NCBI RefSeq assembly: GCF_001457475.1
Contig: NZ_LN831029.1
Span: 1,240,001 to 1,304,000, forward strand
Length of the DNA stretch: 64,000 nt
Direction of reading: 5' to 3'
Origin: Achromobacter xylosoxidans
Lineage (GTDB): Bacteria; Pseudomonadota; Gammaproteobacteria; Burkholderiales; Burkholderiaceae_B
Part shown: piece after piece, positions 1 to 64,000 of the stretch
Numbering within the stretch: position 1 is the stretch's first letter
How the letters are laid out: the number at the start of each line of letters is the position of its first letter
Made by a program: the position numbers and the translations under genes
Notes under the pieces: model-generated
Databases searched by the model: none
Told to the model about the DNA's origin: nothing
Seen by the model: the letters and a program-made list of their open reading frames with translations, nothing else

Positions 1-147
1 CGACTGTCGTCCTCGTGCGCGGTATTTCCGCATAACGGTGTCCTGACTCAAGCCCAGCGAGGCGACTACGCCTGGACTTTGTGGCGCCCGTACAACTGCT
101 GCCAGCGCCGTGGGCAGACCTTCCTGTGCAGCGTGGATTTCAACTGA
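1..147 (+). CDS. ICE conjugation protein, TIGR03756-like, C-terminal end only
   Basis: This is the last 48 codons of a gene that begins left of the window; it stops at TGA 145-147. The tail is cysteine-rich, with a WTLWRPYNCCQRRGQTFL stretch before the end. That pattern and the position just before a TIGR03755-type gene match the TIGR03756 (PFL_4710-like) family of ICEclc-type mating-pair-formation proteins. It is expected to be an envelope component of the conjugative type IV secretion apparatus. The family call rests on remembered similarity and gene order, because only the tail is visible. Confidence 0.6.
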   Translation, partial: RLSSSCAVFPHNGVLTQAQRGDYAWTLWRPYNCCQRRGQTFLCSVDFN

Positions 148-157
148 GGGCACTACC

Positions 158-1552
158 ATGATGCGTCCCGACGGCTCTACCCATTTCAGGCTCACGGATC
201 GTTCCTGGCGTACCGTTGCCGTGGCTGGCACGCTTGCGCTAGCCAGTGGCTGGGCATGGTCCCAGAGCGGTTTCCAGACCAGCGGCGGTGTGATTGGCGA
301 CGAGGTCATGTACTCGATCGGCGGCGGCAACGCGGTCTCGATGAGCGGTGCCGCCGGCATGCGCTCGATTGGCGTTGGAGTCGGCTGGAACAGCAACCTG
401 ATCTGTGGCGACATGTCGATTTCCACCACGATCCAGAACCAGCTCAACGGGCTGACGAACGGGTTCCAGAACATCATGTCGTCGGTCATCCAAAGCGCGA
501 CGAGTGCGGTTGCATCGCTGCCCGCGCTGATCATCCAGTGCGCCGACCCCGGTTTGTATAACCTGCTTACGAACGGGGTGTTGCAGGCCCGGCTCGATTT
601 CGATCGTTCGAAGCTCACTTGCCGTGCAATGGCTGAGAGGATGGCGGACGCGGCCGGCGGCCAGCTTGGCTGGAATCAGCTCTCCGAAGGCATGGCTTTG
701 CGCCAAGCCGTGTCGAGCACCGACGCGGTGTCGGCCATCGAGCAAGCCGAAGCGGACCGCGGCAATGCCGGGGTGCCCTGGGTCGGCAGCAGTAATGCTG
801 GCGGTGCCGGCCAACCATCAATCAAGGTGGTCAGTGACGTCACCCGTGCGGGTTACAACCTTGTCAACGGCCGCGGCGTATCCGGCACCTCTTCGATCGA
901 CCCGGCAAGCTGCCAAAGCCTGTCCTGCCAGACCTGGTCATCACCGCAGCAGGCCATCGACTGGGCCACCCGCGTGCTGGGCGAACAGGAACAGCGTACC
1001 TGCGACGCCTGCACGAAGACCGAGACGGTCCCGGGTGTGGGGCTCACGCCACTGATCCAGAAAGAATACGACACCAAGCTGCAAGTGCTGCAGGAGTTGG
1101 TCAGCGGCGCGCGCAACACGACCTTCGAGAATCTGCGCGAAGCCGGCAGTACCTCGCTGCCGATCACGCGCGGCGTCATCGAAGTGCTGCGCGACGAGCC
1201 TGATCAGAACATCCTGGCACAGCGCCTGGCCTCGGAGGTGGCGCTGGCCTCGGTGCTGGAAAAGGCACTGCTGCTTCAGCGGACCTTGCTGACAGGGCGC
1301 AAGGAGCCGAACGTGGCGGCCAATCAACTGGCCGTCGAGGCCGTGAATCACGAAAGCGATACGCTCGATCATGAGATCCGCAATTTGAAGACGGAATTAG
1401 AGTTGCGCCGCGAGTTGGCCAGCAATTCACCGATGGCCATCATCCAGCGCCATGGCACACGGGCGGCGGGCTCGCGCGGCATCTATGAGGGCGATCCGGT
1501 GCCTGACCGCCTTGATCAGTTGCAGAAGGGCAGTCCAGGAGGTCAGCCATGA
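158..1552 (+). CDS. ICE conjugation protein, TIGR03755 (PFL_4711-like) family
   Basis: This encodes about 464 residues of an envelope protein of ICEclc/SPI-7-type conjugation systems. The start is placed at ATG 158 (a second ATG is at 161) because a GAGGG ribosome-binding sequence lies about 8 bases upstream; an upstream in-frame start at 110 would overlap the preceding gene. The N-terminus has a signal-like hydrophobic segment (AVAGTLALASGWAWS) followed by a Gly/Ser-rich region with GGGNAVSMSG. Paired cysteines (for example in CQSLSC and CDAC) suggest disulphides in the periplasm. It sits in a tight series: 10 bases after the previous gene and overlapping the next start by 4 bases. The exact molecular role in the secretion apparatus is unknown. 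Confidence 0.8.
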   Translation: MMRPDGSTHFRLTDRSWRTVAVAGTLALASGWAWSQSGFQTSGGVIGDEVMYSIGGGNAVSMSGAAGMRSIGVGVGWNSNLICGDMSISTTIQNQLNGLTNGFQNIMSSVIQSATSAVASLPALIIQCADPGLYNLLTNGVLQARLDFDRSKLTCRAMAERMADAAGGQLGWNQLSEGMALRQAVSSTDAVSAIEQAEADRGNAGVPWVGSSNAGGAGQPSIKVVSDVTRAGYNLVNGRGVSGTSSIDPASCQSLSCQTWSSPQQAIDWATRVLGEQEQRTCDACTKTETVPGVGLTPLIQKEYDTKLQVLQELVSGARNTTFENLREAGSTSLPITRGVIEVLRDEPDQNILAQRLASEVALASVLEKALLLQRTLLTGRKEPNVAANQLAVEAVNHESDTLDHEIRNLKTELELRRELASNSPMAIIQRHGTRAAGSRGIYEGDPVPDRLDQLQKGSPGGQP

Positions 1553-1899
1553 GTGCGGCCTGGATGCGCCCGCGCTGGCTCTTCAACCGGCGCGTGGCCA
1601 AGGTGCTGCTCTGGGTGGCACTGGTCTTGTCTGCGGCCATCGCCGCCAACGTCGCGGGCAACTGGTTTCTTGGCGGCATTGTCGGCTGGGAACAGTGGCT
1701 GGCGGACGCCTCCGGCTACTTCCTGTTGTGGCACCTGTTTCTGTATGCAGCGACGGCCTACGGGTGGGTGTGGATGCGTCGTCGGTTACTGGTGCGCGAA
1801 CCCGGCACGCAAGCAAAGCACCGCCTGATCCGTGCCGAAATTGCAGGTGTGGTGGCGATCGTTGCGCTTGAAGCCAGCCTACTCGCGCAGGCGACATAG
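1549..1899 (+). CDS. small ICE inner-membrane protein, unknown function
   Basis: This 116-residue protein has a basic N-terminus and about three hydrophobic segments (residues about 17-35, 53-73 and 94-112). Its ATG overlaps the TGA of the preceding gene, so the two are probably translationally coupled. It lies between the TIGR03755-type gene and traG, a slot that in ICEclc-type elements usually holds a short membrane protein of unknown function. I do not recognise a domain. Confidence 0.65.
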   Translation: MSAAWMRPRWLFNRRVAKVLLWVALVLSAAIAANVAGNWFLGGIVGWEQWLADASGYFLLWHLFLYAATAYGWVWMRRRLLVREPGTQAKHRLIRAEIAGVVAIVALEASLLAQAT

Positions 1900-1912
1900 C
1901 GAGGGCAGGATC

Positions 1913-3433
1913 ATGACGCTGTTCACCACGGACTACCTGGAGTTTTACCTGACGCTGCTGAGTTGGGTCATTCATAACGGCATTTGGGCCGTCCTCGTCT
2001 CCACCGGTGTATTCGCCATTCCCTTCGTGGCGATCATCATCCAGGAATGGCTCAAGGCGCGCGCAGAGGGCGCCGATGAAGGCAACAAAGGCGTGTTGTC
2101 ATCTGCGCGCATCGAGAACCGCGTATGGGTGGCTATCGTTGTGGTGATGTTCGCTGGCATCCCGTTCATCGACGTGGATCTCAATACCATCCAATACGAC
2201 AGCTCGCGCTCGGCCCAGTGCCAGGTCAACGTGCCGCAGCCGACCGACACGGGCTGGTCGCAGTCCTTCTCGACGCTCAACAACCAGAGCGCCAAGCTGC
2301 CGGTGTGGTGGGCCTTCATGCACACGCTCTCGCGCGCGGTTACGGGCGCTTCCGTGGCGGCTATCCCTTGCGGCACTGATTTACGGCAGATGCGCATGGA
2401 GATCGACGCCACGCGCATTGACGACCCGGTGTTGGCTCAAGAGGTCGCGGACTTCTCGCATGACTGCTACGGGCCGGCCCGCGCCAAGCTGTTCATGCAG
2501 CGCCCGAACCTTGATGAGGCGCAGATGCACGATGTCACCTGGATCGGCTCGCGCTTTTTCACGGACACCGCTGGCTACTACGACAACTATCGGTCGAGCA
2601 CGCCACGCGATGACTGGCCCTACGACAGCAACCGTGATGCAGGGCTGGCCCAAGTGTCCAGCGGCGGTGGCTATCCGACCTGCAGGCAATGGTGGGCCGA
2701 CGGCAGCAATGGCTTGCGCGCGCGACTGCTCAGCCAAGTGGCCCCAAATCTACTCACGCGGGTGGCAGGCTGGGCCGGGTTCCTGAGCCGCGCCGAGGTG
2801 GACGACTCCGTGATCCGCACCATCGCTTCACCGAGACAGCAGAAGCTGAATCAGGGCAGTGTCTATACGGACTACGGTGGCCAGATCGACAAGACCTTGC
2901 CGAACGTCATCACGCGCGCGGCCGGCGACGTAGGAATGGCAGTCGGGGGAATCGCGGCATTCCCTGCCATGGACGTCGTGCGCCAGGCGCTGCCCATGGT
3001 GCTCGCCTTGCTCAAGATGGCGCTGGTCATCTGCATCCCGCTCGTGCTGGTCATTGGCACCTATGACCTGAAGATGGTCATTACGGTCAGCGTCGTGCAG
3101 TTCGCGCTGTTCTTCGTGGACTTCTGGTTCCAGCTCGCACGCTGGATCGACAGCACTATCCTCGATGCGCTCTATGGGTGGGGCTGGGGCTGGAACCGGC
3201 CGCACAGCAATTTCGATCCGCTGGTGGGATTGAACAATGCGTTCGGCGATATGCTGCTGAACTTCGTCATGGGGACGATGTTCCTGGTTCTGCCGGGATT
3301 CTGGCTGGCGAGCCTCACCTGGGTTGGAATTCGGGCCGGACATGCCATCCAGGGACTTTCTGACGGCAGCAAGAGCGCCGGTCAAGCAGGTGGCAAGGGC
3401 GCCGGGGCACTCACAGGAGGAAAGCTGAAATAG
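1913..3433 (+). CDS. traG: conjugal transfer protein TraG, N-terminal-domain type
   Basis: This 506-residue integral membrane protein resembles the TraG N-terminal domain family (PF07916) of ICEclc-like elements, which acts in mating-pair formation in the inner membrane. The start at ATG 1913 is preferred because AGGGCAGG precedes it and the longer open frame back to 1832 overlaps the previous gene. Hydrophobic segments lie at about residues 12-45 and 65-82, and a strongly hydrophobic block at about 355-415 is followed by one more near 450-485. The central part (about 95-350) is probably periplasmic and contains several cysteines. The C-terminus is Gly/Lys-rich. Confidence 0.8.
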   Translation: MTLFTTDYLEFYLTLLSWVIHNGIWAVLVSTGVFAIPFVAIIIQEWLKARAEGADEGNKGVLSSARIENRVWVAIVVVMFAGIPFIDVDLNTIQYDSSRSAQCQVNVPQPTDTGWSQSFSTLNNQSAKLPVWWAFMHTLSRAVTGASVAAIPCGTDLRQMRMEIDATRIDDPVLAQEVADFSHDCYGPARAKLFMQRPNLDEAQMHDVTWIGSRFFTDTAGYYDNYRSSTPRDDWPYDSNRDAGLAQVSSGGGYPTCRQWWADGSNGLRARLLSQVAPNLLTRVAGWAGFLSRAEVDDSVIRTIASPRQQKLNQGSVYTDYGGQIDKTLPNVITRAAGDVGMAVGGIAAFPAMDVVRQALPMVLALLKMALVICIPLVLVIGTYDLKMVITVSVVQFALFFVDFWFQLARWIDSTILDALYGWGWGWNRPHSNFDPLVGLNNAFGDMLLNFVMGTMFLVLPGFWLASLTWVGIRAGHAIQGLSDGSKSAGQAGGKGAGALTGGKLK

Positions 3434-3444
3434 AGAGGATGCGA

Positions 3445-3810
3445 TCAGTCGTCGGTGTACAACTCGTGCGACGTGTCGTTGTACAAATTGGGATCGTAGC
3501 CCGGTGTCTTACGCAGTTCGGTGAGGTCTGTGAAAGGCCACTCTTCCTCATCCGAGGTATTGGCAGCAGTAGCCCACCCCGCCGCCGCCACGCCCAGCAA
3601 CACGACTGCGAACCAGAAGGCAGCATAGAAGAGCAATCCCAGCGCAACGAGCTTGACCACCCACAACAGCACAGCGACGCCCGCCATCGGCATCCCCTTG
3701 GAGGTGAACCAGCTCGACAACCGTCGCTCGCCGCGTACATAGGCGCGCCATCCACGGCCGAAGCTGCGGCCGATGCGTTCTGCGGTGCTGGCGCGGGTTG
3801 TCGTGCTCAT
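3445..3810 (-). CDS. DUF3742 family membrane protein
   Basis: The 121-residue product starts MSTTTRASTAERIGRSFGRG and carries a basic Arg/Gly segment, then two adjacent hydrophobic stretches (about residues 42-62 and 63-82), then an acidic tail. This layout and the position convergent to traG fit the DUF3742 family (PF12553) found in ICEclc-type elements. Function is unknown. It ends 11 bases past the traG stop on the opposite strand. Confidence 0.7.
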   Translation of the reverse strand: MSTTTRASTAERIGRSFGRGWRAYVRGERRLSSWFTSKGMPMAGVAVLLWVVKLVALGLLFYAAFWFAVVLLGVAAAGWATAANTSDEEEWPFTDLTELRKTPGYDPNLYNDTSHELYTDD

Positions 3811-3836
3811 GTTCGTCTCCTGCTACATGGGGATAG

Positions 3837-4295
3837 CTATTCCAGTTTGCTCCAATCCTGCTTGCTGGCCAGTACCAATGCGTTCCAGTCGTCCGGCGGA
3901 TTCCCCCGCCCCAACATCTTCTCAAAAACGGCGTAGGGGTCTGACCTGCTACCCGACGACCGCAATGTCTGCTCGTCGTTGACCCAGGCGTACACGATGA
4001 CCTTCGCCTTAGAGTCGTACCGGAAGAACAGCCGGAATCGCCTTCCGATCTTGGCCCGACGCCAGTGGCGGTGGGCCGGTCCCAAGGTATTGCCCTGGCG
4101 GTATTCGTCGCGTGCCGGATCACCCGGTACCACATCCAGCATCAACTGGCTCAAGGTCCGGAAGAGCTCGACGTTGGCGTTGGACTCGAAGCCCTTCGGA
4201 TCATTCTCCTGCGCGCGCCGCGCCGCTGCATGGAGCTTTTGCAACTGCTCGATCACGCAGTCATGGAATAGCAACGTCCAGCCATGCCGTTGCAT
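3837..4295 (-). CDS. yhaV: type II toxin, YhaV family
   Basis: The 152-residue protein resembles YhaV, the ribonuclease toxin partner of PrlF/SohA. Recognisable family features include the N-terminal HGWTLLFHDCVIEQLQKL segment, RRAKIGRRFRLFFRYDS in the middle and VIVYAWVNDEQTLR near the C-terminus. Its ATG (4295-4293) overlaps the TGA of the upstream antitoxin gene, the usual antitoxin-first, coupled arrangement. In this setting it most likely stabilises the ICE. It is set among conjugation genes, between the DUF3742 gene and the relaxase. Confidence 0.88.
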   Translation of the reverse strand: MQRHGWTLLFHDCVIEQLQKLHAAARRAQENDPKGFESNANVELFRTLSQLMLDVVPGDPARDEYRQGNTLGPAHRHWRRAKIGRRFRLFFRYDSKAKVIVYAWVNDEQTLRSSGSRSDPYAVFEKMLGRGNPPDDWNALVLASKQDWSKLE

Positions 4296-4612
4296 CAGAG
4301 CGCCACTTCCCCGTCGATTTCCTCGTCCAGCTTCACGCCGTGACCCGCTTGTTCCAGCATGGCGCGAGCCAGATCCTCGGGCAGGCCATGGACGTTTCGG
4401 CCAGCTTCGATATCACGGGCCAGCAGACTCAGGAACGCGCTAATGGCGGGGTCCTCGTGCTCGGCGTCGGCGCGGGTCACGACGACTTCGCCGTCACGTA
4501 GGTCAAATGCGACTTTGCCGCCGGCATCGACACCGAGCGCCTGGCGGATGGACTTGGGGAGCGTGATCTGCCCCTTGGATGTCAGCGTGGCAACTTCGTG
4601 AATGGCAGGCAT
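4295..4612 (-). CDS. prlF: type II antitoxin, PrlF/SohA family (AbrB-type DNA binding)
   Basis: The 105-residue protein has an N-terminal swapped-hairpin AbrB domain, seen in TSKGQITLPKSIRQALGV (about residues 11-28), and an acidic C-terminal half expected to bind the YhaV toxin. It is the first gene of the pair and its stop overlaps the toxin start. Proteins of this family repress their own operon; a perfect two-arm palindrome sits about 30-50 bases upstream of the start. Confidence 0.88.
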   Translation of the reverse strand: MPAIHEVATLTSKGQITLPKSIRQALGVDAGGKVAFDLRDGEVVVTRADAEHEDPAISAFLSLLARDIEAGRNVHGLPEDLARAMLEQAGHGVKLDEEIDGEVAL

Positions 4613-4629
4613 GGCGGCTCTCCTGATAG

Positions 4630-4660
4630 CAATGTCCGCATTGTAAGGAAAGTTCCTTAC
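4630..4660. promoter_or_regulatory. probable PrlF operator
   Basis: Two inverted repeats lie side by side upstream of prlF. The first is CAATG-tccg-CATTG (4630-4643) and the second is GTAAGGAA-AG-TTCCTTAC (4643-4660), a perfect 8-base-arm palindrome. Their position over the expected promoter fits autorepression by the antitoxin complex. Binding is inferred from position and symmetry only. Confidence 0.55.
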
Positions 4661-4920
4661 TTCGTCAATATGAGGTTTCGTTGGGCTCTTCAGCGTTCAA
4701 CCATGCACCTCCATCGTAGGACGGCAACAGTGAGCCTTCCCGCATCAATCCGGCCTTGTTGAACCCCGTATTGGTTGTGGACGATCAATGCTCGCCGCTC
4801 TATATCCAAAGGCTGTAACGGTCAAAGGGCTGAAATGGCAAGGGAACGGGGCGCAAGGGGAAAGGCCCTACCCGAAAAGGCCAAAAGGCCTCCCGGCCGG
4901 CCCGTCACCAGGACACCCGC
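4661..4920. other. intergenic region between prlF and the relaxase gene
   Basis: No convincing gene is present. The right half is purine-rich with repeated AAAAGGCC and GGCC runs (about 4870-4905), and an AGGA sequence lies just before the relaxase ATG. It must hold the relaxase promoter. An origin of transfer could lie here, but I see no nic-site motif that I can support. Confidence 0.4.
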
Positions 4921-6729
4921 ATGCTCTCCCTGTTCCAGCGAAAGCGGCCCCCGGCCACTGCCGCTCCGGTGCCAGCACCGACCATCAATCTCCCGAAAGG
5001 GTTGACACTGCCGCAGTCGGCCGCGTCGCTCTTGGCGACACCACGCCGACAGAAGCTGCTGGAACACATCTGGCAGCGCACATCGCTCTCGCGCCGGCAA
5101 TTCGCCACCCTTTACCGCGCACCGCTGGAGCGCTACGCCGAGCTGGTCCAGGTCTTCCCAGCCTCCGAGGCGCATCACCATGCCTACCCAGGCGGCATGC
5201 TCGACCACGGCCTGGAAATCGTCGCCTATGCGCTCAAGCTGCGGCAGTCCCATCTGTTGCCCATCGGCGCCAGCCCCGAGGATCAGGCGGCGCAGTCCGA
5301 AGCCTGGACCGCCGCCGTCGCCTACGCGGCCTTGCTGCACGACATCGGCAAGCTCGTAGTCGATCTGCACGTCGAACTGGTTGACGGCTCGATCTGGCAC
5401 CCCTGGCACGGCCCGCTGCGCCAGCCGTACCGCTTGCGCTACCGCGACGATCGCGAGTACCGCCTGCACAGCGCCGCGACAGGTTTGCTCTACCGGCAAC
5501 TGCTCGATCGCGAAGTCCTGGACTGGCTCAGCGGTTATCCGTCCCTGTGGGCACCACTGCTCTATGTCCTGGCCGGACAGTACGAGCATGCGGGCGTGCT
5601 GGGCGAACTTGTCGTGCAAGCCGACCGGGCTTCCGTGGCCCAGGAGCTCGGCGGCGATCCATCGCGCGCCATGGCGGCGCCGAAGAATGCGCTCCAGCGC
5701 AAGCTGGTGGATGGACTGCGCTATCTGCTGAAAGAGGAGTTAAAGCTGAATCAGCCCCAGGCGTCGGACGGATGGCTGACCCAGGACGCCTTGTGGCTGG
5801 TGAGCAAGACATGCTCCGATAAGTTGCGCGCGCACTTGTTGTCGCAAGGAATGGAGGGAATCCCCTCCAGCAACACGGCGGTATTTGACGTACTGCAAGA
5901 CCACGCTATCGCACAGCCGACCCCGGACGGCAAAGCCATCTGGCGTGCCACGGTGACCAGCGGCGAGTGGTCCCACAGCTTCACAATGCTGAAGCTATCG
6001 CCCGCGCTGATCTGGGAGGCCGGAGAGCGTCCCGCGCCCTTTGCCGGCACGGTGACGGTGGAAGATATCGCGCATGCTGACGATGTGCACGGCACCATGC
6101 ATGAGGATACGTCTTCACCCGCACCGGCATTTGCGGCCATCGCAGCGCAGCCAACCATTGAAACGCCTTCACCAGCGATGGACGATCCCGTTGCCGATCT
6201 GCTTTCGATGTTTGGTGTCGACGCTGCGTTGGCCAGCGAATTGCCGGCCAGCGCCACGCACACAGCAGCCAAAGCCTCGCCCCCGCAGCAGGCGAGCACG
6301 TCCGGACAGGCCACCGAGCCGACACCGGACACGGCGTCCGGCGAAAGGTCCTTCGGCGCGCAGTTCATGGCATGGTTGCGGACAGGCGTAAGCGCCCGCC
6401 GGCTGATCATCAACGACGCGAAGGCGCTGGTGCATACCGTCGATGGCACCGTCTATCTCGTCAGCCCTGGCGTGTTCCAGCGCTACGTGCAGGAGCACCC
6501 GCACATCGCAGCACTGGCCAGGCAAGAGAACATCGCCGACTGGCAATGGGTGCAGAAGCGTTTCGAGAAGCTGCAACTGCATCGCAAGCAGGCCAACGGC
6601 CTGAACATCTGGACTTGCGAAGTCACCGGGCCACGCAAGACCAGGCGACTGCATGGCTACTTGATCAAGGAGCCGGATTGCCTGTTTGATGAAGTTCCGC
6701 CGAACAACCCCTATCTGCGTCTGGTGTAA
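4921..6729 (+). CDS. traI: MobH-family relaxase (TraI_2 type)
   Basis: The 602-residue protein is the DNA-nicking enzyme that starts conjugative transfer in ICEclc/SXT-type elements. MobH relaxases use an HD-hydrolase-like fold rather than a HUH fold. The visible metal-site motifs are the histidine cluster HHHAYPGGMLDH (residues 85-96) and LLHDIGK (HD at 140-141). A low-complexity Pro/Ala/Thr linker (about 390-475) separates this from a C-terminal TraI_2_C-like domain (about 480-600, GAQFMAWLRTGV onward). The start codon follows AGGA at a 7-base spacing. The end overlaps the convergent next gene by 19 bases. Confidence 0.87.
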   Translation: MLSLFQRKRPPATAAPVPAPTINLPKGLTLPQSAASLLATPRRQKLLEHIWQRTSLSRRQFATLYRAPLERYAELVQVFPASEAHHHAYPGGMLDHGLEIVAYALKLRQSHLLPIGASPEDQAAQSEAWTAAVAYAALLHDIGKLVVDLHVELVDGSIWHPWHGPLRQPYRLRYRDDREYRLHSAATGLLYRQLLDREVLDWLSGYPSLWAPLLYVLAGQYEHAGVLGELVVQADRASVAQELGGDPSRAMAAPKNALQRKLVDGLRYLLKEELKLNQPQASDGWLTQDALWLVSKTCSDKLRAHLLSQGMEGIPSSNTAVFDVLQDHAIAQPTPDGKAIWRATVTSGEWSHSFTMLKLSPALIWEAGERPAPFAGTVTVEDIAHADDVHGTMHEDTSSPAPAFAAIAAQPTIETPSPAMDDPVADLLSMFGVDAALASELPASATHTAAKASPPQQASTSGQATEPTPDTASGERSFGAQFMAWLRTGVSARRLIINDAKALVHTVDGTVYLVSPGVFQRYVQEHPHIAALARQENIADWQWVQKRFEKLQLHRKQANGLNIWTCEVTGPRKTRRLHGYLIKEPDCLFDEVPPNNPYLRLV

Positions 6730-7136
6730 AGAAACTGCTCACCATTTCGCATGGCATGCGCAAGCACATACCCCAGCGAACGCTGGTAGGGAGGCTGACG
6801 GGACCACTCAACTGGGACAAGCGACAAAAGCCAATACACCAGATACGCGCCAATCTGACGAAACACGATCAGTACAGCGGGAATGACAATGGCGACAGCC
6901 AGGCTGAAAATGACGATGACGAACGCCATCCAGCCGACATCGCTCAGTAACGTCATGTCGCCAGGAGACCATTGCCACAGCCCTCGATCTGTACGCAGCA
7001 TCATCGCCATATCCAGAAACAATACGACACAAACGAGCCTCAAGGCCCAATTTGCACTCCAAGCCCGATCAAGCCATTCGAGGCTTTTCTGTGGCCGGCT
7101 GGCCATCGTCAATGGCTTCTGATCTTCTGTTGACAT
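6711..7136 (-). CDS. ICE-encoded membrane protein of unknown function
   Basis: This encodes 141 residues with a charged N-terminus, one hydrophobic segment near residues 29-46 and a long one near 70-105, then an Arg-rich tail. It is convergent with the relaxase gene and shares 19 bases with its end. A shorter start at the second Met (MASRPQ) is possible. I do not recognise the family, although small membrane proteins next to the relaxase are common in ICEclc-type elements. Confidence 0.55.
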   Translation of the reverse strand: MSTEDQKPLTMASRPQKSLEWLDRAWSANWALRLVCVVLFLDMAMMLRTDRGLWQWSPGDMTLLSDVGWMAFVIVIFSLAVAIVIPAVLIVFRQIGAYLVYWLLSLVPVEWSRQPPYQRSLGYVLAHAMRNGEQFLYTRRR

Positions 7137-7214
7137 CTCAATTCATGGGATATGGGTGCGGCACGCTGACGTCAGGCTGGCTGCCAGTATTCCACGGAGT
7201 CGTCTGCGCAGGTA

Positions 7215-7332
7215 GCTGCCCGACGTCCACAGCGAAGCCGGCACCAGCAGCCCTCCGACCCAGCGGCCGCGCCCTGTTCGTACGGTTGCACCGCATTGGC
7301 AGCCAACTCCGAGAAGGCCGGGAAGATTCCTC
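7215..7332 (-). pseudogene. remnant of an MFS exporter gene (second copy, internally deleted)
   Basis: On the minus strand this stretch reads GIFPAFSELAANAVQP and then YEQGAAAGS, closely matching the region FPAFSAMAANAVEPQEQGAAAGS-like of the intact exporter at 10160-11380 (19 of 23 residues identical over the aligned block). It then jumps, with a change of frame, to LLVPASLWTSGS, which matches LLAFVALWTSQS at the exporter's C-terminus. About 45 codons are missing between the two pieces. It is a decayed fragment in the same orientation as the intact gene. Confidence 0.6.
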
Positions 7333-7351
7333 CCGTTGTCAAGCAAATAGC

Positions 7352-7879
7352 TCAGCCCGCAATGGCCCTGCGGTTCCAGGGTGCCTTCATCAGCAGGCGT
7401 GCCAGCCCACAAAAGCCCGACACGCCCGCGAATATCAGTCCCGCGCCAACAAACGCGGGCAGCGCATAGAACCACGGCGATACTGAGATACCCAGCATAA
7501 TGCCCAGCAACGTTAGCGAACCGGCTGCGATCTGCACTTGGCGTTGCAACTCTAGCGGCTGACGCGCACTAGTTGCCACGGGCAAGCCAGCGCGCTTCCA
7601 TGCGTCCAACCCACCCTCAAGCAAGTAGGCATCACCAACCACGCAGGCTCCCAAGGACTGCGCATTCATCTGCGTGCGGGTGCCGGAGCGGCAATAGAAG
7701 ATGACGGTGCTTGTCGCCACTATCTGTGTTGCGTCCCGAGTCAGTTGATCCAACGGCATATGGCGAGCTTGTGCAATGTGCTCACGGGCATGCTCATCGT
7801 CATTGCGGATGTCCACCAACACCGCACCTTGGTCGATGAGTTGGCGGGTGGTATGAGGAGATACAGATATCAATGCCAT
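7352..7879 (-). CDS. rhodanese-domain protein with C-terminal DUF2892-like membrane anchor
   Basis: The 175-residue protein has an N-terminal rhodanese domain (about residues 5-105) with the active-site loop YCRSGTRT, catalytic Cys63. This is followed by two hydrophobic segments (about 118-160), the layout of YgaP-like membrane rhodaneses. Such enzymes move sulfane sulfur via a cysteine persulfide. The start at 7879 (MALISVSP) is preferred to an upstream Met because the rhodanese fold begins there. It lies 25 bases downstream of the ArsR-type regulator on the same strand, and other sulfur-linked genes run divergently, so a role in sulfide or persulfide handling is likely. Confidence 0.85.
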   Translation of the reverse strand: MALISVSPHTTRQLIDQGAVLVDIRNDDEHAREHIAQARHMPLDQLTRDATQIVATSTVIFYCRSGTRTQMNAQSLGACVVGDAYLLEGGLDAWKRAGLPVATSARQPLELQRQVQIAAGSLTLLGIMLGISVSPWFYALPAFVGAGLIFAGVSGFCGLARLLMKAPWNRRAIAG

Positions 7880-7904
7880 GATAAATCCCGTCGAAGTCAA
7901 GAAC

Positions 7905-8216
7905 TCAGGGGCAGAAGATGTCCTTGAGTGTGCCGATCAGTTTGGCCACTCTGGGATCGTCGATGCGGTAGTACAGTGTCTGCGACTCGCGCCGATAGGT
8001 TATCAACCCCTCCTCGCGCATCTTGGCCAAGTGTTGCGACAGCGCCGATGGGCTTAGGGTCACCATCCCGTTGAGTGCTCCGACAGTCATTTCATCTTCG
8101 GCCATCAGCAGGCACAGCACCAGCAACCGATGCGGGTTGCCCACGGCTTGAAGTAGGGCAGCGGCCTGCACCGCGCTGTCCTGCAAGATCTCTAGATCAG
8201 ATTTGCTTTTGTCCAT
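7905..8216 (-). CDS. bigR: ArsR-family regulator, BigR/SqrR-like persulfide sensor
   Basis: The 103-residue winged-helix protein contains the ArsR core (LLQAVGNPHRLLVLCLLM, LSPSALSQHLAKMREEGLI). It keeps exactly two cysteines in the places expected of BigR/YgaV persulfide sensors: Cys35 in the helix after NPHR and Cys102 at the C-terminus (KDIFCP). In that family a sulfur bridge between these cysteines releases the repressor from DNA. The start at 8216 (MDKSKSD) matches the family length; the open frame upstream runs through the operator. It is divergent from the AhpD-like gene. Confidence 0.78.
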   Translation of the reverse strand: MDKSKSDLEILQDSAVQAAALLQAVGNPHRLLVLCLLMAEDEMTVGALNGMVTLSPSALSQHLAKMREEGLITYRRESQTLYYRIDDPRVAKLIGTLKDIFCP

Positions 8217-8251
8217 GCTCTCAGAGGGTTCTATCAGAGTCAGAGTTGGTT

Positions 8252-8287
8252 GTATTTTAGAAAATACTAATTTAGAATATTCTAAAT
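8252..8287. promoter_or_regulatory. probable operator of the ArsR/BigR-like repressor
   Basis: Two AT-rich palindromes lie in the divergent promoter region: GTATTTT-AG-AAAATAC (8252-8267) and the perfect 18-base palindrome ATTTAGAATATTCTAAAT (8270-8287). AT-rich inverted repeats of this type are the known class of BigR boxes. They would allow control of both the regulator-rhodanese unit and the divergent genes. Confidence 0.6.
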
Positions 8288-8386
8288 CAATAAGCAAGCG
8301 CAGGGGCTGAGTATCCTTTGGCGTACTTCCTTACCCACCCCACAGCCCTAGCCCCAGCACGCTCATCATCAACCAGGACCTTTCTC

Positions 8387-8740
8387 ATGACGAAGCGATA
8401 CAAAGAACTCACACAGGACATCTCTGGCAACCTCGCCCATCTGCACAAGACCCAGCCGGGGGTGATGCAGGGTTTTCGCGATCTAGGCAAGGCTGCTATG
8501 GCCGAAGGCGCCATCGATGCCAAGACCAAGGAACTGATTGCCCTCGCCGTCGGTGTGGCCGCGCGCTGCGACGGCTGCATCGGCTTCCACACCAAGGCCC
8601 TGGCTCGCCTGGGTGCCACCACCGAGGAAGTGCATGAAGCGCTGGCTGTGGCTATCTACATGGGGGGAGGCCCCGTGGCCATGTATGCGGCCAATGCAGT
8701 GGCCGCGTTCAACGAGTTCACCCCATCCGTACCTGCATGA
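8387..8740 (+). CDS. carboxymuconolactone decarboxylase / AhpD-like protein
   Basis: The 117-residue protein carries the AhpD-type redox motif CDGCIGFH (Cys61, Cys64, His68), which in AhpD-like proteins forms a thiol-disulphide centre. The start at ATG 8387 (MTKRYKEL) fits the family; the frame is open further upstream without support. It is followed with a 4-base overlap by a DsrE-like gene and lies opposite the persulfide-type regulator, suggesting sulfur or peroxide stress chemistry rather than aromatic catabolism. Confidence 0.83.
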   Translation: MTKRYKELTQDISGNLAHLHKTQPGVMQGFRDLGKAAMAEGAIDAKTKELIALAVGVAARCDGCIGFHTKALARLGATTEEVHEALAVAIYMGGGPVAMYAANAVAAFNEFTPSVPA

Positions 8741-9129
8741 ACAGGAATGCCAACATGATACCGACCGCTGATTTCGTGTCTACGCTGTTCCATGGCCAGA
8801 GCAACCCTGACAAAGTGACCGTTGCCCTGACCATGGCACTGAATGCTCAACTCAAAGGGCACACGGCCTGCCTGATCCTGATGGCAGAAGGTGTAGCACT
8901 GGGCTTGCCCGGCGCTGCCGACAACATCAACATCGGCCAGCCATTCGAGCCAGCTATCGACCTGCTGCGCCAGTACCTCGACGCTGGTGGCCGCGTGGCC
9001 ATCTGCAAATCGTGCATGTTGCACAACGGCCTGAGCGCCGAGCAGATGGATACGCGCTTCGAAATCATTACCGCGTCGAACGTGGTCGACTTGCTGATGG
9101 GGGCCACGGGAACGCTACAAGTTGCTTAG
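8737..9129 (+). CDS. DsrE-like sulfur-relay protein
   Basis: This 130-residue protein has the DsrE/DsrF-like fold pattern, including an N-terminal strand with HGQSNPDKV, LKGHTACLILMAEGV in the middle and AICKSCMLHNG (Cys90 and Cys93) near the end. Proteins of this family carry sulfur as persulfide on a conserved cysteine. Its ATG overlaps the stop of the AhpD-like gene, so the two are probably coupled. An internal Met (MIPTADF, 8755) is an alternative start. Confidence 0.78.
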   Translation: MNRNANMIPTADFVSTLFHGQSNPDKVTVALTMALNAQLKGHTACLILMAEGVALGLPGAADNINIGQPFEPAIDLLRQYLDAGGRVAICKSCMLHNGLSAEQMDTRFEIITASNVVDLLMGATGTLQVA

Positions 9130-9245
9130 CGCAGGCGGGATCAATTGACGCCCAATGCCAAAGGGACTGGCGACGCGGGAACGACGCGCAACGATGAACA
9201 CCTGTTTCGCACACACCTATTTATCACGCAGAAAGGAGAGTACTC

Positions 9246-9998
9246 ATGTCGAATCGATTCGAAGGAAAAACAGCACTGCTCACCGGCGCGGCCTCTGGCA
9301 TCGGGAAGGCGGCAGCCGTCAAGCTAGCCACCGAAGGCGCGGCGGTTGTCGTCGCTGACCTGCACGAGCAAGCCGCTCTGGCGGTGGTGGACGAAATTAC
9401 TGGGGCGGGCGGCAAGGCAGTCGCGTTCGGGGGGGACTTCACGTTACCCGCGGTGAATGAGGCCGCTGTGGCTTTCGCCATCGAAAAATTCGGGGCCTTG
9501 CATCTGGCGTTCAACAATGCGGGGATCATCGGGCCGCAAGGGCCGCTGCACGAAGTGGATATCGAGGCTTACAAGAAACTAATCGATATCAACCTTGATG
9601 CGGTCTTTTACGGTATGAAGTACGAGATTCCCGCAATTCTTGCTGCTGGTGGCGGGGCCATCGTCAATACATCTTCCATCTTGGGCCTCGTGGGTACGCC
9701 AGGCTATGTGCCGTATGTGACGGCGAAGCACGCGGTATCGGGTTTGACCAAAAGTGCAGCGCTGCAGTATTCCGCTCAGGGCGTTCGCATCAACTCCGTG
9801 CATCCTGGCTATATTGATACGCCGTTGCTTAACGAACTCAGCCGCGAGGAATACAACTCGCTCGTTGCGCTGCACCCCATCGGGCGTCTTGGTACGTCGG
9901 AAGATGTAGCCAATGTCGTGGCTTTCCTGCTTTCCGATGAGGCGGCTTTTGTGACGGGATCGCAATATACCGTCGATGGCGGCTATACAGCGCAGTAA
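9246..9998 (+). CDS. SDR-family NAD(P)-dependent oxidoreductase
   Basis: This is a classical 250-residue short-chain dehydrogenase. It shows the nucleotide-binding TGAASGIG (residues 13-20), NNAG (90-93), the catalytic Ser in NTSS (about 143-144) and YVTAK (Tyr157, Lys161), and ends with DGGYTAQ. A strong GAAAGGAGAG sequence precedes the ATG. The substrate cannot be told from sequence. A gap of about 115 bases separates it from the DsrE-like gene, so it may be cotranscribed with it. Confidence 0.88.
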   Translation: MSNRFEGKTALLTGAASGIGKAAAVKLATEGAAVVVADLHEQAALAVVDEITGAGGKAVAFGGDFTLPAVNEAAVAFAIEKFGALHLAFNNAGIIGPQGPLHEVDIEAYKKLIDINLDAVFYGMKYEIPAILAAGGGAIVNTSSILGLVGTPGYVPYVTAKHAVSGLTKSAALQYSAQGVRINSVHPGYIDTPLLNELSREEYNSLVALHPIGRLGTSEDVANVVAFLLSDEAAFVTGSQYTVDGGYTAQ

Positions 9999-10087
9999 TG
10001 GCTTTGTGGGCGCTCAAATCGTAGTGCACGATCTCGGGCTGGAGAGTGTTGTTCCCTTGCCCACGCCTTGAAAGGGCAACCCCAGGC

Positions 10088-10115
10088 GGGGCGTAGTCCT
10101 TGCGGGCTACGCCCC
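10088..10115. repeat. 9-base-stem inverted repeat downstream of the SDR gene
   Basis: GGGGCGTAG (10088-10096) and CTACGCCCC (10107-10115) form a perfect stem with a 10-base loop between the convergent SDR and MFS genes. No T-run follows on either strand, so it is not a standard intrinsic terminator, although its place would suit one. Confidence 0.45.
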
Positions 10116-10159
10116 GTGCACCCAAGCATGGATAGACCGATCGTTGGTATTCAACGGCA

Positions 10160-11380
10160 TCAGTTCCGTGGGGCACTCTGCGACGTCCACAGCGCGACAA
10201 ACGCCAACAGCACGCCCACCAGCGCATAGGGAATGCCAGGACCAAGCTCGTACAACAGACTGCCCGCCAACGGCCCGAGCACGATGCCCAAGCCCTGGGC
10301 AGCGCCGACCGATCCTGCTGCCGCACCTTGCTCCTGTGGCTCTACAGCATTTGCGGCCATCGCCGAGAAGGCCGGGAATACCCAGCCCATCCCCGCAGCG
10401 GCAAAGAAGAAACATACCATCAATGCCCATTGCGTCGACACCAGAGCCACTGCACCGAAGCCGACCGCACTGACCAAGGCACCGACACGGATCAGGCGTT
10501 GCGGCGTCCAGTGCAGCTTACGCACGATCAACTGGGCGGCGATCAGGCCAACGCCAACCAACGTCAACGCCAAACCCGCGGCCCGAGCAGCGGGTGCAGG
10601 CTCCAGTTGCAGTCGGTCGATGGCGAAGAATCCCACTGTGATCTGGCCAATGGCGACACTGAACATGGCAGCAAAGGCAACGATCATCGGCCGACGCAGC
10701 CGCGGATCGCTCAGGCGAAGGGCGGTGGAAGCCGCGCCGACTTTCTGCTCGTTACGCGGCAGCAGGCGCCACAGAATGACAAATGCCAAAAAAGGCAGCA
10801 GGGCTGTTACATAGAGCGGCAACCCCAAACCATACTGGGCCAGTGCGGCCGCGACGGCGGGCCCGACAACCAGACCGACGCCGTTGGCCGCACCGAGCGA
10901 TGCCATGGTGCCAGCACGCTGATCAGGTGGCACGTGATCGGCCACCAGCGCCTGGCTGACCGCCGGAATTGCGGCAAAGAATCCACCGACTGCCCCACGG
11001 GTGATGAGTAGGCCGGCAAAAACCAGTCCTGCCGCGGGCAGTTCCTGCAACGATACGATCAGCAAAGCGCACATGGCCCAATAGGCGAGCATGAATCCGC
11101 CCACGCCCATCAGAAGTACCATTCGACGCCCACGCCGATCACTCAGTGCGCCCCAGGGGCGCGAAAACAACATCCATAGCACGCCGCCCACGGTGACCAC
11201 TGCGCCAGCCTGCCAGGGTGCCAAATGCAGTGATCGCGCGATCGGCCCGATCAGCGACACAAACGCCATCATCGCCATGGTGCAGGTCATGTAGGCTGCC
11301 ATCAGCGGCCTGATGTCGAGCCGGGCTCCGCTTGTGAATGCTTCACTCTCTGCGGCCGATATCGTATGGTCTTCAGTCAT
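10160..11380 (-). CDS. MFS drug-efflux-type transporter (TetA/MdtG-like)
   Basis: The 406-residue protein has twelve predicted hydrophobic segments and the motif-A-like loop SRPWGALSDRRGRR between segments 2 and 3, plus a motif-C-like GLVVGPAVAAAL in segment 5. These place it among the 12-segment drug:proton antiporters. The substrate is unknown. It ends the accessory block before the siderophore locus and is convergent with the SDR gene. A decayed piece of a related gene lies at 7215-7332. Confidence 0.8.
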   Translation of the reverse strand: MTEDHTISAAESEAFTSGARLDIRPLMAAYMTCTMAMMAFVSLIGPIARSLHLAPWQAGAVVTVGGVLWMLFSRPWGALSDRRGRRMVLLMGVGGFMLAYWAMCALLIVSLQELPAAGLVFAGLLITRGAVGGFFAAIPAVSQALVADHVPPDQRAGTMASLGAANGVGLVVGPAVAAALAQYGLGLPLYVTALLPFLAFVILWRLLPRNEQKVGAASTALRLSDPRLRRPMIVAFAAMFSVAIGQITVGFFAIDRLQLEPAPAARAAGLALTLVGVGLIAAQLIVRKLHWTPQRLIRVGALVSAVGFGAVALVSTQWALMVCFFFAAAGMGWVFPAFSAMAANAVEPQEQGAAAGSVGAAQGLGIVLGPLAGSLLYELGPGIPYALVGVLLAFVALWTSQSAPRN

Positions 11381-11440
11381 TTCGTTTTATCCACTGTGCC
11401 GTGGGCATGGCGAAGGTCCCTCTGAGGTCAAACCATGGGC

Positions 11441-11632
11441 TCAGTCATTGCCAGCAAAGTCAATACAATCGTCAGCGCAAGGGAAACCCCCACCAGCAAT
11501 GCAGATCGACATGATGTGCAGAGCCTTGGCCAAACGCCGCTTCCACTTCCTGGCGTCGTCTTTTCGTGCTGTCGGCTGACGTTGTTGGATGTCAGGGCAT
11601 TGGTCGTCCCTGATCGCCTCAAAGGTGTTCAT
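11441..11632 (-). CDS. short open frame of doubtful coding status
   Basis: Between the receptor and the MFS gene (11381-11675) the minus strand has a 63-codon frame starting ATG 11632. An overlapping alternative in another frame (11428-11622, TTG start) ends in a convincing hydrophobic segment, LLVGVSLALTIVLTLLAM. A single frameshift would join the basic N-terminal part of the first to the membrane segment of the second. I recognise no family; this may be a small membrane protein, a decayed gene or noncoding. Confidence 0.25.
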   Translation of the reverse strand: MNTFEAIRDDQCPDIQQRQPTARKDDARKWKRRLAKALHIMSICIAGGGFPCADDCIDFAGND

Positions 11633-11675
11633 ACTGTGATTTCCGTCATCTAAGCTGTCGCGCGTACGCCCGGTT

Positions 11676-13781
11676 TCAGTACAAGTAGGTCGCGGTCAAG
11701 CCGACCGTGCGGCCGGGTGCCACTTGGGCGAAGTTGCCCGTAGCGCCATAGGAAAATCCGTAGGTTCGATAGTCCTCATCCGTCAGATTCTGGACATAGA
11801 GCATCAATTCCAGATTGCTGGTCGGATTCCATCCCAGACCGGCATCCACCAGCGTATAAGCCCCCTGGCGCAGCGTGTTGGCGCTGTCGAAATAATGCGA
11901 GCCGACACGACGCACGCTCAACTGGGGTCTTAGCACGGTATCGGCCACACGCACATTGCCTTTGGCCGCAAGCGTCAGCCCGTAGCGCGGAGCCATCGGC
12001 ACATCATTGTGGTTGCAGCCGGTGCAGGCGCTGGAATCCTCGAAGCGGCGGAAGGTCGCGTCATTGATGAAGCCCCCGGCGCTCAGCGTCCATTGTCGAG
12101 TGACATCCCACTCGGTATTGAACTCCATGCCCACGGAGCGGGTGTCGCCCACGTTGCGCAGCGTCTGGTTGCCCATATCGCCATCGCCATAGAGCTGCAC
12201 ATCCTTGCTGTCCACGCGGTAGAGGGCAAGGCTGGCGCGCAGGTCGCGGCCAGAGTACCGCAGCCCGGCCTCGTAGCTGATCGAGCGCTCCCGGCCATAG
12301 CCCTCGGCGTCATCCACGCTCGACGGTGCCAGGTTGTACCCCAGCGGCTTGTAGCCCTGGGCCACATTGACGTAGCCACGCCAACTGGGAGCGAACTGGT
12401 AGCCTGCCGCAAGATGGCCCAGCCAGGTCGTCTGGTTGGCCGATGCCCGCCCCTGGAAGGCGCTGCCCATCATGTTGCCTTGGAAATGCGTTCTGGCCTC
12501 GTCGCGGCTGAAGCGCAGGCCGGCCGTCAGATCCGCCTTGGGCGTCAGATGCCAGGTCACGTCGCCATAGGCCGCCAGCGACTCGCTACGGTTGCTGGAG
12601 GAAGAGTCCGTTACGCGATAAAGACTGGGAAGCACCATGTCGAACTGGTAGCTGCGCGACATGTCCACTTCCTGCCGGTATAGACCGAACACCGCATCCC
12701 AGGCACGGGAAGACGCCTCCCCCGCCTCGCTCGGTCGCGTCGACAGGCGCACCTCCTGGGTGTTCTGTTTCCAGTGCTCCCCAAACTGCGGGAAATATGC
12801 ATCCAACGGCCAATGACGTGCGGTATGGACTCGTTGACTGCTGGCGATGACATTCAGGCGCCAGAGGCCAAAATCATATTGGCCGTTGAGGGCAAAGCTG
12901 TTCGCGCACCGCTTCTGGTAGAAATCCCGGTAGGCCTCGGGCAGATTCGGCGAAACATACGCCTTGCGGGATTTGTAATCGTCAAACAGGGTATAGACCT
13001 CCTGGTCTCCCTTGGCGCAATCGCGGCCTGCGCTCAGTCCCATCTCCCAGGGGCTGCCCATTGGTGCCAGGCGCAACTTGACGTTGCCGGCCCGCGAACG
13101 CACGCCCCCCAGCCGGTCGCTACCAATGACATCGCTGCGGATATCTCCGTTGACGTCATTGCCCAACAGGGATACCGAGCCGTACAGCAAATCCTTGACC
13201 AGCGGCCCGGAGCCTTCGGCCTGCAACTGATAGCCATCGCGGCTCGATACGCCGGCACGGGCGGCAAACTGCGGCGTGTTGTCCGGCTTGTGCGTCACGA
13301 TGTTGAGCACGCCGCCCTGGGCACTCTTGCCGTACAGCGTGCCTTGCGGCCCCTTGAGCAATTCCACCTGCTCGACGCCCAACAGGGACTGGGCGGCAAA
13401 GGTCGGCAACTGCGGTACGCCATCCACATAGACGGTCAGCGCCGGGTTGTAGAAATCCTGCGCCGACGTCACGCCGCGCAGCGTGATGATCGGGAACAGG
13501 AAGGTCGCGCTGTACGACGTGTACAACTCGGGGAAAACGCGATCCAGTTCCAGGGTCGAAGTCACCTGGGCATCATCCAGCGACGTGCGGTCGGCCACGC
13601 TGGCGGAGCCATTGAGCCGTTCCAGGGTTTCGCCGCGCTTGCTAGCCGTGACGACCACAGGGGGCAGAACGGCGGGTTCATCGTCGGCGCGCGGCGAACT
13701 TTGTGCACCGGCGTCATGCATCCATGACATGGCATGCACGGAAATCAGCGCAATGCTGAGGGCGCGGAGTTGAAAACGCAT
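11676..13781 (-). CDS. fyuA: FyuA/Psn-like TonB-dependent ferric-yersiniabactin receptor
   Basis: The 701-residue outer-membrane receptor has a signal peptide ending near MHDAGAQ, a TonB box-like VLPPVVVTAS, and a plug with SAQDFYNPALTVYVDGVPQL and LLKGPQGTLYGKSAQGG, which closely follow Yersinia FyuA as I recall it. Near the C-terminus YRTYGFSYGATGNFAQVAPGR also parallels FyuA. It should import the ferric siderophore made by this locus. The start is ATG 13781 (MRFQLRAL), preceded by TAAGGAG. It is the last gene of the leftward transport arm. Confidence 0.9.
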   Translation of the reverse strand: MRFQLRALSIALISVHAMSWMHDAGAQSSPRADDEPAVLPPVVVTASKRGETLERLNGSASVADRTSLDDAQVTSTLELDRVFPELYTSYSATFLFPIITLRGVTSAQDFYNPALTVYVDGVPQLPTFAAQSLLGVEQVELLKGPQGTLYGKSAQGGVLNIVTHKPDNTPQFAARAGVSSRDGYQLQAEGSGPLVKDLLYGSVSLLGNDVNGDIRSDVIGSDRLGGVRSRAGNVKLRLAPMGSPWEMGLSAGRDCAKGDQEVYTLFDDYKSRKAYVSPNLPEAYRDFYQKRCANSFALNGQYDFGLWRLNVIASSQRVHTARHWPLDAYFPQFGEHWKQNTQEVRLSTRPSEAGEASSRAWDAVFGLYRQEVDMSRSYQFDMVLPSLYRVTDSSSSNRSESLAAYGDVTWHLTPKADLTAGLRFSRDEARTHFQGNMMGSAFQGRASANQTTWLGHLAAGYQFAPSWRGYVNVAQGYKPLGYNLAPSSVDDAEGYGRERSISYEAGLRYSGRDLRASLALYRVDSKDVQLYGDGDMGNQTLRNVGDTRSVGMEFNTEWDVTRQWTLSAGGFINDATFRRFEDSSACTGCNHNDVPMAPRYGLTLAAKGNVRVADTVLRPQLSVRRVGSHYFDSANTLRQGAYTLVDAGLGWNPTSNLELMLYVQNLTDEDYRTYGFSYGATGNFAQVAPGRTVGLTATYLY

Positions 13782-13797
13782 GATGAAAGATTTCTCC

Positions 13798-13965
13798 TTA
13801 TTCTCTGGAACGACAGGTGCTGCTGCAAACAACCATTGGTGGCGCGATGACCCACCAGATCCGGCGTTCATTGCGCCGGTGGTCGGCCCCGATGAACACA
13901 TGCTCGTGCATCGGCGAGAACGGCAGGGGCTTCGTCCAATGGCCCGAGTGCGCTCGATTCATCAT
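13798..13965 (-). pseudogene. N-terminal remnant of a cation diffusion facilitator (DmeF-like) gene
   Basis: This 55-codon frame begins ATGATG, overlapping the TGA of the ABC transporter gene, and ends TAA, which also forms part of the fyuA ribosome-binding site. It contains HEHVFIGADHRRNERRIWWVI, cut here to the recognisable core HVFIGADH and RNERRIWWVI, a pattern typical of the N-terminus of DmeF-like CDF metal exporters just before their first membrane segment. The reading then ends after MVVCSSTCRSRE, so the remaining roughly 260 residues of a CDF protein are absent. It is either a gene stump or a small translated linker. Confidence 0.5.
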
Positions 13966-15743
13966 GCTTCCCCCACACGCCAGTGCTTGACGCTCTGCTG
14001 GGCCTGCCACATCCGCGCATAGCGGCCATTGCCGGCCAGCAGCTCGGCATGCCTGCCGGCTTCGACCACGCGGCCGTCGTCGATCACCAGAATCTGGTCG
14101 GCGGCGGCAATGGTGGACAGCCGGTGCGCGATCACGATCACCGTGCGCTCGCGCACCAGGGCGTCGATGGCGCGCTGCACGGCCACTTCGCTTTCGGTGT
14201 CGAGCGCCGCGGTCGGCTCGTCGAGGACGACGATGGGCGCGTTCTTGAGCATGGCACGGGCGATGCTGATGCGCTGGCGCTCGCCGCCCGAAAGCCGGCC
14301 GCCGATGTCGCCCACCCGCGTCTGGTAGCCCTCGGGCAGCCGGGTGATGAACTCGTGGCAATGTGCGGCGCGGGCGGCGGCTTCGACCTCTTCGTCGCTC
14401 GCATCTGGCCGGGCCATGCGGATGTTGGCCAGGATGCTGTCGTCGAACAGGTACACGTCCTGGAACACCACCGAGATCAGGCTGTTGAGCGTCTCCGGCG
14501 CGATGGCGCGGATGTCCACGCCGCCAATAGTGATGCGTCCGGCCTGGGGGTCGGCATGGCGCATCAGCAGGCGTGTCACCGTGGTCTTGCCGGATCCCGA
14601 TGGGCCGACCAGCGCCGTCAGGCTGCGTTCGGGCAACCGGGCGCACAGATCGCGCAAGATCGGTTCGCTCGATGAGGCATAGGCAAAGCGCACGCCCTCG
14701 ATGGCGACGTCAAACCATTCAGGCACCTGCGAAGGCGTTTGCCGTGGCAACGGGGCAATGCCGAGCAGGGCATCGATTTTGCCCAGCGCCGCCTCGATCA
14801 GGTCAATCACCTTGGCGTACAGCACGAAGGTTGCCAGCGGTTCGGCAAAGCGCACGGCGATCACCATCAGCGCCGCCAGTACGGCGATATCCAGGGAGCC
14901 CTGTACGACGAACCAAGCACCCAGGAACACCACCAGCAGGATCGCCAGCTCCATCACCGTCGCCAGGATCAGGTTAGGCTTGGCCCCTTTTTGCTGGCCG
15001 ATGGTCTGGATTTTTTCCAGGTACACGAAGCTGTCATGCAGGCGCTGCGCCTTTTCCCCGGTGCGGCAGGTCGCGCGCAGCACCGGCAGACCCTGGGCGT
15101 ATTCGAGGATATCCGCACTGGTGCGCTCGTGGGCGTCGGCCAGCATGCGCATGCCGCGTCCGTAGGCCGGGCGCCGCCAGCGGTACAGGGGAATCAGCAG
15201 CGGGAACACCAGCAGCAGGACGAGCCCCATGCGCCAGTCGAACCACAGCGCCGCCAGCGCCACCGTCAGCGGCGTCAGCAAGGCGGTGGCCATCATGTTG
15301 GCGATCGTCAGGATGTAGCTGAGCGTCTCGTCCACGTTCCCCAGCAAGGTCGCGTTGACCCCACCGGCGCGCTTGTCCTGCAGCACCTCCAGCGGAATGC
15401 GGCGCAACTGCGCGCCCAGCTCGGAACGCAGCTCATGCGTGTTGCGCACCATGTCGCCGCGATAGTCGAAGCCCTGCGCCCACCAGCGGATGACCGTGCT
15501 GGCCAGCATCAGCCCCGTCATCGCCAGCAGCCAGGGCAGCGCCGCCTGCCAACTGGCGCTCGGTATCAATGCCTGAAAGAGCGGCATCAGGCACGCCAGC
15601 GCCACCCCCTGCGCAATGGCGGCCAGGCCCAGGCCGATCAGGCTGGCGCGCAGCCTGGGCGCGCGGCTGCGGGCGCTGGTCATCAATTGCCGCCACGTCT
15701 CGCGCAGGGGCGTTATCCGCTGGCTGGGATCTGCAATGCTCAT
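13962..15743 (-). CDS. ybtQ: ABC transporter with fused membrane and ATPase domains, YbtQ-like
   Basis: The 593-residue protein has an N-terminal six-segment ABC exporter-type membrane domain (about residues 20-320) and a C-terminal ATPase domain with Walker A GPSGSGKTT, signature LSGGERQR and Walker B VVLDEPTAALD. In Yersinia, YbtP and YbtQ have this exporter-like build but work as a heterodimer to import ferric yersiniabactin across the inner membrane. Its start overlaps the stop of the YbtP-like gene by 4 bases, supporting a heterodimer. Confidence 0.88.
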   Translation of the reverse strand: MSIADPSQRITPLRETWRQLMTSARSRAPRLRASLIGLGLAAIAQGVALACLMPLFQALIPSASWQAALPWLLAMTGLMLASTVIRWWAQGFDYRGDMVRNTHELRSELGAQLRRIPLEVLQDKRAGGVNATLLGNVDETLSYILTIANMMATALLTPLTVALAALWFDWRMGLVLLLVFPLLIPLYRWRRPAYGRGMRMLADAHERTSADILEYAQGLPVLRATCRTGEKAQRLHDSFVYLEKIQTIGQQKGAKPNLILATVMELAILLVVFLGAWFVVQGSLDIAVLAALMVIAVRFAEPLATFVLYAKVIDLIEAALGKIDALLGIAPLPRQTPSQVPEWFDVAIEGVRFAYASSSEPILRDLCARLPERSLTALVGPSGSGKTTVTRLLMRHADPQAGRITIGGVDIRAIAPETLNSLISVVFQDVYLFDDSILANIRMARPDASDEEVEAAARAAHCHEFITRLPEGYQTRVGDIGGRLSGGERQRISIARAMLKNAPIVVLDEPTAALDTESEVAVQRAIDALVRERTVIVIAHRLSTIAAADQILVIDDGRVVEAGRHAELLAGNGRYARMWQAQQSVKHWRVGEA

Positions 15744-17512
15744 GCCCGTGCTCCCATCAAGGCCCAGTCCTGCGCCTGCTCATAGTTGTTCCACAGCCGC
15801 GCATACACGCCGCTTTGCGCGACCAGCGCATCATGCGTGCCGCGCTCGGCCAGCCGCCCCTGGTCGAACACCAGAATCTGGTCCGCATCGCGGATGGTGG
15901 AGAGCCGATGCGCCACCATCAGCACCGTCTTGCCCCGCATCAGGTTGGAAAGTGCCGCCACCAGCGCGGCCTCGTTCTCCGGGTCGGCGAAGGCCGTGGC
16001 TTCGTCCAGCACCAGGATGGGCCGGTTCTGCAGGATGGCGCGGGCGATGGTGATGCGCTGGCGCTGTCCGCCGGAGAGGAACACGCCCCGTTCGCCCACC
16101 GGCGTGTCGTAGCCCTGCGGCAGGCCTTCGATGAACGCGTGCGCCTGGGCGGCGCGCGCGGCGGCCATCACCTCGTCCATCGTCGCGCCCTCCAGCCCCA
16201 GGCGGATGTTGTTGGCGATGGTGTCGGCAAACAGAAAGGTGTCCTGGAACACGAACGCAACGTGCTGCATCAGCACGTCGGGCTGCATCTCGCGCACATC
16301 CACGCCGCCGACCTTGACGCAGCCCGCGCTGACATCCCAGAAGCGCGGTATCAGCCTGGCCACCGTGGTCTTGCCCGCGCCGGAAGGGCCCACCAGCGCC
16401 GCCACCGTCCCTTGCGGCACGTCGAAGCTCACGTCCTGCAACACCAAAGGCCCATCGCCGGTGTAGCGAAAATCCACCCGCTCGAAACGCACCGAGCCGT
16501 CCATCGGTGTCCTGGCCCGTTCCGCCTGGGGGACTCGCAGCTCCGGCTCGGCCATCACCTCCTGGATGCGGTGGATGCTCATCTGCGTCTTGGCCACCAG
16601 ATGTTTGAGCGACATCAACGGCAGCAGCGATTCAGCCATGCCGGTGCCCACCAGCAGCACGGCCAGCCAGGCGGCGACATCCAGCGTGTCATGGCTGATC
16701 AGCCAGCCGCCCAGCCACACCAGCACCGCGAGCGTCGGCAGCGGATTGAGGATCGCCACCGACAGGCGCGAGGAAAACCCGGCCATGCGGTACCACTGCA
16801 ACACCACCTCCATGAAGGCATCGAGGGCACGCTGGTAGCGCTGGAATGTGGTCGTGCCGGTATCGAAGGTACGCACCACCGGCATCGCCTGCACGTACTC
16901 GACGACCGCCTTGCTCACGTTCTCGCCCGCGGCGTGGTAGCGCTGCATCATCTCGCCGCTGCCGCGCATGGCCAGCGACACCACCGCCATGCCGAGCGCC
17001 AGCACCGCCGTGGCCACCAGCGCCAGGCGCCAGTCCAGCCACCACAGCAGCACGAAGGTGAGCACCGGCGACACATAGGCCCGCGCGTACAAAGGCGTGC
17101 TGTCGGCCACGAACACGTGCAGCGCCTTCACGTCGTCCATCATCACCTTGGTCAGCGCACCGGCGCCGCTCTGCTGCACATAGCCCAGCGGCAGCCGCGC
17201 CAGGTGCTCGGACAGATCGGTGCGCAGCCGCGTCTCCAGGCGAAAGGCCGCATAGTGCGACTGGTTGAACGCATTGAGACGCAACACAAAGGCCAGCACG
17301 GTCAGCCCCGCCGCTAGCAGCAGTGGCGGCCAGGGCCACGGGCTCGGAGCGGCCAGCAGCGCATGCACGGCCCAGGCCAAGGCGCACAGCGCGCCCAGGG
17401 CGCTGGCGGCCGCCAGGCCGGCCAACCCCATGGCAAAGCGGATCTGGCCCTGCACGGGCCGCATGATGGACCAGACGCCGGGCGCGGACCGCGTCTTGTC
17501 GTTACCCGGCAT
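15740..17512 (-). CDS. ybtP: ABC transporter with fused membrane and ATPase domains, YbtP-like
   Basis: This 590-residue partner has an N-terminal membrane domain and an ATPase domain with GPSGAGKTT, LSGGQRQR and LVLDEATAFADPE. The AFADPE sequence after Walker B is characteristic of the YbtP/IrtA side of these siderophore importers. The start is ATG 17512 (MPGNDKTR), preceded by GGAGGT; the frame is open upstream inside the MFS gene but lacks a supported start. It overlaps the MFS gene end by 11 bases and the YbtQ-like gene by 4. Confidence 0.88.
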   Translation of the reverse strand: MPGNDKTRSAPGVWSIMRPVQGQIRFAMGLAGLAAASALGALCALAWAVHALLAAPSPWPWPPLLLAAGLTVLAFVLRLNAFNQSHYAAFRLETRLRTDLSEHLARLPLGYVQQSGAGALTKVMMDDVKALHVFVADSTPLYARAYVSPVLTFVLLWWLDWRLALVATAVLALGMAVVSLAMRGSGEMMQRYHAAGENVSKAVVEYVQAMPVVRTFDTGTTTFQRYQRALDAFMEVVLQWYRMAGFSSRLSVAILNPLPTLAVLVWLGGWLISHDTLDVAAWLAVLLVGTGMAESLLPLMSLKHLVAKTQMSIHRIQEVMAEPELRVPQAERARTPMDGSVRFERVDFRYTGDGPLVLQDVSFDVPQGTVAALVGPSGAGKTTVARLIPRFWDVSAGCVKVGGVDVREMQPDVLMQHVAFVFQDTFLFADTIANNIRLGLEGATMDEVMAAARAAQAHAFIEGLPQGYDTPVGERGVFLSGGQRQRITIARAILQNRPILVLDEATAFADPENEAALVAALSNLMRGKTVLMVAHRLSTIRDADQILVFDQGRLAERGTHDALVAQSGVYARLWNNYEQAQDWALMGARA

Positions 17513-18782
17513 GGGCACCTCCCAGCGACTGCGTAGCCGTTCGCTCGTCGACCCGCGCTTGGCGCCAGACCACCAGCGCCGCCACCACCGTGAGCGCCGC
17601 CGCCAGCCCGAAGCAAAAGTCATAGCCCAGGTGCTGGGCCAGCCAGCCACCGGCCACGCCGCCCGCCATCGCCAGCAGCGCGTCGGCGCTCTGGAACACC
17701 GTGAAATCCAGCCCGGCCTGCAGTGGCGAGGTCAGCCCCATCAACGCCGAGTACAACGCCACCCACAGGCCACCCAGTATCATGAACATCAGGCCGACCA
17801 GCACGATAAGCAGCGTCAGCGATGCCGCCGGCGCGGCCAGGGCCAAAGCCAGCAGCACGCAGGTCTTGAGGCCGACCGCCATCCACACCGCACGCCAGCC
17901 AGGCGCGCAGCGCACCAGCACGCCTCCCAGAACCACGCCGGTCAGCCCCGCGCCGACGTATAGCGAACCGAACAACCAGCCCAACTGTTCGACCGTCATA
18001 CCGCGATCCAGCAGGAAAGGGCCGAACATGCCAAATGTCAGGCGCACCCCGGCGCTGGACAGCAACAGCAGCAACAGACCATGGCGCACCTGCGGCCGGC
18101 GCAGCGCATGCAGCAGGCTGGGGCGGTGATCGACGGCCAGCGCCCGGTCGCGCGGCGGCTCGCGCAGCAGCAACATCGGCAGGCCCAGCAGCACGACGGC
18201 CAAGCCTGCCGCCATCAGTGCCAGCGGCCAACCATATTGCCCGGCCACCAGCAAAAAGCCGCCCGCGCCCAGCATGGCCCCCACATAACTGCCGCCGACC
18301 TGCGCCACATTGCCCCAGCCGCGCCGGTTCATGGCCAATTGATCGACCACGAACCCGTCGCACGCCACATCGGCCGTTGCGGCCGCCAGGGCCGCCAGCA
18401 GCAGCACGCCCAGTATCCAGCCCGCATGCCCACTCAGCGACAGCTGCCCGGCCAGGCTCGCCAACCCCAGCAGGAACAGGATCGCGGCCATCAGCCATTG
18501 GCCCGTCAGGATCAGGATGCGTGAACGCCGCTCCAGCCTGCCTGCCGGCAAACGCCAGCGCTCCACCAGCGGCGACCACAGAAAGCGTATGCCCCAGGGC
18601 ACCCACAGCAGCGCGGTCAGCCCGATCAACTGCAGCGAGGCACCTTCGCTGCGCAGCAGCGTGGGCAGGGCCTGCGTGATCAGGGCAGTGATGAGGGTCT
18701 GGGTGATGTAGACCCCGGCAACGGCTGGCAACAGATGGCGCAGCTTCAAGGACGCGACCGACGAAGAAGCGATCGTATTCAT
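17502..18782 (-). CDS. ybtX: RhtX/FptX-family siderophore MFS transporter, YbtX-like
   Basis: The 426-residue protein has twelve hydrophobic segments and family sequences such as LLWVPWGIRFLWSPLVERW and ATADVACDGFVVDQL, which place it in the RhtX/FptX/YbtX group. FptX and RhtX import ferric siderophores in a single polypeptide; YbtX is encoded with ybtPQ in Yersinia and also takes part in metal uptake. It is the first gene of the leftward arm ybtX-ybtP-ybtQ-(remnant)-fyuA and is divergent from the AraC-type regulator. Confidence 0.87.
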   Translation of the reverse strand: MNTIASSSVASLKLRHLLPAVAGVYITQTLITALITQALPTLLRSEGASLQLIGLTALLWVPWGIRFLWSPLVERWRLPAGRLERRSRILILTGQWLMAAILFLLGLASLAGQLSLSGHAGWILGVLLLAALAAATADVACDGFVVDQLAMNRRGWGNVAQVGGSYVGAMLGAGGFLLVAGQYGWPLALMAAGLAVVLLGLPMLLLREPPRDRALAVDHRPSLLHALRRPQVRHGLLLLLLSSAGVRLTFGMFGPFLLDRGMTVEQLGWLFGSLYVGAGLTGVVLGGVLVRCAPGWRAVWMAVGLKTCVLLALALAAPAASLTLLIVLVGLMFMILGGLWVALYSALMGLTSPLQAGLDFTVFQSADALLAMAGGVAGGWLAQHLGYDFCFGLAAALTVVAALVVWRQARVDERTATQSLGGAHAG

Positions 18783-19063
18783 CTATTCCAACTCTCCATA
18801 TGCAAAACACAGGCGCGAAACGGCAAACAGCGCAGCACCCCGCGGCCGCAGAGCCGCAGAAGAACACCGTGCAACAAGTTGCGGCGTCTCAAGCCCAATG
18901 TTCTGGAACGGGGCTACCGTCTTCAGTCATTAAAGCCACTGAGGACAAAGCAATAAAACGCTGGTATAAGCCGTAATGCAAATGAGACGTGTTTCAATGT
19001 AAGATGAGCATAACGCCTCAAACAGGGGAATGATTGCGTAGATTCGGCGCGCTGGCTCCCGCT
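18783..19063. promoter_or_regulatory. divergent promoter region between ybtX-like and ybtA-like genes
   Basis: This noncoding stretch should carry the promoter of the leftward transport operon. It contains an isolated GCCGTAATG (18970-18978), the complement of the half-site of the operator next to it, and an imperfect palindrome TGAGAC-GT-GTTTCA (18983-18996), which might be a weak Fur-type site. I cannot place -35/-10 elements with confidence. Confidence 0.4.
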
Positions 19064-19098
19064 TTACGGACAGAACTTGTCTATTACGGAAAATTTTT
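19064..19098 (+). promoter_or_regulatory. AraC-type operator in front of the YbtA-like gene
   Basis: TTACGG occurs at 19064-19069 and again at 19084-19089, exactly 20 bases apart in the same orientation, two turns of the helix. The second copy lies in TTGTCTATTACGGAAAATTT, which runs to the ATG at 19099. A matching element is found in inverse orientation at 21153-21188. Phased direct half-sites are what AraC-family dimers bind. The position just before its own start codon suggests autorepression while the divergent arm could be activated. Confidence 0.6.
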
Positions 19099-20085
19099 AT
19101 GGCTGCGGACATCCCGATCAGGAGAGTGAGCGAACGCGCGAAGCATGACCCCGCCCGGATGCTGGACAGCATGCTGCTGGACATTCCTGAAGACTGGCGC
19201 AACACCATGCAGTTGGACCGCCCGTTAGAAGGCGTGAACATCTGCTGCATGCATGGGCGGCCCAACTCTCAGTGGGCGTTCGAGGCCCAGGGAGGGCCTT
19301 CGCTGTCGATGAGCATCCTGCTCGAAGGCCAGATGGAAGCCGCCATCAAGGACGGCAGCGAGTTTCGCCTGCGGTCCGGACAGGCCGTGCTGATGGCCAT
19401 CGGCCAGCAGGTCAGCGGCTGGGACGTGTTCTCGGCCGAGCGCGATTTCCGCATGGTCAACATCAACCTCACCCGCGAGGCGCTGCTGGGCATGACCGGC
19501 CTGCAGATAGAAGACATACTCCAGTGCATGCGCTGCGCGGGCAGCGGCAGCATGCCGCACGTCGATGTCAGCATGGCCGCGATGCCGGTCTTCAACGCGC
19601 TCGAGCGCGTGGCCGGCGAAATCAGCCATTGCCGCTACCTCGACTGCCGGGCCCGCAATGTGTTCCTGTGCGCCAAAGTGACCGAAGCCATTGCAGTCCT
19701 CATGTGCAGGAGTGGGCGCGAGCATGGCAGTGCCGCCACGCTCAGGGCCGTGCCGTCGGACAGGCCGCACCTAGTGCGTGCGCGCAACCTGCTCGAAAGC
19801 AAGTACAGCGAGCCATGGAGCGTGCCGACCCTGGCGCAGGCCGTGGGCCTGAACGAAAAACGGCTGCAGGCCGGCTTCCAGGCGCTGTACGGCTTGACGG
19901 TGCACGAATGCCTCACCCGCATCCGTCTGGATGCCGCGCTGGCTATGCTCGTGCACGGCGTCTCCGTCACCGACACGGCCCAGGCCGTAGGCTTTGCCAA
20001 TGTCAGCCACTTCAGCAAGGTCTTTCGCAACAACATCGGCGCCTCGCCCAAACACTGGCTGCTCGAATACCGGGCAACCGATTGA
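19099..20085 (+). CDS. ybtA: AraC-family regulator, YbtA-like
   Basis: The 328-residue protein has a C-terminal AraC double helix-turn-helix (about residues 230-328) with SVPTLAQAVGLNEKRLQAGFQALYG-type first helix pair, of which LAQAVGLNEKRLQAGF is diagnostic, and AQAVGFANVSHFSKVFRNNIG-type second pair. The N-terminal part is a sensor domain like those of YbtA and PchR, which respond to ferric siderophore. It is divergent from the transport arm and followed by a methyltransferase gene. It probably activates both the transport and biosynthesis arms when its siderophore is present. Confidence 0.87.
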   Translation: MAADIPIRRVSERAKHDPARMLDSMLLDIPEDWRNTMQLDRPLEGVNICCMHGRPNSQWAFEAQGGPSLSMSILLEGQMEAAIKDGSEFRLRSGQAVLMAIGQQVSGWDVFSAERDFRMVNINLTREALLGMTGLQIEDILQCMRCAGSGSMPHVDVSMAAMPVFNALERVAGEISHCRYLDCRARNVFLCAKVTEAIAVLMCRSGREHGSAATLRAVPSDRPHLVRARNLLESKYSEPWSVPTLAQAVGLNEKRLQAGFQALYGLTVHECLTRIRLDAALAMLVHGVSVTDTAQAVGFANVSHFSKVFRNNIGASPKHWLLEYRATD

Positions 20086-20161
20086 GCGCAACTGGTGCCG
20101 TCGGGCCGCGTGGTGCCCGGCGGTGAAGATACGGTTTCGACAACCTGAACAGGAGCAGACC

Positions 20162-20917
20162 ATGTCCGACACCCCTGCCGCGTCCCAGGACGCCTACACC
20201 CAATCCGCCGAGTGGTACGACATACTTTCCGCGCAGCACTGGCGGGCACGGAACGACTCGATGCTGCAAACGCTGCGAGCGGCCCGGCCCGACGCGCAAC
20301 TGGTGATAGATGTAGGTTCCGGCACCGGCGTGGCGCTGCCGCTCATCGCACAGGCCTATCCGCAGGCAGACATCCACGCCATCGAACCCTCGGCCTCAAT
20401 GCGCATCGGCTTGATGACCCGCATCCTGGCCGATGCGCACTTGCGCCGCCAGGTCACCGTGCATCCGCACGGCATTGCCGATGCCACGCTGCCCAGCGGC
20501 ATCGACGTGGCGCTGATCTGCGGCTGCGTCGGCTTCTTCGACGAGGCCACCCGAAAGGCACTCTGGCCGCGCCTGGCCGCCGCGCTGGCACCGGGAGGCG
20601 TCGTCCTGGTCGATGTGATGCCGCTGGACAAGCCGCAGCCGGTACCTGAATCGCGGGTGGCCAGCTCCGACGTCGGGCGGCACCGCTACGACATCTGGCT
20701 CAGCGGCCAGCCCGTCGAGCAAGAGCCGGAGCTGATTCGCTGGCACATGCGCTTCGAGCAGCACGACGGCGAGACGCAGATCCGCAGCGTGCCGATCCAG
20801 CGCGACTGGCGGGCCTTCGGCCTCGACAAGATCATCGATGAAGCCGCTGGGGCAGGCTTCGCATCCGAACGCCTGACCAACAGCCCCGTGCCGGCCGCCC
20901 TGCTGCACCTGCGCTGA
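20162..20917 (+). CDS. stand-alone class I SAM-dependent methyltransferase
   Basis: The 251-residue protein has the SAM-binding motif VIDVGSGTGVALP (motif I, about residues 43-55), an acidic residue after the next strand (HAIEPS) and LAPGGVVLVDVMP later. The start at ATG 20162 follows AGGAGCAGACC; the longer frame back to 19994 overlaps the regulator. The standard yersiniabactin locus methylates with domains inside HMWP1 and does not carry such a gene. It may modify the siderophore or a precursor, or be unrelated cargo; the substrate is unknown. Confidence 0.8.
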   Translation: MSDTPAASQDAYTQSAEWYDILSAQHWRARNDSMLQTLRAARPDAQLVIDVGSGTGVALPLIAQAYPQADIHAIEPSASMRIGLMTRILADAHLRRQVTVHPHGIADATLPSGIDVALICGCVGFFDEATRKALWPRLAAALAPGGVVLVDVMPLDKPQPVPESRVASSDVGRHRYDIWLSGQPVEQEPELIRWHMRFEQHDGETQIRSVPIQRDWRAFGLDKIIDEAAGAGFASERLTNSPVPAALLHLR

Positions 20918-21152
20918 TGCCGCCCTTGTCTAGAGCCATTGAGCCGAACCGCTAGCCCCAGTATCTTGACTGGGGTGCGCACCGTCCACCCTGCGGGGGC
21001 TCACCGAACGGCGCTTCCCACGCCGCCGCGGGATATTGGCTATCGACCGATATCCCGCTGGGGCCGCTCACTGCGGCCGCTTCTTCACCGGTTTTCCCGC
21101 CTGTCGCAGCCCGGCCACTCGTGCCTGGCCCTGAGCCTGCACGCATCTGTGC
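20918..21152. other. intergenic region with two hairpins after the methyltransferase gene
   Basis: No gene is supported. A hairpin CCCCAGT-atcttg-ACTGGGG lies at 20956-20975, and a longer-range pair GCGGGATAT (21028-21036) with ATATCCCGC (21050-21058) follows. Neither has a T-run, so termination is uncertain. The segment separates the regulator-methyltransferase unit from the hasR-like operon. Confidence 0.4.
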
Positions 21153-21188
21153 AAAAAATATTCCGTAATAGACAACTCCGGGCCGTAA
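21153..21188 (-). promoter_or_regulatory. second AraC-type operator, inverted copy
   Basis: Read on the minus strand this element is TTACGG, 14 bases, TTACGG, then an A/T run, with TTGTCTATTACGGAA identical to the element at 19074-19090. The complementary CCGTAA copies are at 21163-21168 and 21183-21188, again 20 bases apart. It lies about 255 bases upstream of the hasR-like start, in reverse orientation to that gene. It probably lets the YbtA-like regulator act on the rightward arm. Confidence 0.6.
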
Positions 21189-21387
21189 TGTGGTAGCCGC
21201 CCCGGAAGCTATTTCCTAGCATTGCATTCGCAGGATTGGAATTGTGCAGATTCGAACAGCCAATGATGGACGGCTGGATTCGAAAGCGTGGCTTTGCGTC
21301 AACGCTTTACCTGCGAACCCGATCATCAGTCCGGCTCACCCCTCCCCACGACTGTTGTGCCTGGAGGGGTAAAAACCGCCTTGTTAT

Positions 21388-21406
21388 CGTAACGATTATC
21401 ATTATC
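21388..21406. promoter_or_regulatory. Fur box upstream of the hasR-like gene
   Basis: The 19 bases CGTAACGATTATCATTATC match the Fur consensus GATAATGATAATCATTATC at 15 positions. It lies 39-57 bases upstream of the chosen hasR-like start, over the expected core promoter. This indicates iron repression of the rightward operon by the host Fur. It is the only strong Fur box I noticed in the island. Confidence 0.7.
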
Positions 21407-21444
21407 AATAAGAGATGGATCACTATTACGAGGTAGCACTAAGC

Positions 21445-24279
21445 ATGCAGCATTTAGGGAAAGACCAAACGGGGGTGCCAGGAGGCCTCGCTTACAGTCG
21501 ACTATGCGTCGCCGTCATGCTGGCGCTGGGCGGCCAGGCCGCGCTGGCCCAAAGCGCAGTACCGTCCTCAACCGACGCCATCAGCGAACACGAATCTGCC
21601 AGCGATCCGGTAAACGAGCTGGGCACGATTACCGTCATCGGCGTCGCCGCAGAAGAAGAAAAGAAGATCGGCAATACCACCGGGGCCAGCAAGGAGGACG
21701 TCGAGCGGCGCGGTGCCAGCCACATGAGTGATCTGATCGACCAGATCTCGGGTACGTCCGTCAACAGCCTGTATGCCAGACCGGAAGTCTCTGTTGGTGT
21801 GCAGGGCATTGCCGGGCATGGCCGTGTTTCGCAATCCTTGGAAGGCATTACCCAGAACTTTCACGCCTTTACCAGAGACATCGGACAGACCGGCTCCATC
21901 TTCGTCGAGCCCCAATTCCTGAAATCCATCGACGTGACCCGAGGCGTTTATACCAGCACCGGTACCCTGGGCAGTCTGGGCGGTTCTGTCGACTTCCGTT
22001 ATCTGGATGTGGATGACATCTTGCTCCCAGACAGAAGTTTCGGAGGGATGGTTCGAGGCTCTACCGGATTCAGTAAATACAAGAATGGACAAAAACCATC
22101 TGGCTCATTCTTTCTGGGCGGAAGGAATGAACGCTGGGATGTGATGCTGGGCGCATCCGATAGCGAGAACGAAGCATATCGTATTGGTAGCCATTTCGAT
22201 GAAGGCGATATGCTGAAGTATTTTCACGCTTCAAATCTGCAATTTTATCAACCAGGCAGCGGAATCGACCCTAGCAATAACCTTGGAGGAGATTGCCGGT
22301 ACAACTATGTTTTAGGTATCGACGGTGGTAGCGGTGGCAGGAGTGGCCTGAGAAACTGCCAGCTTTCCCCCGAAAGATTGAAGCAACTCCAGCAAGCAGC
22401 CAAATCCGGCGCTTTAGGAGGAACCGAGAAAAAGGCGGACTCGCAGATGTTGCGCGTGCGTCATTACTTCAACGATGACTACGACCAGAGTCTGGAGCTG
22501 TTCGCAACTGCCAGTCATGCGAAGTTCCAGACAGACCAGGAGCCAAGCGTATGGTTGCCGTTGGATGGCAGTGATGCCTACTGGAACGGTCGCCCTTGGC
22601 ACATAGGGTCCGAACTGGACAATCGCGTGATCAGCTTGAAATATCAGGGCTATTTTTCGGGTCTGATCAATCCCCAGGTACAAGTTTATCGCGAATCACA
22701 GGATAGAAAACAGCGCTGGAAAGGTATTCCGGGAACCGAGGCTGTCGGACAGGACTTGCATTACTTCATTGATAACAATTCCACCGGAATAAAGTTGAGC
22801 AATGCCAGTCATTTTTCCGCGCCAAAGGTAGGCCCTTTGCGCCTGGACGCTGCGCTCGAGCTACGTCGAACCGACAAGGATGTCAACAACTTCTCTGAAG
22901 ATGAGTGGCTCAGGATAGAAAGAGAAAAACAAGGATTGGGATGGAACGCGCAAGATTGGGATCCTAGCTCTCGCAATACTACCTATGGCATCGCCTTGAA
23001 TCTCAGTACTGAAAGTGATGGCCCATGGCAAACCAGCGTCGGCGTGGGTTGGCAGCGCGTCAAGATGGATGTCTTCTCACCGAGATTCCGGGTCGGCAAC
23101 GTTGCAAAGGCAGGCATCTTGCCAAGTGGGGCATCATTAATACAACGTTATCGAAGCCAAGGATATTCAGTCCGTGAGGCTCGGCAAATGGCTCAAGTGG
23201 AACTAGCAGAGCTGTCAAAATACTTCAAGATAGATCCTAATTCGGACAATGGATACAACCGCACCATTACCGATGATCAGGAACATAGTTTTAATTTGAA
23301 ATCCGCTAGTTTCGGATTGCAGTACACCAAGCCAGGCACGGGCCTGACTGCTTATGGATCAATTGGTTACAGTGAACGTGCACCGACCAGCAATGAGATG
23401 TATACGTCCGGCGCTTGGTTGAAGCAATCGTTTCTTGCCAATCCTCATCTGCAACCGGAAAAAAATCTTTCCCTGCAGCTCGGCGTAAATTACCAACACT
23501 CTGCTTGGCTAACGCCGTCAGACGAGTTGAGTATTGGAGTCGGCTATTACCGAAACCGGATCCGCAACTATATTGGCTATGGCCCTATCTGGATCGAAAA
23601 TGATGGTATCCAAAATGGCAGTGGATCTATGGGCTCGGCCATGGCCAATGTCAACAACCTTGAAACCGTCATCCGTCACGGCTTTGAACTTAATCTAGCA
23701 TATCGCCAACCGCTGTTCTATGTGCGCGGCAATCTGACCGTTCCACTGCGTCACGACAACAAAATGTGCAGCTACCGATCTCCGAGCGGCAATAGCTACT
23801 ATGTGACGACCGATACCGACGGCAATACGGTTTATTCCCCGACAGGTCATGGCGGAAGCCAATGTTACTCGGGTTGGAATTGGATGGAAACCAGCCTGAT
23901 TGATCCAATTCGCGCAAGCATGACTGCTGCATTAACTCCCTACGGTGGAAAGCTGGAAGTGGGCGGCACCCTGCATTTCCGAGGCAAACAGCGCGCTGCT
24001 TACTATTATGTTGAAAGTGCTCAGACAGGTGCTGGCAGCTATGACCCCAGAAATAATTCTTCGGGACCATTGCCGAATGGTGATGGCTGGGTCGAGGCAT
24101 ATCTCTGGCCCAAGACGATCAAGGTGGATTTGTTCGCCAATTATCGCTTCAACGACCAGTTGAAGGTTGGTGTATATCTCGCCAATCTCACCGACGAATT
24201 CGATGGCGTTCCGACATCCTTCGGATACAACTTCTATCCCGGCCGCACGATAACGGCCAATCTGGAATACCGATTCTAA
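21445..24279 (+). CDS. hasR: HasR-like TonB-dependent heme/hemophore receptor
   Basis: The 944-residue outer-membrane receptor starts at ATG 21445, which has GAGGT upstream; an in-frame ATG at 21415 has no good spacing. A signal peptide ends near GGQAALAQS, and the plug begins around LGTITVIGVAA. The heme-receptor-type barrel motif is visible as YSERAPTSNEMY followed by NPHLQPEKN, the FRAP/NPNL-like signature. It ends in a typical Tyr-Arg-Phe. No N-terminal signalling domain is present, unlike Serratia HasR, so HasI/HasS-type surface signalling is not expected. Base composition is clearly more AT-rich than its neighbours. The next gene is a HasA-like protein. Confidence 0.78.
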   Translation: MQHLGKDQTGVPGGLAYSRLCVAVMLALGGQAALAQSAVPSSTDAISEHESASDPVNELGTITVIGVAAEEEKKIGNTTGASKEDVERRGASHMSDLIDQISGTSVNSLYARPEVSVGVQGIAGHGRVSQSLEGITQNFHAFTRDIGQTGSIFVEPQFLKSIDVTRGVYTSTGTLGSLGGSVDFRYLDVDDILLPDRSFGGMVRGSTGFSKYKNGQKPSGSFFLGGRNERWDVMLGASDSENEAYRIGSHFDEGDMLKYFHASNLQFYQPGSGIDPSNNLGGDCRYNYVLGIDGGSGGRSGLRNCQLSPERLKQLQQAAKSGALGGTEKKADSQMLRVRHYFNDDYDQSLELFATASHAKFQTDQEPSVWLPLDGSDAYWNGRPWHIGSELDNRVISLKYQGYFSGLINPQVQVYRESQDRKQRWKGIPGTEAVGQDLHYFIDNNSTGIKLSNASHFSAPKVGPLRLDAALELRRTDKDVNNFSEDEWLRIEREKQGLGWNAQDWDPSSRNTTYGIALNLSTESDGPWQTSVGVGWQRVKMDVFSPRFRVGNVAKAGILPSGASLIQRYRSQGYSVREARQMAQVELAELSKYFKIDPNSDNGYNRTITDDQEHSFNLKSASFGLQYTKPGTGLTAYGSIGYSERAPTSNEMYTSGAWLKQSFLANPHLQPEKNLSLQLGVNYQHSAWLTPSDELSIGVGYYRNRIRNYIGYGPIWIENDGIQNGSGSMGSAMANVNNLETVIRHGFELNLAYRQPLFYVRGNLTVPLRHDNKMCSYRSPSGNSYYVTTDTDGNTVYSPTGHGGSQCYSGWNWMETSLIDPIRASMTAALTPYGGKLEVGGTLHFRGKQRAAYYYVESAQTGAGSYDPRNNSSGPLPNGDGWVEAYLWPKTIKVDLFANYRFNDQLKVGVYLANLTDEFDGVPTSFGYNFYPGRTITANLEYRF

Positions 24280-24357
24280 GTTTCCGCTGCGTCATCCGTT
24301 GGGGGTGAAGCAACTGGTGCCGGGGTGGCGGCCGGCATGCAAGCAAGGAGAAGACTC

Positions 24358-25179
24358 ATGTCTTTGCAAACTGCGATAACCGACTGGCGTGATATCTACG
24401 ATGAAACGGGGATTGGTCAAAACGATCCCGACTACATCGGCTCCATTCGTGATGTGAATGGGGTTTTCCACACTGGTGTCGGTATTTATCAACCTGGCAC
24501 CAATCAGATCTACGACTTCAACTGGTATGCCGGTCAGGGCGTGGATTACGCCAATCCGTCGCTCGGTGGCGGTAAGTTCCTCGTGGAATCCAGCGCGGGC
24601 TTCTCGTGGAATACGATCGATCAAAACAGCAATGGTCTTTACGAGTTCGTGACCTCCGGGAATCTGAACACTCTGTACCTGGGCGATACCCCGAGTGGCG
24701 ACACTGGTCCGGCTCCGGCTTCCGGGACGTTGACGACCTTCAACGCTGGTCTGCCGCTACTGGTGGTCAACGGCTTTAACACCGCAGTGAATGCCGTGGC
24801 GGCCAGCCAGTTCGGCGTAGCCAATGGCAACAGCGCCATCAGCGTTTCTGCAACGGCTGCCGACGGCACTGCGCTGTCCAGCATCCTGGCCAACGCCAAC
24901 CTGTATGAAACGGCCACGCTGAACTCCACCATTCTGTACAGCCTGGCGTTCGACAAGACGAACACCCAGGCCTTCGAATGGGTGCTCGACAAGTACCTGG
25001 AGTCGCAAGGTTCGGATATCACCGATTCGTTCGAGGATATCCAAACTGCGCTTTCCGGAACGGGCGTGTCGATCGAGTACTACGACGAGGCCGGTGACTA
25101 CGCCTCGGGTGGGGTGATCACCTCTGCGTCCTTCGCTGCAGTGGCGGAAGTGGACAGCGACCTCCTGCTGGCCGCGTAA
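24358..25179 (+). CDS. hasA: divergent HasA-like secreted protein (putative hemophore)
   Basis: This 273-residue protein follows AAGGAG and lacks an N-terminal signal peptide. Its C-terminus DSDLLLAA resembles the ...ELLAA type I secretion end of HasA. Residues 97-107 (FVTSGNLNTLY) and the ILYSLAFDKTNTQAFEWVLD region resemble parts of Serratia HasA as I recall it. It has only one His (His38, in DVNGVFHTGVG, the place of the HasA iron ligand His32) and no Cys. The HasA loop holding Tyr75 and His83 seems absent: SGNL runs straight into NTLYLGD. It is about 85 residues longer than HasA. It is probably exported by the next genes and captured by the HasR-like receptor; heme binding is unproven. 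Confidence 0.65.
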   Translation: MSLQTAITDWRDIYDETGIGQNDPDYIGSIRDVNGVFHTGVGIYQPGTNQIYDFNWYAGQGVDYANPSLGGGKFLVESSAGFSWNTIDQNSNGLYEFVTSGNLNTLYLGDTPSGDTGPAPASGTLTTFNAGLPLLVVNGFNTAVNAVAASQFGVANGNSAISVSATAADGTALSSILANANLYETATLNSTILYSLAFDKTNTQAFEWVLDKYLESQGSDITDSFEDIQTALSGTGVSIEYYDEAGDYASGGVITSASFAAVAEVDSDLLLAA

Positions 25180-25335
25180 GCGACCATTCCAGAAGTGCAT
25201 GGAGGTCTATCGGAAAGACGGTGGTGATTTTCTGACGGGAAGAGCCACCGCCTGACCGGGGCAGTACCGGGGCCTGGTGCGTTTTGGCCAGGCTCCGTTT
25301 CCGGAAGCCGTCAATTCTAGCGGTTTGCGGAAAAA

Positions 25336-25402
25336 CCTGCAAAAGCAACTTGCAGGCAGATTTTCGGCTTCCCCGCCTTTGTGGGGAGGGGGTTTCTTTT
25401 TT
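25336..25402 (+). terminator. tandem hairpins with T-run between hasA-like and hasD-like genes (attenuator)
   Basis: CCTGCAA (25336-25342) pairs with TTGCAGG (25350-25356). A second stem TCCCC (25370-25374) with GGGGA (25383-25387) is followed by a G-run and the T-rich TTTCTTTTTT (25393-25402). A leaky terminator here would let much more of the secreted substrate be made than of its exporter, as is usual in type I secretion operons. Confidence 0.55.
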
Positions 25403-25425
25403 CCGTAAAAAGGGCTGGTGATGTG

Positions 25426-27234
25426 ATGACGGCGGGCAAATCCCGGCCGGCAGAGGGCGCGCGCGGCGAATTGGCCGGTGCTCTGCTGACCTACAAGCGC
25501 AGTTTCGTACACATTGGCGTGTTCTCGGGCGTCATCAATATCCTGATGCTGGCCCCGGCGCTGTACATGCTGCAAGTGTATGACCGGGTGCTGGCCTCCG
25601 GCAACGAAATGACCTTGCTGATGCTCACGGTCATGCTGCTGGGCATGTACGCCTTCATGGGCGGGCTGGAATGGGTGCGCTCGCTGGTGGTGCTGCGCCT
25701 GGGCACGGGCTTCGACCGCAAGCTGTCGCCGCGCATCTACGACGCCGCCTTCAGAGCCAATCTCAAGACCGGCAAGCTCAATGCCGCCCAGCCGCTGGAA
25801 GACTTGCAGCAGCTGCGCCAGTTCGCCACCGGGCAGTCGCTGTTCGCGCTGTTCGATGCGCCGTGGTTCCCGGTGTATGTGCTGGTGATGTTCTGGTTCC
25901 ACCCGGCGCTGGGCTGGTTCGCCCTGGGCGGCACGGCGCTCTTGATGCTGGTGGGCTGGATCAACGAACGGGTCAGCCGCCCGCACCTGCAGAAGGCCGG
26001 CGAACTGGCGATCGCCTCGCGCCGCGATGCCGGGGCCAACCTGCGCAACGCGGAAGTCATCGCCGGCATGGGCATGCTGGCCAACCTGCGTCGCCGCTGG
26101 GCCGAGCAGCATCTGGCCTACGTGCGCGAGCAGAACCTGGCCGGCGCGCGTATGGCGAAGATCCAGGGCTGGAGCAAGGCACTGCGCATGGCGGTGCAAT
26201 CGCTGGCGCTGGGCCTGGGGGCCTGGCTGGTGCTGGAAAACCAGATGACGGCGGGCATGATGATTGCCGGCTCCATCCTGCTGGGCCGCGCCCTGGCCCC
26301 TATCGACCAGATCATTGGCGCATCCCGTCAATGGACGCAGGTGAAGGAAGCCGAGCGGCGCCTGAGCCAGTTGCTTGGTGACTTCCCGCCGCTGGCCAAG
26401 GGCATGGACTTCCCCCGGCCCGCCGGCCACCTGGCGGTGGAGCAGTTGCTGGCCGCCCCGCCCAGCCAGACACAGCCGGTGCTGCACGGCATCAACTTCA
26501 AGCTGGCCGCTGGCGAGACCCTGGTGGTGATCGGCCCCTCGGGCGCGGGCAAGACCACACTGGCCCGCTGCCTGGTCAACGCCTGGCCGCCGCTGCGCGG
26601 CAAGGTGCGGCTGGACAGCGCCCCGCTCGACCAATGGCGGCCAGAAGCGCTGGGCGCGCTGATTGGCTACCTGCCGCAGGACGTGCAGTTGTTCGCCGGC
26701 ACCGTTGCCGAGAACATCGCCCGTTTCGGTGAGGTAAACGAGGCCAAGGTGATCGCCGCCGCGCAGATGGCCGGCGTGCATGAGTTGATCCTGCAACTGC
26801 CCGAGGGCTACCAGACCCGCCTGGGGGAAAACGGCGTGGGTCTGTCTGGCGGCCAGCGCCAGCGCGTGGGCCTGGCACGCGCCCTGTACGGGGAGCCGTG
26901 CCTGGTGGTGCTGGACGAACCCAACGCCAACCTCGACGAAGCCGGCGACGCCATGCTGGCCGAGGCCATTGGACGCATCAAGCGGGCCGGCATCACGCTG
27001 GTGCTGATAACGCACAAGCCCAACATCCTCAAGCAGGCCGACAAGCTGTTGATCTTGCACGCCGGCGCCCAGGCTGACTTCGGCCCGCTGACCGAGGTGA
27101 TGCAGCGCATGCAGCGTAGCGCCCCGCCTCGTCCGCAGCAATCGCCGCCACCGCCACAGCCGCAAGGCCGGGTGATGCCGCTGCCCACCTACGGCGCGGC
27201 CATGAACTTCGCACAGCGCAAGGAGGGCGCATGA
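25426..27234 (+). CDS. hasD: type I secretion ABC transporter, HasD/PrtD-like
   Basis: The 602-residue protein has a membrane domain beginning VHIGVFSGVINILMLAPALYMLQVYDRVL, where the short core MLQVYDRVL is diagnostic of HasD/PrtD exporters. The ATPase domain has GPSGAGKTT (residues 370-378), LSGGQRQR and LVVLDEPNANLD, the PNANLD form typical of this subfamily. It powers one-step export of the HasA-like protein through the adaptor and TolC-like proteins. The start at ATG 25426 is chosen from family alignment. The adaptor gene that normally follows is displaced 945 bases by an inserted toxin-antitoxin pair. Confidence 0.88.
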   Translation: MTAGKSRPAEGARGELAGALLTYKRSFVHIGVFSGVINILMLAPALYMLQVYDRVLASGNEMTLLMLTVMLLGMYAFMGGLEWVRSLVVLRLGTGFDRKLSPRIYDAAFRANLKTGKLNAAQPLEDLQQLRQFATGQSLFALFDAPWFPVYVLVMFWFHPALGWFALGGTALLMLVGWINERVSRPHLQKAGELAIASRRDAGANLRNAEVIAGMGMLANLRRRWAEQHLAYVREQNLAGARMAKIQGWSKALRMAVQSLALGLGAWLVLENQMTAGMMIAGSILLGRALAPIDQIIGASRQWTQVKEAERRLSQLLGDFPPLAKGMDFPRPAGHLAVEQLLAAPPSQTQPVLHGINFKLAAGETLVVIGPSGAGKTTLARCLVNAWPPLRGKVRLDSAPLDQWRPEALGALIGYLPQDVQLFAGTVAENIARFGEVNEAKVIAAAQMAGVHELILQLPEGYQTRLGENGVGLSGGQRQRVGLARALYGEPCLVVLDEPNANLDEAGDAMLAEAIGRIKRAGITLVLITHKPNILKQADKLLILHAGAQADFGPLTEVMQRMQRSAPPRPQQSPPPPQPQGRVMPLPTYGAAMNFAQRKEGA

Positions 27235-27260
27235 ACATGCGCCCGCGGCTAAAGCAGATT

Positions 27261-27752
27261 TCAGGCTTCGCCAACCGCTTGCAGGGCAGCAGTGACCAGC
27301 GCCGGGGCGATGCGGTAGCCATGATCCTGCATCTGGCGCAGCAACGGGGCCAAGTGGTTGACGTGGCCCAGCCGGTGCGCCTGTACCAGAACGCCCAGAA
27401 CGCCAAACAGCGGCAAGCCAAAACTGCGTGCCACCGCACGGCCCCGGCGTTCGTCCATCAACAGGCTGCATTGCAGCGCATGGGCCAGGCTGATGGCCTG
27501 GGATTCACCCTCATCCAGACCGATGATGCTTTGCCTGTAGATGGCATCGTTTCGATCCGGGTGTATCTGCGCATGGTGTTGGGCAAATTCGGCAATGGCC
27601 TGAGCGCCGGGGCGGGACAGGTCGCCGGAGGTTTCCCGCAAGACGGTTTGCGGCAGATGCACCGTGCTGAACACTTCAGTGAGCAGCACCAGTTGCCCGC
27701 AGCCTGCCAGGGCGATCAAGGGGCCGGCATCGGCCACGACGATGGGGCGCAT
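27261..27752 (-). CDS. DUF3368 / PIN-like putative toxin
   Basis: The 163-residue protein begins VVADAGPLIALAGCG and carries GLDEGESQAISLA and LLMDERRGRAVAR, the acidic clusters of the PIN-like DUF3368 family that acts as toxin nucleases. It follows the antitoxin gene with a 3-base gap. It lies on the strand opposite to the secretion operon and convergent with hasD, occupying the space between hasD and hasE. Confidence 0.8.
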   Translation of the reverse strand: MRPIVVADAGPLIALAGCGQLVLLTEVFSTVHLPQTVLRETSGDLSRPGAQAIAEFAQHHAQIHPDRNDAIYRQSIIGLDEGESQAISLAHALQCSLLMDERRGRAVARSFGLPLFGVLGVLVQAHRLGHVNHLAPLLRQMQDHGYRIAPALVTAALQAVGEA

Positions 27753-27755
27753 GGG

Positions 27756-28100
27756 TCAGTTCTGCGCTTGGCCTGCCGCATCGAACCCGGCCAGTTCGTC
27801 CGCCAGTTCAGCCGGATCGTAGTCAACCACGGCAATGCCCTGGCGGCTGATGTAGGCCAGAAACTCGGGATGCTGCATGCCTGCCAGTTTGGCCGCTTTG
27901 CCCGCGCTCAGATCGCCGCTCTGAAACAGGCGGGTCGCCAATGCCACATGCACCCCGGCGCGCAGCAATTCTTCGGTAAAGGGAACGCCGACAAACAACG
28001 GCTGCCCGTGCCGGGTGACGAGCGAAAGCTCACCTTGCTCGGCGATCCGGCTGAGGTCGCCCGAGCGTTCGCGCAGTTCGCGGATGCTGAATGTTTGCAT
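27756..28100 (-). CDS. antitoxin with Phd/YefM-type N-terminus and UPF0175-like C-terminus
   Basis: The 114-residue protein starts MQTFSIRELRERSGDLSRIAE, whose SIRELRERSGDLSR core looks Phd/YefM-like and DNA binding. The C-terminal half (LFQSGDLSAGKAAKLAGMQHPEF) looks like the UPF0175 family, also known as partner of DUF3368 toxins. The start is ATG 28100; a longer frame to 28139 would run through the operator palindrome. It is first in the pair, as for most antitoxins. Confidence 0.78.
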   Translation of the reverse strand: MQTFSIRELRERSGDLSRIAEQGELSLVTRHGQPLFVGVPFTEELLRAGVHVALATRLFQSGDLSAGKAAKLAGMQHPEFLAYISRQGIAVVDYDPAELADELAGFDAAGQAQN

Positions 28101-28116
28101 GGCATGAGCCTCCATT

Positions 28117-28126
28117 TGTGTACACA
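28117..28126. promoter_or_regulatory. probable antitoxin operator palindrome
   Basis: TGTGTACACA is a perfect 10-base palindrome 17-26 bases upstream of the antitoxin start, at the expected promoter. It lies about 55 bases before the hasE-like start on the other strand, so antitoxin binding might also affect that gene. Inferred from position. Confidence 0.45.
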
Positions 28127-28179
28127 CATTGTAGATCAAAAGTTCAGGCAGTTAAAAGAGACATACCAAGGAAATAGCC

Positions 28180-29511
28180 ATGAGTGTGGAATTGAGCATC
28201 GACGCCAAGGACGACTTGCTGTCGGTGGATGACCGCCACTACGTGCGCGTGGGCTGGCTGATCGTGCTGGTGGGCGTGATGGGCTTTCTCGGCTGGGCCA
28301 TGCTGGCACCGCTGGATGCGGGGGTGCCGGTGGAGGCCAAGGTGGTGGTCAGCGGCAACCGCAAGGCAGTGCAGCCGGTTGCCGGGGGCAAGGTGCAAAG
28401 CATCCTGGTGACCGAAGGCCAGCGGGTGAAGGCCGGCCAGGTGCTGGTGGTACTGGAACCCAACGTGGCGGCCAACCAGCTCGATTCGCTGCAGTTCCAG
28501 TTTCTCAGCAGCCTGGCAACGGAAAACCGCCTGATGGCGGAACGCGACGGGGCGGCGCAGATCGCCTTCGACGAGCACCTGCTGCGGGCCGAACGCGAGG
28601 GCCACCAGCAGGCGGCGGAGATCATCCAGGCGCAGCGGCAACTGTTCGACAGCCGCCGCAGCGCCCAGCGCGCCACGCTGGATGGGCTGGAGGCGACCTT
28701 GCGCGGGCTGCGCGAGCAACGCGACAGCCTGCAACGCATCCTGCAATCGCGCCGCAGCCAGCGCGAGACCTTCGAGCGGCAACTGGCGGGCCAGCGTTCG
28801 CTGGCCGACGAAGGCCTGCTGGCGCGCAACCGCCTGCTGGAGTCCGAACGCCAGTACCTGCAACTGGCCGGTTCGCTGGCCGACGACCAGGGGCGCCTGG
28901 CGCAGTTGCAGGGCCAGGTGCAGGAATACGAGCTGCGCCTGATCCAGCAGCGCGAGGACTACCAGAAGGAACTGCGCTCGGCCCTGGCCGAGACCCGCAC
29001 GCGCACGGCGGACCTGCGCTCGCGCCTGGACAGCGCGCAGTACGAAGTGAACAACATGCAGATCGTCGCCCCCACCGAGGGCATCGTGGCGGGGCTGGCG
29101 GTGTTCACCCAGGGCGGGGTGGTCAGCGCGGGCGAGACGCTGATGGACATCGTGCCACTCGATCAGCCGCTGATGGTGCAAGGCAAGCTGCCCGTGCAGA
29201 ACGTGGACAAGGTGCAGGCCGGCCAGCCGGTGGAGCTGGAGTTCATGGCCTTCAACCGCGCCTCCACGCCCAAGCTGCCGGGCACGGTCAAGACGGTTTC
29301 CGCCGACCGCCTGGAAGACGAACAGGGCATGCCCTATTACCACGTCGAGATCGCGGTGGATGACCTGAAGGGCCGCGAGGTGCAGCCGGGCTTGCAGTTG
29401 CAGCCGGGCATGCCGGTGACGGCTTTCGTCAAGACCGGTGAGCGCACCTTGATGAGCTACCTGCTCAAGCCGCTGCGCGACCGTGCCCGCCTGGCGCTGA
29501 CGGAGGAGTGA
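28180..29511 (+). CDS. hasE: type I secretion periplasmic adaptor, HasE/PrtE-like (HlyD family)
   Basis: The 443-residue protein has a short cytoplasmic N-terminus, one membrane segment (VGWLIVLVGVMGFLGWAML, about residues 24-42), lipoyl-like halves (VVVSGNRKAVQPV and VAPTEGIVAGL) around a long coiled coil (about 110-290), and a C-terminal part with VELEFMAFNRASTPKLPGTV typical of HasE/PrtE. It links the ABC exporter to the TolC-like channel. AAGGAA precedes the ATG. The next gene starts directly after its stop. Confidence 0.88.
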   Translation: MSVELSIDAKDDLLSVDDRHYVRVGWLIVLVGVMGFLGWAMLAPLDAGVPVEAKVVVSGNRKAVQPVAGGKVQSILVTEGQRVKAGQVLVVLEPNVAANQLDSLQFQFLSSLATENRLMAERDGAAQIAFDEHLLRAEREGHQQAAEIIQAQRQLFDSRRSAQRATLDGLEATLRGLREQRDSLQRILQSRRSQRETFERQLAGQRSLADEGLLARNRLLESERQYLQLAGSLADDQGRLAQLQGQVQEYELRLIQQREDYQKELRSALAETRTRTADLRSRLDSAQYEVNNMQIVAPTEGIVAGLAVFTQGGVVSAGETLMDIVPLDQPLMVQGKLPVQNVDKVQAGQPVELEFMAFNRASTPKLPGTVKTVSADRLEDEQGMPYYHVEIAVDDLKGREVQPGLQLQPGMPVTAFVKTGERTLMSYLLKPLRDRARLALTEE

Positions 29512-31062
29512 ATGGGCTGGCGAACTTCTCCACTGACACGCATCGCCTCGCTGTATGGCCACCTGTCCGTCCGCTTCCCGCGGCGCGGATTCCTAGCCGG
29601 CAAAGGCCGGTACCTGATCTCCATCGCCACGGTTGTGGTGGCGCTCGCGCCCGATGCCGTGCCGACCGCCCATGCGCAGACGGAATTGGCGTTCCCGCCG
29701 ATGCTGACGCAGCCGGCCGCTTCTGCCGCTGCCACCACGGCGGCGCCGGCCCAAGCGGTGCGCCCCAGCCAGTCGGGCACGCTCGACCTGACGCAGGCCT
29801 ATGAGCGCATGCTGCTCAACGACCCGCAGGTGCGCGCGGCCAGCGCCGCGCTCGCCGCCGGGCGTGACGCCGGCAACATCGCTCGCGCCGCACTGCTGCC
29901 ACAGGCCTCGATCAACTACCTGCGCAACCGCACCAGCCAGACCGAGTATTACGACAGCACGACGGCCGGACAGCAGAGCGTCGACTACCGCTACTTCGGC
30001 CGCCGTGCGGGCCTGACCATCGAACAGACGCTGTTCGACTATTCCGCCATCAGCACCTACCGCATGGGCAAGACCCAGGCCGAGTACGCCGAGGTGCAGT
30101 ACCGGCTGCAACTGCAACAACAGGCCGTGGCGCTGATCGACGCCTATCTGAACGCGCTGCTGGCGCGTGATTCGCTGGATCTGGCCCGGCACCAGTTGCG
30201 GGCGTACCAGGACATGCTGCGCGGCAACGAACGCATGATGGCCCAGGGCGAAGGCACGCGCATCGACATCCTAGAAACCCGCAGCCAGGTGAGCGCCACG
30301 CAGTCGGAGCTGGTGAGCTACGAGAACGACCTGGCGGACCGGCTGCGCGAATTGTCCGCGCTGCTGGGGCAGCCGGTTCACGCAGGCGAGCTGCTGGCCA
30401 TCGACCAGCAGGCCATGCTTGCGCCGCTGCCCGACGGCGAGCTGGAGCGGCTGCTGGCCGATTCCCGCGAGCAGAACCCGGAGGTCCAGGCCGCGCGCCT
30501 GGCGGTGCGCTACAACGACCTCACGGTGGAGCGCGAGAAAGGCCAGTTCATGCCGCGCGTGTCGCTGTACGCGGCGCACGAGCGCATCGTCTCGGATACC
30601 GTCAACAACCGCGGCCGGGACTACAAGACCAACACCATCGGCCTGCAGGTCACCATCCCGCTGTTCAGCGGCGGCTCCAGCTACTACAGCACGCGCCAGG
30701 CCTACAACCGGCTGGAACAGGCGCGCTACGAACTCGAACACACCGCCAACACCACCATCACCACGCTGGAGCAGTACTACCGCGTGTTCAGCACCAGCGC
30801 CGAGCGCATACGCACCTTGCGCCAGAACGTGAGCGACGCCACGGCGCTGGTGGACGCCATGCGCAAGAGCGTGGCCGGCGGGGAACGCACCAACACCGAT
30901 GCCTTGCAGGCCGAACGCCAGTCCTACCAGGCCCGGCAGGCCTTGCTGCGCACCTACGTGGAATGGTTCCAGGCCTACGCCAAGTTGCAGTTCTACGCCG
31001 GCAGGTTCTCGGAAGAAGACGTGCTGGTGCTCAACCGGCATTTGCTGGCGGAGGTTCGATAA
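29512..31062 (+). CDS. hasF: TolC-family outer-membrane channel, HasF/PrtF-like
   Basis: The 516-residue protein has an N-terminal hydrophobic export segment ending near PTAHAQT, then two TolC repeats beginning LDLTQAYERMLLNDPQVRAA (core AYERMLLNDPQVRA) and, in the second half, LERLLADSREQNPEVQAARLAV. It forms the outer-membrane duct of the type I secretion system. Its ATG directly follows the adaptor stop codon, so translation is coupled. Confidence 0.87.
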   Translation: MGWRTSPLTRIASLYGHLSVRFPRRGFLAGKGRYLISIATVVVALAPDAVPTAHAQTELAFPPMLTQPAASAAATTAAPAQAVRPSQSGTLDLTQAYERMLLNDPQVRAASAALAAGRDAGNIARAALLPQASINYLRNRTSQTEYYDSTTAGQQSVDYRYFGRRAGLTIEQTLFDYSAISTYRMGKTQAEYAEVQYRLQLQQQAVALIDAYLNALLARDSLDLARHQLRAYQDMLRGNERMMAQGEGTRIDILETRSQVSATQSELVSYENDLADRLRELSALLGQPVHAGELLAIDQQAMLAPLPDGELERLLADSREQNPEVQAARLAVRYNDLTVEREKGQFMPRVSLYAAHERIVSDTVNNRGRDYKTNTIGLQVTIPLFSGGSSYYSTRQAYNRLEQARYELEHTANTTITTLEQYYRVFSTSAERIRTLRQNVSDATALVDAMRKSVAGGERTNTDALQAERQSYQARQALLRTYVEWFQAYAKLQFYAGRFSEEDVLVLNRHLLAEVR

Positions 31063-31134
31063 GGGGCCTGGGTGATGCGCCCAGGCGCGGTACCGGGGAA
31101 TCCCAAGGGCAAACGGAGATGAAGAGGGTTTCTC

Positions 31135-34100
31135 ATGACGGACGCGAGACGAAACGACACACCATCGAGGGGGCATATCGAAGCAACGCTTCGTGAGGAA
31201 ATCGCCGCCGACCTCGGGATGCCCACCGGGCAACTGGATGCCGATGCCAGCCTCCTGAAGCTGGGCATGGATTCGATGCGCCTGATGGCCTGGATGCATC
31301 GCCTGCGCAAGCGCGGCCACAAGGTCAAATTGCGCGATCTCTACCAGCAGCCCACGGTGCGCGGGTGGAGCCAACTGCTGCAGGACTGCCCGGCCACGGC
31401 ACCGGCTGCCCGGGCGGCACCCCCGGAACCAAGCGGCGCCGCCTCCCCCGCCGCTGTCGTCTGGCCGACCATGGCCGATGGGCACCCCTTCGACCTGACG
31501 CCCGTGCAGCACGCCTACCTGGTGGGGCGTGCGCCCCACCAGACGCTGGGCGGTGTCGGCTGCCATCTGTACCAGGAGTTCGACGGCCAGGGTCTGGATG
31601 CCGATGCTCTGGAGCAGGCCATCGGCGCGCTGGTCGAAAGGCATCCCATGCTGACGGTGACGTTTCTGGACGATGGCCGCCAGCAGCGCCGCCCCGGTAC
31701 CCGCTGGCGCGGCCTGACGCTGCACGACCTGCGCAGCGCTTCGCCCGCCCAGTGCGAGGCCCACTTGCTGGCCATGCGTGCGCGTCATGGCCACCGGGTT
31801 CTGGCTGTCGAGCATGGCGAGAACTTCGATTTCCAGCTCAGCTTGCTGCCCGACGGGCATCACCGCCTGCACGCGGACATCGACTTGCTGGTGCTCGATG
31901 CCGCGAGCTTCAGCCTGGTGTTCGATGAACTGGCGGCGCTGGTTCGCGGCGAGTGCCTGCCGGCGATCTCCGGCGACTACGATTTCCGCAGCTATCTGGC
32001 CCAGGCGGCGCAGGAGAACGAGGCGGCCCGCCAGCAGGCCAAGGCGTTCTGGATGGAGCGCTCGGGCAGTTTGCCGCACGCACCGCGGTTGCCGCTGGCC
32101 TGCGAACCGGCGCAGATCAAGCAGGTTCGCATCTCGCGCCAGCGGGTGGAAATCACCGCCGAGGACTGGGCGCGGTTCCAGGGCCTGGCGGGCGAATGCG
32201 GCGTGACGCCGACGATGGCGCTGGCGACCTGCTTCGGCGCGGTGCTGGCACGCTGGTGCAGCCAGCCACGGCTGCTGCTGAACCTGACGCTGTTCGACCG
32301 CCAGCCGCTGCATCCCGCCGTGGACGGGATGATCGCCGACTTCACCAACATCCTGCTGCTGGACATCGCCGGCGAGGGATCGAGTTTCGATACGCTGGCA
32401 CGGGGCAACCAGCAGACCTTCACCGAGGCCTACGAGCATCGGCATTGGTCGGGCGTGGAACTGCTGCGCGAACTGCGCAAGACGCCGGGCGCCTATCCCC
32501 ACGGCGCCCCGGTGGTGTTCACCAGCAACCTGGGCCGCCCTCTGTTCGGCCGGGACGTGGAGCGCACCCTGGGCGTTCCCGGCTGGGGGATTTCGCAAAC
32601 GCCGCAGGTCTGGATCGACCATCTGGCCTACGAACATGCCGGCTCGGTGTTCCTGCAATGGGACAGCAACGAGGCCCTTTTCCCGACCGGCCTGCTCGAA
32701 GCGATGTTCCAGGCCTACGTGGGCCTGGTGCGGTACCTGCTGGCGCATCCGCAGGCCTGGCGGGAACCCTTGCCCGATCCCATGCCGCAGGCGCAACGGG
32801 CGGTGCGCGAGCGGGTCAATGCCCATGGCGATATACCGGCGCCCGATGGATTGCTGCACGAGGGTTTCTGGCAGCAGGCGCGGACGCGACCGGATGCTCT
32901 GGCCCTGGTGCATGGCGAGCGCCGATTGACCTACGCCGAGCTGGCCTCCCTGGCACGTCGTTGTGCCGGCGCATTGGCCGCGCAAGGTGTGCAGCCGGGC
33001 GACCGGGTGGCGATCAGCATGTCCAAGGGCATCGGCCAGATCGTGGCCGCGCTGGGCATTCTCCATGTGGGCGCGGTGTATGTGCCGGTGTCGCCGGATC
33101 AGCCGTTGGAGCGGCGGCGCACCATCTACCAGGGCGCGGGGGCAAAGCGCATGCTGGTATGCCGCGACGACGGCCTGAACGACGCCGTGGCCGGCGTCAC
33201 CTTCCTGGCCTGGCAGGAGGCCACGGACTATCCACCGCTGGCCGAACCCGTGCAGGTCGATGCGCGCGAGCCGGCCTACATCATCTACACGTCGGGCTCC
33301 ACCGGCATGCCCAAGGGTGTGATCATTTCCCACCGGGGGGCGCTCAATACCTGCGCGGAACTGAACCGGCGCTACGCCGTTTCGGCAGATGACCGGGTAC
33401 TGGCATTGTCGGCGCTGCATTTCGACCTGTCGGTGTACGACATCTTCGGGCTGCTCTCGGCCGGCGGTGCGCTGGTGCTGGTTGACGAGGGCCAGCGGCG
33501 CGACCCCGCCTGCTGGTGCGAGGTCATCGAGCGACATGGCGTGACGGTCTGGAACACGGTTCCGGCGCTGCTGGACATGCTGCTGACCTATGCCGAGGGT
33601 TTCGAGCTGCAGGCTCCCGCCCGCTTGCGTATGGTGATGCTCTCCGGCGACTGGATCGGCCTGGACTTGCCCGGTCGCTACCGCGCGTTTCGCCCGGATG
33701 GGCAGTTCGTGGCCATGGGCGGTGCGACCGAGGCGTCCATCTGGTCCAACGTCTTCGACGTGGATTCCGTGCCGCCGCATTGGCGCTCCATTCCCTACGG
33801 CTATCCGTTGGCGCGGCAGAAGTACCGCGTGGCCGATGCACAAGGCCGCGATTGCCCGGACTGGGTTCCGGGCGAGCTGTGGATTGGCGGCGAAGGCGTG
33901 GCGCTGGGCTATTTCAACGACCCGGAGCGCACGGCGCAGCAATTCGTGAGCTGGCAAGGCGAGCGCTGGTATCGCACCGGCGACATGGGCTGCTACTGGC
34001 CGGACGGCCGGTTGGAATTCCTTGGCCGTCGTGACAAGCAGGTCAAGGTGGGCGGCTACCGCATAGAGCTTGGCGAGATCGAAGCGGCCCTGTTGCGGGT

Positions 34101-37100
34101 CGAGGGTGTCAAGAGCGCGGTGGCGCTGGCCGTTGGAGAGCGGGAGAAAGCCCTGGTGGGCTTCGTGGTGCCACAGGGAACGGCGCTGTCCAGTCCGCTG
34201 CCCGGCGACCCGTCGCTGCCCGCGGACTACGCCGCGCTGCTGCCAGGCGAGGCCTGGCATGCGGGGCCGGCCGAGCCGGATCATGAGGATGATATGGCAC
34301 GCCTCCTGGCCGGCTTCCTGTACGAGCATCTGATGCGGCAAGGGGTGAACCTGACCGGCCGCGTCACCGTACAGGCCGTGATGGCGGAGTACGGCGCACA
34401 GCCCCAGTGGGCCGGCTTGGTGGTGCGTTGGCTGGAGCATCTGCATCGACAGGGCTACCTGCAGCGTCTGGACGATGGCGTCCACGCGCCGGTGGAGAGC
34501 ATGCCGCCGGCATGGCAACCGAGCGGCGAACATCCGCTGCGGGAAGCGGCCAACATGTTGTTGACGCACCATGCGCCGCTGGCCCAGATCATCCGCGGCG
34601 AGCGGCCTGCGCGAACGCTGCTGAACCATCCATTCTGGGCGCCAGAGCAGTTGCTGCTGCGTTCCCCCGGCATGCACGCGGCCATCGCGGTGCTGACCGA
34701 CCTGACCCGGACCTTGGCGAAGACGCTGGGCCGTCCGGTACGGCTGCATGAGGTCGGCGCACGCAGCGGCCTGGCTGCGGAACAGCTTCTCCGGCATTTG
34801 GATGCAGGAGCTGTGGCTTATACCGCGTGGGATGACTCGCCGGAGATGGTGCTTCGCGCCACGGAACGGTTGCAGCGGCATGCGCATGCAGAGGTTAGGC
34901 GGTGGCATGCCGGCGTGGCGCAGGAGGATCTGCATCAGGCCGATCTGGTATGGGCCAACAACGCCTTGCACCGCGTGGGCGACGCCGGGGTCCAGGTGGT
35001 GCTGGCCCTGGCCGCACCTTCGGCCATGGTGTTCGTCCAGGAACTGAATCGGGTTTCGTGCCTGGCGCTGGTTTCCACCGAGCTGCTGGCGGACGGCCAC
35101 GAGGAAGGCCTGGCCAACCGGCTGCACGAGACGCCCTGGTGGCAGGACCTGTTGGCAAGGCAAGGAATGCGCAACGAAGCCCAGACGGTGCTGGGGCATG
35201 TGCAGTGCCTGGTGTCCCGTGCACCGCAGGAAGTGCTCAGGCCGGATGCCAACCGGCTGGCTCAGGCGCTGCGCGGGTTGCTCCCAGGCTACATGGTGCC
35301 GCAACGGCTGTACTTCCTGGAGGCCTTGCCATTGACCGCCAACGGCAAGGTGGATCACCGCGGCCTGCTGGAGCACTGCACTCATGGCACGCCCGAGGCC
35401 GGTGCCGAGCGGCCACTGCCCCAGGGGGGCACGGAACAGGCTGTGGCCAGTCTCTGGCGCGATCTTTTGAAGGTGGAACACCTTTACCGGGACAGTCATT
35501 TCTTCCGCATGGGCGGGGACAGTTTGCTGGCGACGCGCCTGATCGGTGAACTGAACCGACGCGGCTTTTCGGCAGCGCTCGGCGACCTGTTCGACTTCCC
35601 GACGCTGGCGGCATTCGCCGAGACCGTGCGCAGCGGCGACACCATCGGTACGCCGGGCCTGCGGCATGACCCCACGCGGCGATACGCGCCTTTCCCGCTG
35701 ACCGATGTGCAGCAGGCCTATCTGGTGGGGCGGCAGCCAGGGTTCGCGCTGGGCGGGATCGGCTCGCATTTCTTCGTCGAATTCGAGGTGGCCGATCTGG
35801 ATGTCGCGCGCTTCGAGCGGGCCATGAATCGGTTGATCAGCCGGCACGACACCCTGCGGGCAGTGGTTCGCGACGGCATGCAGCAGGTGTTGCCGCAGGT
35901 GCCGGACTTCAGGCTGCCCTGCCATCCGGTGACCGACCTGGACGCCCCGGAAGCCGTGGCGTTGCGTGAGCGTCTGGCCCGGCAGGTGCTCGATCCATCG
36001 CGCTGGCCCGTCTTCGACATTCAGGCCGCCCTGGTCGATGGCGGCGCCAAGGCCAGCCTGTTCGTGTGCCTGGACAACCTGATGCTCGATGGCCTGAGCA
36101 TGCAGATCCTGCTTGCCGAACTGGAACAGCTCTACACCAATCCCGGGCAGTCGCTGCCGGAGCTGGAGATTGGCTTCCGCGATTATCTGGAGCATGTGCA
36201 GCAACGACCAGCCAACGACGTCTCGTTGGCGTACTGGGCGCGCCGCCTGGACCATCTGCCGCCGGCCCCGCGCCTGCCATTGCGCTGCGATCCGGGCGAC
36301 GTGGGCCTGCCGCGCTTCGCACGACTGTCCGCCAGGCTTGCCGCCCCGCAGTGGGAGGCGCTCAAGGCGCGTGCGCGCGCCGAAGGTTTGACCCCGTCGG
36401 CATTGCTGCTCTCGGCCTATGCCGCCACCTTGTCGGCCTGGGCTGGCCATGACGAGCTGAGCCTGAACCTCACCCTGTTCGACCGCGAGCCGCTGCACCC
36501 GCAGATCGAACAGGTACTGGGCGACTTCACGACGTTGCTGCTGCTGGCTTGGCAACCGGCCGCGGACTGGCGCAGCAGCGCCCAGGGCCTGCAGCAACGC
36601 CTGCGCCAGGACCTGTTGCATCGCGATGTCTCGGCCATTCAAGTCATGCGCCAACTGGCCCGGCGCGCTGGACAAGCGGCTGCCGCCATGCCCGTGGTGT
36701 TCACCAGCGCCCTGGGCTTCGAACAGGACCGCTTCCTCGCCCATGCGTCCTGGATGAAGCCACGCTGGGGCTTGTCGCACACCCCCCAGGTCTGGCTCGA
36801 CCACCAGGTGTACGAGTCCGAGGGCGAGTTGCGCTTCAACTGGGATTACGTTCAGGAGCTGTTCGAACCGCAGCAGATTCAGGCCGCCTTCGACCGCTAC
36901 GTCTCCTTGTTGCAGCGGCTGGCGAGCGAAGACTCGGCCTGGGATCAGCCATTGCAGGCACTGGTGCCTCGCCTGGAGGGAATGTCGCGCAGCGCCGATC
37001 ACGTACCTGCGCCTCGTGCTATCGAGCCGTCAGTCACGGCCACGCCGCTGCGGGCCGATGACGCCTTGGTTCAAGCACTGTGCAGGCATTTCGAGCAGGT

Positions 37101-37374
37101 GGTCGGGAGGCCGATCCAGCCTCGCCAGTCCTTTTTCGATGCAGGTGCCACGTCCCTGAAATTGGTTCAGTTGCATGTGCACCTGACCCAGACGGGCCAC
37201 ACCGGCCTGCTGGTCACTGATCTGTTTGCCCAGGCCACGCCGCTGGCCTTGGCAGCGCACCTGCACGGCAGATCGAACACGACGAATGACACCGCAGCGC
37301 CCGGGGACGAGCGCCGCGAACTGCTGGCGCAGCGCAAAGCGCGTGCGCAACGTCGGCGCGGGGAGACATCATGA
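31135..37374 (+). CDS. irp2: HMWP2-like nonribosomal peptide synthetase
   Basis: The 2079-residue protein follows the Yersinia HMWP2 plan. In order: aryl carrier (GMDSM, Ser47); cyclization domain Cy1 (D250-x4-D255 in DLLVLDAAS); adenylation domain (YTSGSTGMPKG, residues 718-728; pocket residues HFDLSVYD at 762-769, WN, MLSGD and MGGATEASIW, read as the Cys-type code D-L-Y-N-M-S-M-I-W); an insertion with a degenerate methyltransferase motif HEVGARSG (1205-1212), the epimerase-like element of HMWP2 and PchE; carrier (Ser1463); Cy2 (D1647-x4-D1652); carrier (GATSL, Ser2007). It should load salicylate and condense and cyclise two cysteines. Its stop overlaps the next start by 4 bases. Upstream, a small hairpin lies at 31067-31085. 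Confidence 0.92.
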   Translation: MTDARRNDTPSRGHIEATLREEIAADLGMPTGQLDADASLLKLGMDSMRLMAWMHRLRKRGHKVKLRDLYQQPTVRGWSQLLQDCPATAPAARAAPPEPSGAASPAAVVWPTMADGHPFDLTPVQHAYLVGRAPHQTLGGVGCHLYQEFDGQGLDADALEQAIGALVERHPMLTVTFLDDGRQQRRPGTRWRGLTLHDLRSASPAQCEAHLLAMRARHGHRVLAVEHGENFDFQLSLLPDGHHRLHADIDLLVLDAASFSLVFDELAALVRGECLPAISGDYDFRSYLAQAAQENEAARQQAKAFWMERSGSLPHAPRLPLACEPAQIKQVRISRQRVEITAEDWARFQGLAGECGVTPTMALATCFGAVLARWCSQPRLLLNLTLFDRQPLHPAVDGMIADFTNILLLDIAGEGSSFDTLARGNQQTFTEAYEHRHWSGVELLRELRKTPGAYPHGAPVVFTSNLGRPLFGRDVERTLGVPGWGISQTPQVWIDHLAYEHAGSVFLQWDSNEALFPTGLLEAMFQAYVGLVRYLLAHPQAWREPLPDPMPQAQRAVRERVNAHGDIPAPDGLLHEGFWQQARTRPDALALVHGERRLTYAELASLARRCAGALAAQGVQPGDRVAISMSKGIGQIVAALGILHVGAVYVPVSPDQPLERRRTIYQGAGAKRMLVCRDDGLNDAVAGVTFLAWQEATDYPPLAEPVQVDAREPAYIIYTSGSTGMPKGVIISHRGALNTCAELNRRYAVSADDRVLALSALHFDLSVYDIFGLLSAGGALVLVDEGQRRDPACWCEVIERHGVTVWNTVPALLDMLLTYAEGFELQAPARLRMVMLSGDWIGLDLPGRYRAFRPDGQFVAMGGATEASIWSNVFDVDSVPPHWRSIPYGYPLARQKYRVADAQGRDCPDWVPGELWIGGEGVALGYFNDPERTAQQFVSWQGERWYRTGDMGCYWPDGRLEFLGRRDKQVKVGGYRIELGEIEAALLRVEGVKSAVALAVGEREKALVGFVVPQGTALSSPLPGDPSLPADYAALLPGEAWHAGPAEPDHEDDMARLLAGFLYEHLMRQGVNLTGRVTVQAVMAEYGAQPQWAGLVVRWLEHLHRQGYLQRLDDGVHAPVESMPPAWQPSGEHPLREAANMLLTHHAPLAQIIRGERPARTLLNHPFWAPEQLLLRSPGMHAAIAVLTDLTRTLAKTLGRPVRLHEVGARSGLAAEQLLRHLDAGAVAYTAWDDSPEMVLRATERLQRHAHAEVRRWHAGVAQEDLHQADLVWANNALHRVGDAGVQVVLALAAPSAMVFVQELNRVSCLALVSTELLADGHEEGLANRLHETPWWQDLLARQGMRNEAQTVLGHVQCLVSRAPQEVLRPDANRLAQALRGLLPGYMVPQRLYFLEALPLTANGKVDHRGLLEHCTHGTPEAGAERPLPQGGTEQAVASLWRDLLKVEHLYRDSHFFRMGGDSLLATRLIGELNRRGFSAALGDLFDFPTLAAFAETVRSGDTIGTPGLRHDPTRRYAPFPLTDVQQAYLVGRQPGFALGGIGSHFFVEFEVADLDVARFERAMNRLISRHDTLRAVVRDGMQQVLPQVPDFRLPCHPVTDLDAPEAVALRERLARQVLDPSRWPVFDIQAALVDGGAKASLFVCLDNLMLDGLSMQILLAELEQLYTNPGQSLPELEIGFRDYLEHVQQRPANDVSLAYWARRLDHLPPAPRLPLRCDPGDVGLPRFARLSARLAAPQWEALKARARAEGLTPSALLLSAYAATLSAWAGHDELSLNLTLFDREPLHPQIEQVLGDFTTLLLLAWQPAADWRSSAQGLQQRLRQDLLHRDVSAIQVMRQLARRAGQAAAAMPVVFTSALGFEQDRFLAHASWMKPRWGLSHTPQVWLDHQVYESEGELRFNWDYVQELFEPQQIQAAFDRYVSLLQRLASEDSAWDQPLQALVPRLEGMSRSADHVPAPRAIEPSVTATPLRADDALVQALCRHFEQVVGRPIQPRQSFFDAGATSLKLVQLHVHLTQTGHTGLLVTDLFAQATPLALAAHLHGRSNTTNDTAAPGDERRELLAQRKARAQRRRGETS

Positions 37375-40300
37375 ATATCGAAGAACGCTTGAAGCAGCAC
37401 TATCTCGACTGCGAGCCGATCGCGGTGATCGGTCATGCCAGCCGGTTCCCGGACGCGGCCGACAGCGACGCCTATTGGGCCAACCTGCTGGCCGGGCGTG
37501 AATGCAGTCGGCAGTTTTCGCGGCAGGAACTGCTGGATGCCGGGATTCCGGCATCGGTCATCGACGATCCGGCCTTTGTGCCGCGTGGAACCGTGGTGCC
37601 CGACGCCGAGGCTTTCGACGCCGAGCTGTTCGGCTACTCCCGCCAGGAAGCCGAACTGCTCGACCCGCAGCAGCGGCTGTTCCTGCAGATGGCCTGGCAC
37701 GCGCTGGAGCACGCTGGCTATGCGCCCCGAGCGGTGCCACACAAGACCGGCGTGTTCGGCTCCGGCCGGATCAGCACCTATCCAGGGCGCGAGGCGATCA
37801 ACATCGCCGAAGTGGCGCACGTGCGCAGCCTGCAGTCCCTGATGGGCAATGACAAGGACTACGTGGCGACGCGCGCCGCCTACAAGCTGGATCTTCGCGG
37901 CCCGGCCATGTCCGTGCAGACGGCCTGCTCCAGTTCATTGGTCGCCACCCACCTGGCATGCGAGAGCCTGCGATCCGGCGAATGCGACATGGCCATCGCT
38001 GGCGGTGTGGCCGTCTCCTTCCCGCAGGTGAGCGGCTATTTGTACCAGCAGGGCATGATCTTCTCGCCCGACGGGCATTGCCGCCCGTTCGATGCGCAGG
38101 CCCAGGGCACCTATGGCGGCAATGGCGTGGCGGCCGTGGTGCTGCGGCGCCTGTCCGATGCGCTACGCGACGGCGATCCGGTCGTGGCGGTCGTACTGGG
38201 CAGCGCCATCAACAACGACGGCAGCCAGAAAGTCGGCTATACCGCGCCCTCCGTGCTCGGGCAGCGTGAGGTGATCGCCGATGCGTGGGCGCTGGCCGGA
38301 GTGCGCAGTGAGCAGATCGGCATGATCGAGGCCCACGGGACGGCGACTCCACTGGGCGATTCGATCGAACTGCAGGCGCTGCAGGGTGTATTCCATCCCG
38401 CCGGCCAAGGGCCCGCCTGCGCGCTGGGCTCGGTCAAGAGCAACATGGGGCACCTGGATACGGCTGCCGGCATTGCCAGCTTCCTCAAGGCGGTGCTGGC
38501 GGTCGAGCGCGGCGCGATCCCGCCATGCGTGAACTTCCAGCAGGCCAATCCGGCCTTGCACCTGGAAGACGGTCCTTTCTACGTGCCGCGCGAGGCCCAG
38601 TCCTGGGAGGCGCCGGTTCGCATCGCAGGCGTCTCGTCCTTCGGGATCGGCGGCACCAACTGCCATATGGTCGTGGCGTCCTTGCCGCAGGCCCTGCGTT
38701 CGGTGCATCAGCCCGAGGATGGGCAGCCCCATGGCGCTGATGAGGACGTGCTGCTGCTGAGCGCCAACAACGAAGGCGCGTTGCGGCGTCTGGCCGGTGC
38801 CTATGTACAGGCATTGCAAACCCAGCCTGTCGCAGACGTGGCCCATACGGCGCTGACGGGCCGCTTGCTCGACATGCCTTGGCGTCTGGCCGTGCCCGTA
38901 TGCGGTGAGACGGTGGATGCCTTGAACGCCTTCGCCCAGGGCGAGGACGACATTCTGATCCATGTCGGCCAAGGCGAAGCAGGCAAACGGGCATGGCTTT
39001 TCACCGGCCAGGGGTCGCAGTGGCCCGGCATGGCACGCGACTGGTACCACTCCTCCCCCGCCTTTGCCCAAGGCCTGGAGCGCTGCTTGGCGGCGTTCCA
39101 GAACCTGGATAGTGCTTTCGCCGAGCAACTGCGAAGGGCGCTGGTGGAGCCGGACAGCGATTTGCTCCAGCGCATGGAGTACGCACAGCCGGCCATCGTC
39201 GCTTTCGAACTGGCGATGGCTGCGCATTGGCAAGGCTTGGGGTTGGTACCGGACATGGTACTGGGCCATTCGGTCGGTGAATTCGCAGCGGCGGTCGTGG
39301 CCGGCCACTACAGCCACGAGCAGGTCATGCCGTTGGTGCGGCGGCGTGGCGCACTGATGGACCGCTGCCGCGGCGGCGCCATGCTCTCGGTCTTTGCCGA
39401 CGAGGCGCAAGTCATGCCGGTTGCCATGCGGCTGGGCCTCGACCTAGCGGCCTGCAACGGTGAGCGTCACCTGGTCTTCTCCGGCGAACGCGACTTGATC
39501 GCCAAACTGGCCACCGAACTCGAAGGCATGGGCGTGCGCAGCAATCCGCTGGCGGTCACGGGCGCGGCACATTCGCGGATGCTCGACCCGATCCTGCCGG
39601 AGTTCCGGCAGGCTGCGGGCGCGCTGCAGGCAAGACAGGGCGACATCGCGCTGATCTCCGGCCTGACTGGCGAGCTGGTGGATGCCGCGCTACTGAATCA
39701 GCCGGACTTCTGGCCAAGGCACATGCGCAACCCCGTGCGTTTCGTCCAGTGCCTGCGCAAGGCCATCGAAGACGGTGCAGGCATGTTCCTGGAAATGGGG
39801 CCGGATGCACCCCTGGTCGGTATCGGGCAGCGGGAGATGGGCGCTGGCGCCCACTGGATCGCCAGCGCCCGACGCAATCAATCCGCACGGCAACCGCTGC
39901 GGCAGGCCCTGATGCAACTGTTCGTCGCAGGCGTCGATCTGCCCTGGCCGCAGTTGCTGGGTGGCTCGGGGCGTAAATGCCATGTCCCGCTGTACCCCTT
40001 TGAACGTCAGCGCTACTGGCGTGAAGCAACCGCTGCCGCAGCGGCGAACGCGGCACAGCCGTTCTCGCACGGCACGCAACTGCCCACTGCACGCAATGTC
40101 GTGACGCGCGAAGCACGCGAGCTGGATTTGCCGCGCCTGGAGGCTCTGTATGAATGCGTGGTCAAACTGCATGCCATCTATGTCGACAGGTTGCTGCGCC
40201 GTTGCGTGGGTGAGCGCATCGACCGGGGCGTGACGGCACTGGATATCCTGCGTGATGGACGGCTTCTGCCCCGACATCGCCAATTGCTGGTGCGGCTGCT

Positions 40301-43300
40301 CAATGCCTGCACCGAAGACGGCTACCTGCAACAACAGGACGGCCGCTACCGCACGCGGGTTGCCGCACCGCACGCAGCACATGAACAACTGCTCGCCGAG
40401 CTGAAAAGTTACTGCGAGGGCCTGGGCGTCATCGCGGAAACCGTGCAGCGCGCGGGCGACAGCCTGTACGAGATGATGAGCGGCGCGATCGAACCTGTCG
40501 CTGTGATCTTCCCGGAGGGTGCCTCCAGCGGCGTGGAAGTCCTGTATCAGGATTTCAGCTTCGGGCGCTATTTCAATCAGATCGCCGCGGGTGTGGTCGC
40601 CGACCTGGTGCGCAGCCGTGGCGAACCCGGCGAACCGCTGCCGCCATATCGGGTGCTGGAGGTGGGTGGCGGCACGGGCGGCACCACTGCGTGGGTACTG
40701 CCGGCGTTGTCCAGCCAGCCGGACGTGCACTACGTGTTCACGGACATCTCGCCGATCTTCACCCGCCGCGCCGAGCAGAAATTCGCCGACTACGGCTTCG
40801 TCGAGTACCGGGAGTTCGATCTTCAGCAAAGTGCCGGGGCCCAGGGGTTCGCGGCGGGCGATTTCGACTTGATCGTGGCCGCCAACGTCATTCACGCCAC
40901 GCAGCACGTGGGGGATGCGCTGGCGAACCTGCTGCCCTTGCTCAAGCCGGGTGGCCGCTTGCTGATGCGCGAGATCACCCGGCCCATGCGCCTGTTCGAT
41001 TTCGTGTTCGGGCCGCTGGTTCTGCCATTGCATGATGAGCAGGCCCGTGGCGGCGAGCTGTTCCTGAGCACGGCGCACTGGCGCGATCAGTGTCTTGCCG
41101 CCGGCTTCGCCACTGTCGAATGGCTCCCGGACGACGGTACCGCCACGTCCGGCATGAGCGAGCACATCTTGCTGGCGACGGCACCCGGCGCGTCCGCTGC
41201 GCAGTCCACACCGATGCGGCTTGGCACTAGCGTATTGGGTCAGGCGCTCGCCAATGACGGCAGTTACCTGGCGGATTGGTCCGATTGTGCTGGGCAGGAC
41301 AGCCAATGGATCGACCGAGTTGGCAAGGCCAGCCGCGAAATGGCCCGTCGCCACGGCGATGGCAGGCACGTGCCCGCCATCGATGTTCCACCACGGGCAC
41401 CAGACTGGTTGGGCCTGGTTCGCCTGCAATGGCAGGCCCGACTGAACCAGCCGTCGAACATCGACCTGACGCTGCTTGGGCCGAATGGCCTCTGGCAGAG
41501 CCCACTGGCGTCCCCCGGTGGTGACGAAGACGGCCTGCCGAAGCTCTCCGCAACGCCAGACACGCACTACGACTGGTGCTGGGAACCGCTTGGCCGGGCG
41601 ACGGATGCCGTCGTCGGCAGGCGGCTGCGAGTGTTCGGGGAAATGGACGCCGGCCTGGTGTCCGAGCTGGCTCAGGTGGGCGTCACCCTGGATGAGGATG
41701 CCGGGGACATGCTGGTGCTGCTTCCGGAACACGCTGGCCTGGATGGCGTTGCCGAAACCGTGCTAGGTGCAATTCAAGAAGCCTCAGGCCAGGACGGCAG
41801 CCGCATTGTGGTGGTCACGCGGGCGGCATGGCCGGTGGCCGGCGACGAGAACGTCAGTGCGGCTCATCATGCTGTCTGGGGGCTGGCACGCACCGCGTCG
41901 GTCGAGTTTGCTGCCCCGGCAGCGGCCACGCGTTCCATCCTGATGGTCGATCTTGCAGTGGACGCGCCTTGGCAGGATCTGCTCGTTGGCCTGCATGCGA
42001 CGGAGAAATCCGGACAGTGGGTGGCCGTGCGCGAAGGCCATGCATGGGTGCCGCGACTACAGCCACACCGTTTTGCCGCTCCCGCGCTGAATGAACACAG
42101 CTTGCGAAGTGACGGCTGGCACGTGGTAACGGGCGGGTTGGGCGGCCTGGGTCGGTTGACGGCTGAATGGCTGGCCAGTCGCGGCGCAGGTCGAATCGCA
42201 TTGCTTGCGCATCGGCAGCAGGAGGACGCCGCTGACTTCATCGCCAGGCTGCGACAGCGCTATGCGGTCTTGGCGACGTGCGTGGTCTGCGACGTTGCCG
42301 ATCTGGCCGATCTTGATCGTGCGGTGGATCGTCTGTCGGCTGACGGCGGGCTGGCCGGTATCGTGCATGCCGCAGGCGTGCTCGACGATGGACCTATCTC
42401 GTCCTGGGATGCCCGTCGCCTTGCGCCTGTGCTGGCGGTCAAGGCTCACGCGGCGCGGCATCTGTACGAGAGACTGAGCCGGGCCGGTGGCAGGCTCTAT
42501 CTGTTGCTGTACTCATCGGCCGCCGCCGCCCTGGGCAGTGCGGGACAGGCCGGCCATGCCTTGGCGAGCGCCTATCTGGACGGCCTGGCGTATGAAGCCG
42601 CCGCCTGGGGTGATGAAAGCCCGGTCAAGGTGATTGCCATCGGCTGGGGCGCCTGGGGCCAAACCGGACGTGCGGCCGACGAAGCATTACAGGCAGCTCT
42701 CGCGCAGGACGGCATGGGGGTACTGAGCGATGCCGAAGGCCTATGGCATCTGGAGCAGGCACTGTCGCGCGGGGCGCCCTACCGCCTGGCGATGCGGGTG
42801 TTGCCCGAGCATCTGGATGATGGCCGCAAGCAGTTGCTGGGCCTCCTGCGCGAGACGGCGCGGCAGCCTGCGGTGCCGGTGGCAGGCAAGCCCGCCAAGG
42901 CCGCGCAAGCGCAGTCTCCGGACCTGCCGGCGGACCAACTGGCAGATGCCGGCGCGGTGGCGCAGTGGTTGGCAGCGCAGATCGCGGCTCAACTGAGGCT
43001 GGACGACCCATCGCGGCTTTCGGCCAAACGCGATCTGGTGCAACTGGGGCTGGATTCTCTGTTGTTCCTGGAACTGAGCAGCACCATCCAGCGCCGCCTG
43101 GGGGTACGCATCGACGCCGAACAAGCCTATCGGGATATGACGATCGCAGGCCTGAGCCGATTGATCGCCAGGCAAGCGGCGCAAGCCACCGAGGGGCCGT
43201 CGCAACCGACGCTGCTGCATCACGATGCGGCCGGTCGCTTCCAGCCATTCCCGCTGACGCCGATTCAGCATGCGTACTGGTTGGGACGCACCAGCCTGAT

Positions 43301-46300
43301 CGACTACGGCGGCGTGGCCTGCCATGTGCTGTTCGAGTGGGACCTGCGCCATGACCAGTTCGACCTGGAGCGTCTTGAGCAGGCCTGGAATGCGCTGATA
43401 CAGCGTCACGACATGCTCCGCATGGTGATTGGCGACGATGGCCAGCAGCGGATTCTGGAACATGTCCCCGAGTACCGCATCGAGCGCCGCAACCTGTCCG
43501 CGCTTTCCGCCGACGAACAGGAACGGATGCTGGCACAAACCCGGCAAGAGCTGTCCTACCGTGTCCTGCCGGCAGAGCGTTGGCCGCTGTTCGAGCTGAT
43601 CGCGTCGGAGCTGAACGGCGAACGCTATCGGCTGCACATGAACCTGGATCTGCTGCTGTTCGACGTGCAGAGCTTCAAGGTCATGATGGACGACTTGGCG
43701 GCCTTCTACCGGGGTGGCAGTCCGGAGCCGTTGCAGATCACCTTCCGCGACTACGTGCTCGGCGAACAGGCACGTCGCCAGACCGAGGATTGGCTCAGGT
43801 CGTGGTGCTACTGGCAGGACTTACTGGCTGAGCTTCCGCCTGCACCGAGCTTGCCGCTGTCCGATGGCGATCCGGACGGCCATCAGCCCAGTTTTACGAC
43901 CTATCAGGCGACCCTGGATCGTCAGAGCTGGACGGACTTGAAGGAGGAGTGGCGATCCTGGGGGGTGACCCCTTCGGCAGCGTTGATGACGCTGTTCGCC
44001 GTGACGCTGGAGCGCTGGGCACGCTGGCCGAGCTTCACCCTGAACCTCACGTTCTTCAATCGGCGTCCCGTGCATCCACAGATGAGCCAGTTGATTGGCG
44101 ACTTCACCTCGGTGCTGCTGGTCGATTTCGATCTGAGCGATGAATCCCTCACCCTGCGTGAGCGCATCGAGCAAACCCAGCGGCGCTTGCGCCAGCACCT
44201 GGCACACAGCCAGGTGAACGGCGTCGAACTGCTGCGGGAGGTAGGCCGCATTCGTGGGCAGTCGCATCAGCCGCTGATGCCGGTGGTATTCACGAGCATG
44301 CTGGGCATGACGCTGGATGGGCTGAACATCGATCAGGCCATGACCAGCCTGCTGGGCGACCCCGTGCATGTGTTCACGCAGACCCCACAGGTGTGGCTGG
44401 ATCACCAGGTCATGGAGATCGACGGGGAACTGGTGTTCAGCTGGTATTGCATGGACGAGGTGTTGGCCGAAGGGGCCGCACAGGCCATGTTCAGGGATTT
44501 TCATGCCGTACTGAAAGCGGTGGCGAATGCTCCGCAGCGGATGCAGCAGCCGGGAATATGGAAGCACCCCGAAGAGCAAGTTGAGCCTCTGCCTTTCGCG
44601 CGTCACGCGTGGTTCGCTGCCGCAAGCCAAGTCGACCCGAGAGAAATCGAGGCCGTCGCACTCCGACAGGAGGGCGTCTTTCAGGCCGATGCCCAGCACG
44701 ATGGCGTTGGCGGAAATCTGCTGGTCAAGGTGGTGGCGAAACCTCGCAGCTACGACCCGGCCGGTTTCACGGAGCCTGACCTGGGGGTTCTGCCGGAATT
44801 GGCAGGCCTGGAGCCAGCCGAGCAGAGCCTCTTCGATGCGGTGTGGCTGGCGCTGGAAACCCGTGCGCTGCACGGTATTGCCAGCACCCTGGCGAACCAT
44901 GGCCTGTTCGTGCAGGAACGCCAGGCGGTGGCATTGGATGCCATCTACCGTCGTCTGCAAGTGCTGCCGCAGTTCGAGCGCATCGTGCGCCAATGGCTTC
45001 GGGCGCTGACGACGGCGGGCTGGCTGAGCCAGGACGATGGGAACTTCGTGTGCCTGCGGCCCTTGAATGACATGCAGGCCCCGCCAGCCATGCCACCCAG
45101 CGCCTGGGGCGACACGCTGGCTCACTACCTGGACCGCAACGTGGAGCGGCATGCGCAATTGCTGCAAGGCACTTGCTTGGCCCTGGAACTGTTCTTTGCC
45201 GATGACTACGCGATCACGCGAGCACTTTATGCGCAGAACCCGGCTGCGCAATGCGTGATCCGCAACGTGGCGCATATCGTGCGGAGGCTGGGACAGTCGT
45301 TCCGGCCGGAGCGCCGCCTGCGCGTCATGGAGGTTGGCGCCGGCACCGGAGCCACCACGGGCACCGTGCTGGAAGCACTTGGCGACCGCCTGGACACCTA
45401 TCACTTCACCGATGTCTCGACGTTCTTCCTGGATGAAGCCTGCAAGCGATTCACGGGGCGCGGTGAACTGACCTACGGCATTTTCGACATCAACCAGCCG
45501 GTCGACTACGCGACGTACCCGGCCGAAAGCCATGATCTCGTGGTGGCCGCCCAGGTCATGCACGACGCCAGCCACGTCGTACGGTCGCTGCGCCGTATCG
45601 GCAGCCTGATGAAGCCAGGCGCCCGTCTCGTGCTGATCGAGGCCACTCACCGGGATAGCCTGTTGCAGATGGCCAGCGTGGGCTTCATCGAAGGGCTGGG
45701 CAACTACCAGGATCACCGGATCATCGACGACCGGGCCATGCTGAATCTGACCCAGTGGCGCGAGGCGTTGCAAGGCAGCGGCTTCTCGCTCGAACTGGCC
45801 TGGCCGGAAACCGCGGACTCCCCCATCCATCAGCATGTGATCGTGGCCCGCCTGGTACGCGCCGCCCACGTCGATTGCCAGGCGGTCAGGCAGTCGCTGA
45901 TACGGCATTTTGGTGAGACGTTGCCGGATGTCGAAGTGCGGCAAAGCGAGTCTCAGCACATGTTCGCCATCGGCGCCGCTGCAGGCGCGCGGGCCTTGGC
46001 TGCGAATGTGCCGGCGACGAGCACGCAGCCAGTGGTCGACGGCGCAGCCATGTCGTCCAACGCCCGCGAAGCGCCGGACGATGCGCTGATCAATAGTGTC
46101 GCCCAGATATGGCAGGCCTTCCTCGGCAGACCAGTGAGCCCGGAAAGCGACTTCTTCCACAGCGGCGGCGACAGCCTGATCGCTACGCGGGTCATTGCCC
46201 AGCTCAACCGCGTGGGCGTTGCGGGCGCCAGCCTGCAGGCGCTGTTCGCCCATCGCACCTTGGCGGCGTTCTGCGCCACGCTCGAAGGAATCAGGAGCCC

Positions 46301-47093
46301 GGATATGAAAAATGTTCTCGTACCCTTGACGCAAGGGCATACGCACGAACGCATGTTCGTCTTTCATGCCTCAGATGGCGGCGTGGCTTCGTACATGTCG
46401 TTCGCCGGGGCATTGGATGCCCAGGTGTGGGGCTTGCAGGCTCCGGAACAGATCGAAGTCGAAAGCCTGCAGACCCTGGCCTCCGGCTACCTGCACGCGA
46501 TGGGGACGAAGCTCGGCAGGGAGCCGCACATCCTGGTGGGATGGTCCTACGGCGCAGCAGTCGCTGCCGAGGTCGCACGCATGCTGCATGGTCGCGACAA
46601 GGCCGTTCGTCTGGTGTTGATAGACCCGGTGTACGGGGCCGACTTCGCGGTCGAGGACCTGTCCGCACTGATGATGATGCTGGCCGGCGAACACCAGATC
46701 GTTCTGCCAGAAAACTGGGAGGCACTGGATGAGCCGGCCCGCATCGAAGCGTTCGTTGTCGGTGCAGCTCAGGCGGGCGTCATCGCCGAGGCAATGCCCT
46801 CGGATGCCGCGCGTCAGTGGCTGATGCGCATTTTCCGTCTGCTGAACCTGCTGGCGGGGCATCGCATCGGGCGATCCATTCCGGCTCCCGTCCTGTGGAT
46901 CGAGGCAGACCGTCACCCGGATCATTGGACGCCGGCGGTGCGCGAATGGGCGGATTGGAAGGCACACGCGCAAACCCTGACCGTGACGGCCACGCACTGG
47001 CAACTCATGGCGGATGCGGACATCGCCGCTGCGCTGGCTGGCGATGTTCAGCAGTGGCTTGCCAGCACGAACTGCGCGGAGTCCACGAAATGA
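37371..47093 (+). CDS. irp1: HMWP1-like hybrid polyketide synthase / nonribosomal peptide synthetase
   Basis: The 3240-residue protein has all domains of Yersinia HMWP1 in order. KS: TACSSS (Cys186), EAHGTATPLGD, KSNMGHLD. AT: GHSVGE (Ser634). MT1: EVGGGTGG (1097-1104). KR: TGGLGGLG (1587-1594). ACP: LGLDSL (Ser1896). Cy3: D2093-x4-D2098. MT2: MEVGAGTG (2653-2660). PCP: GGDSL (Ser2935). TE: GWSYGA (Ser3059). It should add a methylated malonyl unit and a third, methylated cysteine-derived ring, then release the product. The KR departs from canon: the Tyr position is His1729 and the Asn position is Ser1733, while Ser1716 remains. Its stop overlaps the reductase start. Confidence 0.92.
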   Translation: MNIEERLKQHYLDCEPIAVIGHASRFPDAADSDAYWANLLAGRECSRQFSRQELLDAGIPASVIDDPAFVPRGTVVPDAEAFDAELFGYSRQEAELLDPQQRLFLQMAWHALEHAGYAPRAVPHKTGVFGSGRISTYPGREAINIAEVAHVRSLQSLMGNDKDYVATRAAYKLDLRGPAMSVQTACSSSLVATHLACESLRSGECDMAIAGGVAVSFPQVSGYLYQQGMIFSPDGHCRPFDAQAQGTYGGNGVAAVVLRRLSDALRDGDPVVAVVLGSAINNDGSQKVGYTAPSVLGQREVIADAWALAGVRSEQIGMIEAHGTATPLGDSIELQALQGVFHPAGQGPACALGSVKSNMGHLDTAAGIASFLKAVLAVERGAIPPCVNFQQANPALHLEDGPFYVPREAQSWEAPVRIAGVSSFGIGGTNCHMVVASLPQALRSVHQPEDGQPHGADEDVLLLSANNEGALRRLAGAYVQALQTQPVADVAHTALTGRLLDMPWRLAVPVCGETVDALNAFAQGEDDILIHVGQGEAGKRAWLFTGQGSQWPGMARDWYHSSPAFAQGLERCLAAFQNLDSAFAEQLRRALVEPDSDLLQRMEYAQPAIVAFELAMAAHWQGLGLVPDMVLGHSVGEFAAAVVAGHYSHEQVMPLVRRRGALMDRCRGGAMLSVFADEAQVMPVAMRLGLDLAACNGERHLVFSGERDLIAKLATELEGMGVRSNPLAVTGAAHSRMLDPILPEFRQAAGALQARQGDIALISGLTGELVDAALLNQPDFWPRHMRNPVRFVQCLRKAIEDGAGMFLEMGPDAPLVGIGQREMGAGAHWIASARRNQSARQPLRQALMQLFVAGVDLPWPQLLGGSGRKCHVPLYPFERQRYWREATAAAAANAAQPFSHGTQLPTARNVVTREARELDLPRLEALYECVVKLHAIYVDRLLRRCVGERIDRGVTALDILRDGRLLPRHRQLLVRLLNACTEDGYLQQQDGRYRTRVAAPHAAHEQLLAELKSYCEGLGVIAETVQRAGDSLYEMMSGAIEPVAVIFPEGASSGVEVLYQDFSFGRYFNQIAAGVVADLVRSRGEPGEPLPPYRVLEVGGGTGGTTAWVLPALSSQPDVHYVFTDISPIFTRRAEQKFADYGFVEYREFDLQQSAGAQGFAAGDFDLIVAANVIHATQHVGDALANLLPLLKPGGRLLMREITRPMRLFDFVFGPLVLPLHDEQARGGELFLSTAHWRDQCLAAGFATVEWLPDDGTATSGMSEHILLATAPGASAAQSTPMRLGTSVLGQALANDGSYLADWSDCAGQDSQWIDRVGKASREMARRHGDGRHVPAIDVPPRAPDWLGLVRLQWQARLNQPSNIDLTLLGPNGLWQSPLASPGGDEDGLPKLSATPDTHYDWCWEPLGRATDAVVGRRLRVFGEMDAGLVSELAQVGVTLDEDAGDMLVLLPEHAGLDGVAETVLGAIQEASGQDGSRIVVVTRAAWPVAGDENVSAAHHAVWGLARTASVEFAAPAAATRSILMVDLAVDAPWQDLLVGLHATEKSGQWVAVREGHAWVPRLQPHRFAAPALNEHSLRSDGWHVVTGGLGGLGRLTAEWLASRGAGRIALLAHRQQEDAADFIARLRQRYAVLATCVVCDVADLADLDRAVDRLSADGGLAGIVHAAGVLDDGPISSWDARRLAPVLAVKAHAARHLYERLSRAGGRLYLLLYSSAAAALGSAGQAGHALASAYLDGLAYEAAAWGDESPVKVIAIGWGAWGQTGRAADEALQAALAQDGMGVLSDAEGLWHLEQALSRGAPYRLAMRVLPEHLDDGRKQLLGLLRETARQPAVPVAGKPAKAAQAQSPDLPADQLADAGAVAQWLAAQIAAQLRLDDPSRLSAKRDLVQLGLDSLLFLELSSTIQRRLGVRIDAEQAYRDMTIAGLSRLIARQAAQATEGPSQPTLLHHDAAGRFQPFPLTPIQHAYWLGRTSLIDYGGVACHVLFEWDLRHDQFDLERLEQAWNALIQRHDMLRMVIGDDGQQRILEHVPEYRIERRNLSALSADEQERMLAQTRQELSYRVLPAERWPLFELIASELNGERYRLHMNLDLLLFDVQSFKVMMDDLAAFYRGGSPEPLQITFRDYVLGEQARRQTEDWLRSWCYWQDLLAELPPAPSLPLSDGDPDGHQPSFTTYQATLDRQSWTDLKEEWRSWGVTPSAALMTLFAVTLERWARWPSFTLNLTFFNRRPVHPQMSQLIGDFTSVLLVDFDLSDESLTLRERIEQTQRRLRQHLAHSQVNGVELLREVGRIRGQSHQPLMPVVFTSMLGMTLDGLNIDQAMTSLLGDPVHVFTQTPQVWLDHQVMEIDGELVFSWYCMDEVLAEGAAQAMFRDFHAVLKAVANAPQRMQQPGIWKHPEEQVEPLPFARHAWFAAASQVDPREIEAVALRQEGVFQADAQHDGVGGNLLVKVVAKPRSYDPAGFTEPDLGVLPELAGLEPAEQSLFDAVWLALETRALHGIASTLANHGLFVQERQAVALDAIYRRLQVLPQFERIVRQWLRALTTAGWLSQDDGNFVCLRPLNDMQAPPAMPPSAWGDTLAHYLDRNVERHAQLLQGTCLALELFFADDYAITRALYAQNPAAQCVIRNVAHIVRRLGQSFRPERRLRVMEVGAGTGATTGTVLEALGDRLDTYHFTDVSTFFLDEACKRFTGRGELTYGIFDINQPVDYATYPAESHDLVVAAQVMHDASHVVRSLRRIGSLMKPGARLVLIEATHRDSLLQMASVGFIEGLGNYQDHRIIDDRAMLNLTQWREALQGSGFSLELAWPETADSPIHQHVIVARLVRAAHVDCQAVRQSLIRHFGETLPDVEVRQSESQHMFAIGAAAGARALAANVPATSTQPVVDGAAMSSNAREAPDDALINSVAQIWQAFLGRPVSPESDFFHSGGDSLIATRVIAQLNRVGVAGASLQALFAHRTLAAFCATLEGIRSPDMKNVLVPLTQGHTHERMFVFHASDGGVASYMSFAGALDAQVWGLQAPEQIEVESLQTLASGYLHAMGTKLGREPHILVGWSYGAAVAAEVARMLHGRDKAVRLVLIDPVYGADFAVEDLSALMMMLAGEHQIVLPENWEALDEPARIEAFVVGAAQAGVIAEAMPSDAARQWLMRIFRLLNLLAGHRIGRSIPAPVLWIEADRHPDHWTPAVREWADWKAHAQTLTVTATHWQLMADADIAAALAGDVQQWLASTNCAESTK

Positions 47094-48223
47094 TCAGGTC
47101 CAATCCCAGCAAGAGCCGGCGCGTCGTGGTCGTCGGCGCGAAGTTCGGCGAGGTGTATCTCAATGCCTTCCTTCAGTCCCGGCCCGGTCTTCAGTTGGCA
47201 GGCCTGCTGGCTCGAGGCAGCCGAAGAGCGCAACAATTGGCGCACGACTTTGGCATCCCGCTCTATACCCGTCTGGAACAGCTTCCCGAAGACATCGACA
47301 TTGCCTGCGTGGTGGTTCGATCCACGGTGGCCCAGGGCGAAGGCAGTCAACTGGCTGCCGAACTGTTGAAACGTGGCATTCATGTGGTGCAGGAACATCC
47401 CTTGCATCCAGATGATGTCGAACGGCTCCAGACACTCGCCGAACAGCGTGGTCTGCGGTACTGGGTCAACAGTTTCTATCCGCACGTGCCGGCGGGCCGT
47501 TGCTGGATAGACCGGGCTACCCATGTCATGCAGCTCCTTGGCGGCGAGATGCCATGCGCGGCGCATCTGACGACCAGCCGCCAGTTGTTGTATTCGACGC
47601 TGGATCTGCTGCTGCAAGCCTGCGGCATCCCTGATGGCGGCCAAGTACAGGTTCAGCCGCTGGAGGGCGCCGACGCGCACTTCGTGCCCGTGAGCCTGGC
47701 GCTGCCAGGTGGATGCCGGGCGGTACTGCGTTTGCAAGCCTTTCTCGATCCATCCGATCCCGACATGCACAGCCTGGTGATGCACCAGGCCAGTCTGATG
47801 TGGCCTGCGGGCTATCTCACGCTGGAAGCAAGCTACGGGCCGGTGCTATGGACAGGTCATTTCCACGATGCGCAGCACGACAGCCAGCAACGCACGATGT
47901 ATCGCTATGTCCCGGCCGAGGCCGTCTATGCGCGTCCAACCTGCGCAGTGCTGCACGATGCGCCAGCCACCTGGCGGGACGCGTTTGAGGTCGATGGCGT
48001 TTCTGGCGTTGCCGGCGTTCTGCAGACCCTCTGCCAGGTTCTGGACGGCGAGCGCGTACCGACGGCCTTCGATCCCGCATATCAGTTGTCTCTGGCGCGT
48101 CTTTGGCTCGACGTCCTGCGCGTTGTTCCGCCTGCGGAGGAGCGACGCCTATCGCCACCCCAAGTCGTGACCTGGGACGAGGTGCAGACGGATCACGGAA
48201 ACGCAGGAGGCACGGATGGCTGA
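47090..48223 (+). CDS. ybtU: thiazolinyl imide reductase, YbtU/Irp3-like
   Basis: The 377-residue protein has an N-terminal Rossmann region (RRVVVVGAKFGEVYLNAF) and the family sequences HVVQEHPLHPDDV and YWVNSFYPHVPAGR typical of Irp3/PchG-type reductases. In yersiniabactin synthesis YbtU reduces the second thiazoline to a thiazolidine on the assembly line with NADPH. The start at 47090 overlaps the HMWP1-like stop (ATGA), and its end overlaps the next gene by 8 bases. Confidence 0.9.
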   Translation: MIRSNPSKSRRVVVVGAKFGEVYLNAFLQSRPGLQLAGLLARGSRRAQQLAHDFGIPLYTRLEQLPEDIDIACVVVRSTVAQGEGSQLAAELLKRGIHVVQEHPLHPDDVERLQTLAEQRGLRYWVNSFYPHVPAGRCWIDRATHVMQLLGGEMPCAAHLTTSRQLLYSTLDLLLQACGIPDGGQVQVQPLEGADAHFVPVSLALPGGCRAVLRLQAFLDPSDPDMHSLVMHQASLMWPAGYLTLEASYGPVLWTGHFHDAQHDSQQRTMYRYVPAEAVYARPTCAVLHDAPATWRDAFEVDGVSGVAGVLQTLCQVLDGERVPTAFDPAYQLSLARLWLDVLRVVPPAEERRLSPPQVVTWDEVQTDHGNAGGTDG

Positions 48224-49001
48224 CCTGATGCCGTTGTGCGCAACAAGCGAGCCCTGCGCAGAGGATACCCATCTTGTGCTGTGCCCCTTCGCTGGCGGGA
48301 GTGCGAGCGCGTTCCGCAGTTGGCGCGATCTGCGGCCTTATGGCTGGCAGGTCTGGTTGGCGGTCTATCCCGGACGCGATCAACGGATGAACGAGGCCTG
48401 CGCGGCAAGTATCGCCGAACTGGCCGATCAGGTTCTGATGGCCATCGACACGCATCAGATCGCCCAACAGCAACTTGTGATCGCCGGTCACAGCATGGGG
48501 GCCCAGGTGGCATTCGAGGTTTGCTTGCGGCTGGAACAGCGCGGCTCGGCGCCGCTCGGTCTGGTTTTGTCCGGATGCCATGCGCCGCACCTGCATGGCC
48601 GGCGCCTCATCAGCCACCTTGAAGATCGCGCATTCCTTGAGCAATTGGTCGCCATTGGTGGGAACGCACAGGAGCTATTGAACGAGCCCGGCTTGTGGCC
48701 TGTGTTCATGCCGATGCTGCGGGCGGATTTCAAGGCAACCGAAAGCTATTGGCATCCTCAGAAACCGGGGGAACGGCGGCGACTTCAAACGCCGACGTTG
48801 TTGATCTACGGCAGTGCAGACCAGGAGGCCTGGCGATCGGAAGTCGAAGCATGGAAAAGCTGGCTATCCGACGTCGATGGGCCGGTAGCCATTGCTGGCG
48901 AACACTTTTATGTCACTCGTCGTCCGAGAGCTTTTCTGGAGCACATCAGACGGCGTTTTGAACCGAATTCCGCGCACTCAGCGACGTGCGCGTTCAAATG
49001 A
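48216..49001 (+). CDS. ybtT: type II thioesterase, YbtT-like
   Basis: The 261-residue alpha/beta hydrolase shows LCPFAGGSASAFRSW near the N-terminus, the nucleophile elbow AGHSMGA and a late catalytic GEHFYV. Type II thioesterases edit misprimed carrier domains of synthetases. It lies between the reductase and the fused ligase-synthase, the usual neighbourhood of ybtT. Confidence 0.9.
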   Translation: MADLMPLCATSEPCAEDTHLVLCPFAGGSASAFRSWRDLRPYGWQVWLAVYPGRDQRMNEACAASIAELADQVLMAIDTHQIAQQQLVIAGHSMGAQVAFEVCLRLEQRGSAPLGLVLSGCHAPHLHGRRLISHLEDRAFLEQLVAIGGNAQELLNEPGLWPVFMPMLRADFKATESYWHPQKPGERRRLQTPTLLIYGSADQEAWRSEVEAWKSWLSDVDGPVAIAGEHFYVTRRPRAFLEHIRRRFEPNSAHSATCAFK

Positions 49002-49013
49002 AGGAGCATTGTG

Positions 49014-51953
49014 ATGAAAGCCGACATTTCCGATCCGCTTCAGGGCACGAGAGAAAAACCCATGCCCCTTGGGCATTGCCTTGCGCAATGGGCGCGCAAC
49101 TACGGCGACCGAATCGTGCTGATCAATGAGACGGGTGAATGCCTGACCTACACGCAGTTGCACGAACGTGTCGAGCGCATCGCCGGTGGTTTGTACGCCT
49201 CGGGCCTGCGTGCTGGCGACCATGCCATGGTGCATATGCCCAACACCTTCGGCTTCTTCTATTCGTTCTTCGCACTCTTGCGTGTGGGTGTCATCCCCGT
49301 CATGGCGATGCCCAATCAACGAGAGCAGGACATCGATGCGTTGATGGCCTTGGCGCAACCGACGGCCTACTTCATTCCCGATGATGTTGGCGAGCATGAC
49401 TATCTGGCGTTGGCGCAACGCATGCAGGCCAAGTATGAGAGCCTCCGGTTGGTTGTGATGGATGGAGACGTCGAGAACGAAACGCGCAACGTACAGATCT
49501 TGACTGCACTCCGGGGTTCCGCATGCCCCTGGCCCGAACAGGATGAGCGCGACACCGCCGTACTGCTGCTTTCGGGTGGCACAACGGGAACGCCAAAGCT
49601 GATTCCCCGCACCCATGGGGACTATTTCTACAACTTCACCGCTTCCGCCAGTCTGTGTGGATTCGATCGGGAGATGGTGTTCCTGGCGGTGCTTCCGGCC
49701 GCGCACAACTTCACGCTCGCATCTCCGGGTGTGCTTGGAACATTTCAGTGCGGCGGCACCGTCGTGACATCGGTCTCGGCCAGTTGCGATGAAACCATGC
49801 CGCTGATCGAGAAGTACAAGGTGACGCATGTGGCGTTGGTGCCACCGCTGGCCAAGTTGTGGGTGGAAGGCCGTGAATGGGAGGACAGTGACCTATCCAG
49901 CCTCAAGCTGATACAGGTGGGAGGTGCCCGTCTGGAGGCGGGATTGGCCCGGCAACTGGTCGATGTCATCGGCTGCAAATTGCAGCAGGTCTTTGGCATG
50001 GCCGAGGGGCTGCTGTGCTACACGCGCCTGAACGATCCGCTGGACACGATCATCCATACCCAGGGGCGACCCTTGTCCCCCGAAGATGAGGTTCGAATCG
50101 TCGATGAGGACGACCATGACGTTCCTGAAGGTCAAGTCGGGCAGTTGCTGACCCGGGGTCCGTACACGATTCGTGGCTACTTCCGGGCACCAGTACAGAA
50201 CGCGTCCAGCTTTACCGAGGATGGCTTTTACCGTTCCGGCGACCTGGTACGTCGTGACGCGAATGGCAATCTGACTGTCGAAGGTCGTATCAAGGAGCAG
50301 ATCAACCGCTGCGGCGAAAAAATTTCTGCGGCCGAGATCGAAGAGGCAATCAGTCTGCTTCACGGTGTCCATGCCGCCGCCGCAGTCGGTGTGCCAGACG
50401 AGCTGCTGGGCGAGCGCATCTGCGTTTTCATCAAGCCGGAAGGTGGTCAGACGATCGATCCTCTGCACATCAAGGCGGCGCTGCGCGAAGGAGGTTTGAG
50501 CGAGTATAAGGTGCCGGATCAGATCGAAACGATCTCCGAATGGCCCCTGACCGCAGCTAAGAAAGTCGATAAGCGCCGCCTGGTCGCGGTCGCCCTCCAA
50601 CGCGCCTCGGCTTCTCCGGAAGCCAAGCCATCGAGTTACTTGCAGGAGTCGGCGGCAACAGATGCGACGCCGTTCGAGTTGGCGGTCAAAGTGGCCGAAG
50701 TTATCCGACATGACACCAGCAACTACGTCTTATACGAACATCACGGCGAATGGACATTGGGGTTGGAGTGCGCCATGCGGATTACGGTGGAGGTCGATGG
50801 AACAGTCCGCCGCAGTGATGGGAAGTCGTGGCGATCAGCGTCTGTCAGCGAAAGCATCGAACAGGCCATGTCCGACATCCCGTTCGTTGACTGGCGTGCT
50901 TATGGCCGTGCCGACTTCGAGTTCGCCTATCTAACGTATGGTCTGGACAATCCGTACAGCTCGGGCCCCTTGCTCACCATCGTCATACCGAAAAGCGAAA
51001 TCCGTATTCGGCTTGGAACTGTACAACTGCGCACCCTGGACAGCGCAGAAATGCCTCGGTTGGTGGCGATCGTACAAACGGCCGAAAAGAGAGGGCTTCC
51101 ACGAGTCGATTCGCCTATCGCTCTGGACGTGCGCTCTACGGGGGGTATGCCGTACCGCGACATCGTGGCTTCGGCGGTACAGGAGATGCAACAGGGTCGG
51201 TATCAGAAAGTCATCCTGTCCCGCGCTGTGGAAATTCCGTCCACGGTGGATATGGTGGCCAGCTACTACGCCGGGCGCAAATCCAATACGCCGGCCCGAT
51301 CATTCCTCATGAAGGATGGCGAGTTCCAAGCCTATGGGTTCAGCCCTGAAATCGTCGTGACCGTTGATGCTGAGCGCAACGTAACGACTCAGCCTTTGGC
51401 TGGAACCCGTGCATTGACAGGTGCGCCGGAGAAGGACCAGCAGTTGCGCAAGGAACTGGAGTCGGATGTGAAGGAGATCGCGGAGCATGCGGTTTCGGTG
51501 AAACTCGCCGTCCAGGAAATGCTGCAGGCATGCCGGGCCGAATCGGTCGTCGTGGACGAGTTCATGACCGTCCAGGAGCGCGGCAGCGTGCAGCACCTGG
51601 CGTCGCATGTGAGGGGCGTTCTGGCCCCTGGTGCCAGCGCATGGACTGCATTCGAGAAGCTGTTCCCCGCTGTCACGGCATCCGGTATCCCGAAGAGGGA
51701 GGCTTTGGAAAGCATCAACAGGCATGAGGGCCGCGCGCGAGGGCTTTACAGTGGATGTGTGCTGATCGCCGACAGCGACGGCTCGCTGGATGCGGCCCTG
51801 GTGCTTCGTTCGGCGTATCGAGGTGCAGGCCGTGCCTGGCTGCAGGCCGGTGCAGGGCTGGTGCCGCATTCGACGCCAGAGCGCGAGTGGGAGGAAACCT
51901 GCGAGAAGCTGACATCCGTCGGACCCTACCTGATTTCCTCTGAGGAGCATTGA
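49014..51953 (+). CDS. fused salicyl-AMP ligase and salicylate synthase (YbtE-YbtS-like)
   Basis: This single 979-residue protein joins two enzymes that are separate in Yersinia. Residues 1 to about 530 are a YbtE/EntE-type aryl acid adenylating enzyme: SGGTTGTPK (187-195), PAAHNFTL, FGMAEGL, and RCGEKISAAEIEEA near the C-terminal lysine-containing lobe. Residues about 545-979 are an MbtI/Irp9-type salicylate synthase: PLAGTRAL (794-801), ESDVKEIAEH, GSVQHLASHVRG, ASGIPKREAL and GLYSGCV. It would convert chorismate to salicylate and load it on the aryl carrier. AAGGAG suits ATG 49014 better than the GTG three bases earlier. The 3' end shows no break between the halves. Confidence 0.92.
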   Translation: MKADISDPLQGTREKPMPLGHCLAQWARNYGDRIVLINETGECLTYTQLHERVERIAGGLYASGLRAGDHAMVHMPNTFGFFYSFFALLRVGVIPVMAMPNQREQDIDALMALAQPTAYFIPDDVGEHDYLALAQRMQAKYESLRLVVMDGDVENETRNVQILTALRGSACPWPEQDERDTAVLLLSGGTTGTPKLIPRTHGDYFYNFTASASLCGFDREMVFLAVLPAAHNFTLASPGVLGTFQCGGTVVTSVSASCDETMPLIEKYKVTHVALVPPLAKLWVEGREWEDSDLSSLKLIQVGGARLEAGLARQLVDVIGCKLQQVFGMAEGLLCYTRLNDPLDTIIHTQGRPLSPEDEVRIVDEDDHDVPEGQVGQLLTRGPYTIRGYFRAPVQNASSFTEDGFYRSGDLVRRDANGNLTVEGRIKEQINRCGEKISAAEIEEAISLLHGVHAAAAVGVPDELLGERICVFIKPEGGQTIDPLHIKAALREGGLSEYKVPDQIETISEWPLTAAKKVDKRRLVAVALQRASASPEAKPSSYLQESAATDATPFELAVKVAEVIRHDTSNYVLYEHHGEWTLGLECAMRITVEVDGTVRRSDGKSWRSASVSESIEQAMSDIPFVDWRAYGRADFEFAYLTYGLDNPYSSGPLLTIVIPKSEIRIRLGTVQLRTLDSAEMPRLVAIVQTAEKRGLPRVDSPIALDVRSTGGMPYRDIVASAVQEMQQGRYQKVILSRAVEIPSTVDMVASYYAGRKSNTPARSFLMKDGEFQAYGFSPEIVVTVDAERNVTTQPLAGTRALTGAPEKDQQLRKELESDVKEIAEHAVSVKLAVQEMLQACRAESVVVDEFMTVQERGSVQHLASHVRGVLAPGASAWTAFEKLFPAVTASGIPKREALESINRHEGRARGLYSGCVLIADSDGSLDAALVLRSAYRGAGRAWLQAGAGLVPHSTPEREWEETCEKLTSVGPYLISSEEH

Positions 51954-51989
51954 GACATTGCTCCCGCATTCCCTTGTCCCGACGGCCGC

Positions 51990-52742
51990 ATGACGGCGTG
52001 GATTCCCGGACTGGCCGACCTTCTGGAATTGTCGCCTGACATCCGATTGTCCGGGCTGGCGCTGCCAACTGGTCGGACGTCGATGAATTTACTCGGGCAT
52101 GCCTCGGCCAGTTGGCCGGGGCTGCCCATGGTGTCGGGCATGAGTCACAAGCGGCGAACAGAATTCCTTGCAGGGCGGCTTTGCGCCCTCCATTCGTTAT
52201 GGGAGATGGGGGTCGATGCCGAATTTCCATTGCCCGCGCAAGATCGGATTCCCATCTGGCCCCCTGGAATCCTGGGCAGCATCAGTCATTGCGCGTCAAT
52301 GGCCGTCGCCATGGCGGCGCCGGCCTCCAGATTTCATGGCTTGGGCATCGACGTTGAGACGTTGATCGATGCCGAGGTCGCGCAGGACATACGGCGCAGC
52401 GTCAGCCGTGATTGCGAACTGGATTGCCTGGAGCGAAACATTCCCTGCCGCGCTCGATCTTTGACGCTTCTGTTTTCCGCCAAAGAGGCTCTCTACAAGG
52501 CGCTGTATCCATTGTCGCGCCAATACAAAGACTTCCATGCCGCGGAAATCATTTCCTACCAAACCAAGGCCCTCGTACTGCGATTGACGGAGGACTGGTG
52601 CGGATCGTGGCGAGGTGGAGCCTGCGTGGAGGTGCGATATGCATGGTTGGACCGTGAGGTGCTGACGGCAGTCTGCATACCGCGCGTATCACCCATTCAC
52701 TCACGCAGCGCCGTTGCAGCAGTCGCGGAGCCTAAATTTTGA
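51990..52742 (+). CDS. ybtD: EntD-type 4'-phosphopantetheinyl transferase, YbtD-like
   Basis: The 250-residue protein has the family motifs GSISHC (96-101), GIDVE (119-123, metal-binding Asp121 and Glu123) and FSAKEALYKALYP (162-174, Glu166 and Lys170). It adds the phosphopantetheine arm to the carrier domains of the two synthetases. It ends the biosynthetic operon, 36 bases after the fused enzyme gene. The ribosome-binding sequence for the chosen ATG is weak. In Yersinia pestis ybtD lies outside the main locus, so having it here makes the island self-sufficient. Confidence 0.88.
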   Translation: MTAWIPGLADLLELSPDIRLSGLALPTGRTSMNLLGHASASWPGLPMVSGMSHKRRTEFLAGRLCALHSLWEMGVDAEFPLPAQDRIPIWPPGILGSISHCASMAVAMAAPASRFHGLGIDVETLIDAEVAQDIRRSVSRDCELDCLERNIPCRARSLTLLFSAKEALYKALYPLSRQYKDFHAAEIISYQTKALVLRLTEDWCGSWRGGACVEVRYAWLDREVLTAVCIPRVSPIHSRSAVAAVAEPKF

Positions 52743-52773
52743 AGTTGCAAAGATCAATCGGAACTTTACCCAC

Positions 52774-53664
52774 ATGGAGCTACGACACCTTAAGTGCTTT
52801 CTTGCCTTGGCCGAAGAATTACATTTCACCCGTGCAGCCGAACGTCTGCATATCGAGCAACCGCCGCTGTCGAGAACAATCAAGGAGCTGGAAGATGATC
52901 TGGGCGTGACCCTTTTTGATCGTGATCGTCGTGGAACTCAGCTGACACCAGCCGGTGCGGCGTTTTTGCAGGATGTCCGCCGGTTGTTTACCGTTCTGGA
53001 ACATGCGCAGGAGAACGCCAGGACCATCGCAGCAGGCCTGAAGGGGTGTCTGCGCATCGCGGTTTCCGACGGTTCGGTAGATCGCCGGCTGTCTTCTTTC
53101 CTGGCTTGTTGCCGAGAGGAAGAGCCCGAGATCGAGGTGCGTCTGTCCGAAGTTCCCTTGGCAGAGCAAATTCGCGGCCTGCGTTCCGGTGACTTCATGG
53201 CCGGATTTGCGCACACGGCTGATGTGGGAGAAGGCATCGTCGCCGAGCCGATTTGGCACGATCCCTTGCTGGTTGCCGTGCCTGCCCGCCACGAGCTACT
53301 GGAACATAAGGCAATACCGCTGCACAAGCTCGCGGACCACCCGCTGATCCTGTGCGATCCTCACGTATGTGAGGGATACTGGCGAGAACTGATGCGTTTG
53401 CTGCGGCCACTGCAACGTGAGCCACGCATTGTCGAACGTGCTTCGTCCCTCGACATGCTGCTAACGCTGGTGGGGGCTGGCTACGGGATAGGGTTCACCA
53501 CCGCCGCGAGAATTGCGTCCAGTCACCATCTGGATGTCATTGCCCGGCCCTTGGCCGTGGAGTCAACCGTCATTACCACCTATGTGCTGCGTCCGAGCGA
53601 CATCGCCTTGGCGCCACCACTGGAACGGTTCATCGCTCGATTGCATGCCCAGGCGCAGGGATGA
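52774..53664 (+). CDS. LysR-family transcriptional regulator
   Basis: The 296-residue protein begins MELRHLKCFLALAEELHFTR with a typical winged helix (AAERLHIEQPPLSRTIKELE region) and a periplasmic-binding-like effector domain (about 90-290). The start at 52774 is the standard LysR start; the frame is open 20 codons further into the transferase gene. Its target and ligand are unknown. LysR genes beside the integrase recur in ICEclc-type elements, so it may belong to the ICE rather than to the siderophore cluster. Confidence 0.87.
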   Translation: MELRHLKCFLALAEELHFTRAAERLHIEQPPLSRTIKELEDDLGVTLFDRDRRGTQLTPAGAAFLQDVRRLFTVLEHAQENARTIAAGLKGCLRIAVSDGSVDRRLSSFLACCREEEPEIEVRLSEVPLAEQIRGLRSGDFMAGFAHTADVGEGIVAEPIWHDPLLVAVPARHELLEHKAIPLHKLADHPLILCDPHVCEGYWRELMRLLRPLQREPRIVERASSLDMLLTLVGAGYGIGFTTAARIASSHHLDVIARPLAVESTVITTYVLRPSDIALAPPLERFIARLHAQAQG

Positions 53665-53671
53665 GGAGCGT

Positions 53672-53721
53672 GGCTCGGTATGGATGCGGCCCGCATAGAG
53701 CGGGCGCATCCATACCGAGCC
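53672..53721. terminator. very long hairpin between the LysR and integrase genes
   Basis: The arm 53672-53694 pairs with 53700-53721 over 22 base pairs with a single bulged G (53688) and a 5-base ATAGA loop. It separates two convergent genes, so bidirectional termination is likely, although no T-run follows on either strand. It could also be a structural element of the ICE end. Confidence 0.6.
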
Positions 53722-53732
53722 GATAAGGCAGT

Positions 53733-55676
53733 TCATCCCGCAGCGACCACGGTGTCCTCCATCATCCGCCGAATGCTCTGTCGCACCTGTTCGGGAACGG
53801 ATTGCGATTCGGCGGCTTCGTGCGTAACTGCATGGGGCTGATGAGTACCCATGATGGCGCGGACAATGGCCGGCACATTGGTGGCGGTGACCACATCGAT
53901 AGCCGCGCGATCCCCCAGGTCCGGGTGGGGCTTGGTCAGCATGCGGTACAGCTCCCATGAGTCGGCATATGGGCACTGGTTCATGAGCACCTGCGCCAGC
54001 TTGTGCTTGAGCGGCACCAGTTGCCAGTCGGGAACCCGCTGCCCCCGATTGCCCAGACTGATGGACAGCAGCTTGCCCGCTTTCAGCTCGCGATTGATCT
54101 GGTCCTTGGACTTCCCGGCCAGCTTGCCGAACAGCGGGACCGGCAAATTACTCGGCGATTCGTACATAGCCAGCATTTCTTCGCGCTCACGCTGGATGGC
54201 GGAAATTTCCGGTTCTGGTGCCCGCGTCGGAGGCGGCGGCACCTGCGACAGCCGCTGGAATGTGATGCCACCGTTATTCGGGGTTACGACAATGGGCGCG
54301 GCCAGTGCGGGCGGGATGCCGGGGGAAGTGGGTTCTGCCGTTGCTGAGGTCACGCCCACCGCGTCCTCAACTTCGGCCATTGCCGGCACCCCATCAATAC
54401 GGATGGTCAGGTGCGCACTGGCGGCTTGTACTTCCCCGTGTTCCAGCAAGTCAAGGCGATCAGCCCAGTCCTGCATCATCCGCCGGCGCGGCTCCACGTA
54501 CTTGGCGTGGTTGTACGCCGAGCTGACCTTGTTCGGGTCGGAGTGCGAAAGCTGCGCGTCCACCCAGATTTTCGGGTACCCAATCTCGTTGAGTGCCGTG
54601 GAGATGGTTCCGCGAATGCCGTGGCCCGTCAGCCGATCCTCGCAGCCCATGCGCTTCAGAGCTGCATTGAGAGTGTTCTCGCTGATGCGTTTCTTGAGGT
54701 CGCTGCGGTGCGACAGCAGGTACTTCTGCGCTGGCCGCATCACGCCCTGCAGGTAGCGCACGATCTCGATGGCCTGCAAGGACAGGGGCACGATGTAGGG
54801 AGGTACGTCCTGCGGCCGCTTGCCCGCCTTGCGCATCTCGTCCTGGAGCTGCTTGACGATTTCGGGAGGGATGATCCAGAGGCCGCGGTCGAGGTCGAAC
54901 TGATCCGGAGTCGCAAGTCGTAGCTCACCCGTACGCACACCGGTCAGGAACAGCAACCGGATGCCAAGCTGAGTCTGCCAACCGCGAGGGTTATAGAGGC
55001 GGAGGTTCTGGAGGAACTCGGGGAGTTCGGGCAGCCGCAGGTAGGGGTTGTGGGTAACTGGCGGTTTGGGTTCGGCCACGACGTCCAGATCCGTCGCCGG
55101 ATTGGATTCCATGCCCTCGACCACGACCAGGGCATAGCGGAACAACTGCCCCAGCCAGGTACGAACCTTTTCGGCAGTGGTGAAGGCCTTGCGCTTCTCG
55201 ATCCTTGCCAGAACCCCGAGAAGTTGAGGCCGACGAATATCGTAGATCGACATCTTCCCCAGGGTGGGCAGCACATCCTTGCCGAAGATGCGCTTGATCT
55301 GCGACAGCGTGCTGTTCCGGCCGGTTTTGAGTTCCTTCGAGCGATGTTCAACCCAAGCGTCGTAGACGGCCTTGAAGGTGAAATCCGATGCCAGCTTGAC
55401 GGCATGGCGCTTTTGCTTGCGATCGAGATGAGGATTGATGCCCTTGGCGAGAAGCGCCCGGGCTTCGTCGCGCAAGGCACGGGCCTCGCGCAGGCAGACC
55501 TCGGGGTAGTTACCCAGGGATATGCGTTTTTGCTTGCCGAGCCAGTAGTAGCGCAGGTGCCACGATTTGCCCCCGGTAGGGGCGACCACCAGGCCAAGGC
55601 CATCAGTGTCGGGGAGGTTGTAGGTTTTGTCAGCGGCCCTAGCTTGCCGCACCATCAGATCAGAGAGTGCCATCAT
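53733..55676 (-). CDS. int: ICE tyrosine integrase, IntB13/P4-like, with extra C-terminal domain
   Basis: The 647-residue recombinase has an N-terminal DUF4102-like arm-binding part (LTDxx-type start, YNLPDTDGLGLVV, ISLGNYPEVCLREAR) and a catalytic domain with Arg248 (GVRTGELR), His352-x2-Arg355 (HGIR), His378 (LSHSD) and Tyr388. After about residue 410 comes a long Pro-rich linker and then a C-terminal segment (about 500-620) whose KPHPDLGDRAAIDVV resembles the toxin-binding domain of Xre/MbcA/ParS antitoxins. At about 650 residues it matches ICEclc IntB13-type enzymes rather than 400-residue P4 integrases. It is transcribed away from the tRNA-Gly it targets. Confidence 0.9.
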   Translation of the reverse strand: MMALSDLMVRQARAADKTYNLPDTDGLGLVVAPTGGKSWHLRYYWLGKQKRISLGNYPEVCLREARALRDEARALLAKGINPHLDRKQKRHAVKLASDFTFKAVYDAWVEHRSKELKTGRNSTLSQIKRIFGKDVLPTLGKMSIYDIRRPQLLGVLARIEKRKAFTTAEKVRTWLGQLFRYALVVVEGMESNPATDLDVVAEPKPPVTHNPYLRLPELPEFLQNLRLYNPRGWQTQLGIRLLFLTGVRTGELRLATPDQFDLDRGLWIIPPEIVKQLQDEMRKAGKRPQDVPPYIVPLSLQAIEIVRYLQGVMRPAQKYLLSHRSDLKKRISENTLNAALKRMGCEDRLTGHGIRGTISTALNEIGYPKIWVDAQLSHSDPNKVSSAYNHAKYVEPRRRMMQDWADRLDLLEHGEVQAASAHLTIRIDGVPAMAEVEDAVGVTSATAEPTSPGIPPALAAPIVVTPNNGGITFQRLSQVPPPPTRAPEPEISAIQREREEMLAMYESPSNLPVPLFGKLAGKSKDQINRELKAGKLLSISLGNRGQRVPDWQLVPLKHKLAQVLMNQCPYADSWELYRMLTKPHPDLGDRAAIDVVTATNVPAIVRAIMGTHQPHAVTHEAAESQSVPEQVRQSIRRMMEDTVVAAG

Positions 55677-55831
55677 CGAATTCCCAAGTCATGGACTTAG
55701 GCCTGATGCTGCTTCTCATCCCGATCCAACCCCAGCAACAACCCGGAACTGGTGCCACCCGCATTCTTTGGCCTTAATTTTGGCCTTAAAAACGCTGGCT
55801 GTTGGTGGATTTCCGTGGCTTTTGCTGGAAT
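55677..55831. promoter_or_regulatory. integrase upstream region
   Basis: This noncoding stretch must contain the integrase promoter and probably recombinase arm sites. I see no promoter I can name. Toward the tRNA, at 55864-55891, a partial inverted repeat ACAGAC...GTCTGT is present and may be an integrase-binding site. Confidence 0.4.
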
Positions 55832-55856
55832 GAAAAAAGGGGCTTTCGCCCCTTCT
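55832..55856 (-). terminator. intrinsic terminator downstream of tRNA-Gly
   Basis: On the minus strand AAGGGGC-GAAA-GCCCCTT is followed by a run of T, a classic GNRA-loop terminator. It lies 45 bases after the tRNA 3' end. If integration uses the tRNA 3' end, this terminator belongs to the ICE and would stop tRNA transcription from entering the integrase gene. Confidence 0.75.
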
Positions 55857-55900
55857 TTCAACGACTTACAGACGTCAGTGGAAGTCTGTAGATCATAAAC

Positions 55901-55918
55901 TGGAGCGGGAGACGAGTC
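55901..55918. other. probable ICE attachment site at the 3' end of tRNA-Gly
   Basis: ICEclc-type integrases recombine at the last 18 or so bases of tRNA-Gly. Here those bases (CCA end to the T arm) lie 225 bases from the start of the IntB13-like gene, marking the ICE/chromosome border. The partner copy would be outside the window on the left. The exact core is inferred from the family, not seen as a repeat. Confidence 0.6.
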
Positions 55919-55976
55919 TCGAACTCGCGACCTCAACCTTGGCAAGGTTGCGCTCTACCAACTGAGCTACTCCCGC
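55901..55976 (-). tRNA. tRNA-Gly (anticodon GCC)
   Basis: The 76-base minus-strand sequence begins GCGGGAGTAGCTCAGTTGG and folds as a cloverleaf: acceptor GCGGGAG with CTCCCGC, anticodon stem CAACC/GGTTG with loop TTGCCAA (anticodon GCC), T arm GCGAG/CTCGT region with TTCGAGA, and encoded CCA. It is the integration target of the ICE. Confidence 0.95.
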
Positions 55977-56297
55977 ATGGGCTTGCATGTCTGGCGCCGT
56001 GGCGCACTTTTCAGTGGCGCCGCCGGCCTTTCAGCCTGCAAACCATTTCTTATTGCCAACCGCTTTCGCGATTGCCTGATCAACTTGGTTATCGATCAGA
56101 AGGCGCGCATTCTACATGATTTTTTTCGATCGTGCTTGCCGTCGCTAATTTCAGGCGCATGTTTCATCGCTTGTTTGCCAGGGCCAGCGGATCGCTTCAA
56201 GCGCTTTAAGCTTTACGCCGCCGGGGTTGAATCGGCTGCCAAGCTCAATCAAGTAATATGAGCGAAGACAGAAAATATAGCATACCCAATAGTATCC
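55977..56297. promoter_or_regulatory. divergent region between tRNA-Gly and murB
   Basis: No gene is visible. A possible tRNA promoter on the minus strand has TAGAAT (complement of 56109-56114) followed by a GC-rich discriminator, typical of stable-RNA promoters, though the -35 is not clear. The murB promoter must lie toward 56250. Confidence 0.35.
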
Positions 56298-57335
56298 ATG
56301 TCAAATCCCTCCGCTACGGCGCCCGTGTTGACCGCTGCGCCGCAGGATCTTTCCGGGCTCAATACCCTCGGCCTGGTGTCCATGGCCCAGGCCTGCGTGA
56401 CGCTGGACGATGTCGCGCAATTGCCGTCCTTGTCCGAGTTGGCCGCGGGCCATGCCTCGTTGCTGGTGCTGGGCGGCGGCAGCAATCTGGTGCTGCCCGA
56501 GGCCGTGCCCGGCCTGGTGGCGCGGGTGGCGTTGCGCGGTGTGCGCCTGCTGCGGGCGGAGCCCGATGCCTGGCTGGTGGAGGCCGCCGGCGGTGAAACC
56601 TGGCATGGCTTCGTCGCCGAGTGCGTCCGGCAGGGCTGGGACGGTCTGGAAAACCTGGCCCTGATCCCGGGCACCGTGGGCGCGGCGCCGGTGCAGAACA
56701 TCGGTGCCTATGGCGTCGAGCTGGCCGACCGCTTCCACAGTTTGACGGCCTGGGATGTGCGCGCGGGCCGCTACGTGGAGATGACCGCCGCCGACTGCCG
56801 CTTCGCCTATCGCGACAGCGTGTTCAAGCATGAGCCGCCCGGCGGCTGGGTCATCGTGGCGGTGCGCTTGCGCCTGCCGCGGCCGTGGCGTCCGGTGCTG
56901 GCATATCCCGACTTGCAGCGCCATCCGGGCCTGGTCGCGGGGGAACCGACCGCGCGCGCCATCTTCGATGCGGTCTGCGAGATCCGGCGCGCCAAGTTGC
57001 CGGATCCCGCCGTTACGGGCAATGCCGGCAGCTTTTTCAAGAATCCCATCGTCGCGGCCGCGCAGCGTGATGCGCTGCTCGAGCGTTTCCCAGGGCTGGT
57101 TTCCTATGCGCAATCGGACGGGCGTTTCAAGCTTGCCGCGGGCTGGTTGATCGATCAATGCGGCTGGAAAGGACGCCAGCTGGGCGCCGCCGGCGTGCAT
57201 GATCGGCAAGCGCTGGTGCTGGTGAATCGCGGCGGCGCCACGGCGGCCGACATCATGGCGCTGGCGCGTGCGATCCAGGACGCGGTCATGGATCGCTATG
57301 GCGTGGCGCTGGAACCCGAACCCGTGGTCGTGTGA
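56298..57335 (+). CDS. murB: UDP-N-acetylenolpyruvoylglucosamine reductase
   Basis: The 345-residue flavoenzyme reduces enolpyruvyl-UDP-GlcNAc to UDP-MurNAc in peptidoglycan synthesis. It shows the FAD-binding GGGSNLVL (about residues 68-75), the [17 protein letters not shown] block, YRDSVFK, and [10 protein letters not shown] with the catalytic Ser near the C-terminal third. The length fits the E. coli-type enzyme. It is the first core gene right of the ICE border and is convergent with dapB. Confidence 0.95.
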
Positions 57336-57354
57336 AGCCGCCGGCACACAAATG

Positions 57355-57382
57355 AAAAAGGACCCGCGCGGGTCCTTTTTTT
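57355..57382. terminator. bidirectional terminator between murB and dapB
   Basis: AAAAAGGACCCG pairs with CGGGTCCTTTTT around a CG centre, with A-run and T-run flanks that serve both strands. It lies between two convergent genes. Confidence 0.88.
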
Positions 57383-57399
57383 CATGGTGGCGGCCGGGC

Positions 57400-58191
57400 T
57401 CAGAGTCCCAGCACCGCCTGCATGTCGTACAGGCCGTTGTGCTTGCCTTCCAGGAAGCGCGCCGCGCGCAGCGCGCCTTCGGCGTAGGTGGCGCGGCTGG
57501 CCGAGCGGTGCGTGATCTCGATGCGTTCGCCGATGCCGCAGAATGACACGGTGTGGTCGCCGACGATGTCGCCGCCGCGCAGCACCGAGAAACCGATGGT
57601 GCCCGGCTTGCGCACGCCGGTGTCGCCGTGGCGGCTCCAGGTGGCCACGTCGGGCAGGGCCACATCCCAGGCCGAAGCGATGGTCTCGCCCATCTTGAGC
57701 GCGGTGCCCGAGGGGGCGTCGACCTTGTTGCGGTGGTGGGCCTCGAAGACCTCGACGTCATAGCCCGAATTCAGGATGCGGGCGGCCATGTCCAGCAGCT
57801 TGAGCGTGGCGTTCACGCCCACGCTCATGTTGGGCGCGAACACGATGGCGGTTTTCTGCGCGGCCACTTCGATGGCGGCGCGGCCGTTGTCGTCGAAGCC
57901 GGTGGTGCCGATGACGGCCTTCACGCCCAGCCTGGCGCAGGCCTGCAGGTGTTCCAGCGTGCCCTCGGGGCGGGTGAAATCGATCAGGCAGTCGGCGTTG
58001 GCCAGGGCGGCCAGGTCATCGGTGATGGCGACGCCGGTCTGCTGGCCCAGCGGGGCGCCCGCGTCCTGGCCCAGCGACGGCGAACCCTGGCGGTCGAGCG
58101 CGACAGCCAGTTGCAGGCCGTCGGCCTTCAGGACGGCGTCGATCAGCATCTGGCCCATACGGCCGCTGGCGCCGGCGATAGCAATACGCAT
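57400..58191 (-). CDS. dapB: 4-hydroxy-tetrahydrodipicolinate reductase
   Basis: The 263-residue enzyme acts in lysine and diaminopimelate synthesis. It has the nucleotide-binding AGASGRMGQ at the N-terminus, [15 protein letters not shown], and the catalytic [15 protein letters not shown] segment. It lies 15 bases after bamE on the same strand, so the two are probably cotranscribed. Confidence 0.95.
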
Positions 58192-58206
58192 GAAAAATCC
58201 TTGGGG

Positions 58207-58743
58207 TTAGCGCAGCGGCTCGGGCGCGTTGCCGGGCTGGCCGGGGTATTGGTTCATCGGGCTGGTGGGGGCGGCGGCGTCGCGCTTCTTCTGTTCTTCT
58301 TCCTGCTTGAGCCGGGCCTCGTCCTCGCTCAGGCGCTTGTCGGCCTTTTCGTCGGCGGCGGCGCTGGGCGTGTTGATCTGGTAGGGCTGCAGGTCGGGCT
58401 GCTTGTCGCCTTCCCAGCGGGTCAGCCGGTCATTCTCGAACCAGACCGTGAACTTGCGTTCCTGGGCCTCACCGTAGCCGGGCTTGTAGTAGTAGGGGTA
58501 GTCCCAGCGGTTGGCGTGCAGCACGCTGGTCAGCGTGGGGCTGCCCAGCGCGAAACGCACCTGCTCGCGCGTCATGCCCGGCTGCAACAGCGCGACCTGT
58601 TCCTGGGTGATCCAGTTGCCTTGCTGGACACCGGCCTTGTAGGGGAAGCCCCACTTGTCCCCCGTGCAGCCGGCGAGGGCGACGGCCAGGGCGGCGATGG
58701 CCAAACCGGTCTTGAGCGAGCGGGAAGGAATTCGTGCAATCAT
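58207..58743 (-). CDS. bamE: outer-membrane assembly lipoprotein BamE (SmpA)
   Basis: The 178-residue lipoprotein has a signal with lipobox ALAGC and the BamE core [28 protein letters not shown], of which [16 protein letters not shown] is diagnostic. It is a component of the BAM complex that inserts outer-membrane proteins. A Glu/Lys-rich C-terminal extension (about 115-178) is longer than in E. coli. ATG 58743 is taken as start; a GTG two codons earlier is possible. It is divergent from fur. Confidence 0.92.
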
Positions 58744-58899
58744 GGACACTACGCGCCCCTATTATTTGGAAGCAGACAAAACCGTTATCATAAAGGTTTC
58801 ATAAGGATAGTTCTGCGGGGCGGCAGGAATTCTGGGGAGCCGGCTCGCGGTTACCGAGTATCCTTGCCCATGCCAACGCGGACGGAGAGCGATTACACC
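58744..58899. promoter_or_regulatory. divergent bamE-fur promoter region
   Basis: This 156-base region holds the promoters of both genes. AT-rich sequence with TTATCATAAAGGTTTCATAAGG (about 58784-58805, of which TTATCATAAAGG is notable) could include a Fur autoregulatory site, but the match to the consensus is partial. Confidence 0.35.
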
Positions 58900-59319
58900 A
58901 TGAGCGACCAAAGCGAACTGAAAAACATGGGTTTGAAGGCGACTTTCCCGCGCCTGAAAATTCTTGATATCTTCCGTAAGTCGGACCAGCGCCACCTCAG
59001 CGCCGAGGACGTCTACCGTGCCCTGATCGGCGAAAACGTCGAAATCGGCCTGGCCACCGTCTATCGCGTCCTGACCCAGTTCGAACAGGCCGGCATCCTT
59101 GCCCGCAGCCAGTTCGACAGCGGCAAGGCCGTGTTCGAACTGAACGACGGCGATCACCACGACCACCTGATCTGCACGAACTGCGGCAAGGTGGTTGAAT
59201 TCTCCGACCCGGACATCGAAAAGCGCCAGCAGAAGATCGCCAAGGACAATGGCTTCGCGCTGGAAAGCCACGCCATGGTGCTGTACGGCATCTGCGGCAG
59301 CTGCCTGAAAGGCCGCTGA
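58900..59319 (+). CDS. fur: ferric uptake regulator
   Basis: The 139-residue protein has the DNA-binding domain ([32 protein letters not shown]), the metal-binding [16 protein letters not shown] region and a late CGSC. The start MSDQSELKN at 58900 matches Fur of related Bordetella/Achromobacter; an upstream ATG at 58870 is less likely. It is the chromosomal iron repressor that probably controls the ICE-borne siderophore and Has-like operon through the box at 21388-21406. Confidence 0.95.
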
Positions 59320-59373
59320 GCTTTTTCGCGTCGGACCTGACCGCGGCCGCGCTCGCCGCGAGTCAGTGAAAGC

Positions 59374-59405
59374 AAAAGCCCCTTCTCCAAGAAGGGGCTT
59401 TTTTT
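59374..59405. terminator. bidirectional terminator between fur and recN
   Basis: AAAAGCCCCTTCT pairs with AGAAGGGGCTTTT around a CCA loop, followed by further T residues. It lies between two convergent genes. Confidence 0.88.
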
Positions 59406-59459
59406 ATTCCCGGACCGAGTCCGGCTTGGGGAATGAGGATCGCCCGGGCCTGAACCGCC

Positions 59460-61121
59460 TCAGGCCGGTGCGCGGCCAAAGCCTGCCAGCATTTCGCGGG
59501 CGTGCTCGCGGGTGGTGGCGGTGAGCTTGATGCCGCCCAGCATGCGGGCGATTTCCTCAACCCGGGCGCCGTCGTCCAGCTCTTCGATGCGCGAGCGGGT
59601 GGTGCCGCGCGATTCGGTCTTGCTGACCAGGAACTGGTTGTTGCCGCAGGCAGCGACTTGCGGCAGGTGAGTGACGCACAGCACCTGGTGGCGCTCGCCC
59701 AGTTCGCGCAGCAGCTTGCCGACGGCTTCCGCCACGGCGCCGCCGACGCCGCTGTCGACTTCGTCGAAGATCAGCGTGGGCACGCGCGCGGCGCGGCTGG
59801 CGATGACCGACAGCGCCAGCGAGATGCGCGACAGTTCTCCGCCGGACGCGACCTTGGCCAGCGGCCGCGGCGTGGTGCCGGCGTGGCCGGCCACCAGGAA
59901 TTCGACGTGTTCATTACCGTGGGCCGACGGCGCGGCGGCGGCCAGCGTGGGTTCGAACTTGCCACCCTGCATGGCCAGGGTCTGCATCGCCTGGGTGACC
60001 TGCTTGCCGAGATCCTTGGCGACCTTGCGGCGCGCAGTGGTGAGCTTGGCGGCGGCGGCGTCGTACTGCGCCTGCGCCGCCTGCGCCTGGGCGCGCAGCG
60101 CGTCGATGTCGGCGGCGGCCTGCAGGGCCGAGAGCTCGGCATGCAGGCTGTCGCGCAAGGCGCATAGCGCCTCGGGTTCGGTGCGGAACTTGCGCGCCGT
60201 CTCGAACACCGCGCTCAGGCGCGCCTCGACGTCGGCCAGCCGGCGCGGATCGAGATCGACGCGGCTGACATAGTTGTTCAGGTCGGACACGGCTTCGCTG
60301 ATGGCGATGCGGGCCGATTCGAGTTCGTCGTAGATGCCCTGCAGGCCGGTGTCGTGCCGCAGCATCTGCTGGATGCGCTGGTTGGCCGCGGTCAGCCGGT
60401 GGTGGGCGGAGTCGCCTTCGCCATCGAGCGCGTCCAGGATCTGCGTGGCGCCGTCCAGCAGCGACTGCGAATGCGACAGGCGGGTGTGCTCGGATTGCAG
60501 GGCGTCCCATTCGTCCGGCGCAAGGCCGAGACGGTCGAGCTCATCTACCTGCCACTGCAAGCGTTCGCGTTCGGCCGCCAGGCCCGCGGCGTCTTTTTCG
60601 GCCAGCTCCAGCTGCCGCGCCAGCGCGCGCCATTGCTTCCAGGCCTGGGCTACCCCCTGGCGCAGCTCGCCGTGGCCGCCATGCGCGTCCAGCAGGTCGC
60701 GCTGGGCTTCCGGGCGCATCAGGCTCTGGTGCGCATGCTGGCCGTGGATGTCGACCAGGCTGTCGCCCAGTTCGCGCAATTGCGCCACCGTGGCGGGCGT
60801 GCCGTTGATGTAGGCGCGGCTGCGGCCCTGCGCGTCGATCACGCGGCGCAGCGCCAGTTCGTCGTCGGCGTCGATCTCGCGTTCGGCCAGCCAGGCGCGC
60901 AGCGCCGGCGGCGTGTCGAAGACGGCGGTGATGTCGGCGCGGGCGGCGCCTTCGCGCAGCACGCTGACGTCGCCGCGCTCGCCCAGCGCCAGCGCCAGCG
61001 CGTCGACGAGGATGGATTTGCCCGCCCCGGTCTCGCCGGAGAAGACGGTGAAGCCGGGACCGAAATGGATCTCGGTCTGCTCGACGATGACGAAGTCGCG
61101 GATGTGCAGGGTGCGCAGCAT
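59460..61121 (-). CDS. recN: DNA repair protein RecN
   Basis: The 553-residue SMC-like ATPase of double-strand break repair has Walker A GETGAGKSIL near residue 32, long coiled-coil arms in the middle, the signature VASGGELSRISLAL and Walker B TLIFDEVDSGVGG, then LCVTHLPQVAA. The length is normal. It follows nadK by 13 bases and is probably cotranscribed with it. Confidence 0.95.
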   Translation of the reverse strand: MLRTLHIRDFVIVEQTEIHFGPGFTVFSGETGAGKSILVDALALALGERGDVSVLREGAARADITAVFDTPPALRAWLAEREIDADDELALRRVIDAQGRSRAYINGTPATVAQLRELGDSLVDIHGQHAHQSLMRPEAQRDLLDAHGGHGELRQGVAQAWKQWRALARQLELAEKDAAGLAAERERLQWQVDELDRLGLAPDEWDALQSEHTRLSHSQSLLDGATQILDALDGEGDSAHHRLTAANQRIQQMLRHDTGLQGIYDELESARIAISEAVSDLNNYVSRVDLDPRRLADVEARLSAVFETARKFRTEPEALCALRDSLHAELSALQAAADIDALRAQAQAAQAQYDAAAAKLTTARRKVAKDLGKQVTQAMQTLAMQGGKFEPTLAAAAPSAHGNEHVEFLVAGHAGTTPRPLAKVASGGELSRISLALSVIASRAARVPTLIFDEVDSGVGGAVAEAVGKLLRELGERHQVLCVTHLPQVAACGNNQFLVSKTESRGTTRSRIEELDDGARVEEIARMLGGIKLTATTREHAREMLAGFGRAPA

Positions 61122-61134
61122 GTCGGGGCGCTTA

Positions 61135-62034
61135 CTACTCTACGTTGTCGGTGGCCTGCGGCATCAGGTTCCAGTGCAGCTTGCGGCGCAGGGTGGAAAA
61201 GAAGCTGTAGCCTTCCGGATGCACGAAGCGGATGGTGTAGGGCGCGCGCTGCACCACGATGCGGTCGCCGGGCTGCAGGTCGGACCAGGTCTGCATGTCG
61301 AAATGCACGCTGGCCCCGACTTCGACGCGGCCCATGGCGGTGAGCGTCATGTTCAGCACGCCGCTGTCGGGAATGACGATGGGACGGTTGGACAGGGTCT
61401 GCGGCGCCACCGGCACCAGCACCATGGCGTTCATGCCGGGGTGCAGGATCGGGCCGTTGGCCGACAGCGCATAGGCGGTCGAGCCGGTGGGCGTGGCGAT
61501 GATCAGGCCGTCGGCGCGTTGCGTGTACATGAAGGCGCCGTCGAGTTCGACGCGCACCTCGATCATGCCGCCGCGCCCGGCGCGGTTCAGCACCACGTCG
61601 TTCAGGGCCGAGGCCGCGTACATCTGCTGGTCGCCGCGCCAGGCGCTGCCTTCGAGCAGCATGCGCTCTTCGATCTGGAAGTTGCCCTCCAGCACGCGCG
61701 TCAGCGCGCCGTGCGCGTCCTGCACGGGAATGTCGGTGATGAAACCCAGGTGGCCGTGGTTGATGCCGACCACCGGCACGCCGTAGGGCGCGAGGTGGCG
61801 CGCGGCGCCCAGCACCGTGCCGTCGCCGCCCATGACCACCGCCAGCGACGCATCCTTGCCGATCTCTTCGTAAGTGGCGACCGGGTATTCCGTGAGGCCG
61901 GTGTTGCGGGCCGTGTCGGCATCGACGAGCACCTGCCGCCCGGCCTGCGTGAGCGCGTGCGCGAGCGCCCTTAGCGGAGTGGCCAGGCCGGTGTCCTGGT
62001 ATCTGCCGATCAGCGCGACGGTAGGAAAGTGCAT
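61135..62034 (-). CDS. nadK: NAD kinase
   Basis: The 299-residue enzyme phosphorylates NAD to NADP. It has the [11 protein letters not shown] motif (about residues 69-79), [12 protein letters not shown], and the [16 protein letters not shown] segment. It is divergent from hrcA and precedes recN. Confidence 0.95.
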
Positions 62035-62163
62035 GGTGGCGAGGCGAATCAGAAAAACGAAATCGGTCCGGAATCGGGCCTGTTAGCCGATTATATGGGG
62101 CCGCATATCGGCTTGCGGGACAAAAATCGCCTTAATTGGAAAAGATTCCCTAAAATACCCGCT

Positions 62164-63168
62164 ATGGATGACCGCGCACGCGCATTACTGAAAGCGTTGA
62201 TCGAACGCTACATCGCCGATGGGCAACCAGTCGGCTCGCGGACGCTATCGAAGGTTTTCGATCTGTCGCCCGCGACCATCCGCAACGTCATGGCGGACCT
62301 GGAAGAACTGGGCCTGATCCACAGTCCGCACACGTCCGCGGGGCGCATTCCCACGCCCCGTGGCTACCGCATGTTCGTCGATTCGCTGCTGGCGGTGCAG
62401 TCCTACCAGCTCGAACCCCACAACATGGGCGACATGCTGGCGGCGGCCGAGCCCACCCGCGCGGTCAACGCCGCCGCGGCGCTGCTGTCGAACCTGACCC
62501 AGTTCGCCGGCGTGGTGCTGACTCCCAAGCGGGCCCAGGTCTTTCGCCAGATCGAATTCATCCGCCTGTCCGACAAGCGCGTGCTGCTGATCATCGTCAC
62601 GCCCGACGGCGACGTGCAGAACCGCATCCTGTTCGTGCAGCGCGACTACGCCGAGGCCGAACTGCTGGAGGCGGGCAATTTCTTCAACGTCCATTTCGCC
62701 GGCAAGTCCTTCGACGCGGTGCGGCGCACCCTCTCGACCGAACTGGCGCAGTTGCGCGAAGACATCTCCCGGCTGATGCAGGCGGCGGTCGAGGCCAGCG
62801 CCGAAGCGGCCGAGGATGGCGACGCCGTGGTCATCTCGGGCGAGCGCAAGCTGCTCGACGTCACCGACATCGCGTCCGACATGGACCGCCTGCGCAAGAT
62901 GTTCTCGCTGTTCGAGAAAAAGACCGACCTGCTGCAGCTGCTCGACGTGTCGAGCCGGGCGCAGGGGGTGCAGATCTACATCGGCGGCGATTCCCAGCTG
63001 GTGCCGATGGAAGAGGTCTCGGTCATCACCGCGCCCTACGGCGTGGACGGCAAGGTGGTCGGCACGCTCGGCGTGATCGGCCCGACCCGCATGGCCTACG
63101 AGCGCGTCATCCCGATCGTGGACATCACGGCGCGCCTGCTGTCCAACGCCCTCAGCCACAACCAGTAG
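62164..63168 (+). CDS. hrcA: heat-inducible transcription repressor HrcA
   Basis: The 334-residue repressor of heat-shock operons starts [17 protein letters not shown] at 62164, which matches the family; the frame is open 45 codons upstream without support. It has the N-terminal winged helix ([27 protein letters not shown]) and the C-terminal [12 protein letters not shown] motif. Confidence 0.95.
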
Positions 63169-63213
63169 TCCCACCCGAACCGACATCCTCCTGGCGGAGG
63201 AAGGGGAGTTTTT

Positions 63214-64000
63214 GTGTTTCTTCGCCTGTTCAAGTATCTCTGGCCTGAACGCTACCTGCCCGAAGCCGAGCAGGAAGACCCCTTCAACGAAGATCCGCCG
63301 CCGCGGGTCGAAGGCAAGGTCGGCGTGCTGCTGGTGAACCTTGGCACGCCGGACACCCCTGGCAAGAAGGACATCCGCAAGTACCTGGGCGAATTCCTGT
63401 CGGATCCCCGCGTGATCGAAATCCCGCGCTATCTCTGGAAGCCGATCCTGCACGGCCTGGTGCTGACGCTGCGTCCCAAGAAACTGGAGCCGCGCTATGC
63501 CGGCGTCTGGCTCAAGGACGGCTCGCCGCTGATGGTCTACAGCCGCCGCCAGGCCGAAGGCGTGCAGGCGGCCTTGAGCGCCGCCGGCGTCGAGGCGGTG
63601 GTCGAGCTGGGCATGCGCTACGGCAATCCCTCGATCCCCGACGCCATCTCGCGCTTGCGGGCGCAAGGATGCGAACGCATCCTGACCGTGCCGCTGTACC
63701 CGCAGTATGCCGCCAGCACCACCGCCACCGTGGTCGATGCCGTCACGCGCCATGCGGCCCGGCTGCGCGACCAGCCGGAAATGCGCTTCATCAAGCGCTT
63801 CCACCAGGAACCCCTCTACCTGGATCCGCTGGCCGCCAGCATCGAGGCGCATTGGCGCGAGCACGGCAAGCCGCAGAAACTGGTCATGAGTTTCCACGGA
63901 TTGCCGCGTTATTCCATCGAGCTGGGCGATCCGTATTACCGCGACTGCATGGAAACCGCGCGGCTGCTGTCGCAGCGCCTCTCGCTGCCGCGCGAGCAGA
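63214..64000 (+). CDS. hemH: ferrochelatase, 5' part (runs off the window)
   Basis: A GTG start at 63214 follows GAGGAAGGGGAG and opens a frame of 262 codons to the window end. VGVLLVNLGTPDTP and, later, SFHGLPRYSIELGDPYYRDC, of which SFHGLPRYS holds the catalytic His, identify ferrochelatase, which inserts iron into protoporphyrin. It follows hrcA by 45 bases. Confidence 0.93.
   Translation, partial: MFLRLFKYLWPERYLPEAEQEDPFNEDPPPRVEGKVGVLLVNLGTPDTPGKKDIRKYLGEFLSDPRVIEIPRYLWKPILHGLVLTLRPKKLEPRYAGVWLKDGSPLMVYSRRQAEGVQAALSAAGVEAVVELGMRYGNPSIPDAISRLRAQGCERILTVPLYPQYAASTTATVVDAVTRHAARLRDQPEMRFIKRFHQEPLYLDPLAASIEAHWREHGKPQKLVMSFHGLPRYSIELGDPYYRDCMETARLLSQRLSLPREQ

Follow-up and report, generated by a model that had tools for sequence, protein, structure and literature searches.

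A predicted bifunctional salicyl-AMP ligase and salicylate synthase in a yersiniabactin-type siderophore operon, carried by a putative integrative conjugative element of Achromobacter xylosoxidans

The window analysed here is a stretch of 64,000 nucleotides from the Achromobacter xylosoxidans genome (contig NZ_LN831029.1, positions 1,240,001 to 1,304,000). On its forward strand a single open reading frame at 49014..51953 encodes a fused salicyl-AMP ligase / salicylate synthase of 979 amino acids, counted from the ATG at 49014. A GTG at 49011 is an alternative start, AGGAG lies just 5′ of the start of the gene, and the stop codon ends at 51953. Pfam domains were found at residues 24-390 (AMP-binding), 441-517 (AMP-binding_C) and 714-965 (Chorismate_bind). 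The protein can be divided into a ligase half (49014..50582, residues 1-523), a linker (50583..50633, about residues 524-540) and a salicylate synthase half (50634..51950, residues 541-979), all encoded on the forward strand. Residues 559-974 matched the NCBIfam salicylate synthase model TIGR03494 with 494.7 bits, above its cut-off of 325.15. The NCBIfam model nearest to the N-terminal half was (2,3-dihydroxybenzoyl)adenylate synthase, TIGR02275, and assignment of this half as an EntE-type dihydroxybenzoate enzyme was rejected on its score of 575.6 bits, below the cut-off of 723.55.

The ligase half contains the motif SGGTTGTPK at residues 187-195 and a lysine, K517, which is kept in all 86 ligase halves compared; among solved structures its relatives are those of a salicylate-AMP ligase (5wm2), a 2,3-dihydroxybenzoate-AMP ligase (1md9) and PchD (7tyb). 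For the synthase half the solved relatives are MbtI (2g5f) and Irp9 (2fn0). Residues K732, E779, H861, T888, Y912, R932, E958, E961 and K965 align with MbtI K205, E252, H334, T361, Y385, R405, E431, E434 and K438, numbered by counting on the alignment with the solved structures; these are active-site residues of MbtI. K732, E821, H861, T888, Y912, R932 and K965 are identical in 79 of 79 synthase halves and E779 in 78 of 79, and E958, E961 and K965 are invariant in an alignment of 24 sequences. A sequence-only reading of this DNA had proposed an unbroken frame in which a complete ligase and a complete salicylate synthase are joined, each with its conserved motifs. The frame, the Pfam and TIGR03494 domains and the residues listed above bear this out, and the family matches agree with the arrangement of the domains and with both predicted activities. 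Elsewhere in the genome neither half has a close homologue, the next best matches being 29% identical over the ligase half and 36% identical over a 250-residue part of the synthase half.

The fused gene lies in a siderophore operon on the forward strand. The first gene (31135..37374) encodes an HMWP2-like non-ribosomal peptide synthetase with an N-terminal carrier domain (residues 18-82), an adenylation domain, two condensation-type stretches and three carrier stretches. It is followed by an HMWP1-like PKS/NRPS (37371..47093), a YbtU-like thiazolinyl imide reductase (47090..48223; the reading frame opens at 46817, and the ATG at 47090 overlaps the HMWP1 stop), a YbtT-like thioesterase (48216..49001), the fused gene, and an EntD-like phosphopantetheinyl transferase (51990..52742) that scored 94.3 bits, below the curated cut-off of 169. 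The order HMWP2-HMWP1-YbtU-YbtT-fused gene compares with HMWP1-YbtU-YbtT-ligase in a Klebsiella locus (L083), where we take the genes to be those named YbtU, YbtT and YbtE. The fused gene thus occupies the ybtE place of a yersiniabactin-type operon. Yersiniabactin HMWP1 has the domain order KS-AT-MT-KR-ACP-Cy-MT-PCP-TE, and contains no adenylation domain. The HMWP1-like protein in the window has this order (KS, AT, methyltransferase, KR, carrier, condensation-type, methyltransferase, carrier, thioesterase), its middle domain being a condensation-type stretch, and no adenylation domain was found in it.

Two ABC half-transporters, two TonB receptors and an AraC-type regulator are encoded upstream. 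Directly before the HMWP2 gene, at 28180-31062, lie genes for a HlyD-type membrane fusion protein and an outer-membrane efflux protein, which possibly provide an export route for the siderophore. The HMWP2 gene is also overlapped on the reverse strand by an open frame of 2243 amino acids (30271-37002), probably a by-product of the high G+C content.

Downstream of the operon a tyrosine integrase is encoded on the reverse strand (53733..55676) beside a tRNA-Gly (gcc) gene (55901..55976, reverse strand), which is adjoined by the chromosomal murB gene, whose product is 98% identical to a protein named for Achromobacter xylosoxidans. The last 18 bp of the tRNA gene form one end of the element, and the same 18 bases recur beside a tRNA-Cys at G000:C1:1135456-1135473. 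These repeats bound about 160 kb (G000:C1:1135456-1295918), with the siderophore cluster inside. A TraI/MobH relaxase of the class found in PFGI-1-type integrating conjugative elements is encoded at 4921..6729 on the forward strand. An integrase beside tRNA-Gly, a far-end repeat of the tRNA 3′ end and a MobH relaxase, as expected of an integrative conjugative element, are therefore all present, and the insertion in tRNA-Gly is of the ICEclc kind. The siderophore operon is, on these sequence features, cargo of an integrative conjugative element of about 160 kb in tRNA-Gly that would be mobile. Azoarcus taiwanensis (L009) shares this gene block, HMWP1 through integrase, at 88-96% identity, which suggests that it was transferred recently. 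Searches of the open-licence literature listed no paper with an Achromobacter yersiniabactin element as the subject of its title.

A close functional precedent is PxbJ of Xenorhabdus szentirmaii, described in PMC9396620 as a bifunctional enzyme of the photoxenobactin/piscibactin pathway, equivalent to YbtS plus YbtE. According to the same source, deletion of pxbJ abolished products 1-6 and complementation restored them, and the HMWP1 homologue of pxb/irp clusters is without cMT1 and carries an additional Cy-A-T module. In X. szentirmaii DSM 16338 we found a fused open reading frame (L027) with 49% identity to the window protein over residues 23-975. Its single frame encodes the three domains in an identical arrangement, and from strain and architecture we infer that it is the gene named pxbJ. 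PxbJ serves the pxb assembly line, whereas in the HMWP1-like protein of the window a methyltransferase separates AT from KR and no adenylation domain is found, so that this protein fits yersiniabactin rather than pxb. A pxb-type assembly line for the window was accordingly rejected, as a methyltransferase occupies the cMT1 position and the extra adenylation module described in PMC9396620 is missing. The other relatives are free-standing. YbtE is 56-57% identical to the ligase half and has the same place in its operon, after YbtU and YbtT, but the window protein adds the synthase half. YbtS/Irp9 belongs to the same family as the synthase half, but stands alone. Plasmids of Photobacterium damselae, Rhizobium, Pseudonocardia, Streptomyces and Vibrio encode both kinds of enzyme in two genes near each other. 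Among open-licence papers, the literature searches turned up one description of the fusion, PMC9396620; the words 'fused' and 'fusion' do not occur in PMC12971057.

To see how widespread the fusion is, about 5.8 billion proteins were searched, giving at least 7114 matches at E ≤0.001 (7998 candidates scored). Among the best 120, precomputed Pfam annotation showed AMP-binding together with Chorismate_bind in 118; the exceptions were P0037 and P0042, the latter (557 aa) stopping 15 residues past the linker tyrosine. When a single genome was scanned for each species, 499 places were confirmed, the best 80 of which represent 79 distinct loci. A single frame spans the junction in 68 of these 79, a proportion that overstates the fused share among all salicylate pathways because the searches were seeded with fused sequences and only the best places were kept. 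Three of the 68 are incomplete elsewhere: L087 matches residues 303-933 and lies near a contig end, L070 matches from residue 148 only, and in Psychromonas hadalis (L073:7159-10291) the ligase half is split over two overlapping frames near residue 264, reflecting either a sequencing error or a decaying gene. The 11 loci without a spanning frame comprise YbtE-type ligases of Klebsiella, Raoultella and Salmonella (L079-L084), ligases of Pseudomonas cichorii and P. agarici (L085-L086), a lone synthase (L076), and two loci, L077 and L078, in which both enzymes are encoded separately. Split pairs also occur in several of the 20 plasmid records listed. The joined enzyme is thus common in bacteria and of a kind already described, and the suggestion from the sequence alone that no characterised protein has this order does not hold, given the homologue counts and the description of PxbJ as bifunctional (PMC9396620). 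What the locus adds is a further host and a further cluster for a named and studied enzyme type, on an apparently transferable element.

What was directly observed is the unbroken frame with its domains and conserved catalytic residues, the place of the gene in the operon, the ends of the element, and the relatives. All this is best explained if the protein acts as a bifunctional starter enzyme of the PxbJ type in a siderophore pathway like that of yersiniabactin, with its operon on an integrative conjugative element. We consider this very probable as a whole, including the predicted activities, product and mobility and the presumed lack of a tunnel between the active sites. From family membership and PxbJ genetics, the C-terminal half would convert chorismate, via isochorismate, to salicylate. 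The N-terminal half would then convert salicylate and ATP to salicyl-AMP and load it on the first carrier domain of the HMWP2-like synthetase, the product of the upstream gene. Joined by a flexible linker, the halves would work as separate domains, and the fusion would probably pay off mainly through equal amounts of both enzymes and a single transcript, rather than through a physical tunnel.

Three other readings bear on this explanation. Two genes might appear as one if a stop codon had been missed in sequencing or assembly, but both domains are present in nearly all of the listed homologues, and the junction is in one frame at most of the genome loci examined. These include the relatives that are 94% (L009, Azoarcus taiwanensis), 82% (L010), 76% (L019) and 71% (L011) identical; with such relatives running through the junction in one frame, the chance of an artefact is negligible. 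A different question is which acid the ligase half activates. In PMC3672683 salicylate ligases are described as having Cys and Leu/Ile at two discriminating positions. At these positions the window protein has Ser237 and Leu334, whereas the YbtE sequences have Cys/Leu and two EntE-type sequences Ser/Val. The ligase half may possibly be loose in its choice of substrate, or prefer 2,3-dihydroxybenzoate: S237 is the serine of dihydroxybenzoate enzymes, and the separate Irp5 of Vibrio anguillarum is promiscuous according to PMC12421891. Leu334, however, is of the salicylate type, and the fusion partner is a salicylate synthase scoring above its family cut-off. Moreover, among 69 fused sequences, 39 have Cys/Leu, 15 Ser/Leu, 13 Cys/Ile and 2 Asn/Ile, and the 15 include the protein of the PxbJ strain, whose pathway products carry salicylate according to PMC9396620. 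The objection from Ser237 is therefore weak, and we regard a loose or dihydroxybenzoate-preferring ligase as improbable.

The fusion might also channel salicylate from one active site to the other, so that free salicylate would hardly leave the protein. The domain order and the fusion itself are kept in divergent relatives, with one frame in 68 of 79 loci, and the two halves evolve together: across the 69 fused sequences their distances correlate at 0.936, and none of 999 permutations gave a value as high. Co-inheritance of the halves needs no channel, however, and related ligases, such as those of the YbtE group and of P. cichorii, exist without a synthase half. The linker region, taken from residue 523 up to Y542, ranges from 9 to 35 residues across 24 relatives and is variable in sequence as well. 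An AlphaFold2 model built on the 24-sequence alignment had a mean pLDDT of 86.8, with values below 50 at residues 534-537, and a pTM of 0.52. The model thus predicts two sound domains with no confident mutual placement, an outcome consistent with channelling or with none. Taken with the linker, this makes channelling unlikely in our judgement, and we prefer the reading of two separate, flexibly joined domains.

The history of the fused and split forms was examined in trees of the ligase halves. A quick tree contained 86 sequences, leaving out ten duplicate loci, L070, L073 and L087 (partial or broken) and 13 further Xenorhabdus/Photorhabdus loci. A careful tree used 63 of these 86 (22 thinned out and the long-branch L077 dropped) and was rooted with two EntE-type ligases. 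The YbtE sequences nest among the fused ones, with support of 99/98 for a set of 21 sequences (17 fused and 4 split), and the ligases of P. cichorii and P. agarici also fall inside the fused group (99/92 for a set of 24). The nearest neighbour of YbtE was weakly supported (81/72), and the tree program warned of two long branches meeting, those of the outgroup and of the Photobacterium/Vibrio ligases. Forcing the 49 fused sequences into one clade cost 66.9 log-likelihood units and was rejected (AU p = 0.0017), for a grouping chosen after the quick tree was known. Because free-standing YbtE falls inside the fused enzymes, the fused form looks like the older one, from which the split form would be derived. 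The shared history of the two halves points to a single ancient fusion followed by losses, rather than to repeated fusion, change counts alone being unable to tell gain from loss.

It seems somewhat more probable than the reverse that the fused enzyme is the older form in this yersiniabactin-like lineage, and that the split arrangement arose later, when the ligase lost its synthase half and a separate supply of salicylate was recruited. In the enterobacterial island this supply would be a divergent YbtS, and in P. cichorii a PchB/PchA-like pair. The YbtS sequences of Klebsiella and Salmonella are about 42% identical to the synthase half and lie on a long branch (length 2.04) whose place has no real support (43, in a quick tree with midpoint root); YbtS may either descend from a lost synthase half or have replaced it. 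In P. cichorii (L085:9986-13260) the ligase gene is followed by genes for an isochorismate lyase (NF005475, 156.1 bits against a cut-off of 126) and an isochorismate synthase (NF005459, 625.7 against 475). Judged by family matches, this pair looks like a replacement for the missing synthase half. No salicylate synthase above the family cut-off was found in the P. cichorii and P. agarici genomes. The opposite loss may have occurred in Brenneria salicis, where a lone salicylate synthase (L076:9887-11314) is 70% identical to the C-terminal half and no ligase match lies in the surrounding 21 kb. The only ligase in that genome at E ≤1e-60 is elsewhere, is EntE-type and is 45% identical. In the quick tree that holds YbtS, the Brenneria synthase groups with the fused enzymes of Erwinia at an SH-aLRT of 96, and the set that includes the window protein has 97, so that from its placement it looks like the remnant of a fused enzyme that lost its ligase half.

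The standard yersiniabactin gene arrangement may thus be a derived exception, which bears on the use of gene order to trace siderophore pathways. It also bears on annotation, because a name, where one is given to a fused protein among the best 120, mostly covers only one of the two activities.

Origin of the fusion by simple loss of a stop codon in a synthase-first operon was rejected, as the split plasmid pairs have the synthase gene first, the reverse of the order in the fusion, in all five loci examined (by annotation, and by open reading frames for L113). A ligase gene followed, after a stop, by a neighbouring synthase gene in the same frame was seen among the 79 loci only in Pseudoalteromonas ostreae (L077:9902-12895) and Streptomyces triticagri (L078:9392-13324).
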